Origin: Acidimicrobiaceae bacterium
GTDB lineage: Bacteria; Actinomycetota; Acidimicrobiia; Acidimicrobiales; RAAP-2
Length of the DNA stretch: 62,519 bases
Direction: 5' to 3'
Assembly: GCA_003133325.1 (NCBI GenBank)
Contig: PKXA01000047.1
Coordinates: 1 to 62,519, forward strand
Within the stretch, counting starts at the first letter, position 1. Each line of letters opens with the position of its first letter. The notes under the pieces were generated by a model. That model had not been told where the DNA came from, did no database searches, and was given only the letters and a program-made list of their open reading frames with translations. Below, piece after piece: positions 1-62,519 of this stretch. The position numbers and the translations under genes were made by a program.

Positions 1-10
1 ACTCGCTCGA

Positions 11-31
11 CCCCAGGGCTGAAGCCCGGGG
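11..31. repeat. GC-rich hairpin at left edge
   Basis: CCCC at 11-14 pairs with GGGG at 28-31 and GGGC at 16-19 pairs with GCCC at 24-27 around a TGAA loop, with one bulged A at 15. It lies beyond the 3' end of the minus-strand flavoprotein gene. It could be a terminator-like hairpin or the end of a small repeat; no T-tract follows. Nothing else is recognised in bases 1-156. Confidence 0.35.
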
Positions 32-156
32 CTTGCGCTCACGATTTGGTCAGATGGCTGTCCGGCAATCGGTCGTGCCAACGAGTCGCAACGTGGCAGT
101 CGAGAAGTTCATCTATGAGCTGGATGCGCTGTTGTCCGGGTTCGCCCAACCCGTCC

Positions 157-1217
157 CTACTCGGCGTTTGTTGAAACGGGTCGTCCTGTTCTTTGCGCCC
201 AAGCGGCGAGGAGTGCCGCCGCACCCGATGCCATCTCACCGATGACCGCGGCTGCCGGGCGCACGTCGGTGACCAGCCCCACACCCTGGCCGGCGTCGAC
301 GACCGCAGTGGCCGGACCCCCGAGCTCGACAGATCCTGCCACGGCGACACGGGCCTGCGGGTCCCGGGCCAGTTCATCCTCGCGGTGGCACCAACGATCC
401 GTGACGTCATTGCGGAGAACTCGCTCGTCGAACCGCGGCGGCCACGGATACCCGAGGGCGATGTCAAAGATGCGGGTCTGGACAGTGTCTTCGCCCCGTG
501 CCTTCAGGACGAGGGCACGGACAGCGTCGGTGGCGAGTGACTCCGGGCAGGCGAGAAAGGGCGTGCCGAGCCACACCCCGGACGCGCCCGCAGCCAGCAC
601 CGCCGCCAACCCCCGGGCGGACGCAATACCGCCGGCAGCCAGAACGGTTGCGGGCACGGCGTCCATCACGTCCTGGAGGAGCAAGAGTGTGCCGACCCGG
701 TGGGTACCGTGGCCGCCGCCTTCAGACCCCCGGGCGACCAGGATGTCCACCCCGGCTTCGTATGCCTCCCGCGCCGAGTCCACGTCGTAGACCTGCGTGG
801 CCGTGGCGATGCCGGCGTCGTGGACCCGGTCCACCCACCACCACTCGTTCCCGAAGCTCACCGAGATCAGGCTCGGCCCGGCGCAGATGGCCGCGTCGAG
901 CAGTCCCGGGTCATTCTGGACGGCCCAGGCGAGCAGTCCCACCCCGAAGCGGATGCCGGCGTGGCTGGGGACCGAGGTCTGTTCACGCAGGAACTCGACG
1001 GTCCCCGCGCTGCCGACCCCGACCATGCCGAGCCCACCCGCCTTGGACACGGCCGCCGCCAGGGCGCCACCAGCCACGCCGCCCATTGGGGCATTGAGGA
1101 TGGGTACCTGTAGACCGAACGATCTCGACCAGTCGGTCCACAGGCTTTCTGGCTCGGGCCCGGTTCCCGTGGGCGCCAGCGCCGGATCGTGCTGTCCGAG
1201 AGGGTCGCTGTTCGCAC

Positions 1218-1221
<4 letters not shown>
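157..1221 (-). CDS. NAD(P)H-dependent flavin oxidoreductase, nitronate monooxygenase (NMO/2-nitropropane dioxygenase) family
   Basis: A 354-residue FMN-dependent TIM-barrel enzyme of the NMO family, which oxidises nitronates or acts as an NADH:quinone or enoyl reductase. Visible family landmarks are PILNAPMGG near residues 40-48, AGGLGMVG at 61-68, the FMN-phosphate-binding segment ARGSEGGGHG at 163-172, AAGGIA at 195-200 and GVWLGTPF at 215-222. The start ATG overlaps the metX stop by 4 bp (ATGA), so it is probably translated by coupling as the last gene of the metY-metX operon. Why such an enzyme travels with methionine biosynthesis is not evident. The family is certain; the substrate is not. 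Confidence 0.88.
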
Positions 1222-3700
<2,479 letters not shown>

Positions 3701-3716
3701 TTACTCTGCGCGACAG

Positions 3717-3752
3717 ATCCTGACAAAGGTGACAGAAATAGTCAACTATTTC
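3717..3752 (-). promoter_or_regulatory. metYX promoter with overlapping palindrome
   Basis: On the minus strand a -35 TTGACT (complement of 3740-3745), a 17-nt spacer and a -10 CAGGAT (3717-3722) lie about 70 nt before the metY ATG. The -35 sits inside a perfect inverted repeat, GAAATAGT / ACTATTTC with a 2-nt centre (3735-3752), well placed for a repressor. The half site resembles Rrf2-family (IscR/CymR-like) operators, which would fit a sulfur-metabolism operon, but that assignment is inference. No SAM riboswitch core was found between the promoter and the gene. Confidence 0.5.
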
Positions 3753-3938
3753 GTTTCGCGCCCGGGATATCGTCATGATCCCTCTCTGGGGAAGAGACCG
3801 GAATACGGTTGGCAGTCGATGACGGCGGAGATCCACGAGGCGTTGATCGGGATCCGCTTGCCCTGGCCCCGCCGCCCGTGGCGCGCCGTCGCTCAGCCGA
3901 CAGCGACCTGCACATCCATAGGCGGATCTTACGGCAAC

Positions 3939-3955
3939 CTGGAACACCGTTCCGG
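3939..3955. promoter_or_regulatory. Possible TetR-type operator
   Basis: GGAAC-ACC-GTTCC (3941-3953) with outer C/G at 3939/3955 forms a short inverted repeat of the AAC-N3-GTT kind common for TetR-family operators. It lies just upstream of the lipoprotein gene at 3980 and within about 700 bp of a TetR remnant. The function is inferred from form and position only. The whole 3647-3979 interval has no credible gene. Confidence 0.3.
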
Positions 3956-3979
3956 TCAAGTCAATGGCATGGTTGCAAG

Positions 3980-4399
3980 ATGATGCCCGCACGGCCTGGA
4001 AGGTGGGCCATGGTGGCAGGCCTGTGTTCCCTGGGGCTGGCCGGATGCTCTACAGCGCAGACAGGTGGGCTTGATGCCCCTGCCACTTCAATGTCGCCCG
4101 AGCAGACGGCGATGGCATGGTTCCGGGCAATCAACAGCAAGGATGCCGCTGCCGCTCGTGCATATTTCGTACCGAAGCAGATGTGGATGATGGGCTGGAT
4201 GAAGGGCGACGCCCAAGTGTCTACCTTTTCCAACATCCGCTGCCGGACGACGGCTCAGGCGAGTACAAATGCGGCAGTCAACTGCACATTCAACGAGTCT
4301 CAGTCCTCGATGATGGGGAACCCCGACTCATTCTGGAACATCGCGATGGTGCGAGGTCCAGAGGGAACCTGGCTGATCGACAACTATGGTCAAGGTTGA
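3980..4399 (+). CDS. Small lipoprotein, unknown function
   Basis: About 139 residues with a short charged N-terminus, a hydrophobic run and a lipobox LAGC (…LGLAGCSTAQ), so it should be processed by signal peptidase II and anchored to the outer face of the membrane. The mature part has PEQTAMAWFRAINSKDAAAA, a pattern seen in small NTF2-like or DUF4878-like exported domains, and ends with TWLIDNYGQG. I chose the tandem ATGs at 3980/3983 because the signal peptide begins there; the upstream in-frame extension has no exported character. The protein is Met-rich (MWMMGWMKG). The specific function is unknown. Confidence 0.6.
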   Translation: MMPARPGRWAMVAGLCSLGLAGCSTAQTGGLDAPATSMSPEQTAMAWFRAINSKDAAAARAYFVPKQMWMMGWMKGDAQVSTFSNIRCRTTAQASTNAAVNCTFNESQSSMMGNPDSFWNIAMVRGPEGTWLIDNYGQG

Positions 4400-4629
4400 G
4401 CGCCCCATCCTGTCCACTGACCCAGCAGCTGCTCCAACATCAGCACCGCAGTGTCGACGTCGGTGTCGCCGTAGAAGCGACGTGCGTCGTCGGCGCTCAG
4501 GCCGTTGCGTCCGATCTCGACGACTTCGAGCACGACTTCTTTGATGAGGTCGTCTTTGCCGGCGAAGTGGTAGCTGATGACACCCTTGCTGATCCCGAGC
4601 CTCTCGCCGACCGCCGTTCCTGAACGCAT
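4390..4629 (-). pseudogene. TetR-family regulator remnant
   Basis: The segment encodes the helix-turn-helix of a TetR repressor (VGERLGISKGVISYHFAGKD, then DLIKEVV) plus a short stretch of the effector domain. The usual 30-40 residues before the HTH are missing because an in-frame stop lies a few codons upstream of the ATG. The C-terminus ends after about 79 residues instead of about 200. It overlaps the lipoprotein gene end by 10 bp on the opposite strand. It lies divergent to the ABC exporter genes it may once have controlled. I regard it as inactivated. Confidence 0.6.
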
Positions 4630-4903
4630 GGACAGAGATCAGTACAACTGGCCGATACAAGGCTATGGTGCGGGGACGAGTCGCAACATGCGGTTGGTGC
4701 CACAGAACGCGGAGTATCGACAGTGATGGGAGCCGTGAGGATCTGGCGAACGGGCCACTCCATCACGCCTGACTGTGCAAGGTCGCTGGCCGACGTCGAG
4801 CACGACGGCAACGGCTAGCTGTGGTGGCCACGACCCCATGACGGTGCCTCGCCAAGGAGATGCGCTCGATGCGGTCGTGGTCGGCGTGCACCCCGAGTCC
4901 GCT

Positions 4904-5899
4904 ATGGGGGGTTCACGCACCGAGACTGCGGAAACACCTGCTCAAGGTGAGGCTAAGAGCGGGTCCGCCCTCATCGTCAACAAGCTGACCAAGCGCTTCG
5001 GGGATCGGGTCGCCTTCGACGACGTCTCCTTTGAGGTCGGCTACGGCGAAGTGTTCGGCTTCCTCGGACCGAACGGGGCGGGGAAGACGACGATGGTCCG
5101 CACGCTCGGTACGCTGCTGGCGCCGACGTCGGGATCGGCCACGGTGGCGGGCATGCCGCTCAGCGCCGCTGTCGGGCCCCAGATCCGGGCGCGTATCTCG
5201 ATCATGCCCGAGTCGCCCGGTCTCTACCTCCGCCTGACCGTCGCCGAGAACCTGGAGTGCTTCGCCGATCTCTACGAACTCCGCGACGCCCCCGAGCGCA
5301 TAGCGGCCGCCCTGCGGGCGGTCAACCTCGTGGACCGTGCGAACGATCCTTGTAGGTCCTTGTCCAAGGGTCTTCGCCAGCGGGTGGGCCTGGCCCGGGC
5401 ACTACTCAACGACCCAGCCGTGTTGTTCCTCGACGAGCCGACTTCCGGTCTCGACCCGGTGGCCGCCCGGGAGGTTCACGACCTGATCGATGAGCAGCGC
5501 AAGAGCGGGGTGACGATCTTTCTCACGACCCATCGCCTCGAAGAGGCCGAGCGCCTCTGTGATCGCGTGGCCATCTTGAACACCACGCTGCGTCTGATCG
5601 GCCGTCCCGATGAGCTACGCAAGCAGCTCTTTACGAGGACGCTCGACGTGAGGATCCGAGCGCCCCTCGACAACGCCGATCGCGTGTTCGCAGGCCTCCC
5701 GGGGGTGGAAAGCTGGGAGCCCGGCGAGCTGGGTGTCTACGTGCTCACCATCTCGGATCCCTCGATCGCCACGCCTGAAGTCGCCCGGGCGCTCGTCGCG
5801 GCCGGCGCCGACCTGCTCTTTCTTGGTGAGTCGCGTCACTCCCTCGAGGACGTCTATCTCGAGCTGATCAACGAGGACGTGGAGGCGAACGCACGGTGA
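4904..5899 (+). CDS. ABC transporter ATP-binding protein (ABC-2 type exporter)
   Basis: ATPase subunit of a CcmA/DrrA-like exporter. With this start it has 331 residues: Walker A GPNGAGKT at 55-62, signature LSKGL at 153-157, Walker B VLFLDEP at 173-179, and the switch His in TTH near 210. The C-terminal ~110 residues resemble the regulatory tail of drug or antibiotic exporters. In-frame ATGs also occur at 4838 and 4775; I prefer 4904, about 18 codons before the first conserved strand, but no strong ribosome site decides it. The stop overlaps the permease start (GTGA), so the two are translationally coupled. The substrate is unknown. Confidence 0.85.
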   Translation: MGGSRTETAETPAQGEAKSGSALIVNKLTKRFGDRVAFDDVSFEVGYGEVFGFLGPNGAGKTTMVRTLGTLLAPTSGSATVAGMPLSAAVGPQIRARISIMPESPGLYLRLTVAENLECFADLYELRDAPERIAAALRAVNLVDRANDPCRSLSKGLRQRVGLARALLNDPAVLFLDEPTSGLDPVAAREVHDLIDEQRKSGVTIFLTTHRLEEAERLCDRVAILNTTLRLIGRPDELRKQLFTRTLDVRIRAPLDNADRVFAGLPGVESWEPGELGVYVLTISDPSIATPEVARALVAAGADLLFLGESRHSLEDVYLELINEDVEANAR

Positions 5900-6630
5900 C
5901 CTTCAGCTGGACGCGCGTCGCGGCGATCTTCCGAAAGGAGATCCGGGACTACCGGCACAACCGATTCGTCATCATGACCATGGCGATGCTGCCGCTGATC
6001 TTCATTGCGCTGCCCATCATCGAGATCTTCACCATCAAGGCAACGGTGTCGAGCTCGAAACTGGACACCCGCATCGGTCTCGCCCTGCTCTACATGCTGC
6101 TGATCCCGGCGATCTTGCCCTCCGCCCTCGCGGGCTACTCGGTGGTCGGCGAGCGCGAGCAGGGCACCCTCGAGCCCGTGCTCATCACGCCGATCCGGAG
6201 CACGGAGTTCCTGTTGGGCAAGGCGTTCGCTGCGCTCCTCCCGACGCTGGTGATCGCCTACGTCATGTTCGGCGTCTTCCTCGCTATTGCTGCGCTCTTC
6301 GCTGATCCCGCCGTCTCTTCCGCGGTGTTCGAACGATCCCACGTCCTCATCCAGTTGCTGTTCACCCCGCTGCTCGCCGGATGGTCGATCTTGGTTGGCA
6401 TCGCCATCTCCGCTCGGGCGAGCGACGTCCGCGTCGCTCAGCAGCTCGGGGTCTTCGCCAGCCTTCCCCCGCTTGCCGTGGTAGCTCTCATGTCGGAGAA
6501 CGTGATCACCCCATCGATCGGCCTTGCCCTCGGCCTCGCTGCCGCCCTGCTCCTCATCGACGGACTCGGCTGGCGGGTCGTGGCCGCAATGTTCGACCGC
6601 GAGCGCCTCGTCACCGGCAACAAGACATGA
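5896..6630 (+). CDS. ABC-2 type transporter permease
   Basis: A 244-residue integral membrane protein with about six hydrophobic segments (e.g. MAMLPLIFIALPIIEIF, ALLYMLLIPAILPSALAGYS). A conserved cytoplasmic EREQGTLEPVLITPIRS segment near residues 94-110 is the hallmark of ABC-2/NatB-like permeases. It starts with GTG overlapping the ATPase stop by 4 bp. Together they should form a (ATPase)2(permease)2 exporter; NatAB-like systems export Na+ or small molecules, but the substrate here cannot be read from sequence. Confidence 0.85.
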   Translation: MTFSWTRVAAIFRKEIRDYRHNRFVIMTMAMLPLIFIALPIIEIFTIKATVSSSKLDTRIGLALLYMLLIPAILPSALAGYSVVGEREQGTLEPVLITPIRSTEFLLGKAFAALLPTLVIAYVMFGVFLAIAALFADPAVSSAVFERSHVLIQLLFTPLLAGWSILVGIAISARASDVRVAQQLGVFASLPPLAVVALMSENVITPSIGLALGLAAALLLIDGLGWRVVAAMFDRERLVTGNKT

Positions 6631-6691
6631 CACTCCTCACGGCAGGGAGAAGCTCATTTCGTCCAAATCAGCTACCGAAAGGAGAGCGATC

Positions 6692-6997
6692 ATGTCAGCA
6701 ACGCTCAGGTTGACGAGGGAAGGTGCCGGCATTGAACTCCGACGGGGTCGATTTGAGACCGTCGTCGATGGCAAGAGCGTCGGCTCAATCGAAAGGCATG
6801 AAACGGTCGAGATCCCGGTCGAGCCAGGACATCATACCCTCCGAATGTGGGCCGGCCGATACTCCAGCCAAGATCATACTTTCGACGTCGCCGATGGCGA
6901 CGGCGTCAACTTCCGATGCCACGGGGCCATGATCTGGCCAAGGTACGTCGCGTCCATCGTCAAGCCGAACCTAGCGATCTCGCTGAAGCAGGAGTGA
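6692..6997 (+). CDS. Conserved hypothetical protein, PEGA-like beta domain
   Basis: A 101-residue protein preceded by a good ribosome site (GAAAGGAG, 6677-6684). It begins MSATLRLTREGAG and has alternating beta pattern with VDGKSVGSIERHETVEIPVE and EPGHHTLRMWAGRYSS, the turn-rich motif of PEGA or DUF2846-like domains that sit on surface or carrier proteins. No signal peptide or membrane segment is visible. It follows the ABC exporter by 61 bp on the same strand. The function is unknown. Confidence 0.65.
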   Translation: MSATLRLTREGAGIELRRGRFETVVDGKSVGSIERHETVEIPVEPGHHTLRMWAGRYSSQDHTFDVADGDGVNFRCHGAMIWPRYVASIVKPNLAISLKQE

Positions 6998-7076
6998 GCG
7001 GCAGCCACGATCTCGCCAAGGAGATGACCAAGATGCGACACACGCAAAGACGTGACGTCGCCGACGTCGGCCTGTT

Positions 7077-8368
7077 ATGAAGACCGACAGGCTCAGGATT
7101 GCGGTCGCCTTCGCGGCGGTACTCGCGGCCTGCTCAGTGGTCTTGCCGTCATGTTCGTGATCGGGTGCAAGCAACCACACCGCTTCACCGCCCGGCCAAT
7201 CATGCGCGTGGCCGTCGATGATCAGTGTCAAAACGTCCAACACCGTCGTGCCCGACTCCGCCGAGTCCTATTGGGTCCAGCCAATCGTGGCCGCCACTGT
7301 GAATCGGATCGTGAGCTCGGGGACATATCCCGACGCCCGCTACGCCTCGCTGAGCGTCTACACGCCACATGGCAGTCCCTTCGTCACCGACGGCATCAGC
7401 TCGTCGCTTCCCGACTACCGGATCGCCCCCGAGCACGGCAGCACCAACCCGTGGCAGGCGCACGCCGCCCCAGGAGGCAGGTTCGAAGCGACGGTTCGTT
7501 CGGACGTGTCACCGGGCCAGGTCAATGTCCTGCCCCTACCATCGGGCACCACCGCGCAACATCCCGCCTACCTCGTCTATCGCGTCTACCTCCCAGCCGG
7601 CGCGACTTCTCGCGCGTGCAACTCCCCACACTGACCATGGAGAAGGGATCCACGACAGACAAGCTCTCGACCTGCGCGGTCCACACGAGCCCCGTACCCA
7701 CTCCCGTACCCACTCCCGAACGGGCACCAGCGACGACAACCACGTCCACCACCGGCGTCTCTGCCGGAGCAACGCCTCCCCCAGGCGAGTTCTACAAGCC
7801 CGCCCAGAACAAGGACTCCGGGCTTCTCGCCAATGACGACGTCGCCTACGCCGAAGCCTACGTTGTCCGCCCGCCTGCCCCTGATGTGGTGGTTGTCACA
7901 GGAAACGCGCCAACCCACGCGCCAGGCGACCATCCGTCGCCCTGGCCGGCGCCCGGCAACGACGTGCGCTACTGCTCGATGTGCATCGGCGTCGGGATAG
8001 CCGATACGCCTACGGTGGTCAACCACCTCCCCGGCGGGAACACTGACTACGGGTGCCGAGCCGACCAGGCGACCAGGGTCGACACTGCCGGCGACTACAC
8101 CTACGTGATCGGCACCGAAGCCCAGCGCGCCGCCATAGCCCAGGTCCCGGACGTTACGTTCGTCCCCTTCTCCACCAGCCAAGCCACCAGCGTCTACATC
8201 CTGCTCCTGCGCGACCTCCTCGTCAGCAGCCGGTTCACCTATTCGGTTCAGAACATCACCACGATGCTCAGCCCAGCCGCAGCAACAGCCGCTATAGGCC
8301 CCTACTACCCGACCGTGTCTGCCTGCCCCTTAGCGACTCTTGCCGCTAAGGGCGTGCAGGGGTGTTGA
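7077..8368 (+). pseudogene. Secreted or lipoprotein conserved actinobacterial protein, disrupted twice
   Basis: Reading from ATG 7077 gives a signal peptide (MKTDRLRIAVAFAAVLAACS) with a possible LPSC lipobox, then an in-frame TGA at 7158-7160. The same frame continues as mature protein (SYWVQPIVAATVNR, YLVYRVYLPAG) until about 7600. There the homology jumps frame by about one base to DFSRVQLPTLT and runs to 8368, including a Thr/Pro-rich linker, CSMCIGVGIADTPTVVNHLP, DYTYVIGTE and YYPTVSACPLATL. Together these read as one ~430-residue exported protein of a family I recognise from actinobacteria but cannot name. Two independent lesions make it a pseudogene unless both are sequencing errors. 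Confidence 0.72.
8322..8360. repeat. Strong hairpin at the end of the disrupted gene
   Basis: CCCTTAGCG (8327-8335) pairs perfectly with CGCTAAGGG (8344-8352) around an 8-nt loop, extended by CCTGC (8322-8326) pairing with GCAGG (8356-8360) across a 3-nt bulge. It overlaps the last codons of the pseudogene, and no T-run follows. It may act as a transcription terminator or mRNA-end stabiliser. Confidence 0.45.
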
Positions 8369-8905
8369 TGGCGGAGTTCGAAGGCCGGTCGGCGAGCGTC
8401 CAGAAAGGGCCGTTCTCCGGCAGGGGAACAGTCACGAGCTCAGGGTCCCTCGATTTGAATCTCTGAAGTACAGAACTGCGCGCCATGGGATGTCGGGCGG
8501 TCACAGAGGATGCGGCGCAGGTTGAAGATCTCCGACGTCTCGCGTCCTGGTGAGTCGCCCATAACGCGCGCCCGGAAACGCGTCGCGGGTAGCTCCGAAG
8601 TGCCATTCCGGGCGCCGCAACATTAGCGAGCAAGGAGTCCGCATGACACGGTGGCGGCGCACCGGCGGGAGACGTGATCGAGAAGGCCGAAGTGTGGGGT
8701 CGAAGCAGGGGCGGCCACGCGACCGCAGGCGCGTCCGGCTGTGCTGCGACCCAAGGTAGTGCCCAAACCCGGGCAGCCGAGGGGAGTCAGTTGGACTGAC
8801 CGGCCATGGCTGGGGCGGTGAATCCGGCGCCGGTCGTGCGGACTGAGACAGGTGATAGCTGCAACGGTGGGACAATGGAACCAGTCGAATTATGAGGAGT
8901 GCTCT
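8369..8905. other. Intergenic, nothing recognised
   Basis: No reading frame here has coding character or a recognisable motif, and I see no tRNA-like cloverleaf. A ribosome site for rsgA (GAGGAG, 8893-8898) is at the right end. The interval may hold decayed sequence from the neighbouring pseudogene. Confidence 0.4.
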
Positions 8906-9967
8906 ATGTCCCCCATCCCAACTGTCCCGGGCTTGCTGGCCCTTGGGTGGGACGACGGCTGGGCGTCAGCGCTGTCGGAGCTGTGTGATCCGAACCTGTC
9001 GCCCGCACGGGTGTCGCGAGTCGACCGTGGCATGTGCACCGTCATGACCGGAATGGCCGAGGAACGGGTCGCTGCCGAACGCGGTGTGGAGGTGGCGGTC
9101 GGCGATTGGGTGGGTGTCGGCCCAGGCTCCGCCGCCGGTGGTAAGGCGCGGATCGTGGCCGTCCTTCCTCGTCGTTGCGTATTCCGAAGAGAGGCGAAAA
9201 CGAGAGGTGCGGCACCCCCACAGATCGTCGCCGCAAATATCGACACAGTCTTGCTATGTGATGCACTCGACGGAGGTCTCAGCCTTCGCCACCTCGAACG
9301 GTTCCTGGCGCTGGCGTGGCAGAGCGGCGCCACCCCCGTCGTGCTGATTACCAAATCCGACGCGGCTCCAGCTGCGGTAGTGGTGAAGGCGGTAGAGGCG
9401 GTAGAGGCGGTCGCCAATGGAGTCAGCGTCCATGTCGTCAGTTCGACGTCCGGTGAGGGCATAGAAGAAGTGGCGCCCTACTTGGTCCCGGGACACACGG
9501 TCGCGCTGTTGGGGTTGTCAGGAGCTGGGAAGTCGACCCTGGTGAACCTGTTGGCGGGTGAGGAAATCCTAGCGACGGGGGCGGTACGTGAAGACGGCAG
9601 CGGACGGCATACGACGACCCACCGCGAGTTGGTCCTGCTTCCTGGAGGTGGGCTCTTGATCGACACTCCGGGGATGCGAGCCCTGTCGGTGGTGGGCGCG
9701 GGTGACGGTGTGGAGCAGACGTTCTGGGATGTCGAAGTATTGGCCCGCAACTGTAAGTACACCAATTGCTCTCACAAAGGCGAGCAAGGATGTGCGCTCG
9801 CAGCGGCGCTGTCCGACGGGCGCCTCGAGCGCGGCCGTTTCGAGAGCTGGCTGCGGTTGAAGGCCGAGCCGGCGTCTTCGGAACTCGACGTGGCGCGGCG
9901 CGACATAGCGGAGCGCAAGCGGCGCAAGGCGGCAATACACGCTGACCGCCGAGCCGCAAGGACGTAG
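8906..9967 (+). CDS. rsgA: Ribosome small-subunit-dependent GTPase A
   Basis: A circularly permuted GTPase of 353 residues that helps late maturation of the 30S subunit. An N-terminal OB-like domain is followed by the permuted G motifs: G4 TKSD near 150-153, G1 GLSGAGKST at 203-211, and G3 DTPG in LLIDTPGM. The C-terminal zinc module NCKYTNCSHKGEQGC supplies Cys and His ligands. The ATG at 8906 is chosen because GAGGAG lies 8 bases upstream and the protein then begins at the normal family position. An unusual VEAVEAVEAVANG repeat lies in the linker after G4. It stands alone. Confidence 0.92.
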   Translation: MSPIPTVPGLLALGWDDGWASALSELCDPNLSPARVSRVDRGMCTVMTGMAEERVAAERGVEVAVGDWVGVGPGSAAGGKARIVAVLPRRCVFRREAKTRGAAPPQIVAANIDTVLLCDALDGGLSLRHLERFLALAWQSGATPVVLITKSDAAPAAVVVKAVEAVEAVANGVSVHVVSSTSGEGIEEVAPYLVPGHTVALLGLSGAGKSTLVNLLAGEEILATGAVREDGSGRHTTTHRELVLLPGGGLLIDTPGMRALSVVGAGDGVEQTFWDVEVLARNCKYTNCSHKGEQGCALAAALSDGRLERGRFESWLRLKAEPASSELDVARRDIAERKRRKAAIHADRRAART

Positions 9968-10646
9968 CTCCCGCCGCCCACACAGAACCCGCGCTCCAGA
10001 ACCCGCCCTTGTTCACGTGGCTGCATCCGATGATGCCACCCGCCCTCCTTGTCGCCAGGTTCCGCGCCGCGCCTGTGGCCCGCCTCCGGTGATCGACCAC
10101 AATCCACGTCCGCCATTTGCTGCGCGCCTTCGCGGGCCACCCTCGAGTACTTCGCCTCGTGGGATGAGCCCCTACCCGTCTGGGGCGCCCCGGGAGCAGC
10201 CTCTCTTGGCCTGATCGGCGCGGTCGGCGGCCCCTCCTACGAGGCCGTCTTCGGGCCACGCCTATTCATCGACCCGCCATGTTCACACATCGGTGGGATT
10301 CTTGATGGGATGGAATTGGGTGGTGGGCGGGAGCCTCGCGCCACTCGATGCCGGTCCCGACCATCGTCGAGGGAATCGGACGGAGTCCGAGTGGACGGCG
10401 GTCAACAACTCAACAAACCGATCGTCGCCATGGCCGGATCCTGACCAGTAGGGCACACGACCCAAACCGGGTAGCCGGCCAGACGAAAGAAGGGTGCTGA
10501 GCTCACCTCCTCGGTTCGGGGCAAGCCAGAGGTGAAGCTCCGGCGCTTGGTGGCCTGATCGGGACTTTTCATGTTGCCCTCATGATCGTGGCAGCCCGCA
10601 GTGCCGCCGAACTCATCTGGAGGCCGGGCTCTACGCGGTCCGGGCT
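9968..10646. other. Intergenic, no supported gene
   Basis: About 680 bases between convergent rsgA and the acyl-CoA ligase. Frames here have low coding character; one plus-strand stretch near 10160-10330 (SLGLIGAVGGPSYEAVFG) looks faintly protein-like, but I cannot place it. No RNA gene was seen. Confidence 0.35.
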
Positions 10647-10655
10647 CTACGCGGT
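10624..10655. repeat. 16-bp tandem duplication at the ligase 3' end
   Basis: CCGGGCTCTACGCGGT occurs twice back to back (10624-10639, 10640-10655), followed by a partial third copy. The ligase stop codon (complement of 10647-10649) lies in the second copy, so the duplication has set the exact C-terminus. Confidence 0.8.
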
Positions 10656-12323
10656 CCGGGCAGAGGCTGCATCCTCGAGACCGAGCTCATTGACCGCGAT
10701 CTCGCGCATCTTGTACTTCTGAACCTTGCCGGTGATCGTCATCGGGAACTCGTCGACGAACTTGACGTGCTGAGGGACCTTGAAATGTGCCATCCGCTCC
10801 CGGCACCACGCACGGAGCGCCTCGCTCTCGAGCGTGGCTCCCGGCTTGAGGCGCACCCAGGCCATCACCACCTCGCCGTGGCGGCTGTCGGGGACACCCA
10901 CCACCTGGACGTCCTCGATCTCCTCGTGCACGTACAAGAGCTCTTCGACCTCTCGGGGGTAGACGTTCTCGCCGCCCCGGATGATCATGTCCTTGCTCCG
11001 GCCCACGATGTTCACGTACCCGTCTGCGTCCATGGTCGCGAGGTCGCCGGTGTGCATCCAGCCGGCCGCGTCGACCGCCTCCGCCGTGCGGGCGGGATCG
11101 TCCCAGTAGCCGAGCATCACCGAGTACCCCCGGGTGCACAGCTCACCGGCCTCGCCTTGGTCGACCATCAGCCCCGAGCCGGCGTCGATGACCTTCACCT
11201 CCACGTGCGGGTGGACCCGGCCTACCGTCGCCGTCCGGTGCTCGATCGAGTCGTCTGGCGACGTCTGGGTGGAGACCGGCGAGGTCTCGGTCATGCCGTA
11301 GCAGATGGTCATCTCGGCGCAGTGCATTCGCGTGACGACCTGCTTCATGACCTCGACTGGGCACGGTGACCCCGCCATGATGCCCGTCCGTAGGCTCGAG
11401 AGGTCGAAGTGGTCGAAGTCGGGCTGGGCCAGCTCGGCGATGAACATCGTGGGCACCCCATAGAGGGCAGTGCAGCGCTCCGCCGCTACCGCCTCGAGCA
11501 CAGCCTTCGGCTCGAAGGCGGCGCTCGGCAGGACGATGCAGGCCCCGTGGGAGGTCGCAGCCAGGTTCCCCATCACCATGCCGAAGCAGTGGTAGTAGGG
11601 AACCGGGACACAGATCCGGTCGCTTTCGGTGATCCGGCACCCCTCCCCGACGAAGTAGCCGTTGTTCAGGATGTTCAGGTGGGTGAGGGTCGCCCCCTTC
11701 GGGAACCCGGTCGTGCCCGACGTGTACTGGAGGTTGATCGGCTGGTCGGGGTCGAGGAGTCTCCCGAGCTCGGCGACACGGCCGGCAGGCACGCTATCTG
11801 CGTCCGAGCGCAGAGCGTCCCACCCGGGCCCGTCGAACAGCACGACGTCTGTCAGGCCCGGGAGGTCCCGCTTCACCTCGTCGATCATGGTCGCGTAGTT
11901 CGCGTCCCTGAAGGAAGGAGCCGCAACCACCATGGTGCTCGCCGATTGGCCGAGCACGTAGGCGAGCTCGCTCGTCCGGTAGGCGGGGTTGACGGTCACG
12001 AGGATGGCCCCGATGGAGGCAGTCGCGTACTGGAGCACCATCCACTCGACCCGGTTGGGGCTCCAGATGGCCACACGGTCGCCGCGCGCGACACCTCTCG
12101 CGACGAGGCCTCGGGCGACGAGGCCGACCTCGGCGAAGAACTCCGAGTAGGTGAGCCGCACCCCCTGCTCACGGCTGACGATGGCTTCAGCGTCGGGGAG
12201 ACGCTCGACAGTCGCCGCGAAGTTGTCGCCGATGGTCTCGACGAGCAGCGGCTTCGCCGTCGTCCCTTGTGCATACGAACGGGCGGATTTACCGGTGGAT
12301 GGTGTCATGGTCGATGGTGTCAT
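10647..12323 (-). CDS. Acyl-CoA synthetase (AMP-binding family, fatty-acid type)
   Basis: An ANL-superfamily ligase that adenylates a carboxylic acid and transfers it to CoA. From the ATG at 12323 it has 558 residues. Landmarks are the P-loop [21 protein letters not shown] (A5), [12 protein letters not shown] (A7/A8), [20 protein letters not shown], and the catalytic A10 lysine in [13 protein letters not shown]. The closest type is medium/long-chain FadD or the 'AMP-binding protein' of beta-oxidation clusters. An in-frame extension to 12647 is possible but reads as Gly/Arg-rich junk over flanking repeats. The N-terminus [10 protein letters not shown] is encoded by a 15-bp tandem duplication (12294-12323), so two alternative ATGs exist. 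The substrate is unknown. Confidence 0.88.
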
Positions 12324-12713
12324 GGTCACTGGGGAGGCGCCGGCAAGGCGCTCTCCCCGTCCCCCTTCTCCGGTCTCTTTGGGCTTTCGGCCTTCGGCCT
12401 GTTCACCCACGCACGCTTCGGTTGCGTCGGCCTCGCCTGCTGGCTTCTCTAGTCTTTGTACACCCAGAGAGGCCGCATGGGCACGTCCGTTGGCTCCGCT
12501 TCCCGCTTCGGCAGCCTGGTGCCACGAGTCGACCAACCCCACAAGGCCGCCAGCTGGTCCCCGGTGCCGTCGTCGAAGGAGGACGGGCTGGGCCTTCCCA
12601 AGGTCGAACGCCGGGGGCGTCGGCGTGGTGGTGATGGCGGTCTGCACCGTCGCCTTCCGTCAGCCGTGGATCCTCATCCCCTGGCCTACGGCTTCTGGGC
12701 CCGGGTGGCGGTC

Positions 12714-12923
12714 GGACCGCTGACCAACAACCAAGCGGAGCGAGATCTTCGCATGGCCAAGCTCAAGAAGGTCAGCGGGTGCTTCCAAAGTGACGACGGC
12801 GCCCGCAACTTCGCCACCATCCGCTCCTACATCTCGACGGCACGAAAGCACGGCGTCGGCGCACTCGACGCCCTCGCCATGCTCTTCCGTGGTGACGCTT
12901 GGATGCCATCGATCACCAACTGA
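12714..12923 (+). mobile_element. IS66-family transposase, C-terminal remnant
   Basis: The frame reads PLTNNQAERDLRMAKLKKVS, then SGCFQSDDGARNFATIRSYI and STARKHGVGALDALAMLF to a natural stop at 12921-12923. This is the conserved C-terminal block of IS66 DDE transposases, including the NNQAERD motif that carries the last catalytic Glu. Upstream sequence in this frame (12324-12713) does not resemble the rest of the enzyme, so at least four fifths of the gene is gone and no terminal inverted repeats are visible. The remnant cannot transpose. Confidence 0.75.
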
Positions 12924-13185
12924 ACAAGCAAGAGCGACTGGACCGGCACTTCATCGAGCACGATCACTCGCGTGCTGCGAGAGACCACTGACACTCGCGA
13001 TCGGCGATCAACGAAAGTCACGGTCTGAGCGCCCAACTTCGCGTACCTGGCACAACTACGCCCTGGTCAGTGTCGGGCCTGAATGTTTACCAAAATTGGC
13101 ATGCGCGAACCGGTTTCCCACTGCAATCCGACCCGGACAGGTCGAGCGGGACGGCTCGGAGCGGGACGCACCCGGATCAGCGCGA
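12924..13185. other. Intergenic between IS remnant and toxin gene
   Basis: No gene, tRNA or clear repeat is visible in these 262 bases. The interval is probably residual mobile-element or scrambled sequence. Confidence 0.35.
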
Positions 13186-13578
13186 TCAGGCAGGCGAGAC
13201 CACTTCGATGCCCGCTTCCGCGGCGGCCGAGCAGAGTCGAACGTCATATGCGACGAGGGCGGTCAGATTCGTCTTCACGGACAATGCACTTGCCAGGTGG
13301 ATTGCATCAAGGCTCCGCAACTCGGTCGGGATGAGGGTCGCAGCCTTCTCGACAATGGCCCGATCTATGGGGAGGAGGTCGATGCCCCCGAGCAATAGGA
13401 CCGCACCCTCAACCGCACCCTCGTCGACCCGCCGACATGTACGGAGCAGTTCAATTGTCGACAGGTCGCTGCTGACTTTGGGGATGTCTGCTCTGAGGGT
13501 CAGCCACTCGGCTAGGGCCGCGCTCTCGGTCTCATCGAAGACCAGCTTCACCAAGGCGGACGTGTCGAAGTAGATCAC
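13186..13578 (-). CDS. PIN-domain ribonuclease toxin (VapC-like)
   Basis: A 130-residue PIN-fold Mg2+-dependent RNase. The first acidic residue is in MIYFDTSALVKL (Asp5). The second acidic site is SSDLSTIELLR, and the third is RSLDAIHLASAL; the last acidic position falls in VAYDVRLCSAA. Length and order match VapC, which cleaves tRNA or rRNA when free of antitoxin. Its start overlaps the antitoxin stop by 4 bp, the usual coupled arrangement. Confidence 0.85.
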   Translation of the reverse strand: MIYFDTSALVKLVFDETESAALAEWLTLRADIPKVSSDLSTIELLRTCRRVDEGAVEGAVLLLGGIDLLPIDRAIVEKAATLIPTELRSLDAIHLASALSVKTNLTALVAYDVRLCSAAAEAGIEVVSPA

Positions 13579-13853
13579 GTGAGTCGGTCGCGGCGCAGTT
13601 CAGTGAGGACTTCAGTTCCCGTCGCCTCTCCGCCGACTACCCGTCGGCGCTCCGGCAAGTGGAACGCGCTCTTTGCTGGCACAAGGCGACCAGAAGCGAT
13701 GAGTTGATCCCTCACGGCAACGGCCGGGGTGGGGGACACCAAAAGGGCAACGAGCTTCCCCCTTTCGGTGACCTCGACGACTTCCCCAGCCTTCACTCGT
13801 TCGAGGTAGCGGCTCGCGTGTTGACGAAGTTCTCGCACTCCAATCCGGGTCAT
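13575..13853 (-). CDS. Phd/YefM-family antitoxin (VapB-like)
   Basis: A 92-residue protein beginning MTRIGVRELRQHASRYLERV, followed by KAGEVVEVTERGKLVALLV, the classic prevent-host-death/YefM DNA-binding fold. The C-terminal part (FHLPERRRVVGG onward) is the disordered segment that would block the PIN toxin. It lies upstream of and overlaps the toxin gene. A 9+9-bp palindrome at 13861-13883 just before its start is the likely autoregulatory site. With the -10-like TACAAT at 13860-13865, the mRNA may be leaderless. Confidence 0.85.
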   Translation of the reverse strand: MTRIGVRELRQHASRYLERVKAGEVVEVTERGKLVALLVSPTPAVAVRDQLIASGRLVPAKSAFHLPERRRVVGGEATGTEVLTELRRDRLT

Positions 13854-13860
13854 CGCATTA

Positions 13861-13883
13861 TTGTAGCACAGTGAGTGCTACAA
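13861..13883 (-). promoter_or_regulatory. Toxin-antitoxin operator palindrome
   Basis: TTGTAGCAC (13861-13869) and GTGCTACAA (13875-13883) are perfect inverted repeats with a 5-nt spacer, ending 8 bp before the antitoxin start codon. The minus-strand hexamer TACAAT inside it fits a -10 box and would put the transcript start at or next to the ATG. Binding of the antitoxin-toxin complex here would occlude RNA polymerase. Confidence 0.65.
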
Positions 13884-14000
13884 GATGTGGACGATCCGGC
13901 AGAACAGTGGGTCGGCCATGGAGCGCCCGTCTATGTGAGGCGCATAGTGGGCGCGGCCCAGTCGACTCGGCAATACTCGTCGAGAGGATCGAGGCCCTCT

Positions 14001-14271
14001 CGATTCAGGGCCTTCTACCGCTCCGAGTTGAACTTCCTGGTGCGGCGCATCAATGCCCACCTCATTCGGTGGGCGATGCACAAGTTCAAGCGTCTCAAGG
14101 GCAAGCCAACGAGGGCTTGGGCCTGGCTCAATGCGGTCATTCAGCGTGAACCACGGCTCTTCGCCCATTGGTGGCTCGCCTCGACACGGAATGGCCGACC
14201 TGTGGGAGCCGGATGACGGGAGACTGTCACGTCCGGTTCTGTGAGCCGGGGGTGAGACTCCCCCCGGCTAC
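14001..14271 (+). mobile_element. Group II intron 3' stub (maturase C-terminus plus domains V-VI)
   Basis: The frame ending at 14216 encodes FYRSELNFLVRRINAHLIRW, KFKRLKGKPTRAWAWLNAVI and REPRLFAHWW, the C-terminal part of group II intron reverse transcriptase/maturases, ending VGAG. The stop lies inside the following RNA domain V, as is usual. Domain V (14206-14239) and a domain VI-like hairpin (GCCGGGGG … CCCCCCGGC) follow, with the 3' splice end near 14271. Everything 5' (RT domains, ribozyme domains I-III) is missing; sequence between the toxin-antitoxin operator and about 14000 is unrecognisable. The stub abuts the XRE-TetR gene 3' end. Confidence 0.72.
14206..14239 (+). ncRNA. Group II intron domain V
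   Basis: Exactly 34 nt from GAGCCGGATG to GTCCGGTTC. It forms the diagnostic short hairpin with GAGCCGGA pairing to TCCGGTTC, an internal bulge, and a GAGA-type tetraloop in the distal stem (ACGG-GAGA-CTGT). This is the catalytic heart of the ribozyme and is well preserved although the rest of the intron is gone. Confidence 0.75.
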
Positions 14272-14276
14272 TTGCC

Positions 14277-15152
14277 TTAGGTGGCGCGGTATCCCAAAAG
14301 ACGTAGGGCAAACTGTGCATATTCCTTGGCAATCTGCTCAGGGGTGGTGGGTCCGTCGGGTTGGAACCACTGCACCAGTGACGTACACATGGTCGCTATC
14401 GCCTTCCCCGCGTCTCGTGGATGGTTGATGGCGAGACCGCCCTCCGTGATGGCCGCTGCAATCTCCGTGTCCAGCAGATGCTGGACATCGTCGCGGAGCT
14501 TGGCTATCCGACGGTAGTGATTGGACTCAAAGCTGCGCATCTCGCTAGCGCCGATGAACGCGACGTCGTTCCGTCTGGCGTGGAAGAGAGCCAACGCCTC
14601 GACGACGAGCGCAACCCTCTCGATCGGATTCTGCCCGTCGTCGCGTGCGTGCTGCAGTCGCCAAAGGAGATCCACCATCGTGATATCAAGGATCTTTACA
14701 AGCAACGCCTGTTTGCTGGGGTAATGGTGGTACACACCTGGCACGCTCATGTTGGCGAACTGTGCGATCGACCGCATGCTTGCCCCGTGGTAGCCGGTGG
14801 CGACGAACGCCTGGATGGCCCCTGCTAAGACGGGGTCGATCGGTAGGGGAGCGAACTCGCGCCAATTCCCGGTGGGGAGTTCGATCGAGGAGAGCGTCAC
14901 GTTCCGCCGCTGGGTCGAGGTCGTTGGATACTCGACGAGCGAGGCTGCAGGTACGCCGAGGGCTACTGCGATCTGGTGTAGCCGTTGGACCGAGATACCG
15001 GTCTTCCCGTTCTCGATGGCACTGATCGTAGCCGGGCTGACTCCCACTTGTTCGGCCAGCCTCCGTATCGAGACACCGCTCGCGACTCGCAGCCGGCGTA
15101 TGGCTTCTCCTGCGTTCGGCGTGGCCCTAACCGGATCGACTAATTCCTTCAT
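14277..15152 (-). CDS. XRE-TetR fusion transcriptional regulator
   Basis: 291 residues from the ATG at 15152. Residues 16-74 form an XRE/Cro helix-turn-helix (AIRRLRVASGVSIRRLAEQV, then SPATISAIENGKTGISVQRL). Residues 108-155 form a complete TetR HTH (FVATGYHGASMRSIAQFANM, SVPGVYHHYPSKQALL), followed by a TetR-type ligand domain with LVQWFQPDG near the end. Two different DNA-binding domains in one chain are unusual. The start is fixed by the XRE domain and by the perfect palindrome (15145-15183) that contains the ATG. It is divergent from the catabolic operon at 15308 and probably represses it and itself. It has an upstream in-frame extension to 15323, which I reject. Confidence 0.85.
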   Translation of the reverse strand: MKELVDPVRATPNAGEAIRRLRVASGVSIRRLAEQVGVSPATISAIENGKTGISVQRLHQIAVALGVPAASLVEYPTTSTQRRNVTLSSIELPTGNWREFAPLPIDPVLAGAIQAFVATGYHGASMRSIAQFANMSVPGVYHHYPSKQALLVKILDITMVDLLWRLQHARDDGQNPIERVALVVEALALFHARRNDVAFIGASEMRSFESNHYRRIAKLRDDVQHLLDTEIAAAITEGGLAINHPRDAGKAIATMCTSLVQWFQPDGPTTPEQIAKEYAQFALRLLGYRAT

Positions 15153-15183
15153 GGTGTTCAGAATATCTGAACACCATGAAGGA
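15145..15183. promoter_or_regulatory. Perfect 18+18-bp palindrome over the regulator start codon
   Basis: The left arm TCCTTCATGGTGTTCAGA (15145-15162) and its exact reverse complement (15166-15183) flank a 3-nt ATA centre. The regulator ATG (complement of 15150-15152) lies inside the left arm. On the minus strand TATTCT in the palindrome fits a -10 seven bases before the ATG, so the regulator mRNA would be leaderless. This is the obvious binding site for the XRE-TetR protein. It is longer than typical TetR or XRE sites and may accommodate both domains. Confidence 0.8.
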
Positions 15184-15216
15184 GTCCACGACCTACTAGG
15201 GATCCGCAGTTGGGGA

Positions 15217-15245
15217 TTGACATGGGTAGATATGCATGTGACAGT
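15217..15245 (+). promoter_or_regulatory. Candidate promoter of the catabolic operon
   Basis: A consensus -35 TTGACA (15217-15222), a 17-nt spacer and GACAGT (15240-15245), which keeps the critical A2 and T6 of the -10. Transcription would start near 15252, about 56 nt before the hydrolase ATG. The large palindrome lies 34 bp upstream, so repression could work by looping or oligomer spread, or activation could be involved. Confidence 0.45.
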
Positions 15246-15307
15246 GGACTCACCCGACATGGATGCCGAGCGAACGCTCTGTTCGATCGTCTGGAAAGGA
15301 TCTCCTG

Positions 15308-16261
15308 ATGACTGAAGTCCCAACTATGGATGAACTCCTCAAGGGTGCCCCGACGAACTGGGGTAAGTGGGGGGACGAGGATGAGGTTGGCGCGCTGAAC
15401 TACCTCACCGCCGAGGAAGTGTTCCGCGGGGTGCGTCACATCAAGTCCGGCAACGTGTTCACCCTGCAGCGGCTGATCGGCGACCCCAAGGGAGACCCGG
15501 TTTGGCCTGGGCGCACACCGGCCGAAAAGACGATGGTCCTCGACGAATCCTCATGGGACGGCGACGACGCCCCCAAGTTCCCGGGAGGCCTCCACTACGC
15601 AGACGACAAGATCAGCGCGTTCCTCCAGGGCTCGACGCAGTACGACGCGCTCGGCCACGTCTGGTACGACGGTCAGCTCTGGAATGGGTACGACGCACGC
15701 AGCACGATCGGCGGACTGGACAAGGCCAGCGTGGCTCCGATAGCGGAGCGCGGTGTCGTCGGTCGGGGCATCCTGGTTGACATGGCCCGCTTCCGTGACA
15801 AGGAGAATCTCGACAAAGCCGAAACCTTCACCCACGAGGACCTGATGGCGTGTGCTGAGGCCCAGGGCACCAAGATCGAGAAGCACGACATCCTGATCAT
15901 TCGAACCAACTTCCTCAAGCTGTTCTTCGACCAGGGCGAAAAGTTCTACGAGGGCTTCTGCGAACCAGGTCTGGTCTACAGCCCCGAGCTCGTTCAGTGG
16001 TTCCAGGACATGGAGATCCCGAACCTCGTCACCGATACCATCGCCAACGAGGTCACGACAGACCCGAACAATGGCACGGCACTTCCGTTGCACTGCGCCT
16101 TGATGCGCAACCTCGGTATCGCACTGACCGAGATCTGCGACTTGGAGAAGCTGGCCTCCCACTGTGCCGAGGACGGGCAGTACACGTTCCTCTACGCAGC
16201 GGCCCCGTTGAAGGTGAACGAGGCGAGCGGCTCGCCCGTCAACCCCCTTGCGATCAAGTGA
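15308..16261 (+). CDS. Cyclase-family metal-dependent hydrolase (kynurenine-formamidase-like fold)
   Basis: A 317-residue protein of the 'cyclase' (Pfam Cyclase) family, which binds a divalent metal and hydrolyses amides, lactones or cyclic esters. The family segment TQYDALGHVWYDG stands where the HxGTHxD metal motif lies in kynurenine formamidase; this long subfamily has that variant. Other conserved parts are GALNYLT near the N-terminus, GRGILVDMA and IIRTNF. The ATG at 15308 has AAAGGA 7 bases upstream; the longer in-frame start at 15263 lies before it without a ribosome site. It is the first gene of the operon controlled by the divergent fusion regulator. I infer it opens a cyclic substrate to give the acid used by the next gene. 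Confidence 0.82.
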   Translation: MTEVPTMDELLKGAPTNWGKWGDEDEVGALNYLTAEEVFRGVRHIKSGNVFTLQRLIGDPKGDPVWPGRTPAEKTMVLDESSWDGDDAPKFPGGLHYADDKISAFLQGSTQYDALGHVWYDGQLWNGYDARSTIGGLDKASVAPIAERGVVGRGILVDMARFRDKENLDKAETFTHEDLMACAEAQGTKIEKHDILIIRTNFLKLFFDQGEKFYEGFCEPGLVYSPELVQWFQDMEIPNLVTDTIANEVTTDPNNGTALPLHCALMRNLGIALTEICDLEKLASHCAEDGQYTFLYAAAPLKVNEASGSPVNPLAIK

Positions 16262-17922
16262 CGACGTACACCGAGCGCCCTTGGACGAAGCTATACAGTG
16301 AGGGGCGTCCCGCGGACATCACGCCCGACTTCGCTACCATGCTCGACCTGTTCAACGCGTCGGTGGCGCGGGCGCCGGACAACATCGCCATCAAGTACTT
16401 CGACGGTGTGCTCACCATGGCTGATCTTGACCGGCGTTCCGACTCGCTGGCGGTGGCCTTGGTCGACAACGGGTTCGCTGCTGGGGACAGGCTCGGGGTC
16501 TATGTGCAGAACAACCCGGCGTTCGTCATCTCGTTGGTGGCAGCATGGAAGGCTGGCGGCGCGGCGGTGGCCATCAACCCGATGAACAAGCAACGCGAGC
16601 TGACCTACCTGCTCACCGACTCCGGTGCCAGTGCACTGCTGTGTCTGGACGAACTCTACGAGTCGGTGGCCAAGGAGGTCATCGCGACCGGTGAGACCGT
16701 GGTCACGACCGTGATCACCTGCTCCCCGCTCGACGAGCAGTCCCGCCACGATGATCGGCTGTTTGCCGGTTCGGAGCGGCTGCGCCCCGAAGGGACGCTG
16801 GACCTCGAGGAGATCTTCAGCCAGCACGAAGGTCGCAAGCCGGCGCCTGTCGATCCGAGTCCCGACGACGTGGCCGTGCTGAGCTACACCTCCGGGACCA
16901 CCGGCGTGCCGAAGGGTGCGATGAACACCCACGGCACGATGGCGTTCAACTCCCAGACCTACCGTGACTGGATGGGTTTCACCGCCGACGACTCCGTGCT
17001 CGGGGTCGCTCCGCTGTTCCATATCACCGGCCTGATCGGCCACATAGGGATCGCGTTGCTCGTAGCGTGCCCGCTGGTGATCAACCACCGGTTCGAACCG
17101 GGTGTGGTCATCGACGCGATTCGTGAGCACCGGCCCACGTTCACCGTCGGGTCGATCACGGTGTTCATCAACCTGTCGGGGCTGGAGGGGGTGACCAAGC
17201 AGGACTGGTCCTCCTTCCGGATGGTCTACTCCGGTGGTGCGCCGATCGCGCCAGCGGTCATCGACCGGTTCATGGAGAAGACCGGTCTCTACATCCACAA
17301 CATCTACGGTCTGACCGAGACCAACTCGCCTTCGCACGCCGTACCTCTGGGCAAGAAGGCGCCGGTGGACCCGAACTCGGGGGCGTTGTCGGTGGGTGTG
17401 CCGGTGTTCAACACCGTGGTCCGGATCCTCGACGAGGCGGGCAAGGAAGTCCCCGTCGGCCACGTTGGTGAGTTCGTCACCTCGGGACCGCAGGTCATCC
17501 CCGGCTACTGGAACAAGCCGGAGGCGACCACGGAAAGCCTGCCCGGCGGTGAGTTGCGCACTGGTGACGTCGGGTTCATGGACGAAGACGGCTGGTTCTA
17601 CCTGGTAGACCGCAAGAAGGACATGATCAACGCCGCCGGTTACAAAGTATGGCCACGTGAGGTCGAGGACGTGCTCTACGGCCATCCGGCGGTCCGCGAG
17701 GCAGCGGTGGTCGGTGTTGCGGATGAGTACCGCGGTGAGACAGTGAAGGCCTACGTCTCACGCGAGCCCGGAGCGACGGTCACCGAGGAAGAGCTGATCG
17801 AGTTCTGCAAGCAGCAGATGGCGGCGTACAAGTACCCGCGCTCGATCCAGTTCCTCGACGACCTACCGAAGACCACGACCGGGAAGATTCTGCGGCGCGA
17901 GCTGCGTGCTCTGAATTCGTGA
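16258..17922 (+). CDS. Acyl-CoA ligase (AMP-binding, class I)
   Basis: 554 residues from a GTG overlapping the hydrolase stop by 4 bp. ANL motifs: SYTSGTTGVPKGAMNTHG (P-loop), NIYGLTETNSPS, GELRTGDVGFMD, LVDRKKDMINAAGYKVWPRE and PKTTTGKILRREL with the catalytic lysine. It should adenylate an organic acid and make its CoA thioester. In this operon it would activate the product of the hydrolase for the kinase and dehydrogenase that follow, the same role as LvaE in levulinate catabolism (family knowledge). Substrate specificity is not readable. Confidence 0.88.
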   Translation: MTTYTERPWTKLYSEGRPADITPDFATMLDLFNASVARAPDNIAIKYFDGVLTMADLDRRSDSLAVALVDNGFAAGDRLGVYVQNNPAFVISLVAAWKAGGAAVAINPMNKQRELTYLLTDSGASALLCLDELYESVAKEVIATGETVVTTVITCSPLDEQSRHDDRLFAGSERLRPEGTLDLEEIFSQHEGRKPAPVDPSPDDVAVLSYTSGTTGVPKGAMNTHGTMAFNSQTYRDWMGFTADDSVLGVAPLFHITGLIGHIGIALLVACPLVINHRFEPGVVIDAIREHRPTFTVGSITVFINLSGLEGVTKQDWSSFRMVYSGGAPIAPAVIDRFMEKTGLYIHNIYGLTETNSPSHAVPLGKKAPVDPNSGALSVGVPVFNTVVRILDEAGKEVPVGHVGEFVTSGPQVIPGYWNKPEATTESLPGGELRTGDVGFMDEDGWFYLVDRKKDMINAAGYKVWPREVEDVLYGHPAVREAAVVGVADEYRGETVKAYVSREPGATVTEEELIEFCKQQMAAYKYPRSIQFLDDLPKTTTGKILRRELRALNS

Positions 17923-18950
17923 GCATCGTTGACCTGGTACGGCTGGACCGGTTGGGTCCGGCTTTGGTCCAAGCAACGGGTGATCCGCGTTGGCGTTGGC
18001 TGGACGCCACTCTCATTACCGGGGGCAAGTCGAACCTGACGTTCGAGGTCACGAGTGAGGCTGGCGCGGTGATCCTGCGCCGACCTCCGTCGGGTGCGTT
18101 GTTGCCGAGTGCCCATGACATGGATCGTGAGGCTCGGATCCAACAAGCGCTGGCGGGAACGGCGGTGCCGGTACCCAAGGTCGTATTGCAGGAGGCCAGC
18201 GGGGACCTACTGGGCGTGCCGTTCTACGTGATGGAGAAGGTGCCCGGTCACGCCATCCGTACCCAGATGCCAGACGGGTATGCCGAGTCGCCAGGGGAGA
18301 AGCTGGCGCTATCGGACGCACTGGTCGACGTACTGGCGGATCTTCACACGATTGACCCGGCAACGATCAGATTGGATGACTACGGGCGGCCGCACGGCTA
18401 CTTGAAGAGGCAGATCCAGCGCTGGAACGGCCAGTGGGAGAAGACCAAGACCCATGAAGTGAAGGCAGTCGATGAGCTCGGTGCCCGGCTGGCGAGGCTA
18501 CTGCCAGAACACCAGCGGCATTCGATCGTGCACGGTGACTACCGGCTCGATAACTGTTTGATGGCCTTGGCCGACCCGTCGCGGATGACTGCCGTCTTGG
18601 ACTGGGAGCTGTCCACACTGGGTGACCCGTTAACCGACCTCGGGCTGCTGTTGTTCTACTGGCGCGAGCCCGGGGAGTTTGAGCTGGCACTGGCTCCTTC
18701 GGTGACGCGGTACGCAGGCTTCCCGACAAGAGCCCATCTGGCGGAGCGCTACGCACAGCGGACCGGTGCCCCGTTGGACGACATTGCCTTCTACGAGGGG
18801 TTCGCACATTTCAAGTTCGCGGTGATCGCACAGGGCATTAGCGCCCGGGTGGCGAGCGGCGCGATGGCCGGGCAGAACTTCGGCGACCTCGATGACGAGG
18901 TCCTGAAGGTCGCCGAAGAAGGTCTCAAGAGACTCGAACAGGAGGGGTAA
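17919..18950 (+). CDS. APH/ChoK-fold kinase, ACAD10/11-associated type
   Basis: 343 residues from a GTG overlapping the ligase stop by 4 bp. It has the aminoglycoside phosphotransferase fold: ATP-site region GGKSNLTFEV and AVILRRPP, catalytic loop SIVHGDYRLDNCLM (HGDYRLDN), and metal motif AVLDWELSTLGDPLTDLG. These are the hallmarks of the kinase domain fused to acyl-CoA dehydrogenase in eukaryotic ACAD10/11 and of the bacterial LvaA type, which phosphorylates the hydroxyl of 4-hydroxyacyl-CoA. Here the dehydrogenase partner is the next gene. An antibiotic-resistance role is unlikely given the operon. Confidence 0.85.
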   Translation: MSIVDLVRLDRLGPALVQATGDPRWRWLDATLITGGKSNLTFEVTSEAGAVILRRPPSGALLPSAHDMDREARIQQALAGTAVPVPKVVLQEASGDLLGVPFYVMEKVPGHAIRTQMPDGYAESPGEKLALSDALVDVLADLHTIDPATIRLDDYGRPHGYLKRQIQRWNGQWEKTKTHEVKAVDELGARLARLLPEHQRHSIVHGDYRLDNCLMALADPSRMTAVLDWELSTLGDPLTDLGLLLFYWREPGEFELALAPSVTRYAGFPTRAHLAERYAQRTGAPLDDIAFYEGFAHFKFAVIAQGISARVASGAMAGQNFGDLDDEVLKVAEEGLKRLEQEG

Positions 18951-18954
18951 AGGA

Positions 18955-20160
18955 ATGGATTTCGCGCTGTCGCCGAGGTCGGAGGAAGTGTGTGCCCGGA
19001 TGTGGGAGTTCATGCGGGAGGAGGTCTTCCCTGCGGAGAAGGAGTACGAGCGGTGGCGGGCGGACCACGACCCGCATGCGCACCCTCCGGTGCTGGAGCG
19101 GTTGAAGGCGTCGGCGAAAGGGCGGAATCTGTGGAACCTCTTCCTGCCCGAGATGTCGGGGTTGTCGAACCTCGAGTACGCCGGGGTCGCGGAGATCTCG
19201 GGATGGTCGCCGGTGATCGCACCGGAGGCCATCAACTGTCAGGCCCCGGACAGCGGCAACATGGAAACGCTGCACCTTTTCGCGACGCCGGAGCAGAAGA
19301 AGCAATGGCTCGAACCGTTGCTCTCCGGGGAGATCCGGTCGTCGTTCGCCATGACCGAACCGGACGTGGCGTCCTCGGATGCGACGAACATCACCACCGA
19401 AATGGTCCGTGACGGTGACGACTATGTGATCAACGGACGGAAGTGGTGGGTCAGCGGGGCCGCCGACGAGCGGTGCCGGGTGCTCATCGTGATGGGCAAG
19501 ACCGACCCGAAGGCGGAGACGCATCGGCAACAGTCGATGATCCTCGTGCCTCGGGATACTCCTGGGATGACAATCGAGCGGCACGTACCGATCTTTGGGT
19601 ACCAGGACCAACACGGGCACTCCGAAATCGTGTTCCGGAACGTGCGGGTGTCGGCGTCGAACATGCTGGCGGCCCAAGGGGATGGATTTATGGTCGCCCA
19701 AGCCCGACTGGGTCCGGGCCGAGTTCACCACGCCATGCGGGCTATCGGGATGGCCGAACGTGCCCTGGGGCTGATGGTAGATCGAGCGAAGTCGCGGGTG
19801 GCGTTCGGCAAGCACTTGTCCGACCAGGGGGTGGTGCGGGAGCTGATCGCTCAGTCCCGAATCGACATCGACCAGGTCCGACTGCTCGTGTACATGACGG
19901 CCTGGCTGATCGACAAGGACGGTGCCAAGGGAGCGCGCACCGAAATCGCGGCGATCAAGGTCGCCGCACCGGCGATGGCCGTGGCGGTGATCGATCGGGC
20001 GATCGAGGTGTTCGGGGGTGCCGGTGTCAGCGATGATACGCCGCTGGCGTATTTCTACGCTTGGGCCCGGAGCCTGCGCATTGTCGACGGGCCCGACGCC
20101 GTCCACCGGCGCTCGATCGCCAACGAAGAGCTCAAACGAAAACGCCCGTTTGTAGGTTGA
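18955..20160 (+). CDS. Acyl-CoA dehydrogenase, ACAD10/11-like
   Basis: 401 residues with a strong ribosome site (AGGAGG, 18939-18944) and only 4 bp after the kinase stop. The flavin-site motifs are MTEPDVASSDATN, INGRKWWVSGA, HGHSEIVFRNVRV and RLGPGRVHHAMRAIGMAERA. The C-terminus has GGAGVSDDTPLAY and RIVDGPDAVH. The APEAINCQAPDSGNMETL block is characteristic of ACAD11-type enzymes. In the levulinate pathway the LvaC homologue removes phosphate from a 4-phosphoacyl-CoA on the way to a normal beta-oxidation intermediate. I infer the same role here as the last step of the operon. Confidence 0.88.
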   Translation: MDFALSPRSEEVCARMWEFMREEVFPAEKEYERWRADHDPHAHPPVLERLKASAKGRNLWNLFLPEMSGLSNLEYAGVAEISGWSPVIAPEAINCQAPDSGNMETLHLFATPEQKKQWLEPLLSGEIRSSFAMTEPDVASSDATNITTEMVRDGDDYVINGRKWWVSGAADERCRVLIVMGKTDPKAETHRQQSMILVPRDTPGMTIERHVPIFGYQDQHGHSEIVFRNVRVSASNMLAAQGDGFMVAQARLGPGRVHHAMRAIGMAERALGLMVDRAKSRVAFGKHLSDQGVVRELIAQSRIDIDQVRLLVYMTAWLIDKDGAKGARTEIAAIKVAAPAMAVAVIDRAIEVFGGAGVSDDTPLAYFYAWARSLRIVDGPDAVHRRSIANEELKRKRPFVG

Positions 20161-20374
20161 CCCGAACCGTGGGGAGACGACGTGGAAGTCTCAGCCCGGA
20201 CTACGTGGTCGAGGAGGCTGTTCTGGAGGCGGTGGAGACCGGTTACCAGCGGTGCCGGGACACGGTGAGTCCCTGATCGACCCGATGCCCGCCTCCACTT
20301 CCTCCACGGCCTCGATCACGGCGTTGCGACTCGTGCCAGTCGCCTCGGCCACGGTGGACACATCAGCCGCGAAC

Positions 20375-20779
20375 ACAGAAAGTCCGAGCTGGCGCAGAAG
20401 ATCACCACGCCGATGAGCATCAGTCTCTTCCGCCCGAAGTTATCGCCCCGGCTACCGCAGATCAGCATCAGGCTGGCGAAGGCCAGGGCGTACCCGCTGA
20501 CACCCACCGAAGGTGGGCCACCCCGGCGTGGAGCCCGGACTGGACCGCCGACTGGGTGGCGCTGATCACCGTGTTGTCGAGGAAGGTCAGGAACAGGATC
20601 GACAGCAGCACCACCATCCCGTAGTGCGGTACCAACGAACGCGGGGTGGCCGGCGCCGAGGGTTCGTCCGAGTCGACGCCGGCGGAGGTCGGCGGAGGTC
20701 GGCGGGGAAGGCTCGAGTCCGGTCCCTGCCTGCCGGGTGATGTCCATCGGGGCTTCCGTCTCCAGCATGGGCGGTCCAC
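20375..20779 (-). pseudogene. DHA2-type MFS drug transporter remnant
   Basis: The first two membrane segments of an MFS exporter are recognisable: VVLLSILFLTFLDNTVISAT, then HAGVAHLRWV. After a one-base deletion near 20500 the homology continues in another frame as SGYALAFASLMLICGSRGDN, then GRKRLMLIGVVIFCAS. The family needs WVVSGY at the junction; the DNA lacks one G there. Homology stops near 20375, so 10-12 of the usual 12-14 segments are missing. It is dead by frameshift and truncation. Bases 20161-20374 hold no recognised gene. Confidence 0.68.
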
Positions 20780-20790
20780 AGGGCGGCAAG

Positions 20791-21009
20791 GGCATTCCTC
20801 GTCCGCTCCTTCTCACCCGTGACGCCGGGGCGGGCCCCCTGGACTACGTGGCGGCGCAGGTGCTGGCTCTGAGCAAGATGGACTGGAACAACGACTCTCT
20901 CTACGACGGTCTGCCATGCGCCGTTCGCTGTGCGAAAGTCCTGGCCAAGACCATCAAACACATGCCCGATCTGGCTCCGCAGCCGTATGATTACCGTCTC
21001 TTCATGTGA
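20791..21009 (+). pseudogene. Prokaryotic Argonaute, C-terminal PIWI remnant
   Basis: The plus frame reads IPRPLLLTRDAGAGPLDYVA, then AQVLALSKMDWNNDSLYDGL, PCAVRCAKVLAKTIKHMPDL and a natural C-terminus YDYRLFM at the stop 21007-21009. This is the end of a PIWI domain: the PxPL strand, the LxLSKMDWN helix and the LP…AKVLAK helix seen in long prokaryotic Argonautes. The rest of the protein (N, PAZ, MID, most of PIWI) is absent. It starts where the MFS remnant on the other strand begins. The assignment rests on motif memory and needs a profile search. Confidence 0.55.
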
Positions 21010-21126
21010 CTCTCGTCACGTTGCTGTCGGACCAGGGCCACGTCAAAGTCCCGGTGATGAGCTCCTGACCTGGTAGTCCGTCTCTCGATTGACGAAGTGT
21101 TCGCCTGTCGTGGTAGCTGTACCTGC

Positions 21127-21500
21127 GTGCCGGAGCGCTTCGAGACATCCCAGGGCCTCGTGGTGCGCCCCGTCGTCGCCTCCGAGATCGGTCGCTTCGA
21201 CGCACTACTGGACGAACATCACTGGTTGGGCCGTGGCCTGGTCGGTGAGACCCTGCGCCACATAGCGGTGATCGACGGCGAATGGATCGGTCTCGTCGGC
21301 TATGGGTCACCTGCGCTCACGTGCTCCGCGCGTGACTGGTGGATCGGGTGGTCGCCCACCGTCCGGTACCGGCGCTTGCGGTTCGTCGCCAACAACCAAC
21401 GGTTCTGCATCCTGCCTGCCGGCCGCTACCCGAACGTCGCCTCGGCTGTCCTCGGTGCCTCACTGCGGCGGTTGGCTGCGGACTGGGAATCCGTTTGCAG
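21127..21500 (+). pseudogene. DUF4338 (DruA-like) protein, N-terminal remnant
   Basis: Reading from the GTG at 21127: LVVRPVVASEIGRFDALLDE, HHWLGRGLVGETLRHIAVID, SARDWWIGWSPTVRYRRLRF, VANNQRFCILPAGRYPNVAS and LGASLRRLAADWES. This matches the N-terminal half of the DUF4338 family, which includes DruA of the Druantia defence system and many transposon-linked proteins. After ADWES the family similarity is lost and the frame ends at 21645 in unrelated residues, over the start of the next gene. The C-terminal half is missing, so it is presumably inactive. Confidence 0.6.
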
Positions 21501-21523
21501 CCGCACCAGAAAGAAGAAGTCCA

Positions 21524-22279
21524 TTGCCGGGCACGCGGATTCCCTTCGCACCCGAGCTCGGCCTGGCCACGCGCGCCGGCGTCGGCACCGAGCCCAGGGT
21601 GGTCGCAGACCGCTTGCGCAAGCTCGGCTGGCTGCTGCCCACTGAGACGGCAGGTGTGTGGGAGTTCGCTCCCGCCGCCCACGCAGGACCGATCGGCCAC
21701 GGCGACCAGTTCCTCGAGCTGCGGGCCTCCCTCGCCAATCGCCCATCGCTCGACGCCGCGGTGTGTCTGACGTCGGCTTTGCTCGCCCATGGGCTTACCG
21801 ATCGCGCTCCGGACCGCCTCGAAGTTGCCGTGAAGAAGGGGGCCTCGATCCCCGAAGGATTGCACCGCGCCACGCGGGTTGTCGTCTTCGACTCCAATCT
21901 CACTCCCGAGCGGTCCCGCGGTGTACCCGTCCACTTGCCCGCTACCATCCTCGTGCACGTAGCGGCTCGACCAGCCGACGTGCGGAGCTGGGGGACGATC
22001 GCCGATGCCCTGCCCGATCTCGTCGACGTGGTGACGCCGGCCGACATCGAGGCTGAGCTCGCGGGCCGGCCCCGATCGGTGCGAGTCCGTCTCGCCTACC
22101 TCTCCCAGGGCGTCGCCCCCGACCTCGCCGATCGCCTTCTCCCGGCAGATGAGGGGGGACGCTCCGCCCCGAAGGTCTGGTTCGGGCCCCGCGGCAGCCT
22201 CAAGCGCCAGAGTGCCCGGTTCTCGGTCGCCGACACCCTGTTGCCGTTCGATCCCGCCGGCTTACTCCCGGTGACGTGA
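21524..22279 (+). CDS. AbiEi-like type IV antitoxin/regulator, orphan
   Basis: About 251 residues from a possible TTG start at 21524 (MPGTRIPFAPELG). A winged-helix start (VVADRLRKLGWLLPTETAGV) is followed by WEFAPAAHAGPIGHGDQFLE, AAVCLTSALLAHGLTDRAPD, VHLPATILVHVAARPADVRSW and APKVWFGPRG, ending VADTLLPFDP. This layout is that of AbiEi-type antitoxins and related transcriptional regulators. No AbiEii nucleotidyltransferase toxin follows; the next frame is an SCO1 fragment. The normal start may have been lost at the junction with the DUF4338 remnant at about 21500, so the gene could be 5'-truncated. Confidence 0.55.
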   Translation: MPGTRIPFAPELGLATRAGVGTEPRVVADRLRKLGWLLPTETAGVWEFAPAAHAGPIGHGDQFLELRASLANRPSLDAAVCLTSALLAHGLTDRAPDRLEVAVKKGASIPEGLHRATRVVVFDSNLTPERSRGVPVHLPATILVHVAARPADVRSWGTIADALPDLVDVVTPADIEAELAGRPRSVRVRLAYLSQGVAPDLADRLLPADEGGRSAPKVWFGPRGSLKRQSARFSVADTLLPFDPAGLLPVT

Positions 22280-22614
22280 GCCCAAACCCCTACAACCTCA
22301 CCGTGAGCGACGTTGCCACCTACTCTCAGGTGCACCAACTGAACACGATCCCGTCGTGGCACTTCTTCACTGGCTCAGTGAGTGATCTCACGGCCGTCTG
22401 GCACAGCTACGGCATCGAAGTCGAAGTCCCCACCCCGGATGCCGACATCATCCACACCTCGGTCGTGTTCTTCATTGATCCAAGCGGTCACGAGCGCTAC
22501 ATCGCTACACCGATGGACGATCACACAGCCCAAGGCAGTGCCTACCTCCCTGCAGGCCCGCTTGCCTCGTGGGGAGACGGGATTGCTCTCGTGACCCGCC
22601 AGCTCATCCGATAG
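22276..22614 (+). pseudogene. SCO1/SenC-type copper chaperone, C-terminal fragment
   Basis: 112 residues with the C-terminal half of an SCO1-like thioredoxin fold: VHQLNTIPSWHFFTGSVSDL, VWHSYGIEVEV, DIIHTSVVFFIDPSGHERYI with the copper-ligand His of the family, and AYLPAGPLASWGDGIALVTR. The N-terminal half with the membrane anchor and the CxxxC copper site is missing. A GTG overlaps the AbiEi stop, but this looks accidental. It is probably inactive. Confidence 0.6.
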
Positions 22615-22664
22615 GTCGAGATGGTCTGCTTCGGGGCGGACCGACGAGCTGAGATACTGGCTTC

Positions 22665-23309
22665 ATGGCATCAGATGGGCCGGCGGTGAGAAACGAGACC
22701 AGGGAAGAACACTGGAACTCCGTGTATGAACAGAGGGGCACAGCTGGCGTCAGTTGGTATCAACCGACTCCAGAGATGTCGCTTGCACTCATCGAGAGGC
22801 TGGCCGTTCCGACCAATGCAGGCATCATCGATATCGGAGGTGGTGCATCTCGGCTGGCAGCATCGCTCCTGGCTCGGGGGTTCGATGACCTCACAGTGCT
22901 CGATGTCTCTGCACGGGCACTGGAGCTGTCACAGGCACAACTCGGACCTGATGCACGGAAGGTCCAGTGGCTGCAGGAGGACCTCCTCTCCTGGTCACCG
23001 TCTCGGACCTACGACCTGTGGCATGACCGTGCTGTGTTCCATTTCCTCATCGATCCAGCGAGCCAACAGCGTTATGTGGAGTTGCTCCGTGCTGGGGTTG
23101 CTCTGGACGGGCACGTCATTCTCGGAACGTTCGCTCTCGACGGCCCCGAGGAGTGCTCTGGACTTCCTGTCGCTCGCTACGACGGTGCCACGCTTGGCAC
23201 TGTGCTCGGGACCGGCTTTGTCCTAATCGATGAATGGCAGGAGAAACACCGCACCCCAACCGGAGCCATCCAGCCATTCACCTGGACAGCGTTCAAGAGA
23301 GAGATGTGA
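22665..23309 (+). CDS. Class I SAM-dependent methyltransferase
   Basis: 214 residues. SAM-binding motif I is IIDIGGGASRLAASLL, the acidic end of strand 2 is LTVLDVSARALELS, and motif IV follows DLWHDRAVFHFL. The start REEHWNSVYEQRGTAGVSWY places it among small TehB-like or thiopurine/heavy-metal methyltransferases that often occur in metal-resistance clusters. The next gene's GTG overlaps its stop. It opens a block of genes with lower GC than the core genes, and it is followed by copper-related genes. The substrate is unknown. Confidence 0.75.
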   Translation: MASDGPAVRNETREEHWNSVYEQRGTAGVSWYQPTPEMSLALIERLAVPTNAGIIDIGGGASRLAASLLARGFDDLTVLDVSARALELSQAQLGPDARKVQWLQEDLLSWSPSRTYDLWHDRAVFHFLIDPASQQRYVELLRAGVALDGHVILGTFALDGPEECSGLPVARYDGATLGTVLGTGFVLIDEWQEKHRTPTGAIQPFTWTAFKREM

Positions 23310-23527
23310 ACCACCTCGCCATCACCATCTACGGCGTGTGTGCTGTCACCTTCACGATGGTGATGTATGCACTCGAAGGAGGAGACCGGAGGTTCGTCCT
23401 GGCTTTCGCTGTTGGCTGTCTTCTCTCCAGTGCCTACGGGTTCCTTGCAGGCGCTGGGCCGTTTGGTGTCGTGGATGTCACCTGGTCAGGCGTTGCATTG
23501 CGACGGTTTGCCTCGATACATGTCTGA
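23306..23527 (+). CDS. Small two-helix membrane protein
   Basis: 73 residues from a GTG overlapping the methyltransferase stop by 4 bp. Two hydrophobic segments (LAITIYGVCAVTFTMVMYAL, FVLAFAVGCLLSSAYGFLAG) flank a short EGGDRRF loop, ending GPFGVVDVTWSGVALRRF. I recognise the pattern from small actinobacterial membrane proteins of unknown function. Tight coupling to the methyltransferase supports that it is translated. Confidence 0.6.
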   Translation: MNHLAITIYGVCAVTFTMVMYALEGGDRRFVLAFAVGCLLSSAYGFLAGAGPFGVVDVTWSGVALRRFASIHV

Positions 23528-23710
23528 ACACCACGCTCACCATGGCTCCGTCACCGGCAGACTCTCCGTGTCACGAGTCAGGCTGGCCACATCCTCCGGC
23601 TCGCCACGAATGCCGTTTCCCGTCACGACCTTCTGGCCAAGGTCTTTCGACTCTAGGACGCCGAGCAGAGTGCAGCGCAGAATGGAGTCAGACGACTGGA
23701 GGCATCGCGC

Positions 23711-23956
23711 ATGATGTACGGATGGGGTAACGGCTGGGGGGCTGGGATGTGGATCGTCATGGCTGTTGCCATGGTGGTCTTCTGGGCCATCGTCGTGTTC
23801 GGCATCGTCGCTCTCGTCCGCACCTTTGGCCATACTCACGACCAACCGGCAGTCCCTCCAGCAGACCCGGAGTCCATCCTGCGAGAGCGGCTCGCCCGAG
23901 GAGAGATCGACGAGGAGGCGTTCAGGAAGACGCTCGCTGCACTCCGGGAGAAGTAG
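23711..23956 (+). CDS. SHOCT-domain small membrane protein
   Basis: 81 residues: an N-terminal Gly/Trp-rich stretch (MMYGWGNGWGAGMW), one membrane helix (IVMAVAMVVFWAIVVFGIVA) and a C-terminal SHOCT motif (DPESILRERLARGEIDEEAF). SHOCT proteins commonly flank metal and stress-response membrane proteins. The stop shares one base with the start of the cupredoxin gene (TAGTG), so the two are coupled. Confidence 0.75.
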   Translation: MMYGWGNGWGAGMWIVMAVAMVVFWAIVVFGIVALVRTFGHTHDQPAVPPADPESILRERLARGEIDEEAFRKTLAALREK

Positions 23957-24498
23957 TGGCAAGCCGTCTCCGCTCTCACGGAGCCCTGGTGCTCGTCGTC
24001 GTCCTCCTTGCTGCAGCGTCAATGGCCCTTGTCGGTGTTGTGGTCAACGGCTTTGGCCGCAGCACGACAGCCGTTGCCTCGTGCGAGCCATCCCATACAG
24101 CAAGCCAGGTCGTCCAGGTCGGGCTCTACGACGGGGGAAACGGCATGATGGGTGCAGCCCCCATGATGCTCCGTCTCATCCCGAGCCCGTCGTCCGGCTC
24201 GGCAGGCCAGGTGACTTTCGTTGTCACGAACTACGGAGCGCTGAATCACGAGTTCCTCGTGCTCCCCATGCCAGCCGACGGGATCGGGACTCGACCTGTC
24301 GGGAGTGACGGCAAGATCGACGAGTCCCAGAGCCTTGGTGAGGCATCGACCTCATGCGGGGCCGGTCCGGGCAATGGCATCGCAACAGGGTCCCGGAGCT
24401 GGGTGACCCTCACGCTCCGTCCGGGCAACTACGAATTGCTGTGCGATGTGCCGTGGCACTACGCCGACGGGATGTACGCAGCCTTCACGGTGACGTAG
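23956..24498 (+). CDS. Membrane-anchored cupredoxin-like copper protein
   Basis: 180 residues from GTG 23956, with an N-terminal hydrophobic anchor (LVLVVVLLAAASMALVGVVV). The C-terminal ~100 residues form a type I copper domain. The ligand set is visible as His98 (ALNHEF), Cys163, His168 and Met173 in ELLCDVPWHYADGMYAAF, the sulfocyanin-like C-x4-H-x4-M spacing. It would sit outside the membrane as a copper carrier or sequestering protein, consistent with CsoR regulation next door. Confidence 0.75.
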   Translation: MASRLRSHGALVLVVVLLAAASMALVGVVVNGFGRSTTAVASCEPSHTASQVVQVGLYDGGNGMMGAAPMMLRLIPSPSSGSAGQVTFVVTNYGALNHEFLVLPMPADGIGTRPVGSDGKIDESQSLGEASTSCGAGPGNGIATGSRSWVTLTLRPGNYELLCDVPWHYADGMYAAFTVT

Positions 24499-24536
24499 TA
24501 GTCCAGGCCTCCTCCCCCACGGGCGAGTCCGGCCTG

Positions 24537-24564
24537 TTGAATCGATACCCCCACGGGGTATACT
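24537..24564 (+). promoter_or_regulatory. csoR promoter with CsoR operator in the spacer
   Basis: -35 TTGAAT (24537-24542), 16-nt spacer and -10 TATACT (24559-24564) form a strong sigma70-like promoter 24 nt before the csoR ATG. Inside the spacer the inverted repeat ATACCCC-CAC-GGGGTAT (24545-24561) matches the known CsoR operator type (TACCCC/GGGGTA). Apo-CsoR would block RNA polymerase, and Cu(I) would release it, turning on csoR and the permease. Confidence 0.85.
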
Positions 24565-24587
24565 CTCCTCAGAAGGAGGGTCACCCC

Positions 24588-24875
24588 ATGACGATGCCCG
24601 GATACATCGACGAGAAGCCAGCCATCCAGAAGCGACTCCGACGGATCGAAGGACAGGTCCGAGGTCTGCAGCGGATGGTCGATGAGGATCAGTACTGCAT
24701 CAACATCCTCGACCAGGTTTCAGCAACGACCCGTGCACTCCAGGCAGTCGCACTCGAACTCCTCGACGACCATCTCTCGCACTGCGTCGTGAACGCTGTC
24801 GCTGCAGGTGGGCAAGAGGCTGACGACAAGATCATCGAGGCATCTGCAGCTATCGCCCGGATGGTCAGATCGTGA
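24588..24875 (+). CDS. csoR: Copper-sensing transcriptional repressor CsoR
   Basis: A 95-residue all-helical repressor of the CsoR/RcnR family. The Cu(I) ligands appear as Cys37 (DQYCINIL), His62 and Cys66 (DHLSHCVV), the same spacing as M. tuberculosis CsoR (36/61/65). The DNA-binding start RLRRIEGQVRGLQRMV is conserved. GGAGG lies just upstream of the ATG at 24588. The operator is inside its own promoter (24537-24564), so it is autoregulated. The stop overlaps the permease GTG by 4 bp. Confidence 0.92.
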   Translation: MTMPGYIDEKPAIQKRLRRIEGQVRGLQRMVDEDQYCINILDQVSATTRALQAVALELLDDHLSHCVVNAVAAGGQEADDKIIEASAAIARMVRS

Positions 24876-26401
24876 TCCACGTCGTCGCAGCGGTGCCTCC
24901 GCTCGTCGATATCGGGAGGAGCCTCCGAGAGGGCTTCTTCATGTTCTGGGAAACGCTCTGGGCACTCGTGCTTGGCTTCACCCTGTCGGGTGTCGTCCAG
25001 GCATTCGTCTCCAAGGAACAGATGCAGGCGAAGCTCGGCAATCACCGGCCCGCTGCAGTCGGTCGGGCTGCTGGCTACGGGATGGTGTCATCGAGCTGTT
25101 CCTATGCAGCCTCAGCGATGTCGAAGTCCCTCTTTGTCAAGGGGGCTGACTTCGTTGCTGCCATGGTGTTCATGGTCGCCTCGACGAATCTTGTTGTCGA
25201 GCTTGGCATCGTGATGCTCGTCCTCCTCGGCTGGCAGTTCATGGCTGCAGAGTTCGTCGGTGGACCGATCATGATCATCCTGCTCGCCCTCCTGGGCGGC
25301 TTCGTCTTTCGGTCTGCCCTCGTGGAGGCTGCTCGTCGTCGAGTCCAGGGTGAGGGAGCCCACGGACAGGGTCATGTCCACGACCACGCTGCAATGACTG
25401 GCGTCTCAGCGGAACGGCAAGAGGAGCTTGAGCAGTCGTCGTGGTCCTCGAAGGTCCGCTCTCCTGCTGCGTGGTCGGATGCTGCAAGCTATGCCGTTTC
25501 CGATGTCACGATGCTCCGACGGGAGCTGGTCATCGGCTACACCATTGCCGGGTTCCTGGCCGTTCTCGTTCCAACACACGTGTGGAACGTGCTCTTCATC
25601 CACGGCCACGGCTTCTGGACGGGTCTGGAGAATGCCCTCGTCGGCCCACTCATCGCTGTGCTGAGCTGGGTCTGCTCCATCGGGAATGTTCCACTGGCTG
25701 CTGCTCTGTGGTCAGGAGGGATCAGCTTCGGTGGCGTGATCTCATTCATCTTCGCTGACCTCATTGCCATGCCCCTCATCCTCATCTATCGGAAGTTCTA
25801 CGGGACCAAGCTCACCCTTCGGATCGTCGGCCTCTTCTATGTGCTTATGGCAACTGCTGGGTTTGCAACTGAAGGCATCTTCCGGCTCTTCCATGCTGTG
25901 CCAACGGCCAGAACCCTGCAGGTGACCTCAGCTCACTTCGAGTGGAACTACACGACCGTCCTGAACATCCTCTTCCTCGTCCTGGCTGTCGGCGTGTGGT
26001 GGCTTGCACGAAACAAGAAGCGATTCGGGGGTGGCACTGGCTACGCCATCGACCCTGTCTGTGGGATGCAGGTCCGGAAGGCAGATGCTCCGGCGACTGC
26101 TGTCGCTGACGGAGACACCCTGTACTTTTGCTCGGACCGCTGCCACAGCCGGTACACGTCCGGACAGAAGACAGCAACGCAGGACGGACACCCGATGACA
26201 GTGCTGCCCCTGACAGCCAAACCATCCCACGTCGCATCGGCAACAACGGCAGTCGATCCGGTCTGCGGAATGACTGTGGACACGGCCCACGCTGGTGCAC
26301 ACCGTGACCACGACAGCGTGACCTACTCCTTCTGTGGCCAAGGCTGCGCCAAGAAGTTTGACGCCAACCCGGACCACTACATTCACGAGGTGAAGACATG
26401 A
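24872..26401 (+). CDS. SO_0444-type permease with two C-terminal YHS domains
   Basis: 509 residues. Residues 1-365 form a polytopic permease of the DUF318/ArsP-like family, with two repeated halves carrying GYGMVSSSCSYAASAMSKSL and WVCSIGNVPLAAALWSGGIS, and a His-rich cytoplasmic loop (GQGHVHDHAA). After a final helix come two YHS metal-binding domains: DPVCGMQVRKADAPATA near residue 391 with FCSDRCHSRY, and DPVCGMTVDTAHAGAH near residue 465 with FCGQGCAKKF. It is coupled to csoR by a 4-bp overlap and should export copper or a related metal, the YHS domains delivering or sensing it. Confidence 0.82.
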   Translation: MIHVVAAVPPLVDIGRSLREGFFMFWETLWALVLGFTLSGVVQAFVSKEQMQAKLGNHRPAAVGRAAGYGMVSSSCSYAASAMSKSLFVKGADFVAAMVFMVASTNLVVELGIVMLVLLGWQFMAAEFVGGPIMIILLALLGGFVFRSALVEAARRRVQGEGAHGQGHVHDHAAMTGVSAERQEELEQSSWSSKVRSPAAWSDAASYAVSDVTMLRRELVIGYTIAGFLAVLVPTHVWNVLFIHGHGFWTGLENALVGPLIAVLSWVCSIGNVPLAAALWSGGISFGGVISFIFADLIAMPLILIYRKFYGTKLTLRIVGLFYVLMATAGFATEGIFRLFHAVPTARTLQVTSAHFEWNYTTVLNILFLVLAVGVWWLARNKKRFGGGTGYAIDPVCGMQVRKADAPATAVADGDTLYFCSDRCHSRYTSGQKTATQDGHPMTVLPLTAKPSHVASATTAVDPVCGMTVDTAHAGAHRDHDSVTYSFCGQGCAKKFDANPDHYIHEVKT

Positions 26402-26613
26402 GCGAACCATCCGAACAACCAGAGCAACCGACCTTCGCCAGCGAGAGAACATCCTTCGGGGTCTCGACAAGACCCAGGGCGCTGGCAGACCTAAGCGGTA
26501 CCGCCTGCGAGCCACCAGCATGCGTCCGATTGCACCGCATTGCAGTCCTCCCAGGTCAACCACCCCAGCCTTGGAGGGACGGTTGCCAGATCCTCGCCCG
26601 ACCGGTGCGGTAG
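26398..26613 (+). pseudogene. Truncated downstream frame of the copper operon
   Basis: An ATG overlapping the permease stop (ATGA) starts a 71-residue frame, MSEPSEQPEQPTFASERTSF onward. The hydrophilic first ~30 residues look like the start of a real protein, but from about 26490 the sequence is antisense to the neighbouring minus-strand gene. I read it as the first codons of a third operon gene cut off at the island boundary. No function can be assigned. Confidence 0.3.
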
Positions 26614-27097
26614 TTGCTGGTTGAGAAGCGTTGAGTCCTGCCTCGTGTATTCGTTGTAGAGCCATCCATACAGACGACTCTCCTTGTTCTGGTGGAACAC
26701 CTCTGGTGTCAACAGAACGAAGCAGGTTCTCTCTGGGACGCGCCTTCTCATCGGATCAGAGAGTCTCGGATTCGCGTCGAGCATCACGTCAATATTGCGC
26801 GCCATTTGATTGCGCAGCACATCGAGGCTGATGCCGCATGAGATGTCCGCCAGCACTTTGGCCTCAAAGAGAACAGCGAACCCCGTCTCTGGAGCAATGT
26901 GAACCGTGGGGACTGCGCCCAGAGAATCTCCAGACCATTCAGTATCGCTATTCGCTTCCGTGACGATCAGAGGCTTCTCCGAAGAGGTCAATCAATAGCT
27001 CGTCAGTCGACAGTCCACGACCAGCGAAAGCTGACGGGTCTGCCATGATCAGCTTGGCATGCACACGCGTAAGGCGGCTTCCTTCAGCACGTGCCAT
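26491..27097 (-). pseudogene. Unknown protein, apparently frameshifted
   Basis: From ATG 27097 the minus strand encodes MARAEGSRLTRVHAKLIMAD, then PSAFAGRGLSTDELLIDLFG and stops at 26948. A second frame, opening with TTG 26991 right after an in-frame TGA, continues VHIAPETGFAVLFEAKVLAD, ISCGISLDVLRNQMARNIDV and LPHRSGEDLATVPPRLGWLT to 26491. The two pieces overlap by about 40 bp and read as one ~200-residue protein split by a frameshift. I do not recognise a named family; FEAKVLADISCG suggests a nuclease-fold-like core, which is speculation. It lies next to the integrase. Confidence 0.5.
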
Positions 27098-27143
27098 CGG
27101 TGGGGTGGGCATCGCCTCGTTCAGTCGCAGGGCGGATGGAGCT

Positions 27144-28307
27144 TCATCCCGGAGTCAGCGCTTTCCCGAGGGCCGTGGCAGCGTCGCGGTCCCTCTCTGG
27201 TAGAGCATGGGAGTAGACCTTCAGCGTCACCGAGGCGTCCCGGTGGCCAAGCCGCCCGGCGACGGTACGCACATCATGGCCGGCTCCGATGAGCTCAGTG
27301 GCAGCGAAGTGGCGCAGCGCATGCAGGTGAGTGTCCACTCCGACCTTCGTTGCGATGGACCTTACGTAGTGGCTGACGATGTCGGGAGCAATCGGGCGCA
27401 CCAGGTCGTAGGTGAAGATGGGGGAGTCAGGTGTGACGGAGATTCCCAGGTCGGCGGCCCGATCCTCGGTAACCCTCAGGTGACGCTTTAGGGTTTCTTC
27501 CCCGAAGGTGTCGAGGGTCAGACGCCTGGCGGCGTGGGTCTTCGTGTCCTTCGTGATGAGCTGCCCCCGGCCCATCGTGGCGACCGACCGCTCGATGGTC
27601 AAGGTATGGCCAGTCCAGTCCACGTCACCCCACCGAAGCCCGCACAACTCACCGCGTCGGGCTCCGGTCACCACAGCCAGGGCGATGAGCGTGGCCATGT
27701 CCGGGTCGTCTGATTCGGCGGCTTGGATCATGGCCTGCACCTCGGCCACCGTGGGAGCCGTGACGGTCTTCGAGACCAGCTTTGGCGGGCTGGCATCTGT
27801 GGCCGGATTGGACGCGAGGAACCTCCATTTGACGGCCTGCCGGAAGCCGGCCCGCAGAATGGCGTGCACCTGTCGCACCGATGCTGGGGCAAGTCCCTCG
27901 TCGGTGAGGCCCTGGTAGAACTCGTCCAGCTCGAGGGCGGTGACTTTCCGGGCCGGCACGTGCCCGAGGGCCGGGCTGATGCGCTTGTCAATGAGGCGCC
28001 GGTACTCCCGCAGGGTGGTGGGGGAGCGACCCTCGCTGGTGATCTGCTTCAGCCACTTGACGAGCAGCTGGTCGACCGTGATGCCGGCTCCGGCAGTCCT
28101 GCCGCTTCGGTTGCCCTCCAACTCCTTGACCAGCTTCGCCAGTGCCTTGTCAGCGGTGGTGACCTCAGGGTCATCGACGGCATACCCCGGCCATCGCCGA
28201 CTGACCTGGCCGTACTTGCCGGTGACCGGGTCACGTCCGGTCGCCACGCGCAGTTCGTAGACGGCGGACTTGCCCCGTCCTCTCAGAAGCCGCTTGGAAC
28301 CTTTCAT
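27144..28307 (-). CDS. Tyrosine site-specific integrase
   Basis: 387 residues: an N-terminal SAM-like core-binding domain (ITVDQLLVKWLKQI … RISPALGHVPARKVTALEL) and a catalytic domain with Arg I in VTGARRGELCGLRW, Lys in TKDTKTHAARRL, HxxR in HLHALRHFAAT, and H…Y in LGHRDASVTLKVYSHALP. All catalytic residues are present, so the enzyme could be active. Its start lies 76 bp from the 3' end of tRNA-Lys, the usual geometry for an element that integrates into that tRNA and extends away from it (leftward here). It is probably the integrase of the island carrying the copper cluster. Confidence 0.9.
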   Translation of the reverse strand: MKGSKRLLRGRGKSAVYELRVATGRDPVTGKYGQVSRRWPGYAVDDPEVTTADKALAKLVKELEGNRSGRTAGAGITVDQLLVKWLKQITSEGRSPTTLREYRRLIDKRISPALGHVPARKVTALELDEFYQGLTDEGLAPASVRQVHAILRAGFRQAVKWRFLASNPATDASPPKLVSKTVTAPTVAEVQAMIQAAESDDPDMATLIALAVVTGARRGELCGLRWGDVDWTGHTLTIERSVATMGRGQLITKDTKTHAARRLTLDTFGEETLKRHLRVTEDRAADLGISVTPDSPIFTYDLVRPIAPDIVSHYVRSIATKVGVDTHLHALRHFAATELIGAGHDVRTVAGRLGHRDASVTLKVYSHALPERDRDAATALGKALTPG

Positions 28308-28382
28308 TGGTCCCCGTGTACCTGATTATGGGATATTTATGGGATATCCCTTCCGGTCTCAACTCCGGAAACCGCTCTGACC

Positions 28383-28457
28383 TGGTGCGCCCCCCGGGAT
28401 TCGAACCCGGAACCTGCGGATTAAGAGTCCGTTGCTCTGCCATTGAGCTAGAGGCGC
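28383..28457 (-). tRNA. tRNA-Lys (CTT)
   Basis: A full cloverleaf on the minus strand: acceptor GCGCCTC/GGGGCGC, anticodon loop with CTT, T-arm GTTCGAATC, discriminator A, and CCA encoded at 28383-28385. Its 3' end faces the integrase gene, making it the likely attachment site. Confidence 0.93.
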
Positions 28458-28519
28458 CCGACACAGTAAAACTTGCGACTGATCGCGGACGCAACTGCCC
28501 GCGATTATGTGGGCATAAG

Positions 28520-28594
28520 GGTGACCGACGGGGTTCGAACCCGCGACCTCCGGGGCCACATCCCGGCGCTCTAACCAAACTGAGCTACGGCCAC
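28520..28594 (-). tRNA. tRNA-His (GTG)
   Basis: Minus-strand cloverleaf with acceptor GTGGCCG/CGGTCAC, anticodon stem CCGGG/CCCGG around a loop with GTG, T-loop GTTCGAACC and discriminator C, the tRNA-His identity nucleotide. CCA is not encoded. It lies 62 bp upstream of tRNA-Lys. Confidence 0.92.
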
Positions 28595-28660
28595 CAAGGA
28601 GCAATCATTCTGGCACACGTCGCCAGCACTCGGTGCCACCGTTGTAACGTCATGATCCGA

Positions 28661-28734
28661 GCCCCTGTAGCTCAACTGGATAGAGCGGGTGGCTTCTACC
28701 CACCAGGTTGCGGGTTCGACTCCTGCCGGGGGCG
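28661..28734 (+). tRNA. tRNA-Arg (TCT)
   Basis: Plus-strand cloverleaf with acceptor GCCCCTG/CGGGGGC, D-arm GTAGCTCAACTGGATAGAGC, anticodon stem GGTGG/CCACC with TCT, T-loop GTTCGACTC and discriminator G. It reads AGA codons. It is divergent from the other two tRNA genes. Confidence 0.92.
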
Positions 28735-28763
28735 CGCAAATCTTCGACCAGCGTATTTATTAG

Positions 28764-29201
28764 ATGAGCTTTGCAGTAGTCGAAGCACTCATCGTGCCGG
28801 CCGGGGCCGGGGGGTCTGGTCCCCTGTCTGTCAGTTCTCTCGTCGCCGAGGTTCGCCTCGTCTACCCCGAGGATCGTGCCGTGCCGGCGGTGGCGATCCG
28901 GTCCGGCCGGATCAGCCATTCGGCATTGCGTGGTGCCGTGCAAGGCCTAGGGCATCTTTCCCAACTGATGGACATGGTGGAAGTCTCCGACGGCATTGGG
29001 CGCCGGGCCGGAGCCTTGGCCGAGTCTCACTTTCTCCAGGGGTATGACGCAGCGCACCTCGCTTCAGCGGAGACGCTCATCGACGAGGCCTCGTTCTCAT
29101 CGCAGGGAATGGTGGTCTTGAGCGGTCGCTGGCGAATGGTGGCGAGGAGGTCAAACTACTCTTCTGAAATGGGAGAATGGCGAATTGTGAGGGTCAGGTG
29201 A
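28764..29201 (+). CDS. PIN-domain (VapC-like) protein with degenerate N-terminus
   Basis: 145 residues. From about residue 25 the sequence follows VapC toxins: SSLVAEVRLVYPEDRAVPAV, AIRSGRISHSALRGAVQGL, ALAESHFLQGYDAAHLASAE. The first ~20 residues (MSFAVVEALIVPAG) stand where VapC has xVYxDTSALVKL, so the first catalytic Asp is missing, and the usual antitoxin gene is absent because tRNA-Arg lies 30 bp upstream. It is probably an inactivated toxin; a C-terminal tail of unrelated residues follows. Confidence 0.5.
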   Translation: MSFAVVEALIVPAGAGGSGPLSVSSLVAEVRLVYPEDRAVPAVAIRSGRISHSALRGAVQGLGHLSQLMDMVEVSDGIGRRAGALAESHFLQGYDAAHLASAETLIDEASFSSQGMVVLSGRWRMVARRSNYSSEMGEWRIVRVR

Positions 29202-29268
29202 GACATCCGCGGAAGGCTCCTGCCCCCGAGGCCAAGGCCGGGCCAGGACCGGGGCCGAAAGGATAACC

Positions 29269-30321
29269 GTGAGCCCACCCTTCCGACTCGACGTGATCGG
29301 CTTCGGCTCGTCGCCATCGGCCATGCAGACCGTCGCCCGTCAGGCACAACAGGCCGGGTTCTCCGGACTTTGGCTCACCGAGAGCGCGCAGCCCGTCTTC
29401 AGCATGTGCACGGCGGCGGCGCTGGCCACCGAAGGCCTCGCCATCGGCACCGGTATTGCCGTGGCGTTCGCCCGCAGCCCGATGGTCTCTGCCCAGGCGG
29501 CGTGGATGCTGGCCGACGCCACCGGGGGTCGGTTCACCCTCGGATTGGGCACCCAGGTAAGAGCCCACGTGGAGCGTCGGTATTCCGCTGCCTTTGACCA
29601 CCCGGGGCCGAGACTTAAGGAGTACGTGGCCGCCGTCCGTTCGATCTTCCGAGCCTTCGGGCGCCAGGAGCGGTTGCGGTTTGAAGGGGACTTCTACTCG
29701 TTCTCCCTGCTGCCCGATATGTGGTCGCCGGGTCCCATGGACCACGACGATCCGCCCATCTACCTGGCCGGCGTCAGCCCTTGGATGTGCCGGATGATCG
29801 GAGAGGTGGCCGATGGGATGCATGTCCACCCGCTCAATACTGCGACCTACCTCGAGCAGGTGGTCCGCCCGGCGGTCGCCGAAGGAGAGATCCGTGCCGG
29901 CCGTCGCCCCGGCCAAGTGGCGCTGGCCTGCCCGGTCATGACCATCGTGGGGGACAGTGAGGAAGAGTTGTCGGCTCAACGTGAGGACGTCCGGATGCGC
30001 CTCGCCTTTTACGGTTCGACGCCCGGGTATGAAGTGGTCTTTGACACCCATGGCTGGTTCGGTGTCGGTGAGCGGCTCAATCAACTGCAACGGGCCGGTG
30101 ATTTCGCCGGGATGGCCGCCACTGTCACCGACCAGATGGTCGACGCCTTCGCCGTCACTGCTCCGTGGGAAAGACTGGGCCAGGCACTGATCGATCGTTA
30201 CGCCTCGGTCGCCAGTCATGTCATCTGCTATTCGGCATCGCCTCAGTGGACGAGCGTTCCGGCCACCTTGGAGCGATGGAGCGACGTAGCCCGCGCGGTG
30301 GCCACAGGGAGTCCGTCCTGA
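29269..30321 (+). CDS. LLM-class F420-dependent oxidoreductase
   Basis: 350 residues, a luciferase-like TIM barrel that uses coenzyme F420. GFSGLWLTESAQPVFSMCTA, IGTGIAVAFARSP, WMLADATGGRFTLGLGTQVR and HVERRYSAAFDHPGPRLKEY are typical of the actinobacterial TIGR03617-like subgroup, as is PIYLAGVSPWMCRMIGEVAD. GTG start with GAAAGGA 6 bases upstream. The substrate is unknown. It supports an F420-producing actinobacterium. Confidence 0.88.
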   Translation: MSPPFRLDVIGFGSSPSAMQTVARQAQQAGFSGLWLTESAQPVFSMCTAAALATEGLAIGTGIAVAFARSPMVSAQAAWMLADATGGRFTLGLGTQVRAHVERRYSAAFDHPGPRLKEYVAAVRSIFRAFGRQERLRFEGDFYSFSLLPDMWSPGPMDHDDPPIYLAGVSPWMCRMIGEVADGMHVHPLNTATYLEQVVRPAVAEGEIRAGRRPGQVALACPVMTIVGDSEEELSAQREDVRMRLAFYGSTPGYEVVFDTHGWFGVGERLNQLQRAGDFAGMAATVTDQMVDAFAVTAPWERLGQALIDRYASVASHVICYSASPQWTSVPATLERWSDVARAVATGSPS

Positions 30322-30422
30322 CCACCCGTTGGGAGGCTCGGCTCGCGTTGGGCGGCACTGGCCATCCATAGTTGCCCCAAGTTCGCCACCGCGAATCGCA
30401 AACCCACTGCTGGACTGTGTGG

Positions 30423-30690
30423 GAGGAGGCGGCCGATGACGGCCCGGGATTGGCGGGCGAGGCTGCCCAGGTCTTTGAACGCGTCTACCGGGCTGACCCG
30501 TCGTGGACCAGCACCAACGGGGGCGCGGGGCTCGGACTCTCGATCGCCTGATCGATCGCGGCGGCCCATGGCGGAACGATCACCGCGTCTCCCCTGTCCG
30601 GGGGAGGAGCGGTGTTCAGGGTCGACCGTCCCGAGTTGGCCGACCAATCCGTGGCGGCCGAGGATTCCGCCGCTACCGAAATGGTGAGTG
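30423..30690 (+). pseudogene. Histidine-kinase ATPase-domain remnant
   Basis: The plus frame reads EEAADDGPGLAGEAAQVFER (N box end/G1 DDGPGL), VYRADPSWTSTNGGAGLGLS (F and G2 boxes), IA, then a stop TGA at 30549-30551, and continues SIAAAHGGTITASPLSGGGA and VFRVDRP. This is the C-terminal third of a sensor histidine kinase; the stop replaces a codon that is usually Arg in IAR/IVR. The dimerisation and sensor domains are absent. It is antisense to the 3' end of the GtrA gene. Confidence 0.65.
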
Positions 30691-31177
30691 GAAGGTGGCC
30701 CACTACCCCCTGAGGTTCCCCGGTCTTGTCGGTAAAGAGGAACCGGTCGAGGACGAAATACCGAATGACCCATAGCTGCGCGTAGGCGGCCAAATTGGCA
30801 CCGTCGACAGCGAAGGTACGCCAGGGGTTGGCGAAACTGACGCTATGGGCCCCGGCATAGCGCACCGCCAGAGTGGAGGACACCAGCCCGGCGACGGACA
30901 AGAGGCAGAACGGCACGATTTCACCCGCTCCCGCCCGGCCTCGTACGTTCCACACCCATCGGCGATTGAGCTCGAACGAAGGTCCGGTGCACACTGCGAT
31001 TGCGAACACATTGGCCACGGTGGGTGAGAAATGAAATACGTCGATACCCACACCGAGGGCGAGGAGACCGATCGCCATGGAGACGATCGAGGCGCCCGAA
31101 TAGCGGAGCAGCTTTGCTATGGGCACACCCGCTAGCCAGTTCACCCGGATATCTTCGGCTTCTTTGTCTCCGACCAT
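30485..31177 (-). CDS. GtrA-family membrane protein with a read-through tail
   Basis: 230 residues. Residues 20-155 form a four-helix GtrA-like domain (LLRYSGASIVSMAIGLLALG, NVFAIAVCTGPSFELNRRWV, FCLLSVAGLVSSTLAVRYAG, YAQLWVIRYFVLDRFLFTD), the type that flips lipid-linked sugars. The normal C-terminus RFLFTD is followed by ~70 residues of low-quality sequence that are simply antisense to the histidine-kinase remnant, so the original stop has been lost. It is divergent from a glycosyltransferase with its own GtrA-like domain. Confidence 0.75.
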   Translation of the reverse strand: MVGDKEAEDIRVNWLAGVPIAKLLRYSGASIVSMAIGLLALGVGIDVFHFSPTVANVFAIAVCTGPSFELNRRWVWNVRGRAGAGEIVPFCLLSVAGLVSSTLAVRYAGAHSVSFANPWRTFAVDGANLAAYAQLWVIRYFVLDRFLFTDKTGEPQGVVGHLPLTISVAAESSAATDWSANSGRSTLNTAPPPDRGDAVIVPPWAAAIDQAIESPSPAPPLVLVHDGSAR

Positions 31178-31304
31178 GAGCGATAGGTCGAAATGACGCC
31201 GGGGCCCTTGGTGACAGCCGGGGGTGGCGAAATGGGAGAAAAGGCTGCGGGCCGGCCCAGCTGGCTCATAGGGAGTCCCAAGGTTGGCATCTTAGGATCG
31301 CCAT

Positions 31305-32531
31305 ATGGGTATCGTTCAGGCGCCGAAACCTTCGGCCGGTCCCGACGCAGGGCCCGTGGCCGTCGAGATCGTCGTTCCCGTCTACAACGAGGAACGATTG
31401 GTCGAGTCGAGTATCCGGAAGCTCAGGGCGTACCTCGATGCCTCGTTCCCCTTCAGCGCTCTCGTCACCATCGCTGATAACGCCAGCACCGACGCGACCT
31501 GGGAGCGTGCCACCGGGCTCGTCGACCAACTGGCGGGTGTCCGAGCCGTCCACCTCGAGGAAAAGGGCCGGGGACGGGCGCTGCGGGCGGCATGGTCGAC
31601 CTCGGGTGCCGAGGTTGTCGCCTACATGGACGTGGATCTGTCCACCGGGCTCGACGCATTGCTGCCGCTGGTTGCGCCGCTGCTCTCGGGGAATGCCGAC
31701 CTGGCCATCGGATCGCGTCTCGTCTCTGGCGCGAAAGTCGTGCGTGGTACCAAGCGGGAGTTGATCTCTCGTGTGTACAACCTGATTGTCCGGACAACCC
31801 TCCACAACAAGTTCTCCGACGCACAGTGCGGGTTCAAGGCGATCCGCTCGGATCTGGTCAAGGACATTCTGCCCCTGGTCGAAGACAACGGATGGTTCTT
31901 CGACACCGAATTGCTTGTGCTGGCAGAGCGAAACGGACTGCGAATTCATGAAGTTCCTGTCGACTGGGTCGACGACCCTGACTCGCGAGTAGATATTGCC
32001 CGGACCGCGATGGATGACCTGAGCGGGATCGCGCGTCTGGTGTGGAGCTTCTTCAGGGGTCGAGGAATGGCCGGAGCAGATCTCCTCCCTGCCGGGGTGG
32101 CCCCGCCCGACGAGCTGGTTCGGTTCGCCCGAGTGGGGATCATCAGCACCGTCGCCTACGTAACGCTCTTCCTCCTTCTCGAAGGCCCCCTCGGAGCGCT
32201 GGTCGCCAATGTGGTCGTGTTGGTGTTCACCACCATTGTCAATACAGTCATGCACGCTCGGTTCACGTTTGCTGCCCGAGGCCCCTTTCTGCGCCGCACC
32301 CAATTCCTCGGTGCCGGCACCGTCCTGGTGACGAGTGTCGGCCTCACCACCCTTGCTCTTCTCCTCGCTCACGCAGTGTCGCCAAGCTCATTGCTCACCC
32401 GGGTTGCTGCCATTGTCATCGGAACCGGCATCGCCGCACTGGTCCGGTTTTGCCTGCTGCGGGCGTGGGTCTTCCGAGCCCGCAATGCATTGCCATCGCC
32501 TGCCCACTATCCCAAGGAGACACTGCGATGA
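31305..32531 (+). CDS. GT2 glycosyltransferase (DPM/Ppm1-like) fused to a GtrA-like domain
   Basis: 408 residues. The N-terminal 250 form a family-2 transferase: VEIVVPVYNEERLVE, TIADNASTDATW, VVAYMDVDLSTG (DxD), and GSRLVSGAKVVRGTKRE, with the polyprenyl-phosphate synthase feature SDAQCGFKAIRSD. The C-terminal ~140 residues form four membrane helices of the GtrA type. It should load a sugar on polyprenyl phosphate for the next gene. ATG start; the stop overlaps the ArnT-like gene by 4 bp. Confidence 0.87.
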   Translation: MGIVQAPKPSAGPDAGPVAVEIVVPVYNEERLVESSIRKLRAYLDASFPFSALVTIADNASTDATWERATGLVDQLAGVRAVHLEEKGRGRALRAAWSTSGAEVVAYMDVDLSTGLDALLPLVAPLLSGNADLAIGSRLVSGAKVVRGTKRELISRVYNLIVRTTLHNKFSDAQCGFKAIRSDLVKDILPLVEDNGWFFDTELLVLAERNGLRIHEVPVDWVDDPDSRVDIARTAMDDLSGIARLVWSFFRGRGMAGADLLPAGVAPPDELVRFARVGIISTVAYVTLFLLLEGPLGALVANVVVLVFTTIVNTVMHARFTFAARGPFLRRTQFLGAGTVLVTSVGLTTLALLLAHAVSPSSLLTRVAAIVIGTGIAALVRFCLLRAWVFRARNALPSPAHYPKETLR

Positions 32532-34708
32532 CCACCCTCGTTCCCGACGTGGTGCCCGAGGAGTTGGCCCAAGAGCCGTCAACGCCACCTCTACCGGCCC
32601 CGTCGACCGCCGGGCCGGCTCGCTGGTGGGTACTCAATGGGCGACCCACCTGGTCGGCGCCGGCGCGTGTCGTCATCTTCGTCTCCACGCTGGTGCTCTA
32701 TACGTGGCATCTCTCGAGCGTCGGGATGGCCAACTCGTTCTATGCCGCGGCCGTCAAGAGCGGGACCCTCAGCTGGAAGGCGCTCTTCTTCGGCTCTCTC
32801 GATCCGGGAAGTTTCATCACCGTCGACAAGCCGCCGGCGGCCCTCTGGATCCAAGAGCTCTCGGGTCGGGTCTTCGGGTTTTCGTCGTGGAGCATGCTTC
32901 TGCCTGAGGCACTCGCAGGTGTGGCAACCGTCATGATCCTCTACTACCTGATCCGCCGCTGGGTCGGTGAGGGTGCTGCGATCTTCGGTGCAGTGGCTCT
33001 GGCGGTCACGCCGATCGCCACCGAGATGTTCCGTGACAACAACCCCGACGCGTTATTGACCTTCCTCCTGGTGGCGGCGGCGTGGGCGTTATGGTCTGCC
33101 CTCGAGACGGCAAAGACCAACCGACTTGTGCTCTGTGCCTCCCTCGTCAGCTTCGCCTTCCTCACCAAGACGCTCGAGGCGTTTATCGTGCTGCCGGCGT
33201 TCGGGCTCGTGTACCTGTTGTGTGCCAAACCTCGGCTGGCGCGCCGGCTGGTCCAGCTCAGTTGGGCGGCCTTGGCGCTGGTGATCTCCAGTGGATGGTG
33301 GGTCGCCATCGTCGAGCTTTGGCCCGCTTCCTCCCGACCGTACATCGGAGGGAGCACCAACAACTCTGAGCTCAACCTCATCTTCGGCTACAACGGGTTC
33401 TCGAGAGTGTTCGGCTCGGGCGGGGGATCGGGCGCCCCTGGCGGAGCCGGTCCGGCATTCGCCGGGACACCGGGTATCGGTCGGATGTTCAACGACCTAT
33501 TGGGAGGGCAGATCTCCTGGCTGCTCCCATTGGCCATTGTGGGCCTGTTGGGCGGGCTGTGGCTCACCCGCAGAGAGCCCCGAGCGAGTTTGCGCCGCGC
33601 CGGGTACGTGTTGTGGGGTGGCTGGACCCTGATGTTCGCCGCTGTCTTTTCCGATGCACAGGGAATCTTCCACCCGTATTACACAGTGGTCCTCGCTCCC
33701 GGCATCGCCGCGCTCTGTGGAGCCGGTGTGCCGGCGTTGTGGCGGCTGGGGCGATCAAACCGATGGTGGTGTTGGGCGCTGCCGGTAGCCGTCATCGGTT
33801 CGGCGGTCTGGGCCGCGGTTCTCCTTGGCCGCACGCCGCGGTACGACACCTGGTTGGCCCCGAGTCTCGTCGTGGCCGGTGTGATCGGAGCCATCGGGCT
33901 TCTGCTCGCACTCATCGGGGTGGTCAGGGCCAAGTTGGCGACCGGGGCGGCGTCGGTCCTCGGAGCCGCGAGCCTGCTGGCCGGTCCCATCGCGTATTCC
34001 ATCACCACCGTGAACAGTGCCAACGCCGGGGCGTTGGCCAGCGCGGGCCCGGCCACCACCGCGGCGGCCGGCGGTGGCGTGTTCGGGTTCGGTGCGGATT
34101 TGCCGGGTGGAGCGGCGATTGGGGCGTTGGGAAGGGGTCGCCAGGGTGGTTTCGGCACCGGCCCAAGTGCCGATCAAGCGGTCGTCTCCTACCTCGAGAA
34201 GCACCAGGGCAGTGCCGAGTACATGGTGGCGGTGACCGGATCACAAGTGGCGGCCCCGCTCATCTTGTCGTCGGGCAAACCGGTTATCGCCATGGGCGGT
34301 TTCAGCGGCAGTGACCCTGCACCCTCCCTGGCCCAGTTCAAAAAGCTGGTGGCCACCGGAAAGGTCCACTACGTCCTGGTCAACTCGGGGTTGACCGGCT
34401 CGATCTCGCTTGGTTCGACATCGAGAGATGGCCCCCCGAACGGGTTCCCTGGCAGACCACCAGGATCATTTCGCCTGCCACCAGGGGTTGAGTCCAACGG
34501 CAACGGCCCCCGGGCCGGTGGCCCCCCGGGTGGGTTCCCCGGTGGGACGGGAAGGGCCTTCGGCGGCCCCGGCGGCCGGTCATCCGACGCCAACGCTATC
34601 GATCAATGGGTGGAGGTCCACGGGACCAAGGTCTCCTATGGATCCTCGGCGGGTGCTTCCTCGTCGGACGGCACCCTGTACTTCGTGAGCAGCGCCGCCG
34701 CGACATGA
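32528..34708 (+). CDS. ArnT/PMT-like membrane glycosyltransferase
   Basis: 726 residues from ATG 32528 overlapping the GT2 stop. About 11-13 membrane helices in residues 40-500, with the extracytoplasmic loop SLDPGSFITVDKPPAALWIQ and EMFRDNNPDALLTFLLVAAA typical of actinobacterial GT39-like enzymes that transfer sugar from a polyprenyl-phosphate donor. The C-terminal ~200 residues are extracytoplasmic and very Gly/Pro-rich (GPPNGFPGRPPGSF, GPRAGGPPGGFPGGTGRAFG). Together with the upstream gene it should glycosylate a surface protein or glycan, possibly the secreted protein that follows. Confidence 0.85.
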   Translation: MTTLVPDVVPEELAQEPSTPPLPAPSTAGPARWWVLNGRPTWSAPARVVIFVSTLVLYTWHLSSVGMANSFYAAAVKSGTLSWKALFFGSLDPGSFITVDKPPAALWIQELSGRVFGFSSWSMLLPEALAGVATVMILYYLIRRWVGEGAAIFGAVALAVTPIATEMFRDNNPDALLTFLLVAAAWALWSALETAKTNRLVLCASLVSFAFLTKTLEAFIVLPAFGLVYLLCAKPRLARRLVQLSWAALALVISSGWWVAIVELWPASSRPYIGGSTNNSELNLIFGYNGFSRVFGSGGGSGAPGGAGPAFAGTPGIGRMFNDLLGGQISWLLPLAIVGLLGGLWLTRREPRASLRRAGYVLWGGWTLMFAAVFSDAQGIFHPYYTVVLAPGIAALCGAGVPALWRLGRSNRWWCWALPVAVIGSAVWAAVLLGRTPRYDTWLAPSLVVAGVIGAIGLLLALIGVVRAKLATGAASVLGAASLLAGPIAYSITTVNSANAGALASAGPATTAAAGGGVFGFGADLPGGAAIGALGRGRQGGFGTGPSADQAVVSYLEKHQGSAEYMVAVTGSQVAAPLILSSGKPVIAMGGFSGSDPAPSLAQFKKLVATGKVHYVLVNSGLTGSISLGSTSRDGPPNGFPGRPPGSFRLPPGVESNGNGPRAGGPPGGFPGGTGRAFGGPGGRSSDANAIDQWVEVHGTKVSYGSSAGASSSDGTLYFVSSAAAT

Positions 34709-34744
34709 GGCGGCGTAACCGCGACATGAAGCTGTAACCAAGCC

Positions 34745-34768
34745 GGCGGGCAGCGCCACCGGCCCGCC
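34745..34768. terminator. Possible terminator after the ArnT-like gene
   Basis: GGCGGGC (34745-34751) pairs with GCCCGCC (34762-34768) across a 10-nt loop, 37 bp after the stop. No T-run follows, as is common in actinobacteria. Confidence 0.4.
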
Positions 34769-34785
34769 ATTAGCCTTTCCGAATC

Positions 34786-37086
34786 GTGTCGGATCATCTG
34801 AACCTCGGATTTCCACGGGTGACCATGGCCGGGCGCGCGCGGTGGGTGCGCGCGCTCATCATTGTCGCGGTGTTGGCATCGGGTTTCATCGTGGCCGAGT
34901 CCTTGCCAACGCCGGCCGCACACCCAGCTTCCATCACCGGCACTTCATCTTCGAGTTGGGACACCACGCCGACGTGGACGGACACCCTTGAGGACACCGA
35001 CCAACCCATCGCCATGTCGTCGCCCAACCTGGCCAATCTGGATGGATCGCCGGCGGTGGTGGTGGGGGACCGGCGGGGATTTGTCTATGGGGTCCACCTG
35101 TCCGACGGATCCGCCGTGGCGGGATGGCCGGTGACAGACGGCAGCCCACCGGTGGACTCGACGCCTTCGGTTGCCTCCCAGCCCGATGGTCACTCCACTG
35201 TGTTGTTCGGGTCTGGAAACGACGGCGACCCCGGCCCGGGCGGGTATCAGGCCTTCAGCTCCACCGGCACCTTCAAGTGGTTCACGCCCGTCGTCAATCC
35301 CCCGAGCGACCCGGCACCGGACTCGGGTGTCCAGGCCGGTATGAGCGTCGGGTCGCTTCAGGGTGGGACCGATGTGGTGGCGGGCTCCCTGGGTCAACAG
35401 TCCTCTGCCCTCGACGCTGACAACGGCGCCACGCTCGCAGGTTGGCCGTTCTTCAACTCTGACAGCACCCACTCGACGGCTGCTCTCGCTGATCTGTACG
35501 GAACCGGCCAGACCGAGGCGATCATGGGTGGCGACCAGTCCGAAGGCGCCGGCCAGGGCCAGCAATACAGCGACGGTGGTCACATTCGCGTTCTGGGCTC
35601 CCAGGGAAATCTGATCTGCCGAGCCGATACCAACCAGGTGGTCGACTCCTCCCCGGCCGTGGGCGGATTCCTTACCGGGGGCGCCACCGGCATCGTGACC
35701 GGCACCGGCGACTATTTCGCCGGAGCCTCCGACACCAATACCGTCAAGGCCTATGACACCAACTGTGGGCAGCGGTGGTCGACGACGTTGGACGGCAGCA
35801 CGTTCTCTTCGCCGGCCCTTGCCGACATCGCTGGGAACCGATCCTTGGAAGTGGCCGAGGGAACCGACAACGGGCACTCCGGGTCGGTCTGGGTGCTGAA
35901 TGCCGCCAACGGCGCTCCGATCTGGCATGACGCCGGTCTGCCTCGGGTCATCGGCTCGGTGGTTACCGCCGACCTCTTCGGTCTCGGCCACCAGGATGTG
36001 ATAGTTCCGACCATTAACGGCACCTTCATCTTCGATGGAATCACCGGCGCCCAAGTCGACGTGCTCGACCCCAATCTCGGGCTCCAGAATGCGCCACTGG
36101 TGTCCAGCGACCCGAACGGAACCGTAGGGATCACCCTGGCCGGTTACGTGGCCGCCGGCAGCCCGGTGCATCTCTACGGGAGGATTGAGCACTTTGAGAT
36201 TCCCTCGTCCAACGGTGCGCTGGCGGTGGGGAGAGGCTCGTGGCCGATGTTCCATCATGACCCTCAGCTGACGGGAAACGCCGGTGGCACCACACCCCGC
36301 GGATCGGTCGCCGCCTGCGACGTGCCCGGTGCCGCCAACCGCGGCTACAACCTCGTCGCCTCCGACGGCGGCGTCTTCTCCTTCGGCGGTGCGCCCTTCT
36401 GCGGATCGACGGGAAACATCCGTCTCAACGCCCCGGTAGTTGGGGCGGCGATGGCCCGGAGCACTGGCGGCTACTGGGAGGTGGCCTCCGACGGCGGCAT
36501 CTTCGCCTTCGGCCAGGCCGGGTTCCACGGTTCGATGGGTGGCCGTCCGTTGAACAGCCCCATCGTGGCCATGGCGACCACCCCTGATGGCCAGGGGTAC
36601 TGGGAGGTGGCCTCCGACGGCGGCATCTTCGCCTTCGGCGATGCTGGGTACTACGGGTCGATGGGCGGCCGATCCTTGCGGGCTCCGATCGTCGGGATCT
36701 CCCCATCGACAAATGGGGACGGGTACCGCCTGGTGGCCTCCGACGGCGGCGTCTTCGCCTTCGGATATGCCCCGTTCCTGGGTTCCATGGGTGGCCGGCC
36801 CCTGCACGCGCCCATCGTGGGTCTGACCAACGACACCAATACTGGCGGGTACTGGGAGGTGGGCTCCGACGGCGGGATTTTCGCTTTCGGGGGCGCCCCC
36901 TTCCTCGGCTCGGCCGGGGGATACCCGCTGAACGCGCCCATTGTCGGCATGACGGCGACCTCTAACGGCAGCGGTTACCGATTCGTGGCGTCCGACGGCG
37001 GGATCTTCAGCTATTCGGCTCCCTTCTTCGGATCCATGGGCGGGATCCCACTGAACCGGCCGATGGTGGCCATGGCTGGATTCTGA
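34786..37086 (+). CDS. Secreted beta-propeller protein with six 42-residue repeats
   Basis: 766 residues from GTG 34786 (an alternative ATG at 34825 starts at MAGRARWVRALI). A signal peptide (ALIIVAVLASGFIVAESLPT) is followed by ~450 residues with FG-GAP/PQQ-like blade signatures (SSPNLANLDGSPAVVVGDRR, ALADLYGTGQTEAIMGGD, SSPALADIAGNRSLEVAEG). From 36343 six repeats of exactly 42 residues follow. It is exported and probably sits on the cell surface as two propellers; function unknown. It stands downstream of two glycosyltransferases that might modify it. Confidence 0.8.
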   Translation: MSDHLNLGFPRVTMAGRARWVRALIIVAVLASGFIVAESLPTPAAHPASITGTSSSSWDTTPTWTDTLEDTDQPIAMSSPNLANLDGSPAVVVGDRRGFVYGVHLSDGSAVAGWPVTDGSPPVDSTPSVASQPDGHSTVLFGSGNDGDPGPGGYQAFSSTGTFKWFTPVVNPPSDPAPDSGVQAGMSVGSLQGGTDVVAGSLGQQSSALDADNGATLAGWPFFNSDSTHSTAALADLYGTGQTEAIMGGDQSEGAGQGQQYSDGGHIRVLGSQGNLICRADTNQVVDSSPAVGGFLTGGATGIVTGTGDYFAGASDTNTVKAYDTNCGQRWSTTLDGSTFSSPALADIAGNRSLEVAEGTDNGHSGSVWVLNAANGAPIWHDAGLPRVIGSVVTADLFGLGHQDVIVPTINGTFIFDGITGAQVDVLDPNLGLQNAPLVSSDPNGTVGITLAGYVAAGSPVHLYGRIEHFEIPSSNGALAVGRGSWPMFHHDPQLTGNAGGTTPRGSVAACDVPGAANRGYNLVASDGGVFSFGGAPFCGSTGNIRLNAPVVGAAMARSTGGYWEVASDGGIFAFGQAGFHGSMGGRPLNSPIVAMATTPDGQGYWEVASDGGIFAFGDAGYYGSMGGRSLRAPIVGISPSTNGDGYRLVASDGGVFAFGYAPFLGSMGGRPLHAPIVGLTNDTNTGGYWEVGSDGGIFAFGGAPFLGSAGGYPLNAPIVGMTATSNGSGYRFVASDGGIFSYSAPFFGSMGGIPLNRPMVAMAGF
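36343..37086 (+). repeat. Six tandem 126-bp repeats
   Basis: Units start at 36343, 36469, 36595, 36721, 36847 and 36973, all exactly 126 bp apart; the last is cut to 37 codons by the stop. The consensus is GYxxVASDGGIFxFGxAxF, then GSMGGxPLxxPIVGM. The constant period with divergent third bases suggests an old expansion kept by selection on a propeller-like fold. Confidence 0.92.
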
Positions 37087-37126
37087 GCATTCCGGCGTCG
37101 ACCGGTACGGGACGTAGACTCCGCAG

Positions 37127-37912
37127 ATGACCGAGGTTCTCGCCGTGGCCAACCAGAAGGGCGGAGTGGCGAAGACCACCACCGTTCATTCCTTGGGCGT
37201 GGCATCGGCGGAGCTCGGACGCCGGACGCTTGTCGTCGATCTCGATCCTCAGGCCTGCCTCACCTTCTCGTTGGGCTTCGATTCGGATGCTCTCGATGAG
37301 TCTCTGCACGATGTGTTCGTGCGCCGAGCCAAGGTGGGCGACGTCCGGCGCCCCGTTCCCGGAGTGGCCGGCCTCGATCTGCTTCCCGCCACCATCGACC
37401 TGGCCGGCTCCGAGGTGCACCTCTTGACCCGAACCGGTCGGGAACACGTCCTCGAAAGAGCGCTCGAGCCGGTACTCGCTGATTACGACCTCATCTTGAT
37501 CGACTGCCCACCGTCGTTGGGAGTGCTCACCATCAACGGCCTTACCGCTGCCGATGCCGTACTCATCCCGTTGCAATGCGAGGCACTGTCGAATCGGGGA
37601 GTGGGCCAACTTCTCGAGACCATCGAAGATGTGCGTACCTTCGCCAACGGGGACCTGAAAGTACGTGGGGTCATCGCCACAATGTATGACGAACGTACAA
37701 GACACGCTCGTCACGTCCTCGAAGAAGTCGAGAGCCGCTATGGAATCCCCGTGCTTCAGCCGCCGGTGAGGAAATCGATCCGGTTTGCGGAAGCACCGGC
37801 GCGAGGGAAGTCGATTCTCCAGCACGCGCCGAGTTCGGCGGGAGCACAGGCCTACCGGGATCTGGCCAAACTGCTGCTCGACACGCCGGTGAGCGCAGGG
37901 ACCACCCGTTGA
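37127..37912 (+). CDS. ParA/Soj-family ATPase
   Basis: 261 residues with the deviant Walker A QKGGVAKTTT (signature Lys11 and Lys16), Walker A' VVDLDPQACLTFSLGFD and Walker B LILIDCPPSLG. Members partition chromosomes, plasmids or large complexes along the nucleoid. No ParB follows; instead its stop shares a base with a zinc-ribbon gene, so it is an orphan ParA whose cargo is unknown. ATG start. Confidence 0.88.
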   Translation: MTEVLAVANQKGGVAKTTTVHSLGVASAELGRRTLVVDLDPQACLTFSLGFDSDALDESLHDVFVRRAKVGDVRRPVPGVAGLDLLPATIDLAGSEVHLLTRTGREHVLERALEPVLADYDLILIDCPPSLGVLTINGLTAADAVLIPLQCEALSNRGVGQLLETIEDVRTFANGDLKVRGVIATMYDERTRHARHVLEEVESRYGIPVLQPPVRKSIRFAEAPARGKSILQHAPSSAGAQAYRDLAKLLLDTPVSAGTTR

Positions 37913-38346
37913 TGCCTGAGGGTCTTGACCCATTGGGAAAGCGGGCGCTCTACTGGATGCCGGTCGATCCCCGTGTGGCCGTTTCCACCGGGCCTGAAGC
38001 CGAAGGGACAAATTCCCGGGGGAACGACGTTCCGCTGCCGCCGACGGGCGGCCGACGGGCCCGCCCGGCGGGGAAGCATGCGCTCTATTCGACGGCTGTC
38101 CCGCCCAAAGAGACCGAGACGGCGATCTTTACCGATACCGGAGCCGACCCACTGCCTCTGCGGGGGTTGCTGGCGGTGGAGTGCTCTGCCTGTGGGTCGG
38201 TCACCCGGGTCAGCGTTCTCGACTTTGTGTTGCTTCAGCTCCCGTTCGGTGCCTGGGTGCCGGGACGAACGTTCGACCACCGAATGACCTGCCCGGCGTG
38301 TCGGCGTCGAGCCTGGACGAGCGTGACACTGTCCTCGTCGTCGTGA
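37912..38346 (+). CDS. Conserved actinobacterial zinc-ribbon protein
   Basis: 144 residues. The N-terminus (LDPLGKRALYWMPVDP, repeated later as GKHALYSTAV) is a short duplicated motif. The C-terminus has two CxxC pairs, VECSACGSVTRVSVL and MTCPACRRRAW, that should bind one zinc. It is translationally coupled to parA (TGATG) and 10 bp before the dedA gene. Function unknown; its constant partnership with ParA here suggests a cofactor of that ATPase. Confidence 0.7.
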   Translation: MPEGLDPLGKRALYWMPVDPRVAVSTGPEAEGTNSRGNDVPLPPTGGRRARPAGKHALYSTAVPPKETETAIFTDTGADPLPLRGLLAVECSACGSVTRVSVLDFVLLQLPFGAWVPGRTFDHRMTCPACRRRAWTSVTLSSSS

Positions 38347-38356
38347 CCCCGAGGCC

Positions 38357-39064
38357 ATGACGGTCCTTACGATCGGCCGTCTGTTGCTCGCCGCCGGCAC
38401 TCCTCATGGCTCGAACCAGCCGACCGGGTTCGTGGGCTCATTGCTCCATTTCCACGGGCCGGCGGCCTACGGGTTGGTGGGCTTCTTGGCATTTGCCGAG
38501 GCGGCGCTGTTGCTCGGCTTCTTCATCCCCGGGGAGACGGCGGTGGTGATCGGTGGAGTGCTGGCCAGCCTGCACCAGGTCAACCTGGGATTGATGATCC
38601 TCATCGTGGTGGCGTGTGCCATTACCGGTGACTCGGTCGGCTACGAACTGGGGAAGAAGGTCGGCCCCTGGATTCTCGGCCATCGCCCCATGAAGGGAAA
38701 CCCGGGGGTGGCCAAGACCACCGCGCTGCTCGCACGGTACGGAGGCCCAGCCGTCCTCCTCGGGCGGTTCATCGCGTTCGCCCGGGCGGTGATACCCGGA
38801 ATCGCCGGGATGAGCGGAGTCCGGTATCGGACGTTTCTCTTCTACAACGCCACCGGGGGGGTGCTGTGGGGAGTCGGTTACACGTTGCTCGGCTATGTCG
38901 TGGGTAAGTCGTTCGAGGCCATTCTGAAACAGGTGGGGTCGTGGTCGGCGATCGCTATCGTTTCCGTCGTGGTCGTGGCGTTTGGAGCCCACCTCCTCTA
39001 CAAACGGCGGAAGGATCGGCCGGCCCATCCGACATTGGTGTCCGCTGCCGACGACGAGACCTGA
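38357..39064 (+). CDS. DedA/SNARE-associated family membrane protein
   Basis: 235 residues with the DedA signatures FAEAALLLGFFIPGETAVVI, ITGDSVGYELGKKVG and LLGRFIAFARAVIPGIAGMS (the R-x3-R and G-x3-G parts), then YNATGGVLWGVGYTLLGYVV. DedA proteins act as undecaprenyl-phosphate or phospholipid flippases (C55-P recycling). Third gene of the parA operon. Confidence 0.88.
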   Translation: MTVLTIGRLLLAAGTPHGSNQPTGFVGSLLHFHGPAAYGLVGFLAFAEAALLLGFFIPGETAVVIGGVLASLHQVNLGLMILIVVACAITGDSVGYELGKKVGPWILGHRPMKGNPGVAKTTALLARYGGPAVLLGRFIAFARAVIPGIAGMSGVRYRTFLFYNATGGVLWGVGYTLLGYVVGKSFEAILKQVGSWSAIAIVSVVVVAFGAHLLYKRRKDRPAHPTLVSAADDET

Positions 39065-39068
39065 CCGA

Positions 39069-40118
39069 CTAGCCCTCAGCCAGGGAGAACCGCGCTGGGT
39101 CGCTGCCCTCTCGGTGGATCCTGTCATGAAGTTCGAGTAGCACACAGTGCGCCAAAGTCTCGCCGTTGGCCTGTCGTTGCATGAACGATTCGATCTCGTC
39201 CCACGGACGGGACCAGTGGAGCCGGAGGGTGATGTCCCATGCTGTCGACGCCGGGTGCTCTCGGAGCACGTGTTCGATTTCGTCGAGACGGTCGGCGTGG
39301 TGCTGGATGAGCTCTTCCAGACGGCCCGCCAAGTCGGCGAACCGATATTCGTGCCCGGGAAGCACTTCATCAACCCCGAGATTCTGGACCTTCAACAGGG
39401 AAGCCAGAAAGTCTCCAAGTGGATTGTGAAACTGCTGGGTGTGGACCGAGATGTTCGGTGTGATGCGTGGAAGGACGTGATCACCGGAGAGCAACAGCCG
39501 ACGATCCTCGCTGTAGAAGCACACGTGCCCCGGAGAGTGCCCCGGGGTCCAAATGGTGCGCAGGTTCCAACCCGGGAGTTCGATGGCCTTCTCGTCTTCG
39601 AAGAACACGTCGGGCTCGGCCATGGTGACCATCGACTTCATCATCATCGAGGCCAGGGTGAGGTCGGGGAGCTTGTCCGCCGGCACCCCCGAATCGACCA
39701 GAAGGTGGGTCATGTCGGCCACCAGCTGATCGGTATCGCCATAGCGGGACTCGAGCATGATGGCGTCGTCGGGATGAAGTCCGATCCAAGCACCCGACGA
39801 TTCGCGGATCCTTCCCGCCAATCCGTAATGGTCGGGATGAATATGGGTGACCAGCACGGCTCGGACGTCGGAGATGCTCCCGCCCGCCAGCGCCAGTCCG
39901 TCCCCGAGGCTGGTCCAGGCCTCGTCGGTGTTCCAACCGGCGTCGACCAGAGCCACGCCGCCCCCATCAAGCTCGAGCGCATAGACCAACACGTATCTGA
40001 GGGGATTGTTGGGGATGGGGACGGGAATCGACCACAGCCCGGGTCGGACCCGCTCCACGGGAGGGAGGACCTTGCGGTCCCAGGCTTCCTTTTGCAGTGT
40101 CCCGGTGACCACAACCAT
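39069..40118 (-). CDS. MBL-fold metallo-hydrolase
   Basis: 349 residues from ATG 40118. The dinuclear metal site is THIHPDHYGLAG (HxHxDH), with the later ligands in TPGHSPGHVCFY, LLSGDHVLP and LPGHEYRF. The C-terminal ~90 residues carry a helical wHTH-like extension (HADRLDEIEHVLREHP) as in LACTB2-like or beta-lactamase-like hydrolases. The in-frame extension to 40415 is not protein-like and covers repeat DNA. It converges with the dedA gene with a 4-bp gap. Confidence 0.85.
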   Translation of the reverse strand: MVVVTGTLQKEAWDRKVLPPVERVRPGLWSIPVPIPNNPLRYVLVYALELDGGGVALVDAGWNTDEAWTSLGDGLALAGGSISDVRAVLVTHIHPDHYGLAGRIRESSGAWIGLHPDDAIMLESRYGDTDQLVADMTHLLVDSGVPADKLPDLTLASMMMKSMVTMAEPDVFFEDEKAIELPGWNLRTIWTPGHSPGHVCFYSEDRRLLLSGDHVLPRITPNISVHTQQFHNPLGDFLASLLKVQNLGVDEVLPGHEYRFADLAGRLEELIQHHADRLDEIEHVLREHPASTAWDITLRLHWSRPWDEIESFMQRQANGETLAHCVLLELHDRIHREGSDPARFSLAEG

Positions 40119-40671
40119 GGGGGCACGGTACTCACCGGACCCGGTACCCGCCACATGGTGCCGACGAGTGGGGTCGAGGCGGGACTCTGCACGGACGGAA
40201 TCGAGTACGGGGATACTTTGCGGTCCGGAGCGTTTCGAGCCTCCCCGAGGAGGATGTCGATGACCGCCCCTACCGTGACCTCTGAGGTCAACGGCACCCA
40301 GTTTGGGAATCGTTGACCAGGTCAGTTTGGGAATTCTGTCCAACTGTGACCGATTCCGTCCAAACGTCGTTGCACCCACTATTGCACCCACGACCACCTC
40401 ACCCGTTTCTCCCAAAGCTATTGGCAGTGGGTCTGTCCGTGGTCACCAGCGGGGACCTCAGCTGGCCAATCCGGGGACTTCTCGATGGCCACGGACATCA
40501 GTTGAACACGACGAAATGTGTGGTTGACCATCGGCACAACCGACGAGAGGCTCAAGGTGAGAGGGCTGCTTGACGATGATCCTCACTGTGCCCAAACGTG
40601 GCGTAGTGAGAGGCGAATCGAAGATGAGTGGTGCCAGGCAGGGCAACGCATGGACAATAGCGTCGGACGGA
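40119..40671. other. Intergenic with element-flank repeats
   Basis: CAGTTTGGGAAT occurs twice with 24-bp period (40299-40310, 40323-40334), and TGCACCC…TTGCACCCA lies at 40371-40391. The latter motif and CAGTTTGG reappear at 41600-41630, so this stretch is probably the left flank of a decayed integrative element. No gene is supported here. Confidence 0.5.
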
Positions 40672-41175
40672 ATGATGAGGCGCATACTTGTCGTAGCAGG
40701 AATCGCCGTGACTGCGCTGACGCTGGCAGCATCCAATTGGGCCAGCGCCTCACTAACGGCAGCATCAGTGCCAGCACCAATAACGGGGCTCTCGCTGCCC
40801 ATCTCGACACCGCCAGTCTCGGCACAGCCAGCGACAATGCGAGCTGCAACGGCACTGTCAATCGGAACTGGACAGCAGACGTTTCTCGATGTGCTGAACA
40901 ATAGGGGGGGACCGGATTTCGTTGCCGTCCCCGACTCCAACTTGGTAGATCTGGTATATGCCGTGTGCGCCGACTTGTCAGGTGGCTATACCGTTGTTCA
41001 GACGCTCCAAGCCACCCTATTGGCGGCGGAGGTATACCGACCGAGTTGGGTTCTGGCCGATGGCGACATGGGCTTCCTGATTGGCGCTGCCGTGTCGGGA
41101 GTGTGTCCACGGTTCGCTTCTCTGGTCGAGCAGTGGGTGCTTGCGAACGGTGGGAGTGTGGGAGTGGCTTCCTGA
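40672..41175 (+). CDS. Exported DUF732-family protein
   Basis: 167 residues from the tandem ATGs at 40672/40675. A signal peptide (MMRRILVVAGIAVTALTLAA, then SNWASA) precedes a compact domain TFLDVLNNRGGPDFVAVPDS, LVDLVYAVCADLSGGYTVVQ and AAVSGVCPRFASLVEQW, which is the DUF732 pattern common in mycobacteria, with its two Cys. Function unknown. It lies inside the decayed element between the repeat flanks. Confidence 0.7.
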   Translation: MMRRILVVAGIAVTALTLAASNWASASLTAASVPAPITGLSLPISTPPVSAQPATMRAATALSIGTGQQTFLDVLNNRGGPDFVAVPDSNLVDLVYAVCADLSGGYTVVQTLQATLLAAEVYRPSWVLADGDMGFLIGAAVSGVCPRFASLVEQWVLANGGSVGVAS

Positions 41176-41269
41176 TGGACGCAACACGGTTGGAGTTGCG
41201 AGTCTGGACGAATCCACATCAGAGGGCTTCGGACCGTTCGGAGGGAGACGGAACAGCGGGCGCTTCGCC

Positions 41270-41575
41270 AGGTGGACAGAGTGCAGCCTTGGTGTTCCCC
41301 ACGTCCATTGGCCTTCCCACGGGCACGGCCACTACCGGCTTTCCTTCCGGCGTGCGACCAAGGCCACTGGTCTCGGTGAGGACTGGACACCTCATAAATT
41401 GCGCCATTCGTGCACGTCGCTCATCAGCGCGAGCGCGGTAGCCGATACGGTCCTGGCCAACTGGGGCGGACACACCGATACCCGAATGCTCAAGGAGGCC
41501 CATCGCCATCAGGTGACGCCCATGGTCACGGGTGCCGTTGCCGCCGCCGAAGCCCTGTTCGGGGGGAATCTGACA
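41270..41575 (+). pseudogene. Tyrosine integrase C-terminal remnant
   Basis: The plus strand encodes ALVFPTSIGLPTG, then after a frame change YRLSFRRATKATGLGEDWTP, HKLRHSCTSLISASAVADTV, WGGHTDTRMLKEAHRHQVTP and GAVAAAEALFGG. The HKLRH (HxxR) and H…HRH blocks are the catalytic end of a phage-type integrase; the final Tyr position reads H. The frame runs on without stop into tRNA-Pro. Truncated and frameshifted, so dead. Confidence 0.62.
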
Positions 41576-41599
41576 CCCCGGCTGCGTAAAGAGGTCTAC

Positions 41600-41630
41600 T
41601 GCACCCCTATTGCACCCAGGGCCAGTTTGG
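41600..41630. repeat. Right-flank copy of the GCACCC repeat
   Basis: TGCACCCCTATTGCACCCA, followed by CAGTTTGG, matches the motifs at 40371-40391 and 40323-40330, with one-base differences. The two copies bracket the DUF732 gene and the integrase remnant. Confidence 0.6.
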
Positions 41631-41672
41631 AGGTCAGGAGGCGCCGACGCCAACGTCCTGAACTGCATCTTC

Positions 41673-41749
41673 TGGTCGGGAAGGGGGGATTTGAACCCCC
41701 GACCTCCTGCTCCCAAAGCAGGCGCGCTGCCAAGCTGCGCTACTTCCCG
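41673..41749 (-). tRNA. tRNA-Pro (TGG)
   Basis: Minus-strand cloverleaf with acceptor CGGGAAG/CTTCCCG, anticodon stem CCTGC/GCAGG around TTTGGGA (anticodon TGG), T-loop GTTCAAATC, discriminator A and CCA encoded at 41673-41675. Its 3' end faces the integrase remnant, as expected for an attachment site. Confidence 0.93.
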
Positions 41750-41909
41750 GTATCTCTGTTCCCGGCAACTCCGACCGGAACTGGCCATGCGGCCCCGCTC
41801 AGCCGGCTGAGCTCAGATTCCATGACCGCAACGTCAGGAGCGTACATGCATCCCGTCAGCCGTTGTGACTGTTGTGAGGCGAGGTGATCCTCGGGGTAGC
41901 GTCACGCCG

Positions 41910-42923
41910 ATGCCGACCGTCCGTGTGGCCATCTTCGATCTCGGGAGCAACTCGTTCCACCTGATGGTGGTGGATGCCTCGCGTGACGGCGTGCTCATCC
42001 CAGTGCTCCGTCGTCGGTCTTTTCTGCACCTGGGTACAGAAGTGGCCCGAACCGGTGGTGTGCCTGGCGACCGTGCTGCGAGCGCGGTGCGGACTGTGCG
42101 CAGGCTTCGCACTGCCGCCGATGAAGCGGGGGTCGACGTGGTGGTGGCCCTGGCCACCGCGGCATTGCGCGATGCCACTAATGGCCAGAAATTGCTCGGC
42201 CGCCTCGAACGGGTGATCGGTTGCCCCATCACTCTGTTGACCGGCGAGGAAGAGGCGCGACTCTGCTTTTTCGGGCAGCGGGCGGGAGTCTGGGTCGGGA
42301 GCGAACCGGTACTCGGGCTTGATCTCGGCGGAGGGAGCCTCGAAGCCGGGATAGGTGACGCTCTCGACGTGTACGCGGTGACCAGTGTGGCCCTGGGCAC
42401 GGCCAGGCTGCGCGGAGAGTTGGACAGTGGTGAGCTCCTGACGGCACGGGACAGGGCCCGGGTGGTGGAGCTCACTCAGGAGAGGGCAGAACCGATCCGA
42501 TCCATTCTTGCCGGCTATCCCGCCGCCGGCCATCGAGCCATCGCCAGCGGCGGAACTGTACGAGCACTGGCCCGCCTGGCCATGGGGCTGCACCGCTCTC
42601 TTCCATCATCCCGCTCGGTCTCGGCCTTGCAGGTCAATCAGGTCGAACTCCCGGCCGGTCAGTTGCATGAGCTGGCCGACCGATTGGCCACACTCGATCT
42701 CGATGCCCGGTTGGCGCTTCCCGGAATGCAGGCCCGACGGGCGCCACTTCTTCCCATCGGAGCCGTGATGCTATCGACGTTGGTCGAGATGCTCGGACTC
42801 GAACGACTGGTGGTCAGTGAGTGGGGCCTGCGAGAAGGAGCGGTGTTCGGCGCCCTCTCCTTGCGCTCTGAGCGGCCATCAGATCAGACGGTCGCCCCGG
42901 ACTTTCCCGCTGGCGCTGGTTGA
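41910..42923 (+). CDS. Ppx/GppA exopolyphosphatase family
   Basis: 337 residues from ATG 41910. ASKHA-fold motifs: AIFDLGSNSFHLMVVD (phosphate 1), TGEEEARLCFFGQRAGVW, LDLGGGSLEAGIGD (phosphate 2) and AIASGGTVRALARL. It hydrolyses polyphosphate or pppGpp. The upstream in-frame start at 41865 lies next to tRNA-Pro and adds non-conserved residues. The catalytic Glu region GEEEAR is intact. Confidence 0.88.
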   Translation: MPTVRVAIFDLGSNSFHLMVVDASRDGVLIPVLRRRSFLHLGTEVARTGGVPGDRAASAVRTVRRLRTAADEAGVDVVVALATAALRDATNGQKLLGRLERVIGCPITLLTGEEEARLCFFGQRAGVWVGSEPVLGLDLGGGSLEAGIGDALDVYAVTSVALGTARLRGELDSGELLTARDRARVVELTQERAEPIRSILAGYPAAGHRAIASGGTVRALARLAMGLHRSLPSSRSVSALQVNQVELPAGQLHELADRLATLDLDARLALPGMQARRAPLLPIGAVMLSTLVEMLGLERLVVSEWGLREGAVFGALSLRSERPSDQTVAPDFPAGAG

Positions 42924-42945
42924 GTCCAGGTACTTCCCGCTCGTC

Positions 42946-43098
42946 TCAGGTCTTCTTACCCAGGATCCGGTTCATCCCGGTGTTGCAGACAGGGCATTTT
43001 CCTTTGGCCGAACGACGGCCGTTGGCCATTTCGACTTCTTCTCCGTCGAACTCCCGCTTTTCGCGGCACTTCACGCAGTAACCCTCATACGACGCCAT
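42946..43098 (-). CDS. DUF5679 zinc-ribbon small protein
   Basis: A 50-residue protein: MASYEGYCVKCREKREFDGE, then VEMANGRRSAKGKCPVCNTG and MNRILGKKT. CVKC and CPVC form a zinc ribbon, the exact pattern of the DUF5679 family of actinobacteria. A strong ribosome site (GAGGAGG) precedes the ATG. Its role is unknown. It converges with ppx and is divergent from gpx. Confidence 0.85.
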   Translation of the reverse strand: MASYEGYCVKCREKREFDGEEVEMANGRRSAKGKCPVCNTGMNRILGKKT

Positions 43099-43183
43099 GG
43101 TTCCTCCTCGGACTGGGATGGTGACAATCGGGTGAATGGACGTACCGAACGTATCTGGGGAGGGATGAAGAAGGGGGGATGGG

Positions 43184-43220
43184 GCCAGCCCGCGCTAGCT
43201 ATTGGCTAGCACGGGCTGGC
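43184..43220. repeat. 16-bp-stem hairpin between divergent genes
   Basis: GCCAGCCCGCGCTAGC (43184-43199) pairs with GCTAGCACGGGCTGGC (43205-43220), one mismatch, around a TATTG loop. It lies between the start of the minus-strand zinc-ribbon gene and the plus-strand peroxidase gene, where a terminator is not expected. It may be a 5'-leader structure of gpx or a protein-binding site. Confidence 0.6.
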
Positions 43221-43303
43221 GGGAAATGGGGGGCCAGCACCGTCCTCACGGGCGGTGCGGGACTGGGTCGCATGTCCAAACAGTCCCCAATAGGATGCGC
43301 TTC

Positions 43304-43792
43304 ATGACCGTCTACGATCCCCCCATCCACTCCCTTGCCGGCGACGAATCCTCGGTAGGCCGGTATCGGGGCAAAGCGCTCCTCATGGTGAATGTGGCGT
43401 CGAAGTGCGGGCTGACCCCGCAGTACGAGGGCCTCGAGCGACTGCAGAAGACCTACGGTGAGAGAGGGTTCACGGTGCTGGGCTTTCCGTGCAACCAGTT
43501 CGCCGGCCAAGAGCCGGGCGGCTCCGAGGAGATCGCTTCATTCTGCTCGGCGACCTACGGGGTCACCTTCCCGATGTTCGAAAAGATCGACGTGAACGGC
43601 GAAGATCGCCACCCGATCTACGACCAGTTGAGCGGGTTCCCCGATGACGACGGCGAGGCAGGCGACGTGCAGTGGAACTTCGAGAAGTTCCTGGTCTCCC
43701 CGGATGGAAGCATCGTGCATCGATTCCGACCCATGATCGACCCCGAGGCACCCGAGGTCATCGATGCCATCGAGGCCGCACTCCCAGGCTGA
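43304..43792 (+). CDS. Glutathione-peroxidase-family peroxidase
   Basis: 162 residues from ATG 43304 (an ATG at 43295 is also possible). Peroxidatic Cys35 in NVASKCGLTPQYEGLERL stands where animal enzymes have selenocysteine; the GFPCNQFAGQEPG (Cys and Gln) and VQWNFEKFL (Trp) motifs complete the tetrad. Bacterial Cys types use thioredoxin or mycothiol-linked systems. Its stop shares a base with the next gene, a mycothiol-dependent family member, which supports coupling to mycothiol redox. Confidence 0.9.
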   Translation: MTVYDPPIHSLAGDESSVGRYRGKALLMVNVASKCGLTPQYEGLERLQKTYGERGFTVLGFPCNQFAGQEPGGSEEIASFCSATYGVTFPMFEKIDVNGEDRHPIYDQLSGFPDDDGEAGDVQWNFEKFLVSPDGSIVHRFRPMIDPEAPEVIDAIEAALPG

Positions 43793-44619
43793 TGACGGAG
43801 TCGACAGACGGCGACGAGGCGGTGATCGGAAGCTTGTGTGAGGTATGGGCGTCCGTTGCCGATGCCTGCCGCCAACTGGACGAAAGCCAATGGGCCCTCC
43901 CCACTGACTGTCCGGGATGGTCGGTGCGGGATCAGATTTCGCACTTGATCGGCGTGGAGCGCACGTTGCTGGGTGATCCGATGCCGGAACCGGTCAGCGA
44001 AGCGCGCCCCTATGTGAAGAACCCGATCGGCGCATTGAACGAGTCGTGGATCGAGGTCCGCCGGGACACACCGGGGCCAGAGGTGTTGGCGGAGTTTGTC
44101 GATGTTACCGATCACCGGTTGGCGGCCCTCAGAGCGTTTCCTCCAGCCAAATTCGACGAGGTCGGGTGGAGCCCGATCGGCCAGGTGCCCTATCGCGAGT
44201 TCATGGGTACCCGCGTCCTCGATTCGTGGGCCCACGAACAAGATGTGCGTCGGGCTCTCGATCATCCCGGTGGCCGCAACGGCGCCGGAGAGAGACTGGT
44301 CCTCGATCGGTGTGCAGGGGCGATGGCCTATGTGGTGGGAAAGAAGGTGAAGCCCCCTGAGGGCTCCACCATCCTGTTCGAAGTGAGCGGGGAGTTGGGT
44401 CGTCAGGTGCCGGTCATGGTGGAGGGCGGTCGCGCCCGGGTGGCACCGCACGTGCCGACCGACCCGACGGTCACGCTGGCCATGGACCAGGAAGCATTTT
44501 GGCGGCTCGGATTCGGGCGGGCGACAGCCGCGGAAGTCCTGGCCTCCGGCCAAGCCGACGTGGTGGGTGATGTAGCTCTGGGGCACCAGGTGCTCGAGTC
44601 GATGAGCTTCATGATCTGA
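43792..44619 (+). CDS. Maleylpyruvate isomerase-family mycothiol-dependent enzyme
   Basis: 275 residues starting in TGATG with the peroxidase stop. The N-terminal DinB-like bundle (GWSVRDQISHLIGVERTLLG, FMGTRVLDSWAHEQDVRRAL) carries the His and Glu residues of the metal/mycothiol site. The C-terminal half is an SCP-like sandwich (VTLAMDQEAFWRLGFGRATA, VVGDVALGHQVLESMSF). Members bind mycothiol and act as isomerases or S-transferases. Next to a Cys peroxidase this suggests a thiol-redox operon. Confidence 0.83.
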   Translation: MTESTDGDEAVIGSLCEVWASVADACRQLDESQWALPTDCPGWSVRDQISHLIGVERTLLGDPMPEPVSEARPYVKNPIGALNESWIEVRRDTPGPEVLAEFVDVTDHRLAALRAFPPAKFDEVGWSPIGQVPYREFMGTRVLDSWAHEQDVRRALDHPGGRNGAGERLVLDRCAGAMAYVVGKKVKPPEGSTILFEVSGELGRQVPVMVEGGRARVAPHVPTDPTVTLAMDQEAFWRLGFGRATAAEVLASGQADVVGDVALGHQVLESMSFMI

Positions 44620-44791
44620 CCCGCCCTTTCGGTCCTGACTTGCCCGTTCCGATTCGGCAGCCAGCGGAACCATTCGACATTCAAATTGTTCCGCCTCGCG
44701 GCGAAATGGGAAATAGAACCTGTGGCAATTCGCCGCGACGTGGAATTGTTGTGAATCTCGAGAGTGACACCCTCTACCTATCGTCCGCCTC

Positions 44792-45181
44792 ATGAACTGC
44801 CTCTGCTGGAACTGCGCTCCGAATACCGGATTGCGCTACTCGTGTACCGCCCTTCCTCGTTCGCCGCACCAACGAGACCCTCGCCACGCCGGACCCGGGG
44901 TCCCCGGCGCCGAAGGCCAACCCTTGCGAGGCCGGCCTCTGCGCCGGGCTGCGTTGGCCGTCCTCCTCCTCTCGGGGCGACCGTGTGCGATCTCCGAAGT
45001 CGAGAAGACCATCGAAGTGTGGGGGTACCAGATCGGAGGACCCAAGCCGCGCAAGGCGCTCGCCGATGCCCTCGCGTACGAGGCCGATCGGGGATGGGCT
45101 CACCGAGTGGCGAGGGGACGTTATGGGACAGGCCGCATCTCGGTCGGAAGTCGATACCGAATCTTGGCGTTTCTTCATTGA
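44792..45181 (+). CDS. Hypothetical protein with wHTH-like domain
   Basis: 129 residues. A Cys-rich N-terminus (MNCLCWNCAPNTG) and an Arg/Pro-rich linker lead to AALAVLLLSGRPCAISEVEK, TIEVWGYQIGGPKPRKALAD and ALAYEADRGWAHRVARGRYG, a pattern of short winged-helix domains found in actinobacterial hypotheticals. No close relative can be named. It lies just before the trigger factor gene, possibly with no ribosome site. Moderate confidence that it is expressed. Confidence 0.45.
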   Translation: MNCLCWNCAPNTGLRYSCTALPRSPHQRDPRHAGPGVPGAEGQPLRGRPLRRAALAVLLLSGRPCAISEVEKTIEVWGYQIGGPKPRKALADALAYEADRGWAHRVARGRYGTGRISVGSRYRILAFLH

Positions 45182-45233
45182 CCGGAGGCACCGGAAAACG
45201 GGTCCCCGGCGACCGGTAGACTCACCTACTCGT

Positions 45234-46613
45234 ATGCGAGCCACAGCAGCGCCCGAAGAGGGCAACAGGGTCCGTCTGTCCGTAGAGGTCGATGAATCGG
45301 AGGTCGACGAAGCCCTCAATGAGGTTGTGCGTCGTCTGTCACGTGAGATCCGGGTGCCCGGGTTCCGACCCGGAAAAGTTCCTCGCCGAGTGATCGAGGC
45401 TCGCCTCGGCGGCGCCACAGCTCTGCGCGGTGAGGCCCTACGCGAGGCTCTCCCTGACTTCTATGCCCGGGCAGTCTCGGATACCGAGGTCGACCCCATC
45501 GACCGACCCGAGATTGACATCACCGCCGGCGACGAATCAGGGGCTGTGTCCTTTGATGCCATTGTCGAAGTGCGACCCACTGTGTCCATTGCCGGATACC
45601 AGGGTTTGGTGGTGACGATCCCAGGGGTGGACGTTCCCGACGAGGAGATCACTGCTCAGATAGACCGGCTTCGGGCAACCTCCGGCGAACTCGCCGAGGT
45701 GGAGCGTCCGGTGCAACAAGGTGACCAGGTCACGGTGGACATCACGGGGACACGTAGCGAGGGATCCGACGATGTCGACAAGGTGGACGGCGGAGACGGC
45801 GCCACAGTCAGCGATGACGATCTCAGCGCCGAGGATTTTCTCTATGAAGCGGGTAGTGGGGGAGTGGTTCCAGAGCTCGATGAGGCGTTGATCGGTGCGA
45901 GTGCAGGCGACACCATCACCTTCGACTCGACCATCGAAGGACTCGGTCAGACGGTTTCGTTCTCGGTGGTGGTCAAGGACGTGAAGGAATTGGTGCTCCC
46001 CGACGTCACCGACGAGTGGGCGGCGGAGGCCTCAGAGTTCAACACCGCCGGTGAGCTCAAGGCGGACATTGCCAAGCGACTCAAACAGAGACACATCGTG
46101 CAGGCCCAGTTGGCCCTCCAGCAGAAGGCCATCGAAGCGTTGGTGGAACTGGTCACAGAGGAAGTTCCCGAGATACTGGTGCAGGGCGAGCTACGCGAGC
46201 GGATCCACGACCTCAACCACCGGCTGGAGCAACAAAAGATCGGGCTCGGCCAGTTTCTCGCCGCCACCGGGCGCGATGAACAGGAGTTCTTGGATGAGCT
46301 CCGGGCCGGGGCCCTCCAAGGCGTCAAGTCGGACCTGGCCCTCCGGTCCCTGGTGGAACTGGAGCACGTGGAGCTCACTGATGAGGAGCTCGATACCGAG
46401 TTGGCCACCATGGGTGAGCGGCTCGAGATGAACTCCGACCAGGTACGCGAACAACTCGAACAGGGTGGGCGCCTCTCGGCGGTACGCTCGGACCGACGCA
46501 AGGCCAAGGCCCTGCGATGGCTGCTCGACAACGTCGAGTTGGTGGATGAGGAAGGAAATCCCGTGTCACGGGACGCCCTGAAAGTGAATCAGGCAGAGGA
46601 GGACTCGGAGTGA
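45234..46613 (+). CDS. tig: Trigger factor
   Basis: 459 residues from ATG 45234. The ribosome-binding tail loop [17 protein letters not shown] (near residue 41) is the trigger factor signature. The FKBP-type PPIase domain follows, with an acidic insertion ([20 protein letters not shown]) in one of its loops. The C-terminal helical chaperone arms run to [17 protein letters not shown]. It is a nascent-chain chaperone at the ribosome exit. The clpP GTG overlaps its stop by 4 bp, giving the usual tig-clpP-clpX set. A -10-like TAGACT is 11 nt before the ATG. Confidence 0.94.
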
Positions 46614-47263
46614 GCTTCACGGACGCATCGAACTCGATGGACGCACAGGCCTACAGCGTGCCGTGGGTGGTCGAGTCGACCAGCCGGGGTGAACGCAATT
46701 ACGACTTGTACTCCCGGTTGCTGCGGGAACGGATCATCTTCCTCGGGACCCCGATCAACGACACGGTCGCCAACTTGGTCTGTGCCCAATTGTTGTTCCT
46801 CGAATCGGAAGAGGCGGACAAGGACATCCACCTCTACATCAACTCACCGGGCGGAGACATCACCGCACTGTTCGCCATTTACGACACGATGAAGTACATC
46901 AAGCCGGACCTGTCCACGTTCTGCTTCGGCCAGGCAGCTTCGGCCGCCGCCGTGCTGCTTGGGGCGGGTACCCATGGCAAGAGGTTCGCACTTCCTCACG
47001 CCCGGATCCTGCTCCACCAGCCTTTCGGCGGCGTGGAAGGGCAAGCCAGCGATATCGAGCTGCAGGCCAAAGAGATTCTGCGGATGCGCGATCTCCTGAA
47101 CGGGATGCTGGCCAGCGATACCGGCCAGACCACGGAGAAGGTGTCAAAAGACACCGACCGAGATTTCATCATGACGGCTGAAGAGGCGGTGAGCTACGGC
47201 TTGATCGACGAAGTGATCACTGCTCGCGACCTGGTGGGCGTCGAGGCTGTCGGCGCCGCCTAG
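46610..47263 (+). CDS. clpP: ATP-dependent Clp protease proteolytic subunit
   Basis: 217 residues from GTG 46610, overlapping tig. Active-site Ser111 in [12 protein letters not shown], His136 in [11 protein letters not shown], and the Asp in [32 protein letters not shown] is conserved. The Ser environment AASAAAV is slightly different from the usual AASMGA. N-terminal ~15 residues would be removed by self-processing. It forms the two-ring peptidase that works with ClpX next door. Confidence 0.95.
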
Positions 47264-47389
47264 GACGCAAAGATCGAGTGGCGAACGATCGGTCAGGGGC
47301 CGACCAGCCGCTAGAGTTGGACATCGGCCAGCAGTAGTTGCGGTCAGTGGTAGATGGCAGTATCGGACAGAAGGACGAGGGGCACCGAC

Positions 47390-48673
47390 GTGGCGAAGTT
47401 CGGAGACGGGGGCGACCTGGTGAAGTGCAGCTTCTGCGGGAAGTCGCAGAAGCAGGTGAAGAAACTCATCGCTGGACCCGGCGTCTACATCTGCGACGAG
47501 TGCATCGAACTGTGTAACGACATCATCGCCGAGGAGCTTTCCGATACTACGGAGCTGTCATTCGAAGAGCTTCCCAAGCCGAAAGAGATCTACGAATTCC
47601 TGAACGATTACGTCATCGGCCAGGAGTATGCGAAAAAGATCCTGTCGGTTGCCGTCTACAACCACTACAAGCGGGTCCAGGCGGGTAACGACAGTTCCCA
47701 CGACAATGATGTGGAGTTGGCCAAATCCAACATCCTGCTCTTGGGCCCGACCGGATGCGGCAAGACCCTCTTGGCGCAAACGCTTGCCCGCATGCTCAAC
47801 GTGCCCTTCGCCATTGCCGACGCCACGGCGCTGACCGAGGCGGGTTACGTCGGCGAAGATGTCGAGAACATCTTGTTGAAGCTGATTCAGGCAGCGGACT
47901 ACGACGTCAAGCGGGCCGAGACCGGCATCATCTACATCGACGAGATCGACAAGATTGCCCGGAAGTCGGAAAACCCGTCGATTACCCGGGATGTCTCCGG
48001 CGAGGGCGTGCAACAGGCACTGTTGAAGATTCTTGAAGGCACCACGGCGTCGGTGCCACCGCAAGGTGGGCGCAAACACCCCCATCAGGAGTTCATCCAG
48101 ATCGACACCACCAACATTCTCTTCATCTGTGGTGGGGCATTCGCCGGGATCGACAAGATCATCGAAAACCGGATAGGACGCAAGGGGATCGGCTTCCGGG
48201 CCGAGGTGCGCAAGGCGGCGGACCGCGGTGACGATTCCGAACTGTTGCGCCATGTACTCCCCGAGGACCTCATGAAGTTCGGTCTCATTCCCGAATTCAT
48301 CGGGCGCCTGCCGGTGATAGGAGCGGTGGCGCACCTCTACAAAGAGGCACTCATTCGTATCCTGGTCGAACCCAAGAACGCTCTCACCCGCCAGTACAAA
48401 CGCGTATTCGAGCTCGACCATGTCGAACTCGAGCTGACCGACGATGCGCTCGAAGCCATCGCCGAGCAGGCACTGCTTCGAGGCACCGGGGCAAGGGGCC
48501 TACGGGCCATCCTCGAGGAGGTCCTACTCGAGGTGATGTACGACCTTCCCAGTCGGACCGACGTGTCCAAGTGCGTTGTCGACCGGTCAGTGGTGCTCGA
48601 CAAGGTCCATCCGACCCTGGTGCCGTTGAAGAGCACGCCGGCCAAGGCCCGCACCCGCCGGGCCGCCTCATAG
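47390..48673 (+). CDS. clpX: ATP-dependent Clp protease ATPase subunit ClpX
   Basis: 427 residues from GTG 47390; an ATG at 47354 extends it by 12 residues, but the family begins at [18 protein letters not shown] and GAGGGG lies 7 nt before the GTG. The N-terminal zinc module (CSFC … CDEC) binds substrates and adaptors. Walker A is [12 protein letters not shown], Walker [13 protein letters not shown], pore loop GYVGEDV, and the ClpP-binding loop IGFRAE replaces the IGF motif. It unfolds tagged proteins and feeds ClpP. Confidence 0.95.
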
Positions 48674-48736
48674 CCGGGTAGTGACGTTGGGGCTTCGGCC
48701 GTTTCGACCATCCATTCCCAAGCCACCCGATCCACA

Positions 48737-50092
48737 GTGACGACTTCATCTCATTCGGCCACTCCGGCCACCGCCCGCTTCGATGATCTTCCCGAAGCCC
48801 TTCAGTGGCTCGACTCGCACATCAATTTCGAGTTGAACATGCCCGACGGGCGGTCCGTACCGACCCTCGATCGGATGCGCGATCTCATGAGCGTCCTCGG
48901 CGACCCGCAAATGGCCTATCCCTCGATCCACCTGACCGGCACCAACGGCAAGGGGTCGACCGCGGCGATGGCCACCGCGCTCTTGGTGGCCCAGGGCTTG
49001 TCGGTGGGCACCTACACCAGCCCAAATCTGAGTCGGGTCAACGAGCGCATCGCCCGGAACGGGGAGCTCATCGATGACGAGGCGTTTCGAGAGGTGCTCG
49101 AAACACTGTCCCGGGTGGAGCCCTTGGTGGAGGATCGGCTCACCCGTTTCGAATTGCTGACGGCAGCCGCTCTGATGTGGTTTGCCGACGAGGCGGTCGA
49201 TGTCGCCGTCGTCGAAGTCGGCCTGGGCGGTCGGTGGGACTGCACCAATGTGGTTGATGGCAACGTGGCGGTGATCACCAACGTGAGCTTTGACCACACC
49301 GAGGTTCTGGGACCGACACTGGAGGACATCGCCGGTGACAAGTCCGGCATCTTCAAGGAGGGGAGCCGGGTCATCATCGGTGAGACCGATCCCCACCTGG
49401 TGGCGCTCTTGCGCGACAGGGCCATCCAGTCTGGTGCCCTCGAGGTCTGGTTCCGTGGGGAGGAGTTCGGATGTACCGCCAACCGGGTGGCGGTGGGTGG
49501 CCGTCTGATCGACGTCCGGACCCCCGGCGCCGCCTATGGCGAGATTCTGGTGCCCTTGCACGGGGCCCACCAGGGTGACAATGCCTCGTGCGCCCTGGCG
49601 GCGGTCGAGGCGTTCTTCGGTGCACCCCTGCACGAGGATGTGGTGGAGGACGCGTTTGCCCGAGTTCGGGTGCCCGGTCGGCTCGAGATCGTGAAGCGTC
49701 ATCCACTGGTCGTGCTGGACGGGGCACACAACGTGGCCGGAATGATCGCCCTGGCCCGCTCGCTGGTGGAGGAGTTCACCGTCGACGGCGACGCGGTGGC
49801 GGTGGTGGGAATGCTGTCCGGGCGTGATCCGTCCGCCATGCTCGACGCTCTGGTGTCCGCCGGGATCCGTTCGGTAGTGGTCTGCGCCCCCGATTCCCCT
49901 CGGGCCATGCCCATTGACGTGGTGAGCGAAGCTGCAGTCGCACTGGGCATGGAGGCGACGGTGGCAGACACCCCGTCTGAAGCGGTGACGGTGGCCATTG
50001 ACCACGCCGGTGATGACGGCCGGGTAGTGGTGTGTGGCTCGCTGTATGTGGTGGCCGATGCCCGCCGGCTCCTCATTCCCGACCAGGTCTGA
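48737..50092 (+). CDS. folC: Folylpolyglutamate synthase / dihydrofolate synthase
   Basis: 451 residues from GTG 48737. P-loop TGTNGKGSTAAMA near residues 68-80, the folate loop YTSPNLSRVNERI, the Mur-ligase-type VVEVGLGGRWDCTN, GPTLEDIAGDKSGIFKEG, and the second-domain VLDGAHNVAG. It adds glutamate to dihydropteroate or folates. valS, which often precedes folC in actinobacteria, is not here; clpX ends 63 bp upstream. Confidence 0.92.
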   Translation: MTTSSHSATPATARFDDLPEALQWLDSHINFELNMPDGRSVPTLDRMRDLMSVLGDPQMAYPSIHLTGTNGKGSTAAMATALLVAQGLSVGTYTSPNLSRVNERIARNGELIDDEAFREVLETLSRVEPLVEDRLTRFELLTAAALMWFADEAVDVAVVEVGLGGRWDCTNVVDGNVAVITNVSFDHTEVLGPTLEDIAGDKSGIFKEGSRVIIGETDPHLVALLRDRAIQSGALEVWFRGEEFGCTANRVAVGGRLIDVRTPGAAYGEILVPLHGAHQGDNASCALAAVEAFFGAPLHEDVVEDAFARVRVPGRLEIVKRHPLVVLDGAHNVAGMIALARSLVEEFTVDGDAVAVVGMLSGRDPSAMLDALVSAGIRSVVVCAPDSPRAMPIDVVSEAAVALGMEATVADTPSEAVTVAIDHAGDDGRVVVCGSLYVVADARRLLIPDQV

Positions 50093-50152
50093 CGCTCGGG
50101 TCAGAAGTCCGGTTCTGACACCCGGCCGGGCTTCGGCTAGCCTGCCCCGCTC

Positions 50153-50569
50153 GTGGGACGAACTCTGGTTATCTGCAAGCCCGATGCTGTCGAACGGGGT
50201 CTCTCGGGCGAGATCATTGGGCGCATCGAGCGCAAGGGCCTCCGGTTGGTCGCTGCCGAGCTCAGGCTCATCACGACCGAGGAGGCGGGTCGTCACTATG
50301 CCGAGCATGACGTCAAGCCGTTCTACGGTGAACTGGTGGCCTTCATCACGCGGTCCCCGGCCCTGATCATGGTGGCCGAGGGCCCCGAGGATGCCTTCAA
50401 GGTGGTGCGCACCCTGATGGGCGCCACCAACCCGGTGGACGCCGCTCCGGGCACGATCCGGGGGGATCTGGCCCTCGAGATGGGTGAGAACCTGGTGCAC
50501 GGCTCGGATTCGACCGAGTCGGCGGCGCGGGAGATCGAGATCTTCTTCCCCAAGATTAAGCCTTCCTGA
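50153..50569 (+). CDS. ndk: Nucleoside diphosphate kinase
   Basis: 138 residues from GTG 50153. [20 protein letters not shown] near the start, and the phospho-His in [20 protein letters not shown], are invariant. It transfers the gamma phosphate between nucleotides and supplies NTPs and dNTPs. It follows folC and precedes the mreBCD operon. Confidence 0.95.
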
Positions 50570-50750
50570 CCTGGTCCTTTACCCGACGGAGCCCGGGGAC
50601 CCCAGAAGTGGTCCTTGTGCCGATGCGATGGGTGCCGTAGCGTTGGCGACAGATCCCGCGTAGACTGCTCTGCGAATACAGCGCAATGCATGTGTGAGTC
50701 AACACAGGCACGCTGTCCCACCCGATCCCCCACGGAGGGTTGCATCTCTG

Positions 50751-51782
50751 ATGCGCGATAACCGTTTTTCCCTGTTAGGCCGAGATATGGCCGTCGACCT
50801 TGGTACCGCCAACACCCTGGTGTACGTGCGTGGTCGAGGAATCGTCCTGAACGAGCCCTCGGTGGTCGCCGTCAACGTCAAGGACGGTCGACCATTGGCG
50901 GTCGGCACCGAAGCCAAGCGAATGATCGGTCGTACCCCGAGTCACATCCAGGCCATCCGGCCGCTCAAGGACGGGGTCATCGCCGATTTCGAAATCTGCG
51001 AGAAGATGCTCCGGTATTTCATTCACCGGGTCCACCAGCGCCGCTTTGCCAAGCCCCGCATGGTCATCTGCGTTCCTTCGGGTATCACCGGAGTAGAGCA
51101 ACGAGCGGTGATGGAAGCGGCAGAGTACGCCGGGGCCCGCAAGGCATTCATCATCGAGGAGCCGATGGCCGCGGCCATCGGTGCCGGGCTGCCGGTGCAT
51201 GAGCCAACCGGCAACATGGTCGTCGACATCGGTGGCGGCACCACCGAGGTGGCAGTCATCTCCTTGGGCGGCATCGTGACCAGTCAGTCGATCCGCATCG
51301 GCGGCGACGAGTTGGACGAGGCCATCGTGTCCTTCATCAAGAAGGAGTACAGCCTGGCATTGGGTGAGCGAACTGCCGAGGAGATCAAGATCGCCCTTGG
51401 CTCCGCCTTCGATCTCGAGGAAGAGCTACATGCGGAGATTCGGGGCCGCGACCTGGTCTCCGGCCTCCCGAAGACAGTGGTCATCTCCACTCAGGAGATC
51501 CGCAAGGCAATCGACGAGCCGGTGGCGGCCATTGTGGACGCGGTGAAGGTCACCCTCGATCGGACCCCGCCGGAGCTCGCCGCCGACATCATGGAACAAG
51601 GCATCGTGCTCACGGGCGGGGGCGCGTTGTTGCATGGCCTGGACAGCCGCCTGACCCAGGAGACGGGCATGCCGATCGTCGTGGCCAGAGACCCGCTCAA
51701 CTGCGTTGCCATCGGCAGCGGGCAGTGCCTCGAGGAGTTCGAAGCACTGAAGCAGGTTCTCATCACGTCATCTGCTCGCTGA
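50751..51782 (+). CDS. mreB: Rod-shape determining protein MreB
   Basis: 343 residues from ATG 50751 with GGAGGG about 11 nt upstream; an upstream in-frame ATG at 50694 gives a non-conserved extension. Actin-fold motifs: [17 protein letters not shown] (phosphate 1), [19 protein letters not shown] (phosphate 2), and [15 protein letters not shown] (adenosine). It forms membrane-bound filaments that steer peptidoglycan synthesis along the side wall, with MreC, MreD and PBP2 encoded next. Confidence 0.95.
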
Positions 51783-51799
51783 AATAAGGGAGCTTTCCT

Positions 51800-52639
51800 G
51801 TGGCGAAGTTGCGGCGGTCCCGCCGACCTCGCACCACACTGCTGATTCTGCTGTTGGCGTCGATCACCATCATTACGCTCGACGCCCGGGGCGGTTTCGG
51901 CCGGATCACCTCCGGGGTGAAATCGGTGGCCGCTGACACGTTTGCCCCTATCCGCTCGGGCGTCAATGACATCATCGAGCCGATGGGGAGCTTTCTGGCC
52001 GGGTCCGTTCACTACGGCGCCGTACGCCAGCAGAACCAAAAACTCCAACAGCAAATCCGCCAGCTCCAACAACAGGGGGCCCGATCGGCCCAGACCGAAC
52101 AGTCCCTGCAACAGCTGAGTGCCGTCCTCCACCTGCCTTATATCGGAAACCTCCAGACAGTTCCGGCCGAGGTCATCGACTACGAATCGAGCAACTTCGC
52201 CGCCACCATCGACATCAGTGTGGGTCGGGCCGATGGAGTGCAGTACAACATGCCGGTAGTGGCGGCCGGGGGACTGGTGGGTCGGGTGGTTCAGGCCAAC
52301 CACCACACCGCCACGGTCCGACTTATCAGCGACGGGGCCTCGTTGGTGGATGTTCTCTATGGGACACCCGGCGCCTACGCCGCGGTGACGGGTGAGGGAT
52401 CGGGCAAGCCACTCTCGGCCGACCTGGTCCCGATCAACACCCCGCTTGCAGTCGGCGAGCTGTTCGTTACCAGCGGACTGAACGGAGCCATCTTCCCCCC
52501 CAATATTCCGGTGGCCCGGGTCACCAGTTCGAAAACCGGGGTCTCGGCGACGGAGGAGTCGGTGACCCTGCAACCACTCGCCGATCTGACCAATCTCCGC
52601 TACGTGTCGGTCGTCCTATGGGACCCGACGTCACCATGA
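51800..52639 (+). CDS. mreC: Rod-shape determining protein MreC
   Basis: 279 residues from GTG 51800 with AGGGAG upstream. One N-terminal membrane helix (TLLILLLASITIITLDARGG), a coiled coil rich in Gln (QQNQKLQQQIRQLQQQGARS), and two beta domains (VIDYESSNFAATIDISVGRA, VGRVVQANHHTATVRLISDG). It links MreB filaments to PBP2 outside the membrane. Confidence 0.92.
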   Translation: MAKLRRSRRPRTTLLILLLASITIITLDARGGFGRITSGVKSVAADTFAPIRSGVNDIIEPMGSFLAGSVHYGAVRQQNQKLQQQIRQLQQQGARSAQTEQSLQQLSAVLHLPYIGNLQTVPAEVIDYESSNFAATIDISVGRADGVQYNMPVVAAGGLVGRVVQANHHTATVRLISDGASLVDVLYGTPGAYAAVTGEGSGKPLSADLVPINTPLAVGELFVTSGLNGAIFPPNIPVARVTSSKTGVSATEESVTLQPLADLTNLRYVSVVLWDPTSP

Positions 52640-52664
52640 GTGCACCTCCCGTGGCAGGCCGTCC

Positions 52665-53195
52665 GTGACCATCCGAGATGCTGCCCGGGTGACCCTGGTG
52701 GTCTTTGCCTTCATCGTCGTGCAACAGACCCTGATGCTCGATATCCGCATCGGCGGGGTCCATCCCGACATCATGGTGCTGTTGCCGATGGCCGCCGGAT
52801 TGGTGGGTGGACCCGGGCGGGGGGCAACCATGGGCTTTGGGAGTGGATTGGTGGCCGACTGCCTCCTTCCCACCCCGTTCGGCCTCTCCGCCTTCATCGG
52901 CGCGTTGATCGGATTCGGGGTGGGACTGGCCACGGGGGCCCTGGACAGGTCCTCGTGGTGGCTTCCCACTGTGGCCGCTCTGGTGGCCGGCGTGTTGTAC
53001 GAGGTGTTCTACGCCCTTATCGGTTCCATTCTGGGCCAACCTCAGATGCTCCACGTCGGTGTGACCCGGACCGCGTTGCTGGTGGCGGTGTGCAATGCGG
53101 TGCTGGCGGTGCCGGCGGTCCGGATGGTGGGATGGGCATTGCCGAAGGTGTCGACGGAGGGGATGCCAACCTCGATGGCCGGCAGCCTCCGTTGA
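52665..53195 (+). CDS. mreD: Rod-shape determining protein MreD
   Basis: 176 residues from GTG 52665, five membrane helices (e.g. VTLVVFAFIVVQQTLMLDIR, WWLPTVAALVAGVLYEVFYA). GGVHPDIMVLLPMAAGLVGG and GFGSGLVADCLLPTPFG are conserved in MreD. The third gene of mreBCD, 25 bp after mreC. Confidence 0.88.
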   Translation: MTIRDAARVTLVVFAFIVVQQTLMLDIRIGGVHPDIMVLLPMAAGLVGGPGRGATMGFGSGLVADCLLPTPFGLSAFIGALIGFGVGLATGALDRSSWWLPTVAALVAGVLYEVFYALIGSILGQPQMLHVGVTRTALLVAVCNAVLAVPAVRMVGWALPKVSTEGMPTSMAGSLR

Positions 53196-53259
53196 GGCCG
53201 GCTGCCCAAGACCGGGCTCGCGACCAATTCGGCTCATTCAGTTGGCAAGATGGTGCCCG

Positions 53260-55554
53260 GTGAAACGCACTCTCCGACATCCTCTTCGCGGACCCCGGCG
53301 ATACATGCATCCCGACCGCCAGCGGCCTGTCCGCCGCAAGGCCCCGCGTCAGCCCAAGCTCCACCAGAGCCGATTCTCGGTGGAGGCGGTACTCGACGCA
53401 CCCGACTCGACCGCGTCCCGACCCGCTCTCCGACTCCGGATCACCGGGCTGATCGTCGTCGGGCTGTTTGCGGTCCTGGGACTGCGCCTATGGACACTTC
53501 AGGTACTGCAGGCCCCCGCCGCAGCCAACGCGGTCACCGCCAATCAGATCCGGGCCGTGTCAGTCACCCCCTCCCGGGGATTGATCCTCGACCGGTATGG
53601 GAACCCGTTGGTGAACAACGTGTCCACCACCGAGATCACCCTGTCGAGAAACGCCGCGACCCAGAACCCCGACGTGGTGGGCCGGCTGGCGGCGTTGATC
53701 GGTGAAACGTCGGCGCAAGTCAACGCGGCGGTGGCCGACACCCGGTACAGCCTGTACAAACCGGTACCCGTCCTGGCCAACGCCCCAGTGGCCGATGTCC
53801 TTTACATCATGGAACATCCCGGTGAGTTCCCGGGCGTGGCCACTGCGCAAATCTCTGAGCGCAACTACCCCCAACTCGAATACCCCGGACCGGCCCAAGA
53901 CGGCTACCCGGCCTCCCAGACCCTCGGCTACGTGGGGAGCATCAACGCTGCGGAGCTCAAGTCGCGTACCTCCCAGGGCTACCAGACCGGCGACCCTTTC
54001 GGGCAGTCGGGCCTGGAGTACCAGTACGAATCGGACCTGCATGGGATCCCGGGCCAGCAGCAACTCGAGGTGGACTCGACAGGTCACGTGGTGGGCACCC
54101 TGAAGTCGGTCCCGGCCACACCGGGCGACAACATTGTCACCAACATCGACACCGGCTTGCAACAAGTGGCGGACAACGCCCTGGCCAGCCAGATCGGCAC
54201 GTTGCGCAACCACATCGATCCGAGCTGCAACAACAGGACCGGTTGCTATCCAGCCGCGACCGGTGGGGCGGTGCTGGTGCTGGATCCGAGGACCGGGGCG
54301 GTGCTGGCGTCATCATCGTTCCCCTCGTACAACCCGTCGATCTGGGTAGGCGGCATCTCCAATGCCGCCTACACCGCCCTGAAGGACCCGGCCAACAATC
54401 TGCCCCAGATCGATCGGGCTATCGGCGGTGTGTACACCCCCGGGTCGACCTTCAAGCTGTCCACCAGCACTGCCGCCCTCGACGCCGGGCTGTGGAACGC
54501 CACGGATACCTACGACGACACCAACACCTTCAATGTCCCCGGCTGCAAGGCCAACTCCGGTGCCACCGGGTGTGTCCTCCACGACGCCATCGGCGACAGC
54601 GGTGGGATCCTCAACATCTCTCAGGCCCTGACGGTGTCGAGCGACGCCTTCTTCTACAACCTGGGGGCGCTGTTCTTCGAACAGTCGGCCACCTACGGCC
54701 AGACCCCGATTCAGAATCAAGCTGCCCAGTACAGCTTGGGCCAGCTCACCGGCATCGATCTTCCCAACGAGAGCGTCGGGCGGGTGGACAGCCAGGCCGA
54801 GCGCCAGAAGCTCCACGCCGAGGCTCCGGCCGCCTTTCCCAATACCCAGTGGTACACCGGGGACAACGTGGAGATGGCGTTCGGGCAGGGTGCCACCGTT
54901 ATCACTCCCATCGAGCAGGCGGTGGCCTACTCGACGTTCATCAACGGGGGCACCCGGTACGCCCCGCAGGTCGCCGCCGCCGTGGTCTCCCCGTCCGGCG
55001 TGGTGGTCAAGAAGATGGCTCCCCAGGTGACCGGTCATGTGAGCCTGCCGGCCACGACCTACCAGCCGCTACTGGCCGGGTTCGAGGGGGCCGTGCAGGC
55101 AGCCAACGGCACCGCCAATGGCGCGTTCCAGGGATCGCTGTTCCCTATCAGCGATCTGGCCGGCAAGACAGGTACCGCCGACACCGTACAGAACAAGGAG
55201 CCCACTGCTTGGTTCGTGGGATTTACCACCACCCCCCAGTACGTGGTGGTGTGCGTCATCGACCAGGCCGGCTACGGCGCGGCGGCGGCGGCTCCCGTGG
55301 TGAGGACCATCTTTGACTATCTGGCCGCCCACCCGGTCGGACCGGCGGCCATTCCTCCGGGCAATCAGGTGATCCAGTCGACCACGCCGGTTCCCCTGAT
55401 CACGGCGACGACCACCACCGCCGCGCCTGGGGCCGGGACCTCGACCACCACCGCCGCGCCTGGGGCCGGGACGTCGACCACCACCGCCGCGCCTGGGGCC
55501 GGGACGTCGACCACCACGTCCACCACGGCGCCGGCGGGGGGGGCACCTGGCTGA
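53260..55554 (+). CDS. mrdA: Penicillin-binding protein 2 (class B transpeptidase)
   Basis: 764 residues from GTG 53260; ATG 53305 is an alternative. A membrane anchor (LRITGLIVVGLFAVLGLRLW) and dimerisation domain (SRGLILDRYGNPLVNN) precede the transpeptidase: catalytic Ser in VYTPGSTFKLSTSTAALD (SxxK), SSDAFFYNLGALFF (SxN-like), and LAGKTGTADTVQN (KTG). A C-terminal tail of TTTAAPGAGTS repeats (33-bp DNA units) follows. It cross-links side-wall peptidoglycan with the Mre proteins. rodA is not adjacent. Confidence 0.92.
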   Translation: MKRTLRHPLRGPRRYMHPDRQRPVRRKAPRQPKLHQSRFSVEAVLDAPDSTASRPALRLRITGLIVVGLFAVLGLRLWTLQVLQAPAAANAVTANQIRAVSVTPSRGLILDRYGNPLVNNVSTTEITLSRNAATQNPDVVGRLAALIGETSAQVNAAVADTRYSLYKPVPVLANAPVADVLYIMEHPGEFPGVATAQISERNYPQLEYPGPAQDGYPASQTLGYVGSINAAELKSRTSQGYQTGDPFGQSGLEYQYESDLHGIPGQQQLEVDSTGHVVGTLKSVPATPGDNIVTNIDTGLQQVADNALASQIGTLRNHIDPSCNNRTGCYPAATGGAVLVLDPRTGAVLASSSFPSYNPSIWVGGISNAAYTALKDPANNLPQIDRAIGGVYTPGSTFKLSTSTAALDAGLWNATDTYDDTNTFNVPGCKANSGATGCVLHDAIGDSGGILNISQALTVSSDAFFYNLGALFFEQSATYGQTPIQNQAAQYSLGQLTGIDLPNESVGRVDSQAERQKLHAEAPAAFPNTQWYTGDNVEMAFGQGATVITPIEQAVAYSTFINGGTRYAPQVAAAVVSPSGVVVKKMAPQVTGHVSLPATTYQPLLAGFEGAVQAANGTANGAFQGSLFPISDLAGKTGTADTVQNKEPTAWFVGFTTTPQYVVVCVIDQAGYGAAAAAPVVRTIFDYLAAHPVGPAAIPPGNQVIQSTTPVPLITATTTTAAPGAGTSTTTAAPGAGTSTTTAAPGAGTSTTTSTTAPAGGAPG
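55411..55509 (+). repeat. Three 33-bp repeats in the PBP2 tail
   Basis: Units of 33 bp (55411-55443, 55444-55476, 55477-55509) encode TTTAAPGAGTS three times with almost no base changes. They make a flexible Thr/Ala/Pro-rich external tail and are prone to length change. Confidence 0.9.
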
Positions 55555-56396
55555 TGCAACAGGTGCGATCCGGTGTGAGGGGGTCCGATGGCGACCCCAG
55601 GCTGGACAAGGCGGTGGCGACTCCCCGGCCGCCGGCCGAGTCCACCTTGACCGGAACCTTCGCACCGGCCCGAACTGTCGGCCCCGAGCCTGCATGTTGG
55701 GCGGTGTCCAGGGAGTTGGCGAGGACGCACCTTCGGCCAGCCAGGGAAGATCACCCGTCCGATCTGGAAGCAAACGGTCGAGCCCCCGAACCTCTGGCAT
55801 TGTTTGGCCAGGGCCACGAGGGCCGGTAGGATTGCAGGTCACGGCGCCATCCGGTGCCATTCCAACCCCTGGGTTGGGAGTATTTGCCGTTGCGGCGGCC
55901 GGACATGGGAGGGGCTGGCGTGAAGATTCACTTCCGCTCCTCCACGCTGGGCACGGTGCGGCGAAAGTTGCTCCCGGCCGGACGCGTCTGGGCCCGCACC
56001 GTGATGTTCCCATTCCGGACCCTGGTCACAGGAGTGGTACCTGAAGGTACCGATCGCTACCCATCGGTAGTGGATCGGGCAGTCGTCGATGGCAGCGGAG
56101 ACCAGGGCAACGCCGCAGTCGACGTTGTCCTCATGGGGGAGTTGGCAGCCCAGCCGTACGCAGTGCACCCGGCCGAGCTTGTCCGGGGTCTGATCATCGT
56201 GGCACCCGTGGAGGGTTCCAGTGGAAGTGAATCAAGTCGGATCCCGGTGAGGAACCGGATATGCAGAACTCAACAATGGATCGAGAGCGATGGCAGCCAC
56301 AGGGAACCCTTGGTTTTCCGAGGAGACCCGCCGGCGGCCGAACGCGCCATGTGCGCCTATGAGCGTGCATCGTGAGCAGTTTTGGAAGGGAATTCG
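55555..56396. other. Long leader region of the RNase E/G gene
   Basis: 840 bases with no convincing gene; frames at 55554-55829 and 55854-56375 lack family motifs. A hairpin at 56050-56078 (CCGATC pairing with GATCGG and CTACC with GGTAG, loop CATC) lies about 320 nt before the start. Long structured leaders are known for rne in E. coli, where the enzyme cleaves its own leader; the same is inferred here. Confidence 0.45.
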
Positions 56397-58586
56397 ATGC
56401 CAGAAGCAATGACCGGGCCGCCGGTCGAGGAACCGGTGAGTGTACCGGTGCTTTCGACTGCGCCCACAGGAGACGTCGCCGCCGCTGAAGCGGACAAGAG
56501 GGGCGGAATGCCCCGATCGGAACAGGCAATAGTGGGCGGAGACGGAGATACGCCCCGGGACATTGGCTTGGTTCCGACCGATGGTGCAGACTCGACCCCG
56601 GTGGGCGGTGCTGCTGAGGACGGCAGCCCGAACCCCACAGCACCGAGGACCGGGCAGAATCGCCGCCGCCGTGGGTCGCGTGGCGGGCGTGGTCGATCCA
56701 AGGCATCCGTTCCCGGATCGGTGAGCGGCAATGAAGAGCACGAAGCTGCGGACATCGGGGATGGTGTTGATCGAACCGGTGGCACCGGTGGCACCGACGT
56801 TCTCGATATGTCCGAGGAGGTGGCTGCCACCCGAACCCCGACTGCCCCCAGCGCGGTTCCGTCGATGCCTCCGACTCTGGTGGCACGCCCAAAGATCGGT
56901 GATTCCCGGCCTGCACGGCCAGAATCGGTCGAAGCCGCCGCCAAGCCCTCGGCTCCGGCGCAGAAATCGAGGAACGGCTCTGGAAACGGGAGCCGTTCGG
57001 GCGGTGGCGGTGCTGGTGGCCGTTCAAGCAGCGGCGGTGGCGGCGGATCGGGCGGCGGCGGTGGCCGATCGGGCGGTGGCAGTGGCCGTTCAAGCAGCGG
57101 CAGTGGCGGTGGCCGTTCAAGCGGTGGCGGTGCTGGTGGCCGTTCAAGCAGTGGCAGTGGCGGTGGCCGTTCAAGCGGCGGCGGTGGATCGGGCGGTGGC
57201 GAAACCCTGCGCGCCGGGAATGAGGCCAGCGTCGAATCCATTTTCCCTGTCGGCAGCACCGACGAGGCGAGCACCAGTAACCGGCGGGGTGGACGGGAGC
57301 GCGGTGGCAAGGCGGTGGGTCGGTACATGATGTGTGTCCACGTCCAGCCCGACACCACTCAGATCGCCCTGCTCGAAGGACGCACGTTGGTGGAGCACTA
57401 CGTCTCCCGGGCGTCGGACGATGCCACGCAGATCGACGGCAATATCTACCGGGGCCGAGTCCAGAATGTGCTGCCCGGGATGGAAGCGGCATTCATCGAC
57501 ATCGGCACGCCCAAGAACGCCGTCCTCTACCGGGGAGATGTTCGCTACGACAAGGAAGACATCGAATCAGGTGCATCGGCCAGCCAGCCCCGCATCGAAG
57601 AGGTGCTCCGTCCCGGCCAAATCATCTTGTGTCAGGTCACCAAGAATCCCATCGGTGCCAAAGGTGCCCGCCTGACCCAGGAAGTCTCAATTCCGGGTCG
57701 CTTCGTTGTTCTCGTCCCCAATAGCACGGCCTTCGGTATCTCCAAGCGGCTGGACGACAGTGAGCGCAAGCGGCTCAGGAAAATTGTCGATGCCGTTCGA
57801 CCGAAGGGCCACGGGCTCATCGTCCGCACCGCCGCCGCCGGTGCAAGTGCCGATGAGTTGCGCAACGACGTGGTTCGGCTGGTGACCCAGTGGGAAGGCA
57901 TTTCCGCTGCCGCCGCCAAGGGCCAGGGAGCCGCCCTTCTCTACCGGGAGCCAGTGACTGCCGTCAGGGTGATCCGAGAGGAATTGAACCGCGAATACCG
58001 GGCAGTGGTCATTGACGACCTGGCCCTCTTCGAGCAGGTGCGCGACTACGTGGGGGCGGTCAACCCTGAGTTGGCTGACCGGGTCGAGTATTTCGACTCC
58101 GCCGAGGAGCCGTTGCCGGTATTTGAGCGGTTTCACGTTCACGAACAGCTCCATAAGGCATTGAGTGGGAAGGTCTACCTTCCCTCGGGCGGCTCCTTGG
58201 TGATCGACAGGACGGAGGCGCTGACGGTGATCGATGTCAACACGGGGAAGAACGTCGGTACCACCAACCTCGAGGAGACGGTGTACCGGAACAATCTTGA
58301 GGCGGCGGAGGAAGTAGCCCGCCAGCTGCGACTTCGCGATATCGGCGGAATCATCGTGATCGACTTCGTCGACATGGAGATCCGGGAGAACCGGGACAAG
58401 GTCGCAAGCGCTCTTCGGGCCGCCCTGGCCAGGGATAAGACCCGTACCCAGGTCTTTGACATCTCCGAGCTGGGTCTGGTGGAAATGACCCGGAAACGGA
58501 TATCCGAGGGCCTGATCGAGTCACTCTCGACCACGTGCGAGGTGTGTGAGGGGCGCGGAATCGTATTCAGCGACTCCGACCTGTAG
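56397..58586 (+). CDS. rne: Ribonuclease E/G
   Basis: 729 residues from ATG 56397 with GGAAGGGA upstream (a TTG at 56382 is possible). Residues 1-310 are disordered: an acidic/Pro stretch, an Arg-rich patch (RRRRGSRGGRGRSKAS) and a Gly/Ser/Arg tract (57000-57190) of imperfect GRSSSGxGGG units. Then the S1 domain (NIYRGRVQNVLPGMEAAFID), the RNase H-like and 5'-sensor parts, catalytic LTVIDVNTGKNVGTTNLEET and GGIIVIDFVDM, and the zinc-link CEVCEGRG at the end. It initiates mRNA decay and rRNA processing. The N-terminal low-complexity region is unusually Gly/Ser-rich. Confidence 0.9.
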   Translation: MPEAMTGPPVEEPVSVPVLSTAPTGDVAAAEADKRGGMPRSEQAIVGGDGDTPRDIGLVPTDGADSTPVGGAAEDGSPNPTAPRTGQNRRRRGSRGGRGRSKASVPGSVSGNEEHEAADIGDGVDRTGGTGGTDVLDMSEEVAATRTPTAPSAVPSMPPTLVARPKIGDSRPARPESVEAAAKPSAPAQKSRNGSGNGSRSGGGGAGGRSSSGGGGGSGGGGGRSGGGSGRSSSGSGGGRSSGGGAGGRSSSGSGGGRSSGGGGSGGGETLRAGNEASVESIFPVGSTDEASTSNRRGGRERGGKAVGRYMMCVHVQPDTTQIALLEGRTLVEHYVSRASDDATQIDGNIYRGRVQNVLPGMEAAFIDIGTPKNAVLYRGDVRYDKEDIESGASASQPRIEEVLRPGQIILCQVTKNPIGAKGARLTQEVSIPGRFVVLVPNSTAFGISKRLDDSERKRLRKIVDAVRPKGHGLIVRTAAAGASADELRNDVVRLVTQWEGISAAAAKGQGAALLYREPVTAVRVIREELNREYRAVVIDDLALFEQVRDYVGAVNPELADRVEYFDSAEEPLPVFERFHVHEQLHKALSGKVYLPSGGSLVIDRTEALTVIDVNTGKNVGTTNLEETVYRNNLEAAEEVARQLRLRDIGGIIVIDFVDMEIRENRDKVASALRAALARDKTRTQVFDISELGLVEMTRKRISEGLIESLSTTCEVCEGRGIVFSDSDL
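57000..57190 (+). repeat. Degenerate GGCGGTGGC/CGTTCAAGC repeat tract
   Basis: Imperfect tandem units built from GGCGGTGGC and GGTGGCCGTTCAAGC encode the GRSSSGSGGG tract of RNase E/G. About eight copies of CGTTCAAGC or close variants are visible. Length is likely variable between strains. Confidence 0.85.
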
Positions 58587-58598
58587 AGTTATCCCCTT

Positions 58599-58913
58599 AT
58601 GTACGCCGTGATCCAAACCGGAGGAAAACAAGAGCGGGTGGCCGAGGGCCAGCAGCTCCGAGTCGAATTGCTTGGGAAGGACCCCGGGTCAGAGGTCGCA
58701 TTCACGCCGGTGCTGGTCGTGGACGGTGACACCGTGCTGGCCACGCCGGCCGCCCTGGCCAGTGCTTCAGTGACCGCCCGGGTGGTCGGGGAAGAGCTCG
58801 GGCCGAAAATCCGGGGATTCACCTACAAGAACAAGTCGAACCAACGCACCCGTTGGGGCCATCGTCAGCGCTACTCGACGATCGAGATCACAGGTATTAC
58901 GGCAGCGGGCTAG
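58599..58913 (+). CDS. rplU: Ribosomal protein bL21
   Basis: 104 residues; MYAVIQTGGKQERVAEGQQL and GFTYKNKSNQRTRWGHRQRY with the C-terminal IEITGI are standard bL21. It binds 23S rRNA. Next gene is rpmA, the conserved pair. Start ATG 12 bp after the rne stop. Confidence 0.95.
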   Translation: MYAVIQTGGKQERVAEGQQLRVELLGKDPGSEVAFTPVLVVDGDTVLATPAALASASVTARVVGEELGPKIRGFTYKNKSNQRTRWGHRQRYSTIEITGITAAG

Positions 58914-58939
58914 GACGCAGCCTCACAAGTAAGCAGCCC

Positions 58940-58993
58940 CACCAGTACAGAGCAGAGCAAGTACAGAGCCTCACCAGTACAGAGCAGAGCAAG
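58940..58993. repeat. 22-bp direct repeats between rplU and rpmA
   Basis: CACCAGTACAGAGCAGAGCAAG occurs at 58940-58961 and 58972-58993 (32-bp period), the second copy ending at the rpmA ribosome site. A third partial copy (GTACAGAG) lies between them. It is in the intercistronic leader and could form a protein- or RNA-binding site. Confidence 0.85.
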
Positions 58994-59007
58994 AAGGAGT
59001 TTTCGGC

Positions 59008-59262
59008 ATGTCCAAGACCAAGGGTGGCGGTTCAACCCGTAACGGGCGTGATTCGAACGCACAACGACTGGGTGTGAAGACCTTCGGCGGCACCGCGGTG
59101 CAGGCTGGGTCGATCATCCTCCGTCAACGTGGGACCAAGTTTCACCCCGGCCTCAACGTCGGCCGGGGCGGCGACGACACCTTGTTCGCCCTCTCTGCCG
59201 GTACCGTACAGTTCGCCAGCCGAAAAGGCCGCAAGTTGGTCGACGTCGTCACTGACGCCTGA
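59008..59262 (+). CDS. rpmA: Ribosomal protein bL27
   Basis: 84 residues beginning [20 protein letters not shown] without the cleaved N-terminal extension found in some Firmicutes, then [20 protein letters not shown] and [26 protein letters not shown] ribosome site at 58991-58999. A 50S protein near the peptidyl transferase centre. Confidence 0.95.
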
Positions 59263-59267
59263 TCGGG

Positions 59268-60062
59268 GTGTCCGGCGGGAGCAGCCTGGCCGACGGCGAG
59301 CGCCTGGCGATGACTGTCCCTCCCAGCCGGAGCGTCGTCCTCGACGGTTGCGTCAACTTCCGCGACCTGGGTGGCTATCGAACCGCTGACGGCCGTCAAA
59401 CCCGTTGGCGCTGCTTGTTCCGCGCCGACGGTCTGAGCATGCTGAGTTCGGACGATCGAACCCAGCTTCGGGACATAGGGCTGGCCACGGTGATCGATCT
59501 GCGGACCCACGACGAAGCCGAACGACGTGGCTCGTTTCCGGTGGACGAAGTGCCGGTCCGATATCTCGGTCTCCCGTTGTCCGACGTCCTCCCTACGACC
59601 GAGGAACTTCCCTTGTGGAAAGAGGCGTCGTACGTGACGTCCCGATATTTCCAACTCGTGGTGCAAGGCGCCCCGGCGCTGACCAGGGCTATTGAGGCTC
59701 TGGCCGACGAGGACGCACTCCCCGCCGTCTTGCACTGCAGTGCCGGCAAAGACCGCACAGGGGTGCTCTCTGCTCTTCTGCTGGCGTTCCTCGGGGTGCC
59801 CGACGAGACGATCGTCGAGGACTATGCCCTCAGCGCGTTGGCCATGGAGGAACTGCTCGAACGGTTGAAGAACGAGTATTCGGAGTCGGTCGAGGCGGTG
59901 AGCCGGTTCGCCCCTGCCATTCTCAACGTGGCGCCCGAGACGATGGTGGAGTTCCTCGAGGCGATCCGAACCGCGTATGGCTCGTATGAGGCTCTGGCCG
60001 ACACCCTGGGAGTTTCTGAGGCTGTCGGGCGGCTGCGCCACACCATTCTCGAAGAGGTCTGA
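59268..60062 (+). CDS. Tyrosine-protein phosphatase (DSP/PTP-like)
   Basis: 264 residues from GTG 59268. The PTP loop HCSAGKDRTGVLSALLLAFL has the CX5R signature. FRDLGGYRTADGRQTRWRCL and TVIDLRTHDEAERRGS are typical of the bacterial tyrosine phosphatase (MptpB-like) family, which acts on phosphotyrosine and phosphoinositides. It is in the rpmA-obgE interval; such a gene there is unusual. Start context is weak. Confidence 0.8.
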   Translation: MSGGSSLADGERLAMTVPPSRSVVLDGCVNFRDLGGYRTADGRQTRWRCLFRADGLSMLSSDDRTQLRDIGLATVIDLRTHDEAERRGSFPVDEVPVRYLGLPLSDVLPTTEELPLWKEASYVTSRYFQLVVQGAPALTRAIEALADEDALPAVLHCSAGKDRTGVLSALLLAFLGVPDETIVEDYALSALAMEELLERLKNEYSESVEAVSRFAPAILNVAPETMVEFLEAIRTAYGSYEALADTLGVSEAVGRLRHTILEEV

Positions 60063-60133
60063 GCTCATTGATCGGGGCCCGAAACCCGGGTGTGATCGTG
60101 GTTCACTCGGGTCCGTCGACCGGCGATCGGTAG

Positions 60134-62519
<2,386 letters not shown>

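Follow-up and report, generated by a model that had tools for sequence, protein, structure and literature searches.

The phosphorylation route for 4-hydroxy acids has been assigned to genes only recently, in Pseudomonas putida first and then in mammals. For mammalian ACAD11, substitutions of R626, H634 and R637 were reported to be the most damaging for ACAD activity (PMC12440821). In the qsd operon, the lactonase QsdA and the ligase QsdC are both needed for gamma-caprolactone (PMC6476934). A ring opener of another kind, dihydrophloroglucinol cyclohydrolase, is described as a 'cyclase'-family relative of isatin hydrolase that cleaves a C-C bond of a cyclic dione (PMC10470551). We analyzed a 62,519-nucleotide stretch of DNA (contig PKXA01000047.1, here called the window) from an Acidimicrobiaceae bacterium and compared a four-gene operon in it with these systems. 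Judged from its sequence, there is an even chance that the operon is a catabolic unit channelling a ring-derived 4-hydroxy acid into beta-oxidation.

Organization of the operon

The operon lies on the forward strand. Its first gene, CYC (15308..16261), encodes a Pfam PF04199 protein (61.8 bits against a cut-off of 23.1) with the motif LQGSTQYDALGH and is the proposed ring opener. It is followed by LIG (16258..17922), an acyl-CoA ligase gene (PF00501 and PF13193), by KIN (17919..18950), which encodes an APH-fold kinase (PF01636, 171.8 bits) and proposed 4-hydroxyacyl-CoA kinase, and by ACAD (18955..20160), which encodes an ACAD11/LvaC-type flavoenzyme (PF00441/PF02770) proposed to eliminate phosphate from 4-phosphoacyl-CoA. 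We confirmed at these coordinates all four enzyme types named in a preliminary description of this DNA, namely a cyclase-family hydrolase, an acyl-CoA ligase, an APH kinase and an ACAD11-type enzyme. The same description had all the genes chained by 4-bp overlaps; we found a 4-bp GTGA overlap at the CYC/LIG (16258-16261) and LIG/KIN (17919-17922) junctions, but between KIN and ACAD there is a 4-nt gap, with an AGGAGG-like sequence ahead of ACAD. Scans of the sequence for sigma-70 promoters and for terminators gave no match in either case. Divergent from the operon lies REG (14277..15152, reverse strand), which encodes a regulator combining XRE (HTH_3), TetR_N and TetR_C_24 domains by Pfam. In the literature, searched mostly at title and abstract level, we recognized no account of this operon, of the CYC subfamily or of the XRE-TetR fusion.

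KIN and ACAD carry diagnostic residues of ACAD11

ACAD scored 443.8 bits to mouse ACAD11 and 139.2 bits to the best ordinary ACAD in the PDB set, 2vig. Residues R626, R631, H634, R637 and D753 of ACAD11 corresponded to R251, R256, H259, R262 and D378 of ACAD, so that the phosphate-binding Arg/His/Arg triad (R251, H259 and R262) was kept. The catalytic Asp D378, which replaces the usual glutamate, was present in 31 of 32 aligned ACAD rows including the query, the remaining row being gapped at a contig end. In KIN, R164, D207 and N212 matched the CoA-contact R176, the catalytic D220 and N225 of ACAD11, and together with D228 these are the residues listed for the proposed kinase role. The Arg beside the helix-C Glu, which is residue 84 of ACAD11 when numbered consistently with the residues above, was kept as R70 of KIN, while the R86 given in the paper had no placement on KIN. 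Since ACAD carries the triad and the catalytic Asp of ACAD11, and KIN its kinase catalytic residues, conversion of 4-hydroxyacyl-CoA through 4-phosphoacyl-CoA to enoyl-CoA is well supported as the predicted route for the two proteins. The kinase plus ACAD11 logic proposed earlier thus held up well, on these residues and on the repeated linkage to CYC that follows.

Linkage of KIN and ACAD to CYC

We surveyed the neighborhoods of 84 CYC loci, 19 of them less than 18 kb long. Of the 84, 64 had a ligase with 45% or more identity to LIG, 12 had ACAD (at least 55% identity) against 0.38 expected by density, and 13 had KIN against 0.61 expected, indicating that the operon grouping is more than chance. 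On the CYC tree, the presence of KIN or ACAD required 9 changes, of which the starred branches force at least 6; the linkage to CYC has therefore arisen repeatedly. Gene orders also varied (CYC-LIG-KIN-ACAD, CYC-LIG-ACAD-KIN, ACAD-SDR-KIN-CYC and CYC-LIG-ADH-EthD-KIN-ACAD). The neighborhood survey suggested by the preliminary description placed a LIG-like ligase at most CYC loci, and KIN and ACAD there above expectation, but the fetched flanks of 67 of the 84 loci held neither KIN nor ACAD, so CYC and LIG can function without them or with copies encoded elsewhere.

This absence is one argument for a different reading, in which CYC and LIG form a self-contained activation pair for a cyclic amide or ester, and KIN and ACAD are a separate 4-hydroxyacyl-CoA module for another substrate that shares the operon by chance. 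Close KIN-ACAD pairs do exist with no CYC nearby, as in a genome of the Geodermatophilus saharensis family, where KIN (56%) and ACAD (78%) are grouped with an SDR, and amides are cut by isatin hydrolase and kynurenine formamidase, which have the same fold as CYC. We regard this reading as unlikely in view of the repeated linkage in differing orders, the tight gene overlaps in the window operon, and two Klenkia loci in which the candidate REG operator lies between REG and a divergent ACAD.

Viewed from the kinase side, none of 40 other kinase loci contained CYC or a phosphotriesterase, and 9 of the 40 contained an ACAD of at least 36% identity. Genome-level co-occurrence of KIN and CYC was dropped as evidence because the kinase is near-universal in the Geodermatophilaceae (87 of 96 genomes at E <= 1e-80), which makes co-occurrence uninformative in that family. 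The neighborhoods of distal ACAD orthologues (68-75% identical, from Geodermatophilaceae and Pseudonocardia; 9 of 11 fetched regions) were likewise set aside as a pathway clue, their recurrent annotated neighbors being molybdate transport and housekeeping-type genes.

LIG groups with ligases of presumed lactonase operons

LIG was 53-54% identical to a Rhodococcus ligase encoded directly downstream of a phosphotriesterase-type lactonase in three close genomes, each of which had a single phosphotriesterase match at E <= 1e-60. In the ligase tree, the three Rhodococcus ligases and 25 CYC- or REG-linked ligases formed one clade with 100/100 support; the comparison of the presumed QsdC rows inside versus beside the CYC ligases gave an AU p-value of 0.263. 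We presume the Rhodococcus pair to be the qsdA-qsdC gamma-lactone operon, and we take QsdA to be a phosphotriesterase-family protein. By this analogy CYC would occupy the position of QsdA, and a ligase clade shared with the presumed QsdC favors the lactone idea but is not proof of it. Among six other phosphotriesterase loci, a LIG-clade ligase adjoined in three, all of them near-identical Rhodococcus; the Gordonia and Pseudonocardia loci had a different ligase or no ligase. A Tsukamurella plasmid had the order KIN-ACAD-ACAD-ACAD-phosphotriesterase-ligase, with a ligase that falls outside the LIG clade. CYC, a phosphotriesterase-type lactonase, KIN and ACAD occurred together in four Aeromicrobium-type loci. 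No phosphotriesterase match was found in positions 9001-27000 of the window.

CYC has the cyclase fold and an altered metal motif

The assignment of CYC to PF04199 rests on the curated Pfam cut-off, which it passed, and on the shared family fold. By structure comparison, the CYC fold matched 5ibz (Z 30.7) and isatin hydrolase (Z 17.6). The metal motif of PF04199 is HxGTHxDxxxH. This motif was absent from CYC, which reads QGSTQYDALGH, with Gln at both places of two family-motif His, so the standard metal-hydrolase mechanism is not assured. The CYC version was present in 69 of 88 aligned CYC rows including the query, and only one of the 88 had His at both places. The Gln version also occurs in 5ibz, whose only description is that of a novel cyclase. 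No CYC relatives were found in the viral contigs searched.

The fold family leaves room for another reaction. CYC could be a C-C hydrolase of the retro-Claisen type, cleaving a cyclic dione to give a keto acid, which LIG would activate; a reductase encoded elsewhere would then give the 4-hydroxyacyl-CoA, and KIN and ACAD would remove the hydroxyl as with levulinate. The C-C cleavage described for dihydrophloroglucinol cyclohydrolase offers a precedent, and several CYC loci have SDR, epimerase-type or Zn-ADH genes alongside KIN and ACAD. Among CYC relatives of 59-60% identity, one (59%) lies in a cyclitol-like cluster with Gfo/Idh/MocA, iolC and DeoC-type genes, and others, from Leucobacter, adjoin genes for ThDP and E1/E2 enzymes. 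The window operon has no reductase gene, however, and a lactonase-type pair likewise uses a ligase of the LIG clade, and we consider C-C hydrolysis rather improbable. The lactone entry put forward in the preliminary description accordingly fared unevenly: the clade of LIG and the four Aeromicrobium-type loci speak for lactones as the entry, while CYC itself, given the replaced His residues and the C-C cleavage by a fold-family member, is only a candidate for opening them.

REG and its candidate operator

The likely start of REG is the ATG at 15152-15150, the longest open reading frame beginning at a TTG at 15323. Spanning this ATG, we identified a perfect palindrome (15145..15183) with 18-nt arms and a 3-nt center, the proposed REG operator, with the core TGTTCAG-N5-CTGAACA. 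An inverted-repeat score search for palindromes gave values little above shuffles in most loci, and sites were counted by motif scan in its place. The scan of the CYC loci identified 21 sites, each of them next to REG or CYC, and none elsewhere in 1.5 Mb. In the window's own genome the operon copy was the only perfect core, and 6 further places had 1-2 mismatches against 2 for the reversed-pattern control. Across 20 CYC-bearing genomes, the pattern with at most one mismatch was found at 14 places in 11 genomes while the control gave 0. These counts make the core a strong candidate for the REG operator. Three of the places found across the 20 genomes lay outside CYC loci, two in a Gordonia genome and one in Rhodococcus sp. 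P-2. Both halves of the fusion were common to 18 aligned sequences, the window included. The 'new type of regulator' announced earlier is better described as an unusual fusion of an XRE HTH, a TetR HTH and TetR_C_24 with a well-defined candidate operator.

Proposed pathway

In the catabolic reading that we prefer, CYC would yield a 4-hydroxy acid by opening the ring of its substrate, most probably a gamma-lactone or a comparable cyclic ester, a step that taken by itself could equally well be right or wrong. LIG would very probably convert the acid to its CoA thioester, KIN would with still greater confidence phosphorylate the 4-hydroxyl of the acyl-CoA at the expense of ATP, and ACAD would, with the most confidence of the four, eliminate the phosphate with FAD and no net oxidation. 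The resulting 2-enoyl-CoA would be finished by general beta-oxidation. REG is probably a repressor of its own gene and of the operon, acting at the candidate operator, and the substrate or an acyl-CoA intermediate may release it. More tentatively, CYC may represent a new class of ring-opening enzymes that takes the place of QsdA at the start of the route and combines the cyclase fold with Gln at the metal-motif His positions; hydrolase, QsdC-type ligase and LvaA/LvaC-type pairs would have been assembled repeatedly, under the control of a family of XRE-TetR fusions that has an operator of its own.

The locus thus suggests a bacterial path from ring compounds into the 4-hydroxy acid phosphorylation route and points to a probable onward route for the lactone products formed by the qsd quorum-quenching operon. 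An uncharacterized PF04199 branch gains a testable reaction, and REG with its candidate operator is a pair suited to a reporter assay.

Comparison with known systems

The lva operon of P. putida is described as having a kinase, an ACAD-family enzyme for 4-hydroxyacyl-CoA and an acyl-CoA ligase (PMC6692424, PMC12440821), so that the LvaA, LvaC and LvaE roles are matched by KIN, ACAD and the ligase. In the window, a PF04199 hydrolase leads the operon, there is no LvaD-type SDR or LvaB gene among or between CYC, LIG, KIN and ACAD, and in place of a sigma-54-dependent LvaR regulator Pfam found the XRE-TetR fusion. The absence of LvaB alone is a weak argument, since the P. citronellolis cluster is described as also having none (PMC6692424). 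The window operon is not an Lva operon, and the chance that it is a variant of one is slight. An ACAD of Pseudomonas ceruminis was considered as an LvaC reference and set aside, as it had no kinase match beside it.

The two domains of mammalian ACAD11 are homologous to KIN and ACAD, with the key residues kept, but in the operon they are two separate proteins, and the HCMR motif of ACAD10/ACAD11 reads HAMR in the window. CYC has its fold and Pfam family in common with isatin hydrolase, kynurenine formamidase, dihydrophloroglucinol cyclohydrolase and 5ibz, and departs from the family in its motif, a departure that 5ibz shares. The presumed qsdA-qsdC operon of Rhodococcus erythropolis (PMC6476934) resembles the window operon in having a ring-opening hydrolase followed by a LIG-clade ligase and, by the published account, a TetR-type repressor upstream. 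A further likeness is seen in Rhodococcus sp. P-2, where the strand of the lactonase also carries an ECH-ACAD-SDR-KIN group at a distance of about 9-13 kb. The qsd hydrolase is of the phosphotriesterase type, whereas the window operon has a PF04199 protein in that slot; QsdR is TetR-like, whereas the window regulator is an XRE-TetR fusion; and unlike in the presumed qsd operon, KIN and ACAD in the window belong to the same operon as the ring opener and the ligase.

Organization of the CYC-LIG-KIN-ACAD operon

The source contig is 72,715 bases long, its initial 62,519 bases forming the window, and belongs to a draft genome of 4.05 Mb. On its plus strand we found CYC (15308-16261), a 'cyclase'-family hydrolase with a PF04199 domain, followed by the acyl-CoA ligase LIG (16258-17922; PF00501/PF13193), the APH-fold kinase KIN (17919-18950; PF01636) and the ACAD11/LvaC-type flavoenzyme ACAD (18955-20160; acyl-CoA dehydrogenase domains), all scoring over the Pfam cut-offs. 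The preliminary description had all four genes chained by 4-bp overlaps; two junctions indeed have GTGA overlaps, but KIN and ACAD lie 4 nt apart. The regulator REG, divergent to CYC with a likely start codon at 15152-15150, combines an XRE HTH, a TetR HTH and TetR_C_24 in one protein by Pfam. This start codon is enclosed by a perfect palindrome with 18-nt arms (15145-15183). The window also encodes a PIN-domain protein (13186-13578, minus strand), an ORF without Pfam match (12456-12923) that looks like a transposase remnant, and a CsoR-type metal-sensitive repressor overlapping an ArsP_1 permease with YHS domains (24354-26401, plus strand), likely a metal-response pair.

KIN and ACAD retain ACAD11 residues

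ACAD scored 443.8 bits against mouse ACAD11 versus 139.2 bits against the best ordinary acyl-CoA dehydrogenase (2vig), and 4hr3, a bacterial-type structure of a putative acyl-CoA dehydrogenase, grouped with ACAD11 (406 bits). When aligned with ACAD11, ACAD kept the catalytic aspartate D753 as D378 and R626, H634 and R637 as R251, H259 and R262, while KIN kept R176, D220 and N225 as R164, D207 and N212. The correspondence was fixed by the aligned rows of mutant chains 8v3u and 8v3v, since these differ at the kinase and ACAD aspartates. The arginine beside the helix-C glutamate (KIN R70) is residue 84 in the numbering that fits the other residues, and R86 of the paper that assigned the roles of these residues (PMC12440821) has no placed KIN equivalent. 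Among 32 ACAD rows, query included, the equivalents of R251 and H259 were present in 32, that of R262 in 31 and that of D378 in 31, the row lacking D378 having a gap there. All 18 KIN rows, again counting the query, kept R164, HGD, N212 and D228, and 17 kept R70/E71, the remaining row being gapped at this point. Related bacterial proteins have replaced the ACAD10 domains (PMC11342911). We infer the functions of KIN and ACAD from this strong homology.

Distribution of CYC, LIG and REG

CYC orthologues were sporadic, occurring in 7 of 397 genomes of the order (E <= 1e-75; five families, own genome included). The 71 named CYC loci in the genome collection were mostly from Actinomycetota, with six from Pseudomonadota and one from a Myxococcales MAG. 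Relatives were also found on ten plasmid records (E <= 1e-60), two of them haloarchaeal (Salinigranum rubrum, 46%, and Halomarina sp. PSR21, 44%), and the family thus crosses domains. We compared 84 CYC loci (the window, L042 and L052-L133), 19 of which were shorter than 18 kb. Of the 84, 64 carried a ligase with 45% or more identity to LIG; counting by gene calls gave 60 of 78 loci, L053 yielding no called gene. REG-like matches occurred in 25 of the 84 loci, those in L093, L104 and L125 covering only 180-194 residues. The own genome additionally carries, on G000:C16, an ACAD11-type paralogue (60%; 125987-127183) and, ~13 kb away, a distant paralogue of CYC (33%; 139772-140716).

Linkage of KIN and ACAD to CYC

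Within the fetched flanks, KIN (at least 33% identity) was present in 13/84 CYC loci and ACAD (at least 55%) in 12/84, and the Blastomonas plasmid locus had one further ACAD, 37% identical, with the R/H/R/D residues. The density in 42 CYC genomes (54 ACAD and 88 KIN matches in 209.9 Mb) gave an expectation of 0.38 ACAD and 0.61 KIN, versus 12 and 13 observed at similar, not identical, thresholds. The 84 loci cannot be counted as independent, since those of Aeromicrobium type, four in number, form a single clade; on the CYC tree (quick method, LG+G4) 'KIN or ACAD nearby' needed nine changes, at least six of them forced by starred branches. The gene order was CYC-LIG-KIN-ACAD in the window and L058 (the L057 contig stops at KIN), CYC-LIG-ACAD-KIN in L125, CYC-LIG-ADH-EthD-KIN-ACAD-ECH-ligase in L083, ECH-ACAD-SDR-KIN-CYC in the Aeromicrobium-type loci and ligase-CYC-TonB receptor-SDR/epimerase-ACAD-KIN on the Blastomonas plasmid. 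Counting against linkage, 67 of the 84 loci had neither KIN nor ACAD in the fetched flanks.

We also surveyed from the kinase side, taking 40 places from a search of 396 phylum genomes, 146 with a match. Neither CYC nor phosphotriesterase was found in any of these 40 loci, and an ACAD of at least 36% identity was found in nine. One HAD type occurred in nine loci (L248, L252, L253, L258, L261, L264, L268, L271, L280) and another in three (L265, L267, L281), both mostly adjoining the kinase; these neighbourhoods resemble the HAD-kinase-ACAD make-up of ACAD10.

CYC in the place of a presumed lactonase

A Tsukamurella tyrosinosolvens plasmid (L213:6125-15036) carries HAD-FabG-MaoC-KIN-ACAD-ACAD-ACAD-phosphotriesterase-ligase in one run. 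With its lactonase-type protein (Pfam PTE, 289 bits), this is a candidate for a complete operon leading from lactone to enoyl-CoA. This phosphotriesterase as query found matches at E <= 1e-60 in 9 of 12 CYC genomes tested, with one match each, 58% identical, in R. erythropolis NBRC 15567, R. qingshengii and Rhodococcus sp. P-2. A ligase with 53-54% identity to LIG comes directly after it in these three genomes, the alignment ends lying ~25-31 bases apart. These three ligases, ~96% identical to one another, formed a 100/100 clade with the 25 CYC- or REG-linked ligases, either nested among them or beside them, and apart from eight other ligases; the Tsukamurella ligase fell outside it, and the other three phosphotriesterase loci fetched, of Gordonia (one) and Pseudonocardia (two), had a neighbouring ligase of another kind or none. 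We infer that the Rhodococcus pair is qsdA-qsdC of the gamma-lactone operon, QsdA presumably being a phosphotriesterase-type protein. To use gamma-caprolactone, R. erythropolis requires two proteins of the qsd operon, lactonase QsdA and ligase QsdC (PMC6476934). R. erythropolis NBRC 15567 carries the presumed qsdA-qsdC pair (L311) in addition to a CYC-LIG pair (L063). Five CYC loci themselves contain a phosphotriesterase, namely L042 and all four of Aeromicrobium type. Since CYC stands in the lactonase's place beside a same-clade ligase, we read it chiefly on this ground as a ring-opening enzyme that would yield a hydroxy acid.

In Rhodococcus sp. P-2, ECH, ACAD (58%), SDR and KIN (40%) lie ~9-13 kb from the lactonase on the same strand; the other two Rhodococcus stretches end short of that distance. 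The presumed qsdA-qsdC, HAD, MaoC, ECH, ACAD11-type ACAD, SDR and kinase fall within 14 kb (L310:2986-16684), possibly a missing downstream part of gamma-caprolactone catabolism.

The AlphaFold2 model of CYC had a mean pLDDT of 79.8, with blocks of only 50-61 at residues 101-150 around the motif, and matched 5ibz (Z 30.7), isatin hydrolases (Z ~17) and kynurenine formamidases (Z 15-16). The PF04199 motif is HxGTHxDxxxH, at which CYC reads QGSTQYDALGH; D113, H117, H262 and E275 were invariant in 30 aligned sequences. A serious rival to the hydroxy-acid reading is that CYC acts on a dione, because an enzyme related to isatin hydrolase cleaves a C-C bond, with Mn, to open dihydrophloroglucinol (PMC10470551). 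A 59% CYC relative on the R. erythropolis R138 plasmid (L151:16928-23002) lies among cyclitol-type genes (Gfo/Idh/MocA, DeoC-type, iolC, isomerase) with no ThDP enzyme annotated in that stretch, and may replace IolD in a cyclitol pathway. Leucobacter relatives of CYC adjoin ThDP and E1/E2 genes; in Leucobacter ruminantium (L123:6992-14243) the neighbours are genes for a ThDP enzyme, for a protein of glyoxalase type and for E1/E2 of a 2-oxoacid dehydrogenase. Given these two settings, proteins of the CYC family probably act on more than a single kind of ring.

A candidate operator beside REG and CYC

GTTCAG-N5-CTGAAC (at most one mismatch) occurred 21 times in the 84 CYC loci (1.50 Mb), and no copy lay more than 400 bases from REG or CYC; 18 of 25 REG loci had it. 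By number, 21 is not much beyond the control range, since 20 shuffled palindromes matched this sequence 0-18 times; with controls compared by count alone, it is position beside REG or CYC, rather than number, that stands out. In L106, L111 and L128 the motif was present twice, once before CYC and once before REG and a second, divergent ligase, and two Klenkia loci had a copy between REG and a divergent ACAD. The motif was missing from seven REG loci (L054, L087, L102, L117 and, with partial REG matches only, L093, L104 and L125). QsdR has a like role to REG, and its published ligand results disagree: gamma-caprolactone relieved binding in EMSA (PMC6476934), whereas calorimetry detected no interaction with four gamma-lactone compounds (PMC4640858).

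Comparison with known systems

Judged by the defining genes of each, the window operon is neither an Lva (levulinate) operon nor a qsd operon. Its entry would be formed by the hydrolase CYC together with LIG, which belongs to the presumed QsdC clade; we know of no hydrolase of the CYC kind in this role. From there CYC-LIG-KIN-ACAD would work as a phosphorylation route like those of LvaA/LvaC and ACAD10/11.
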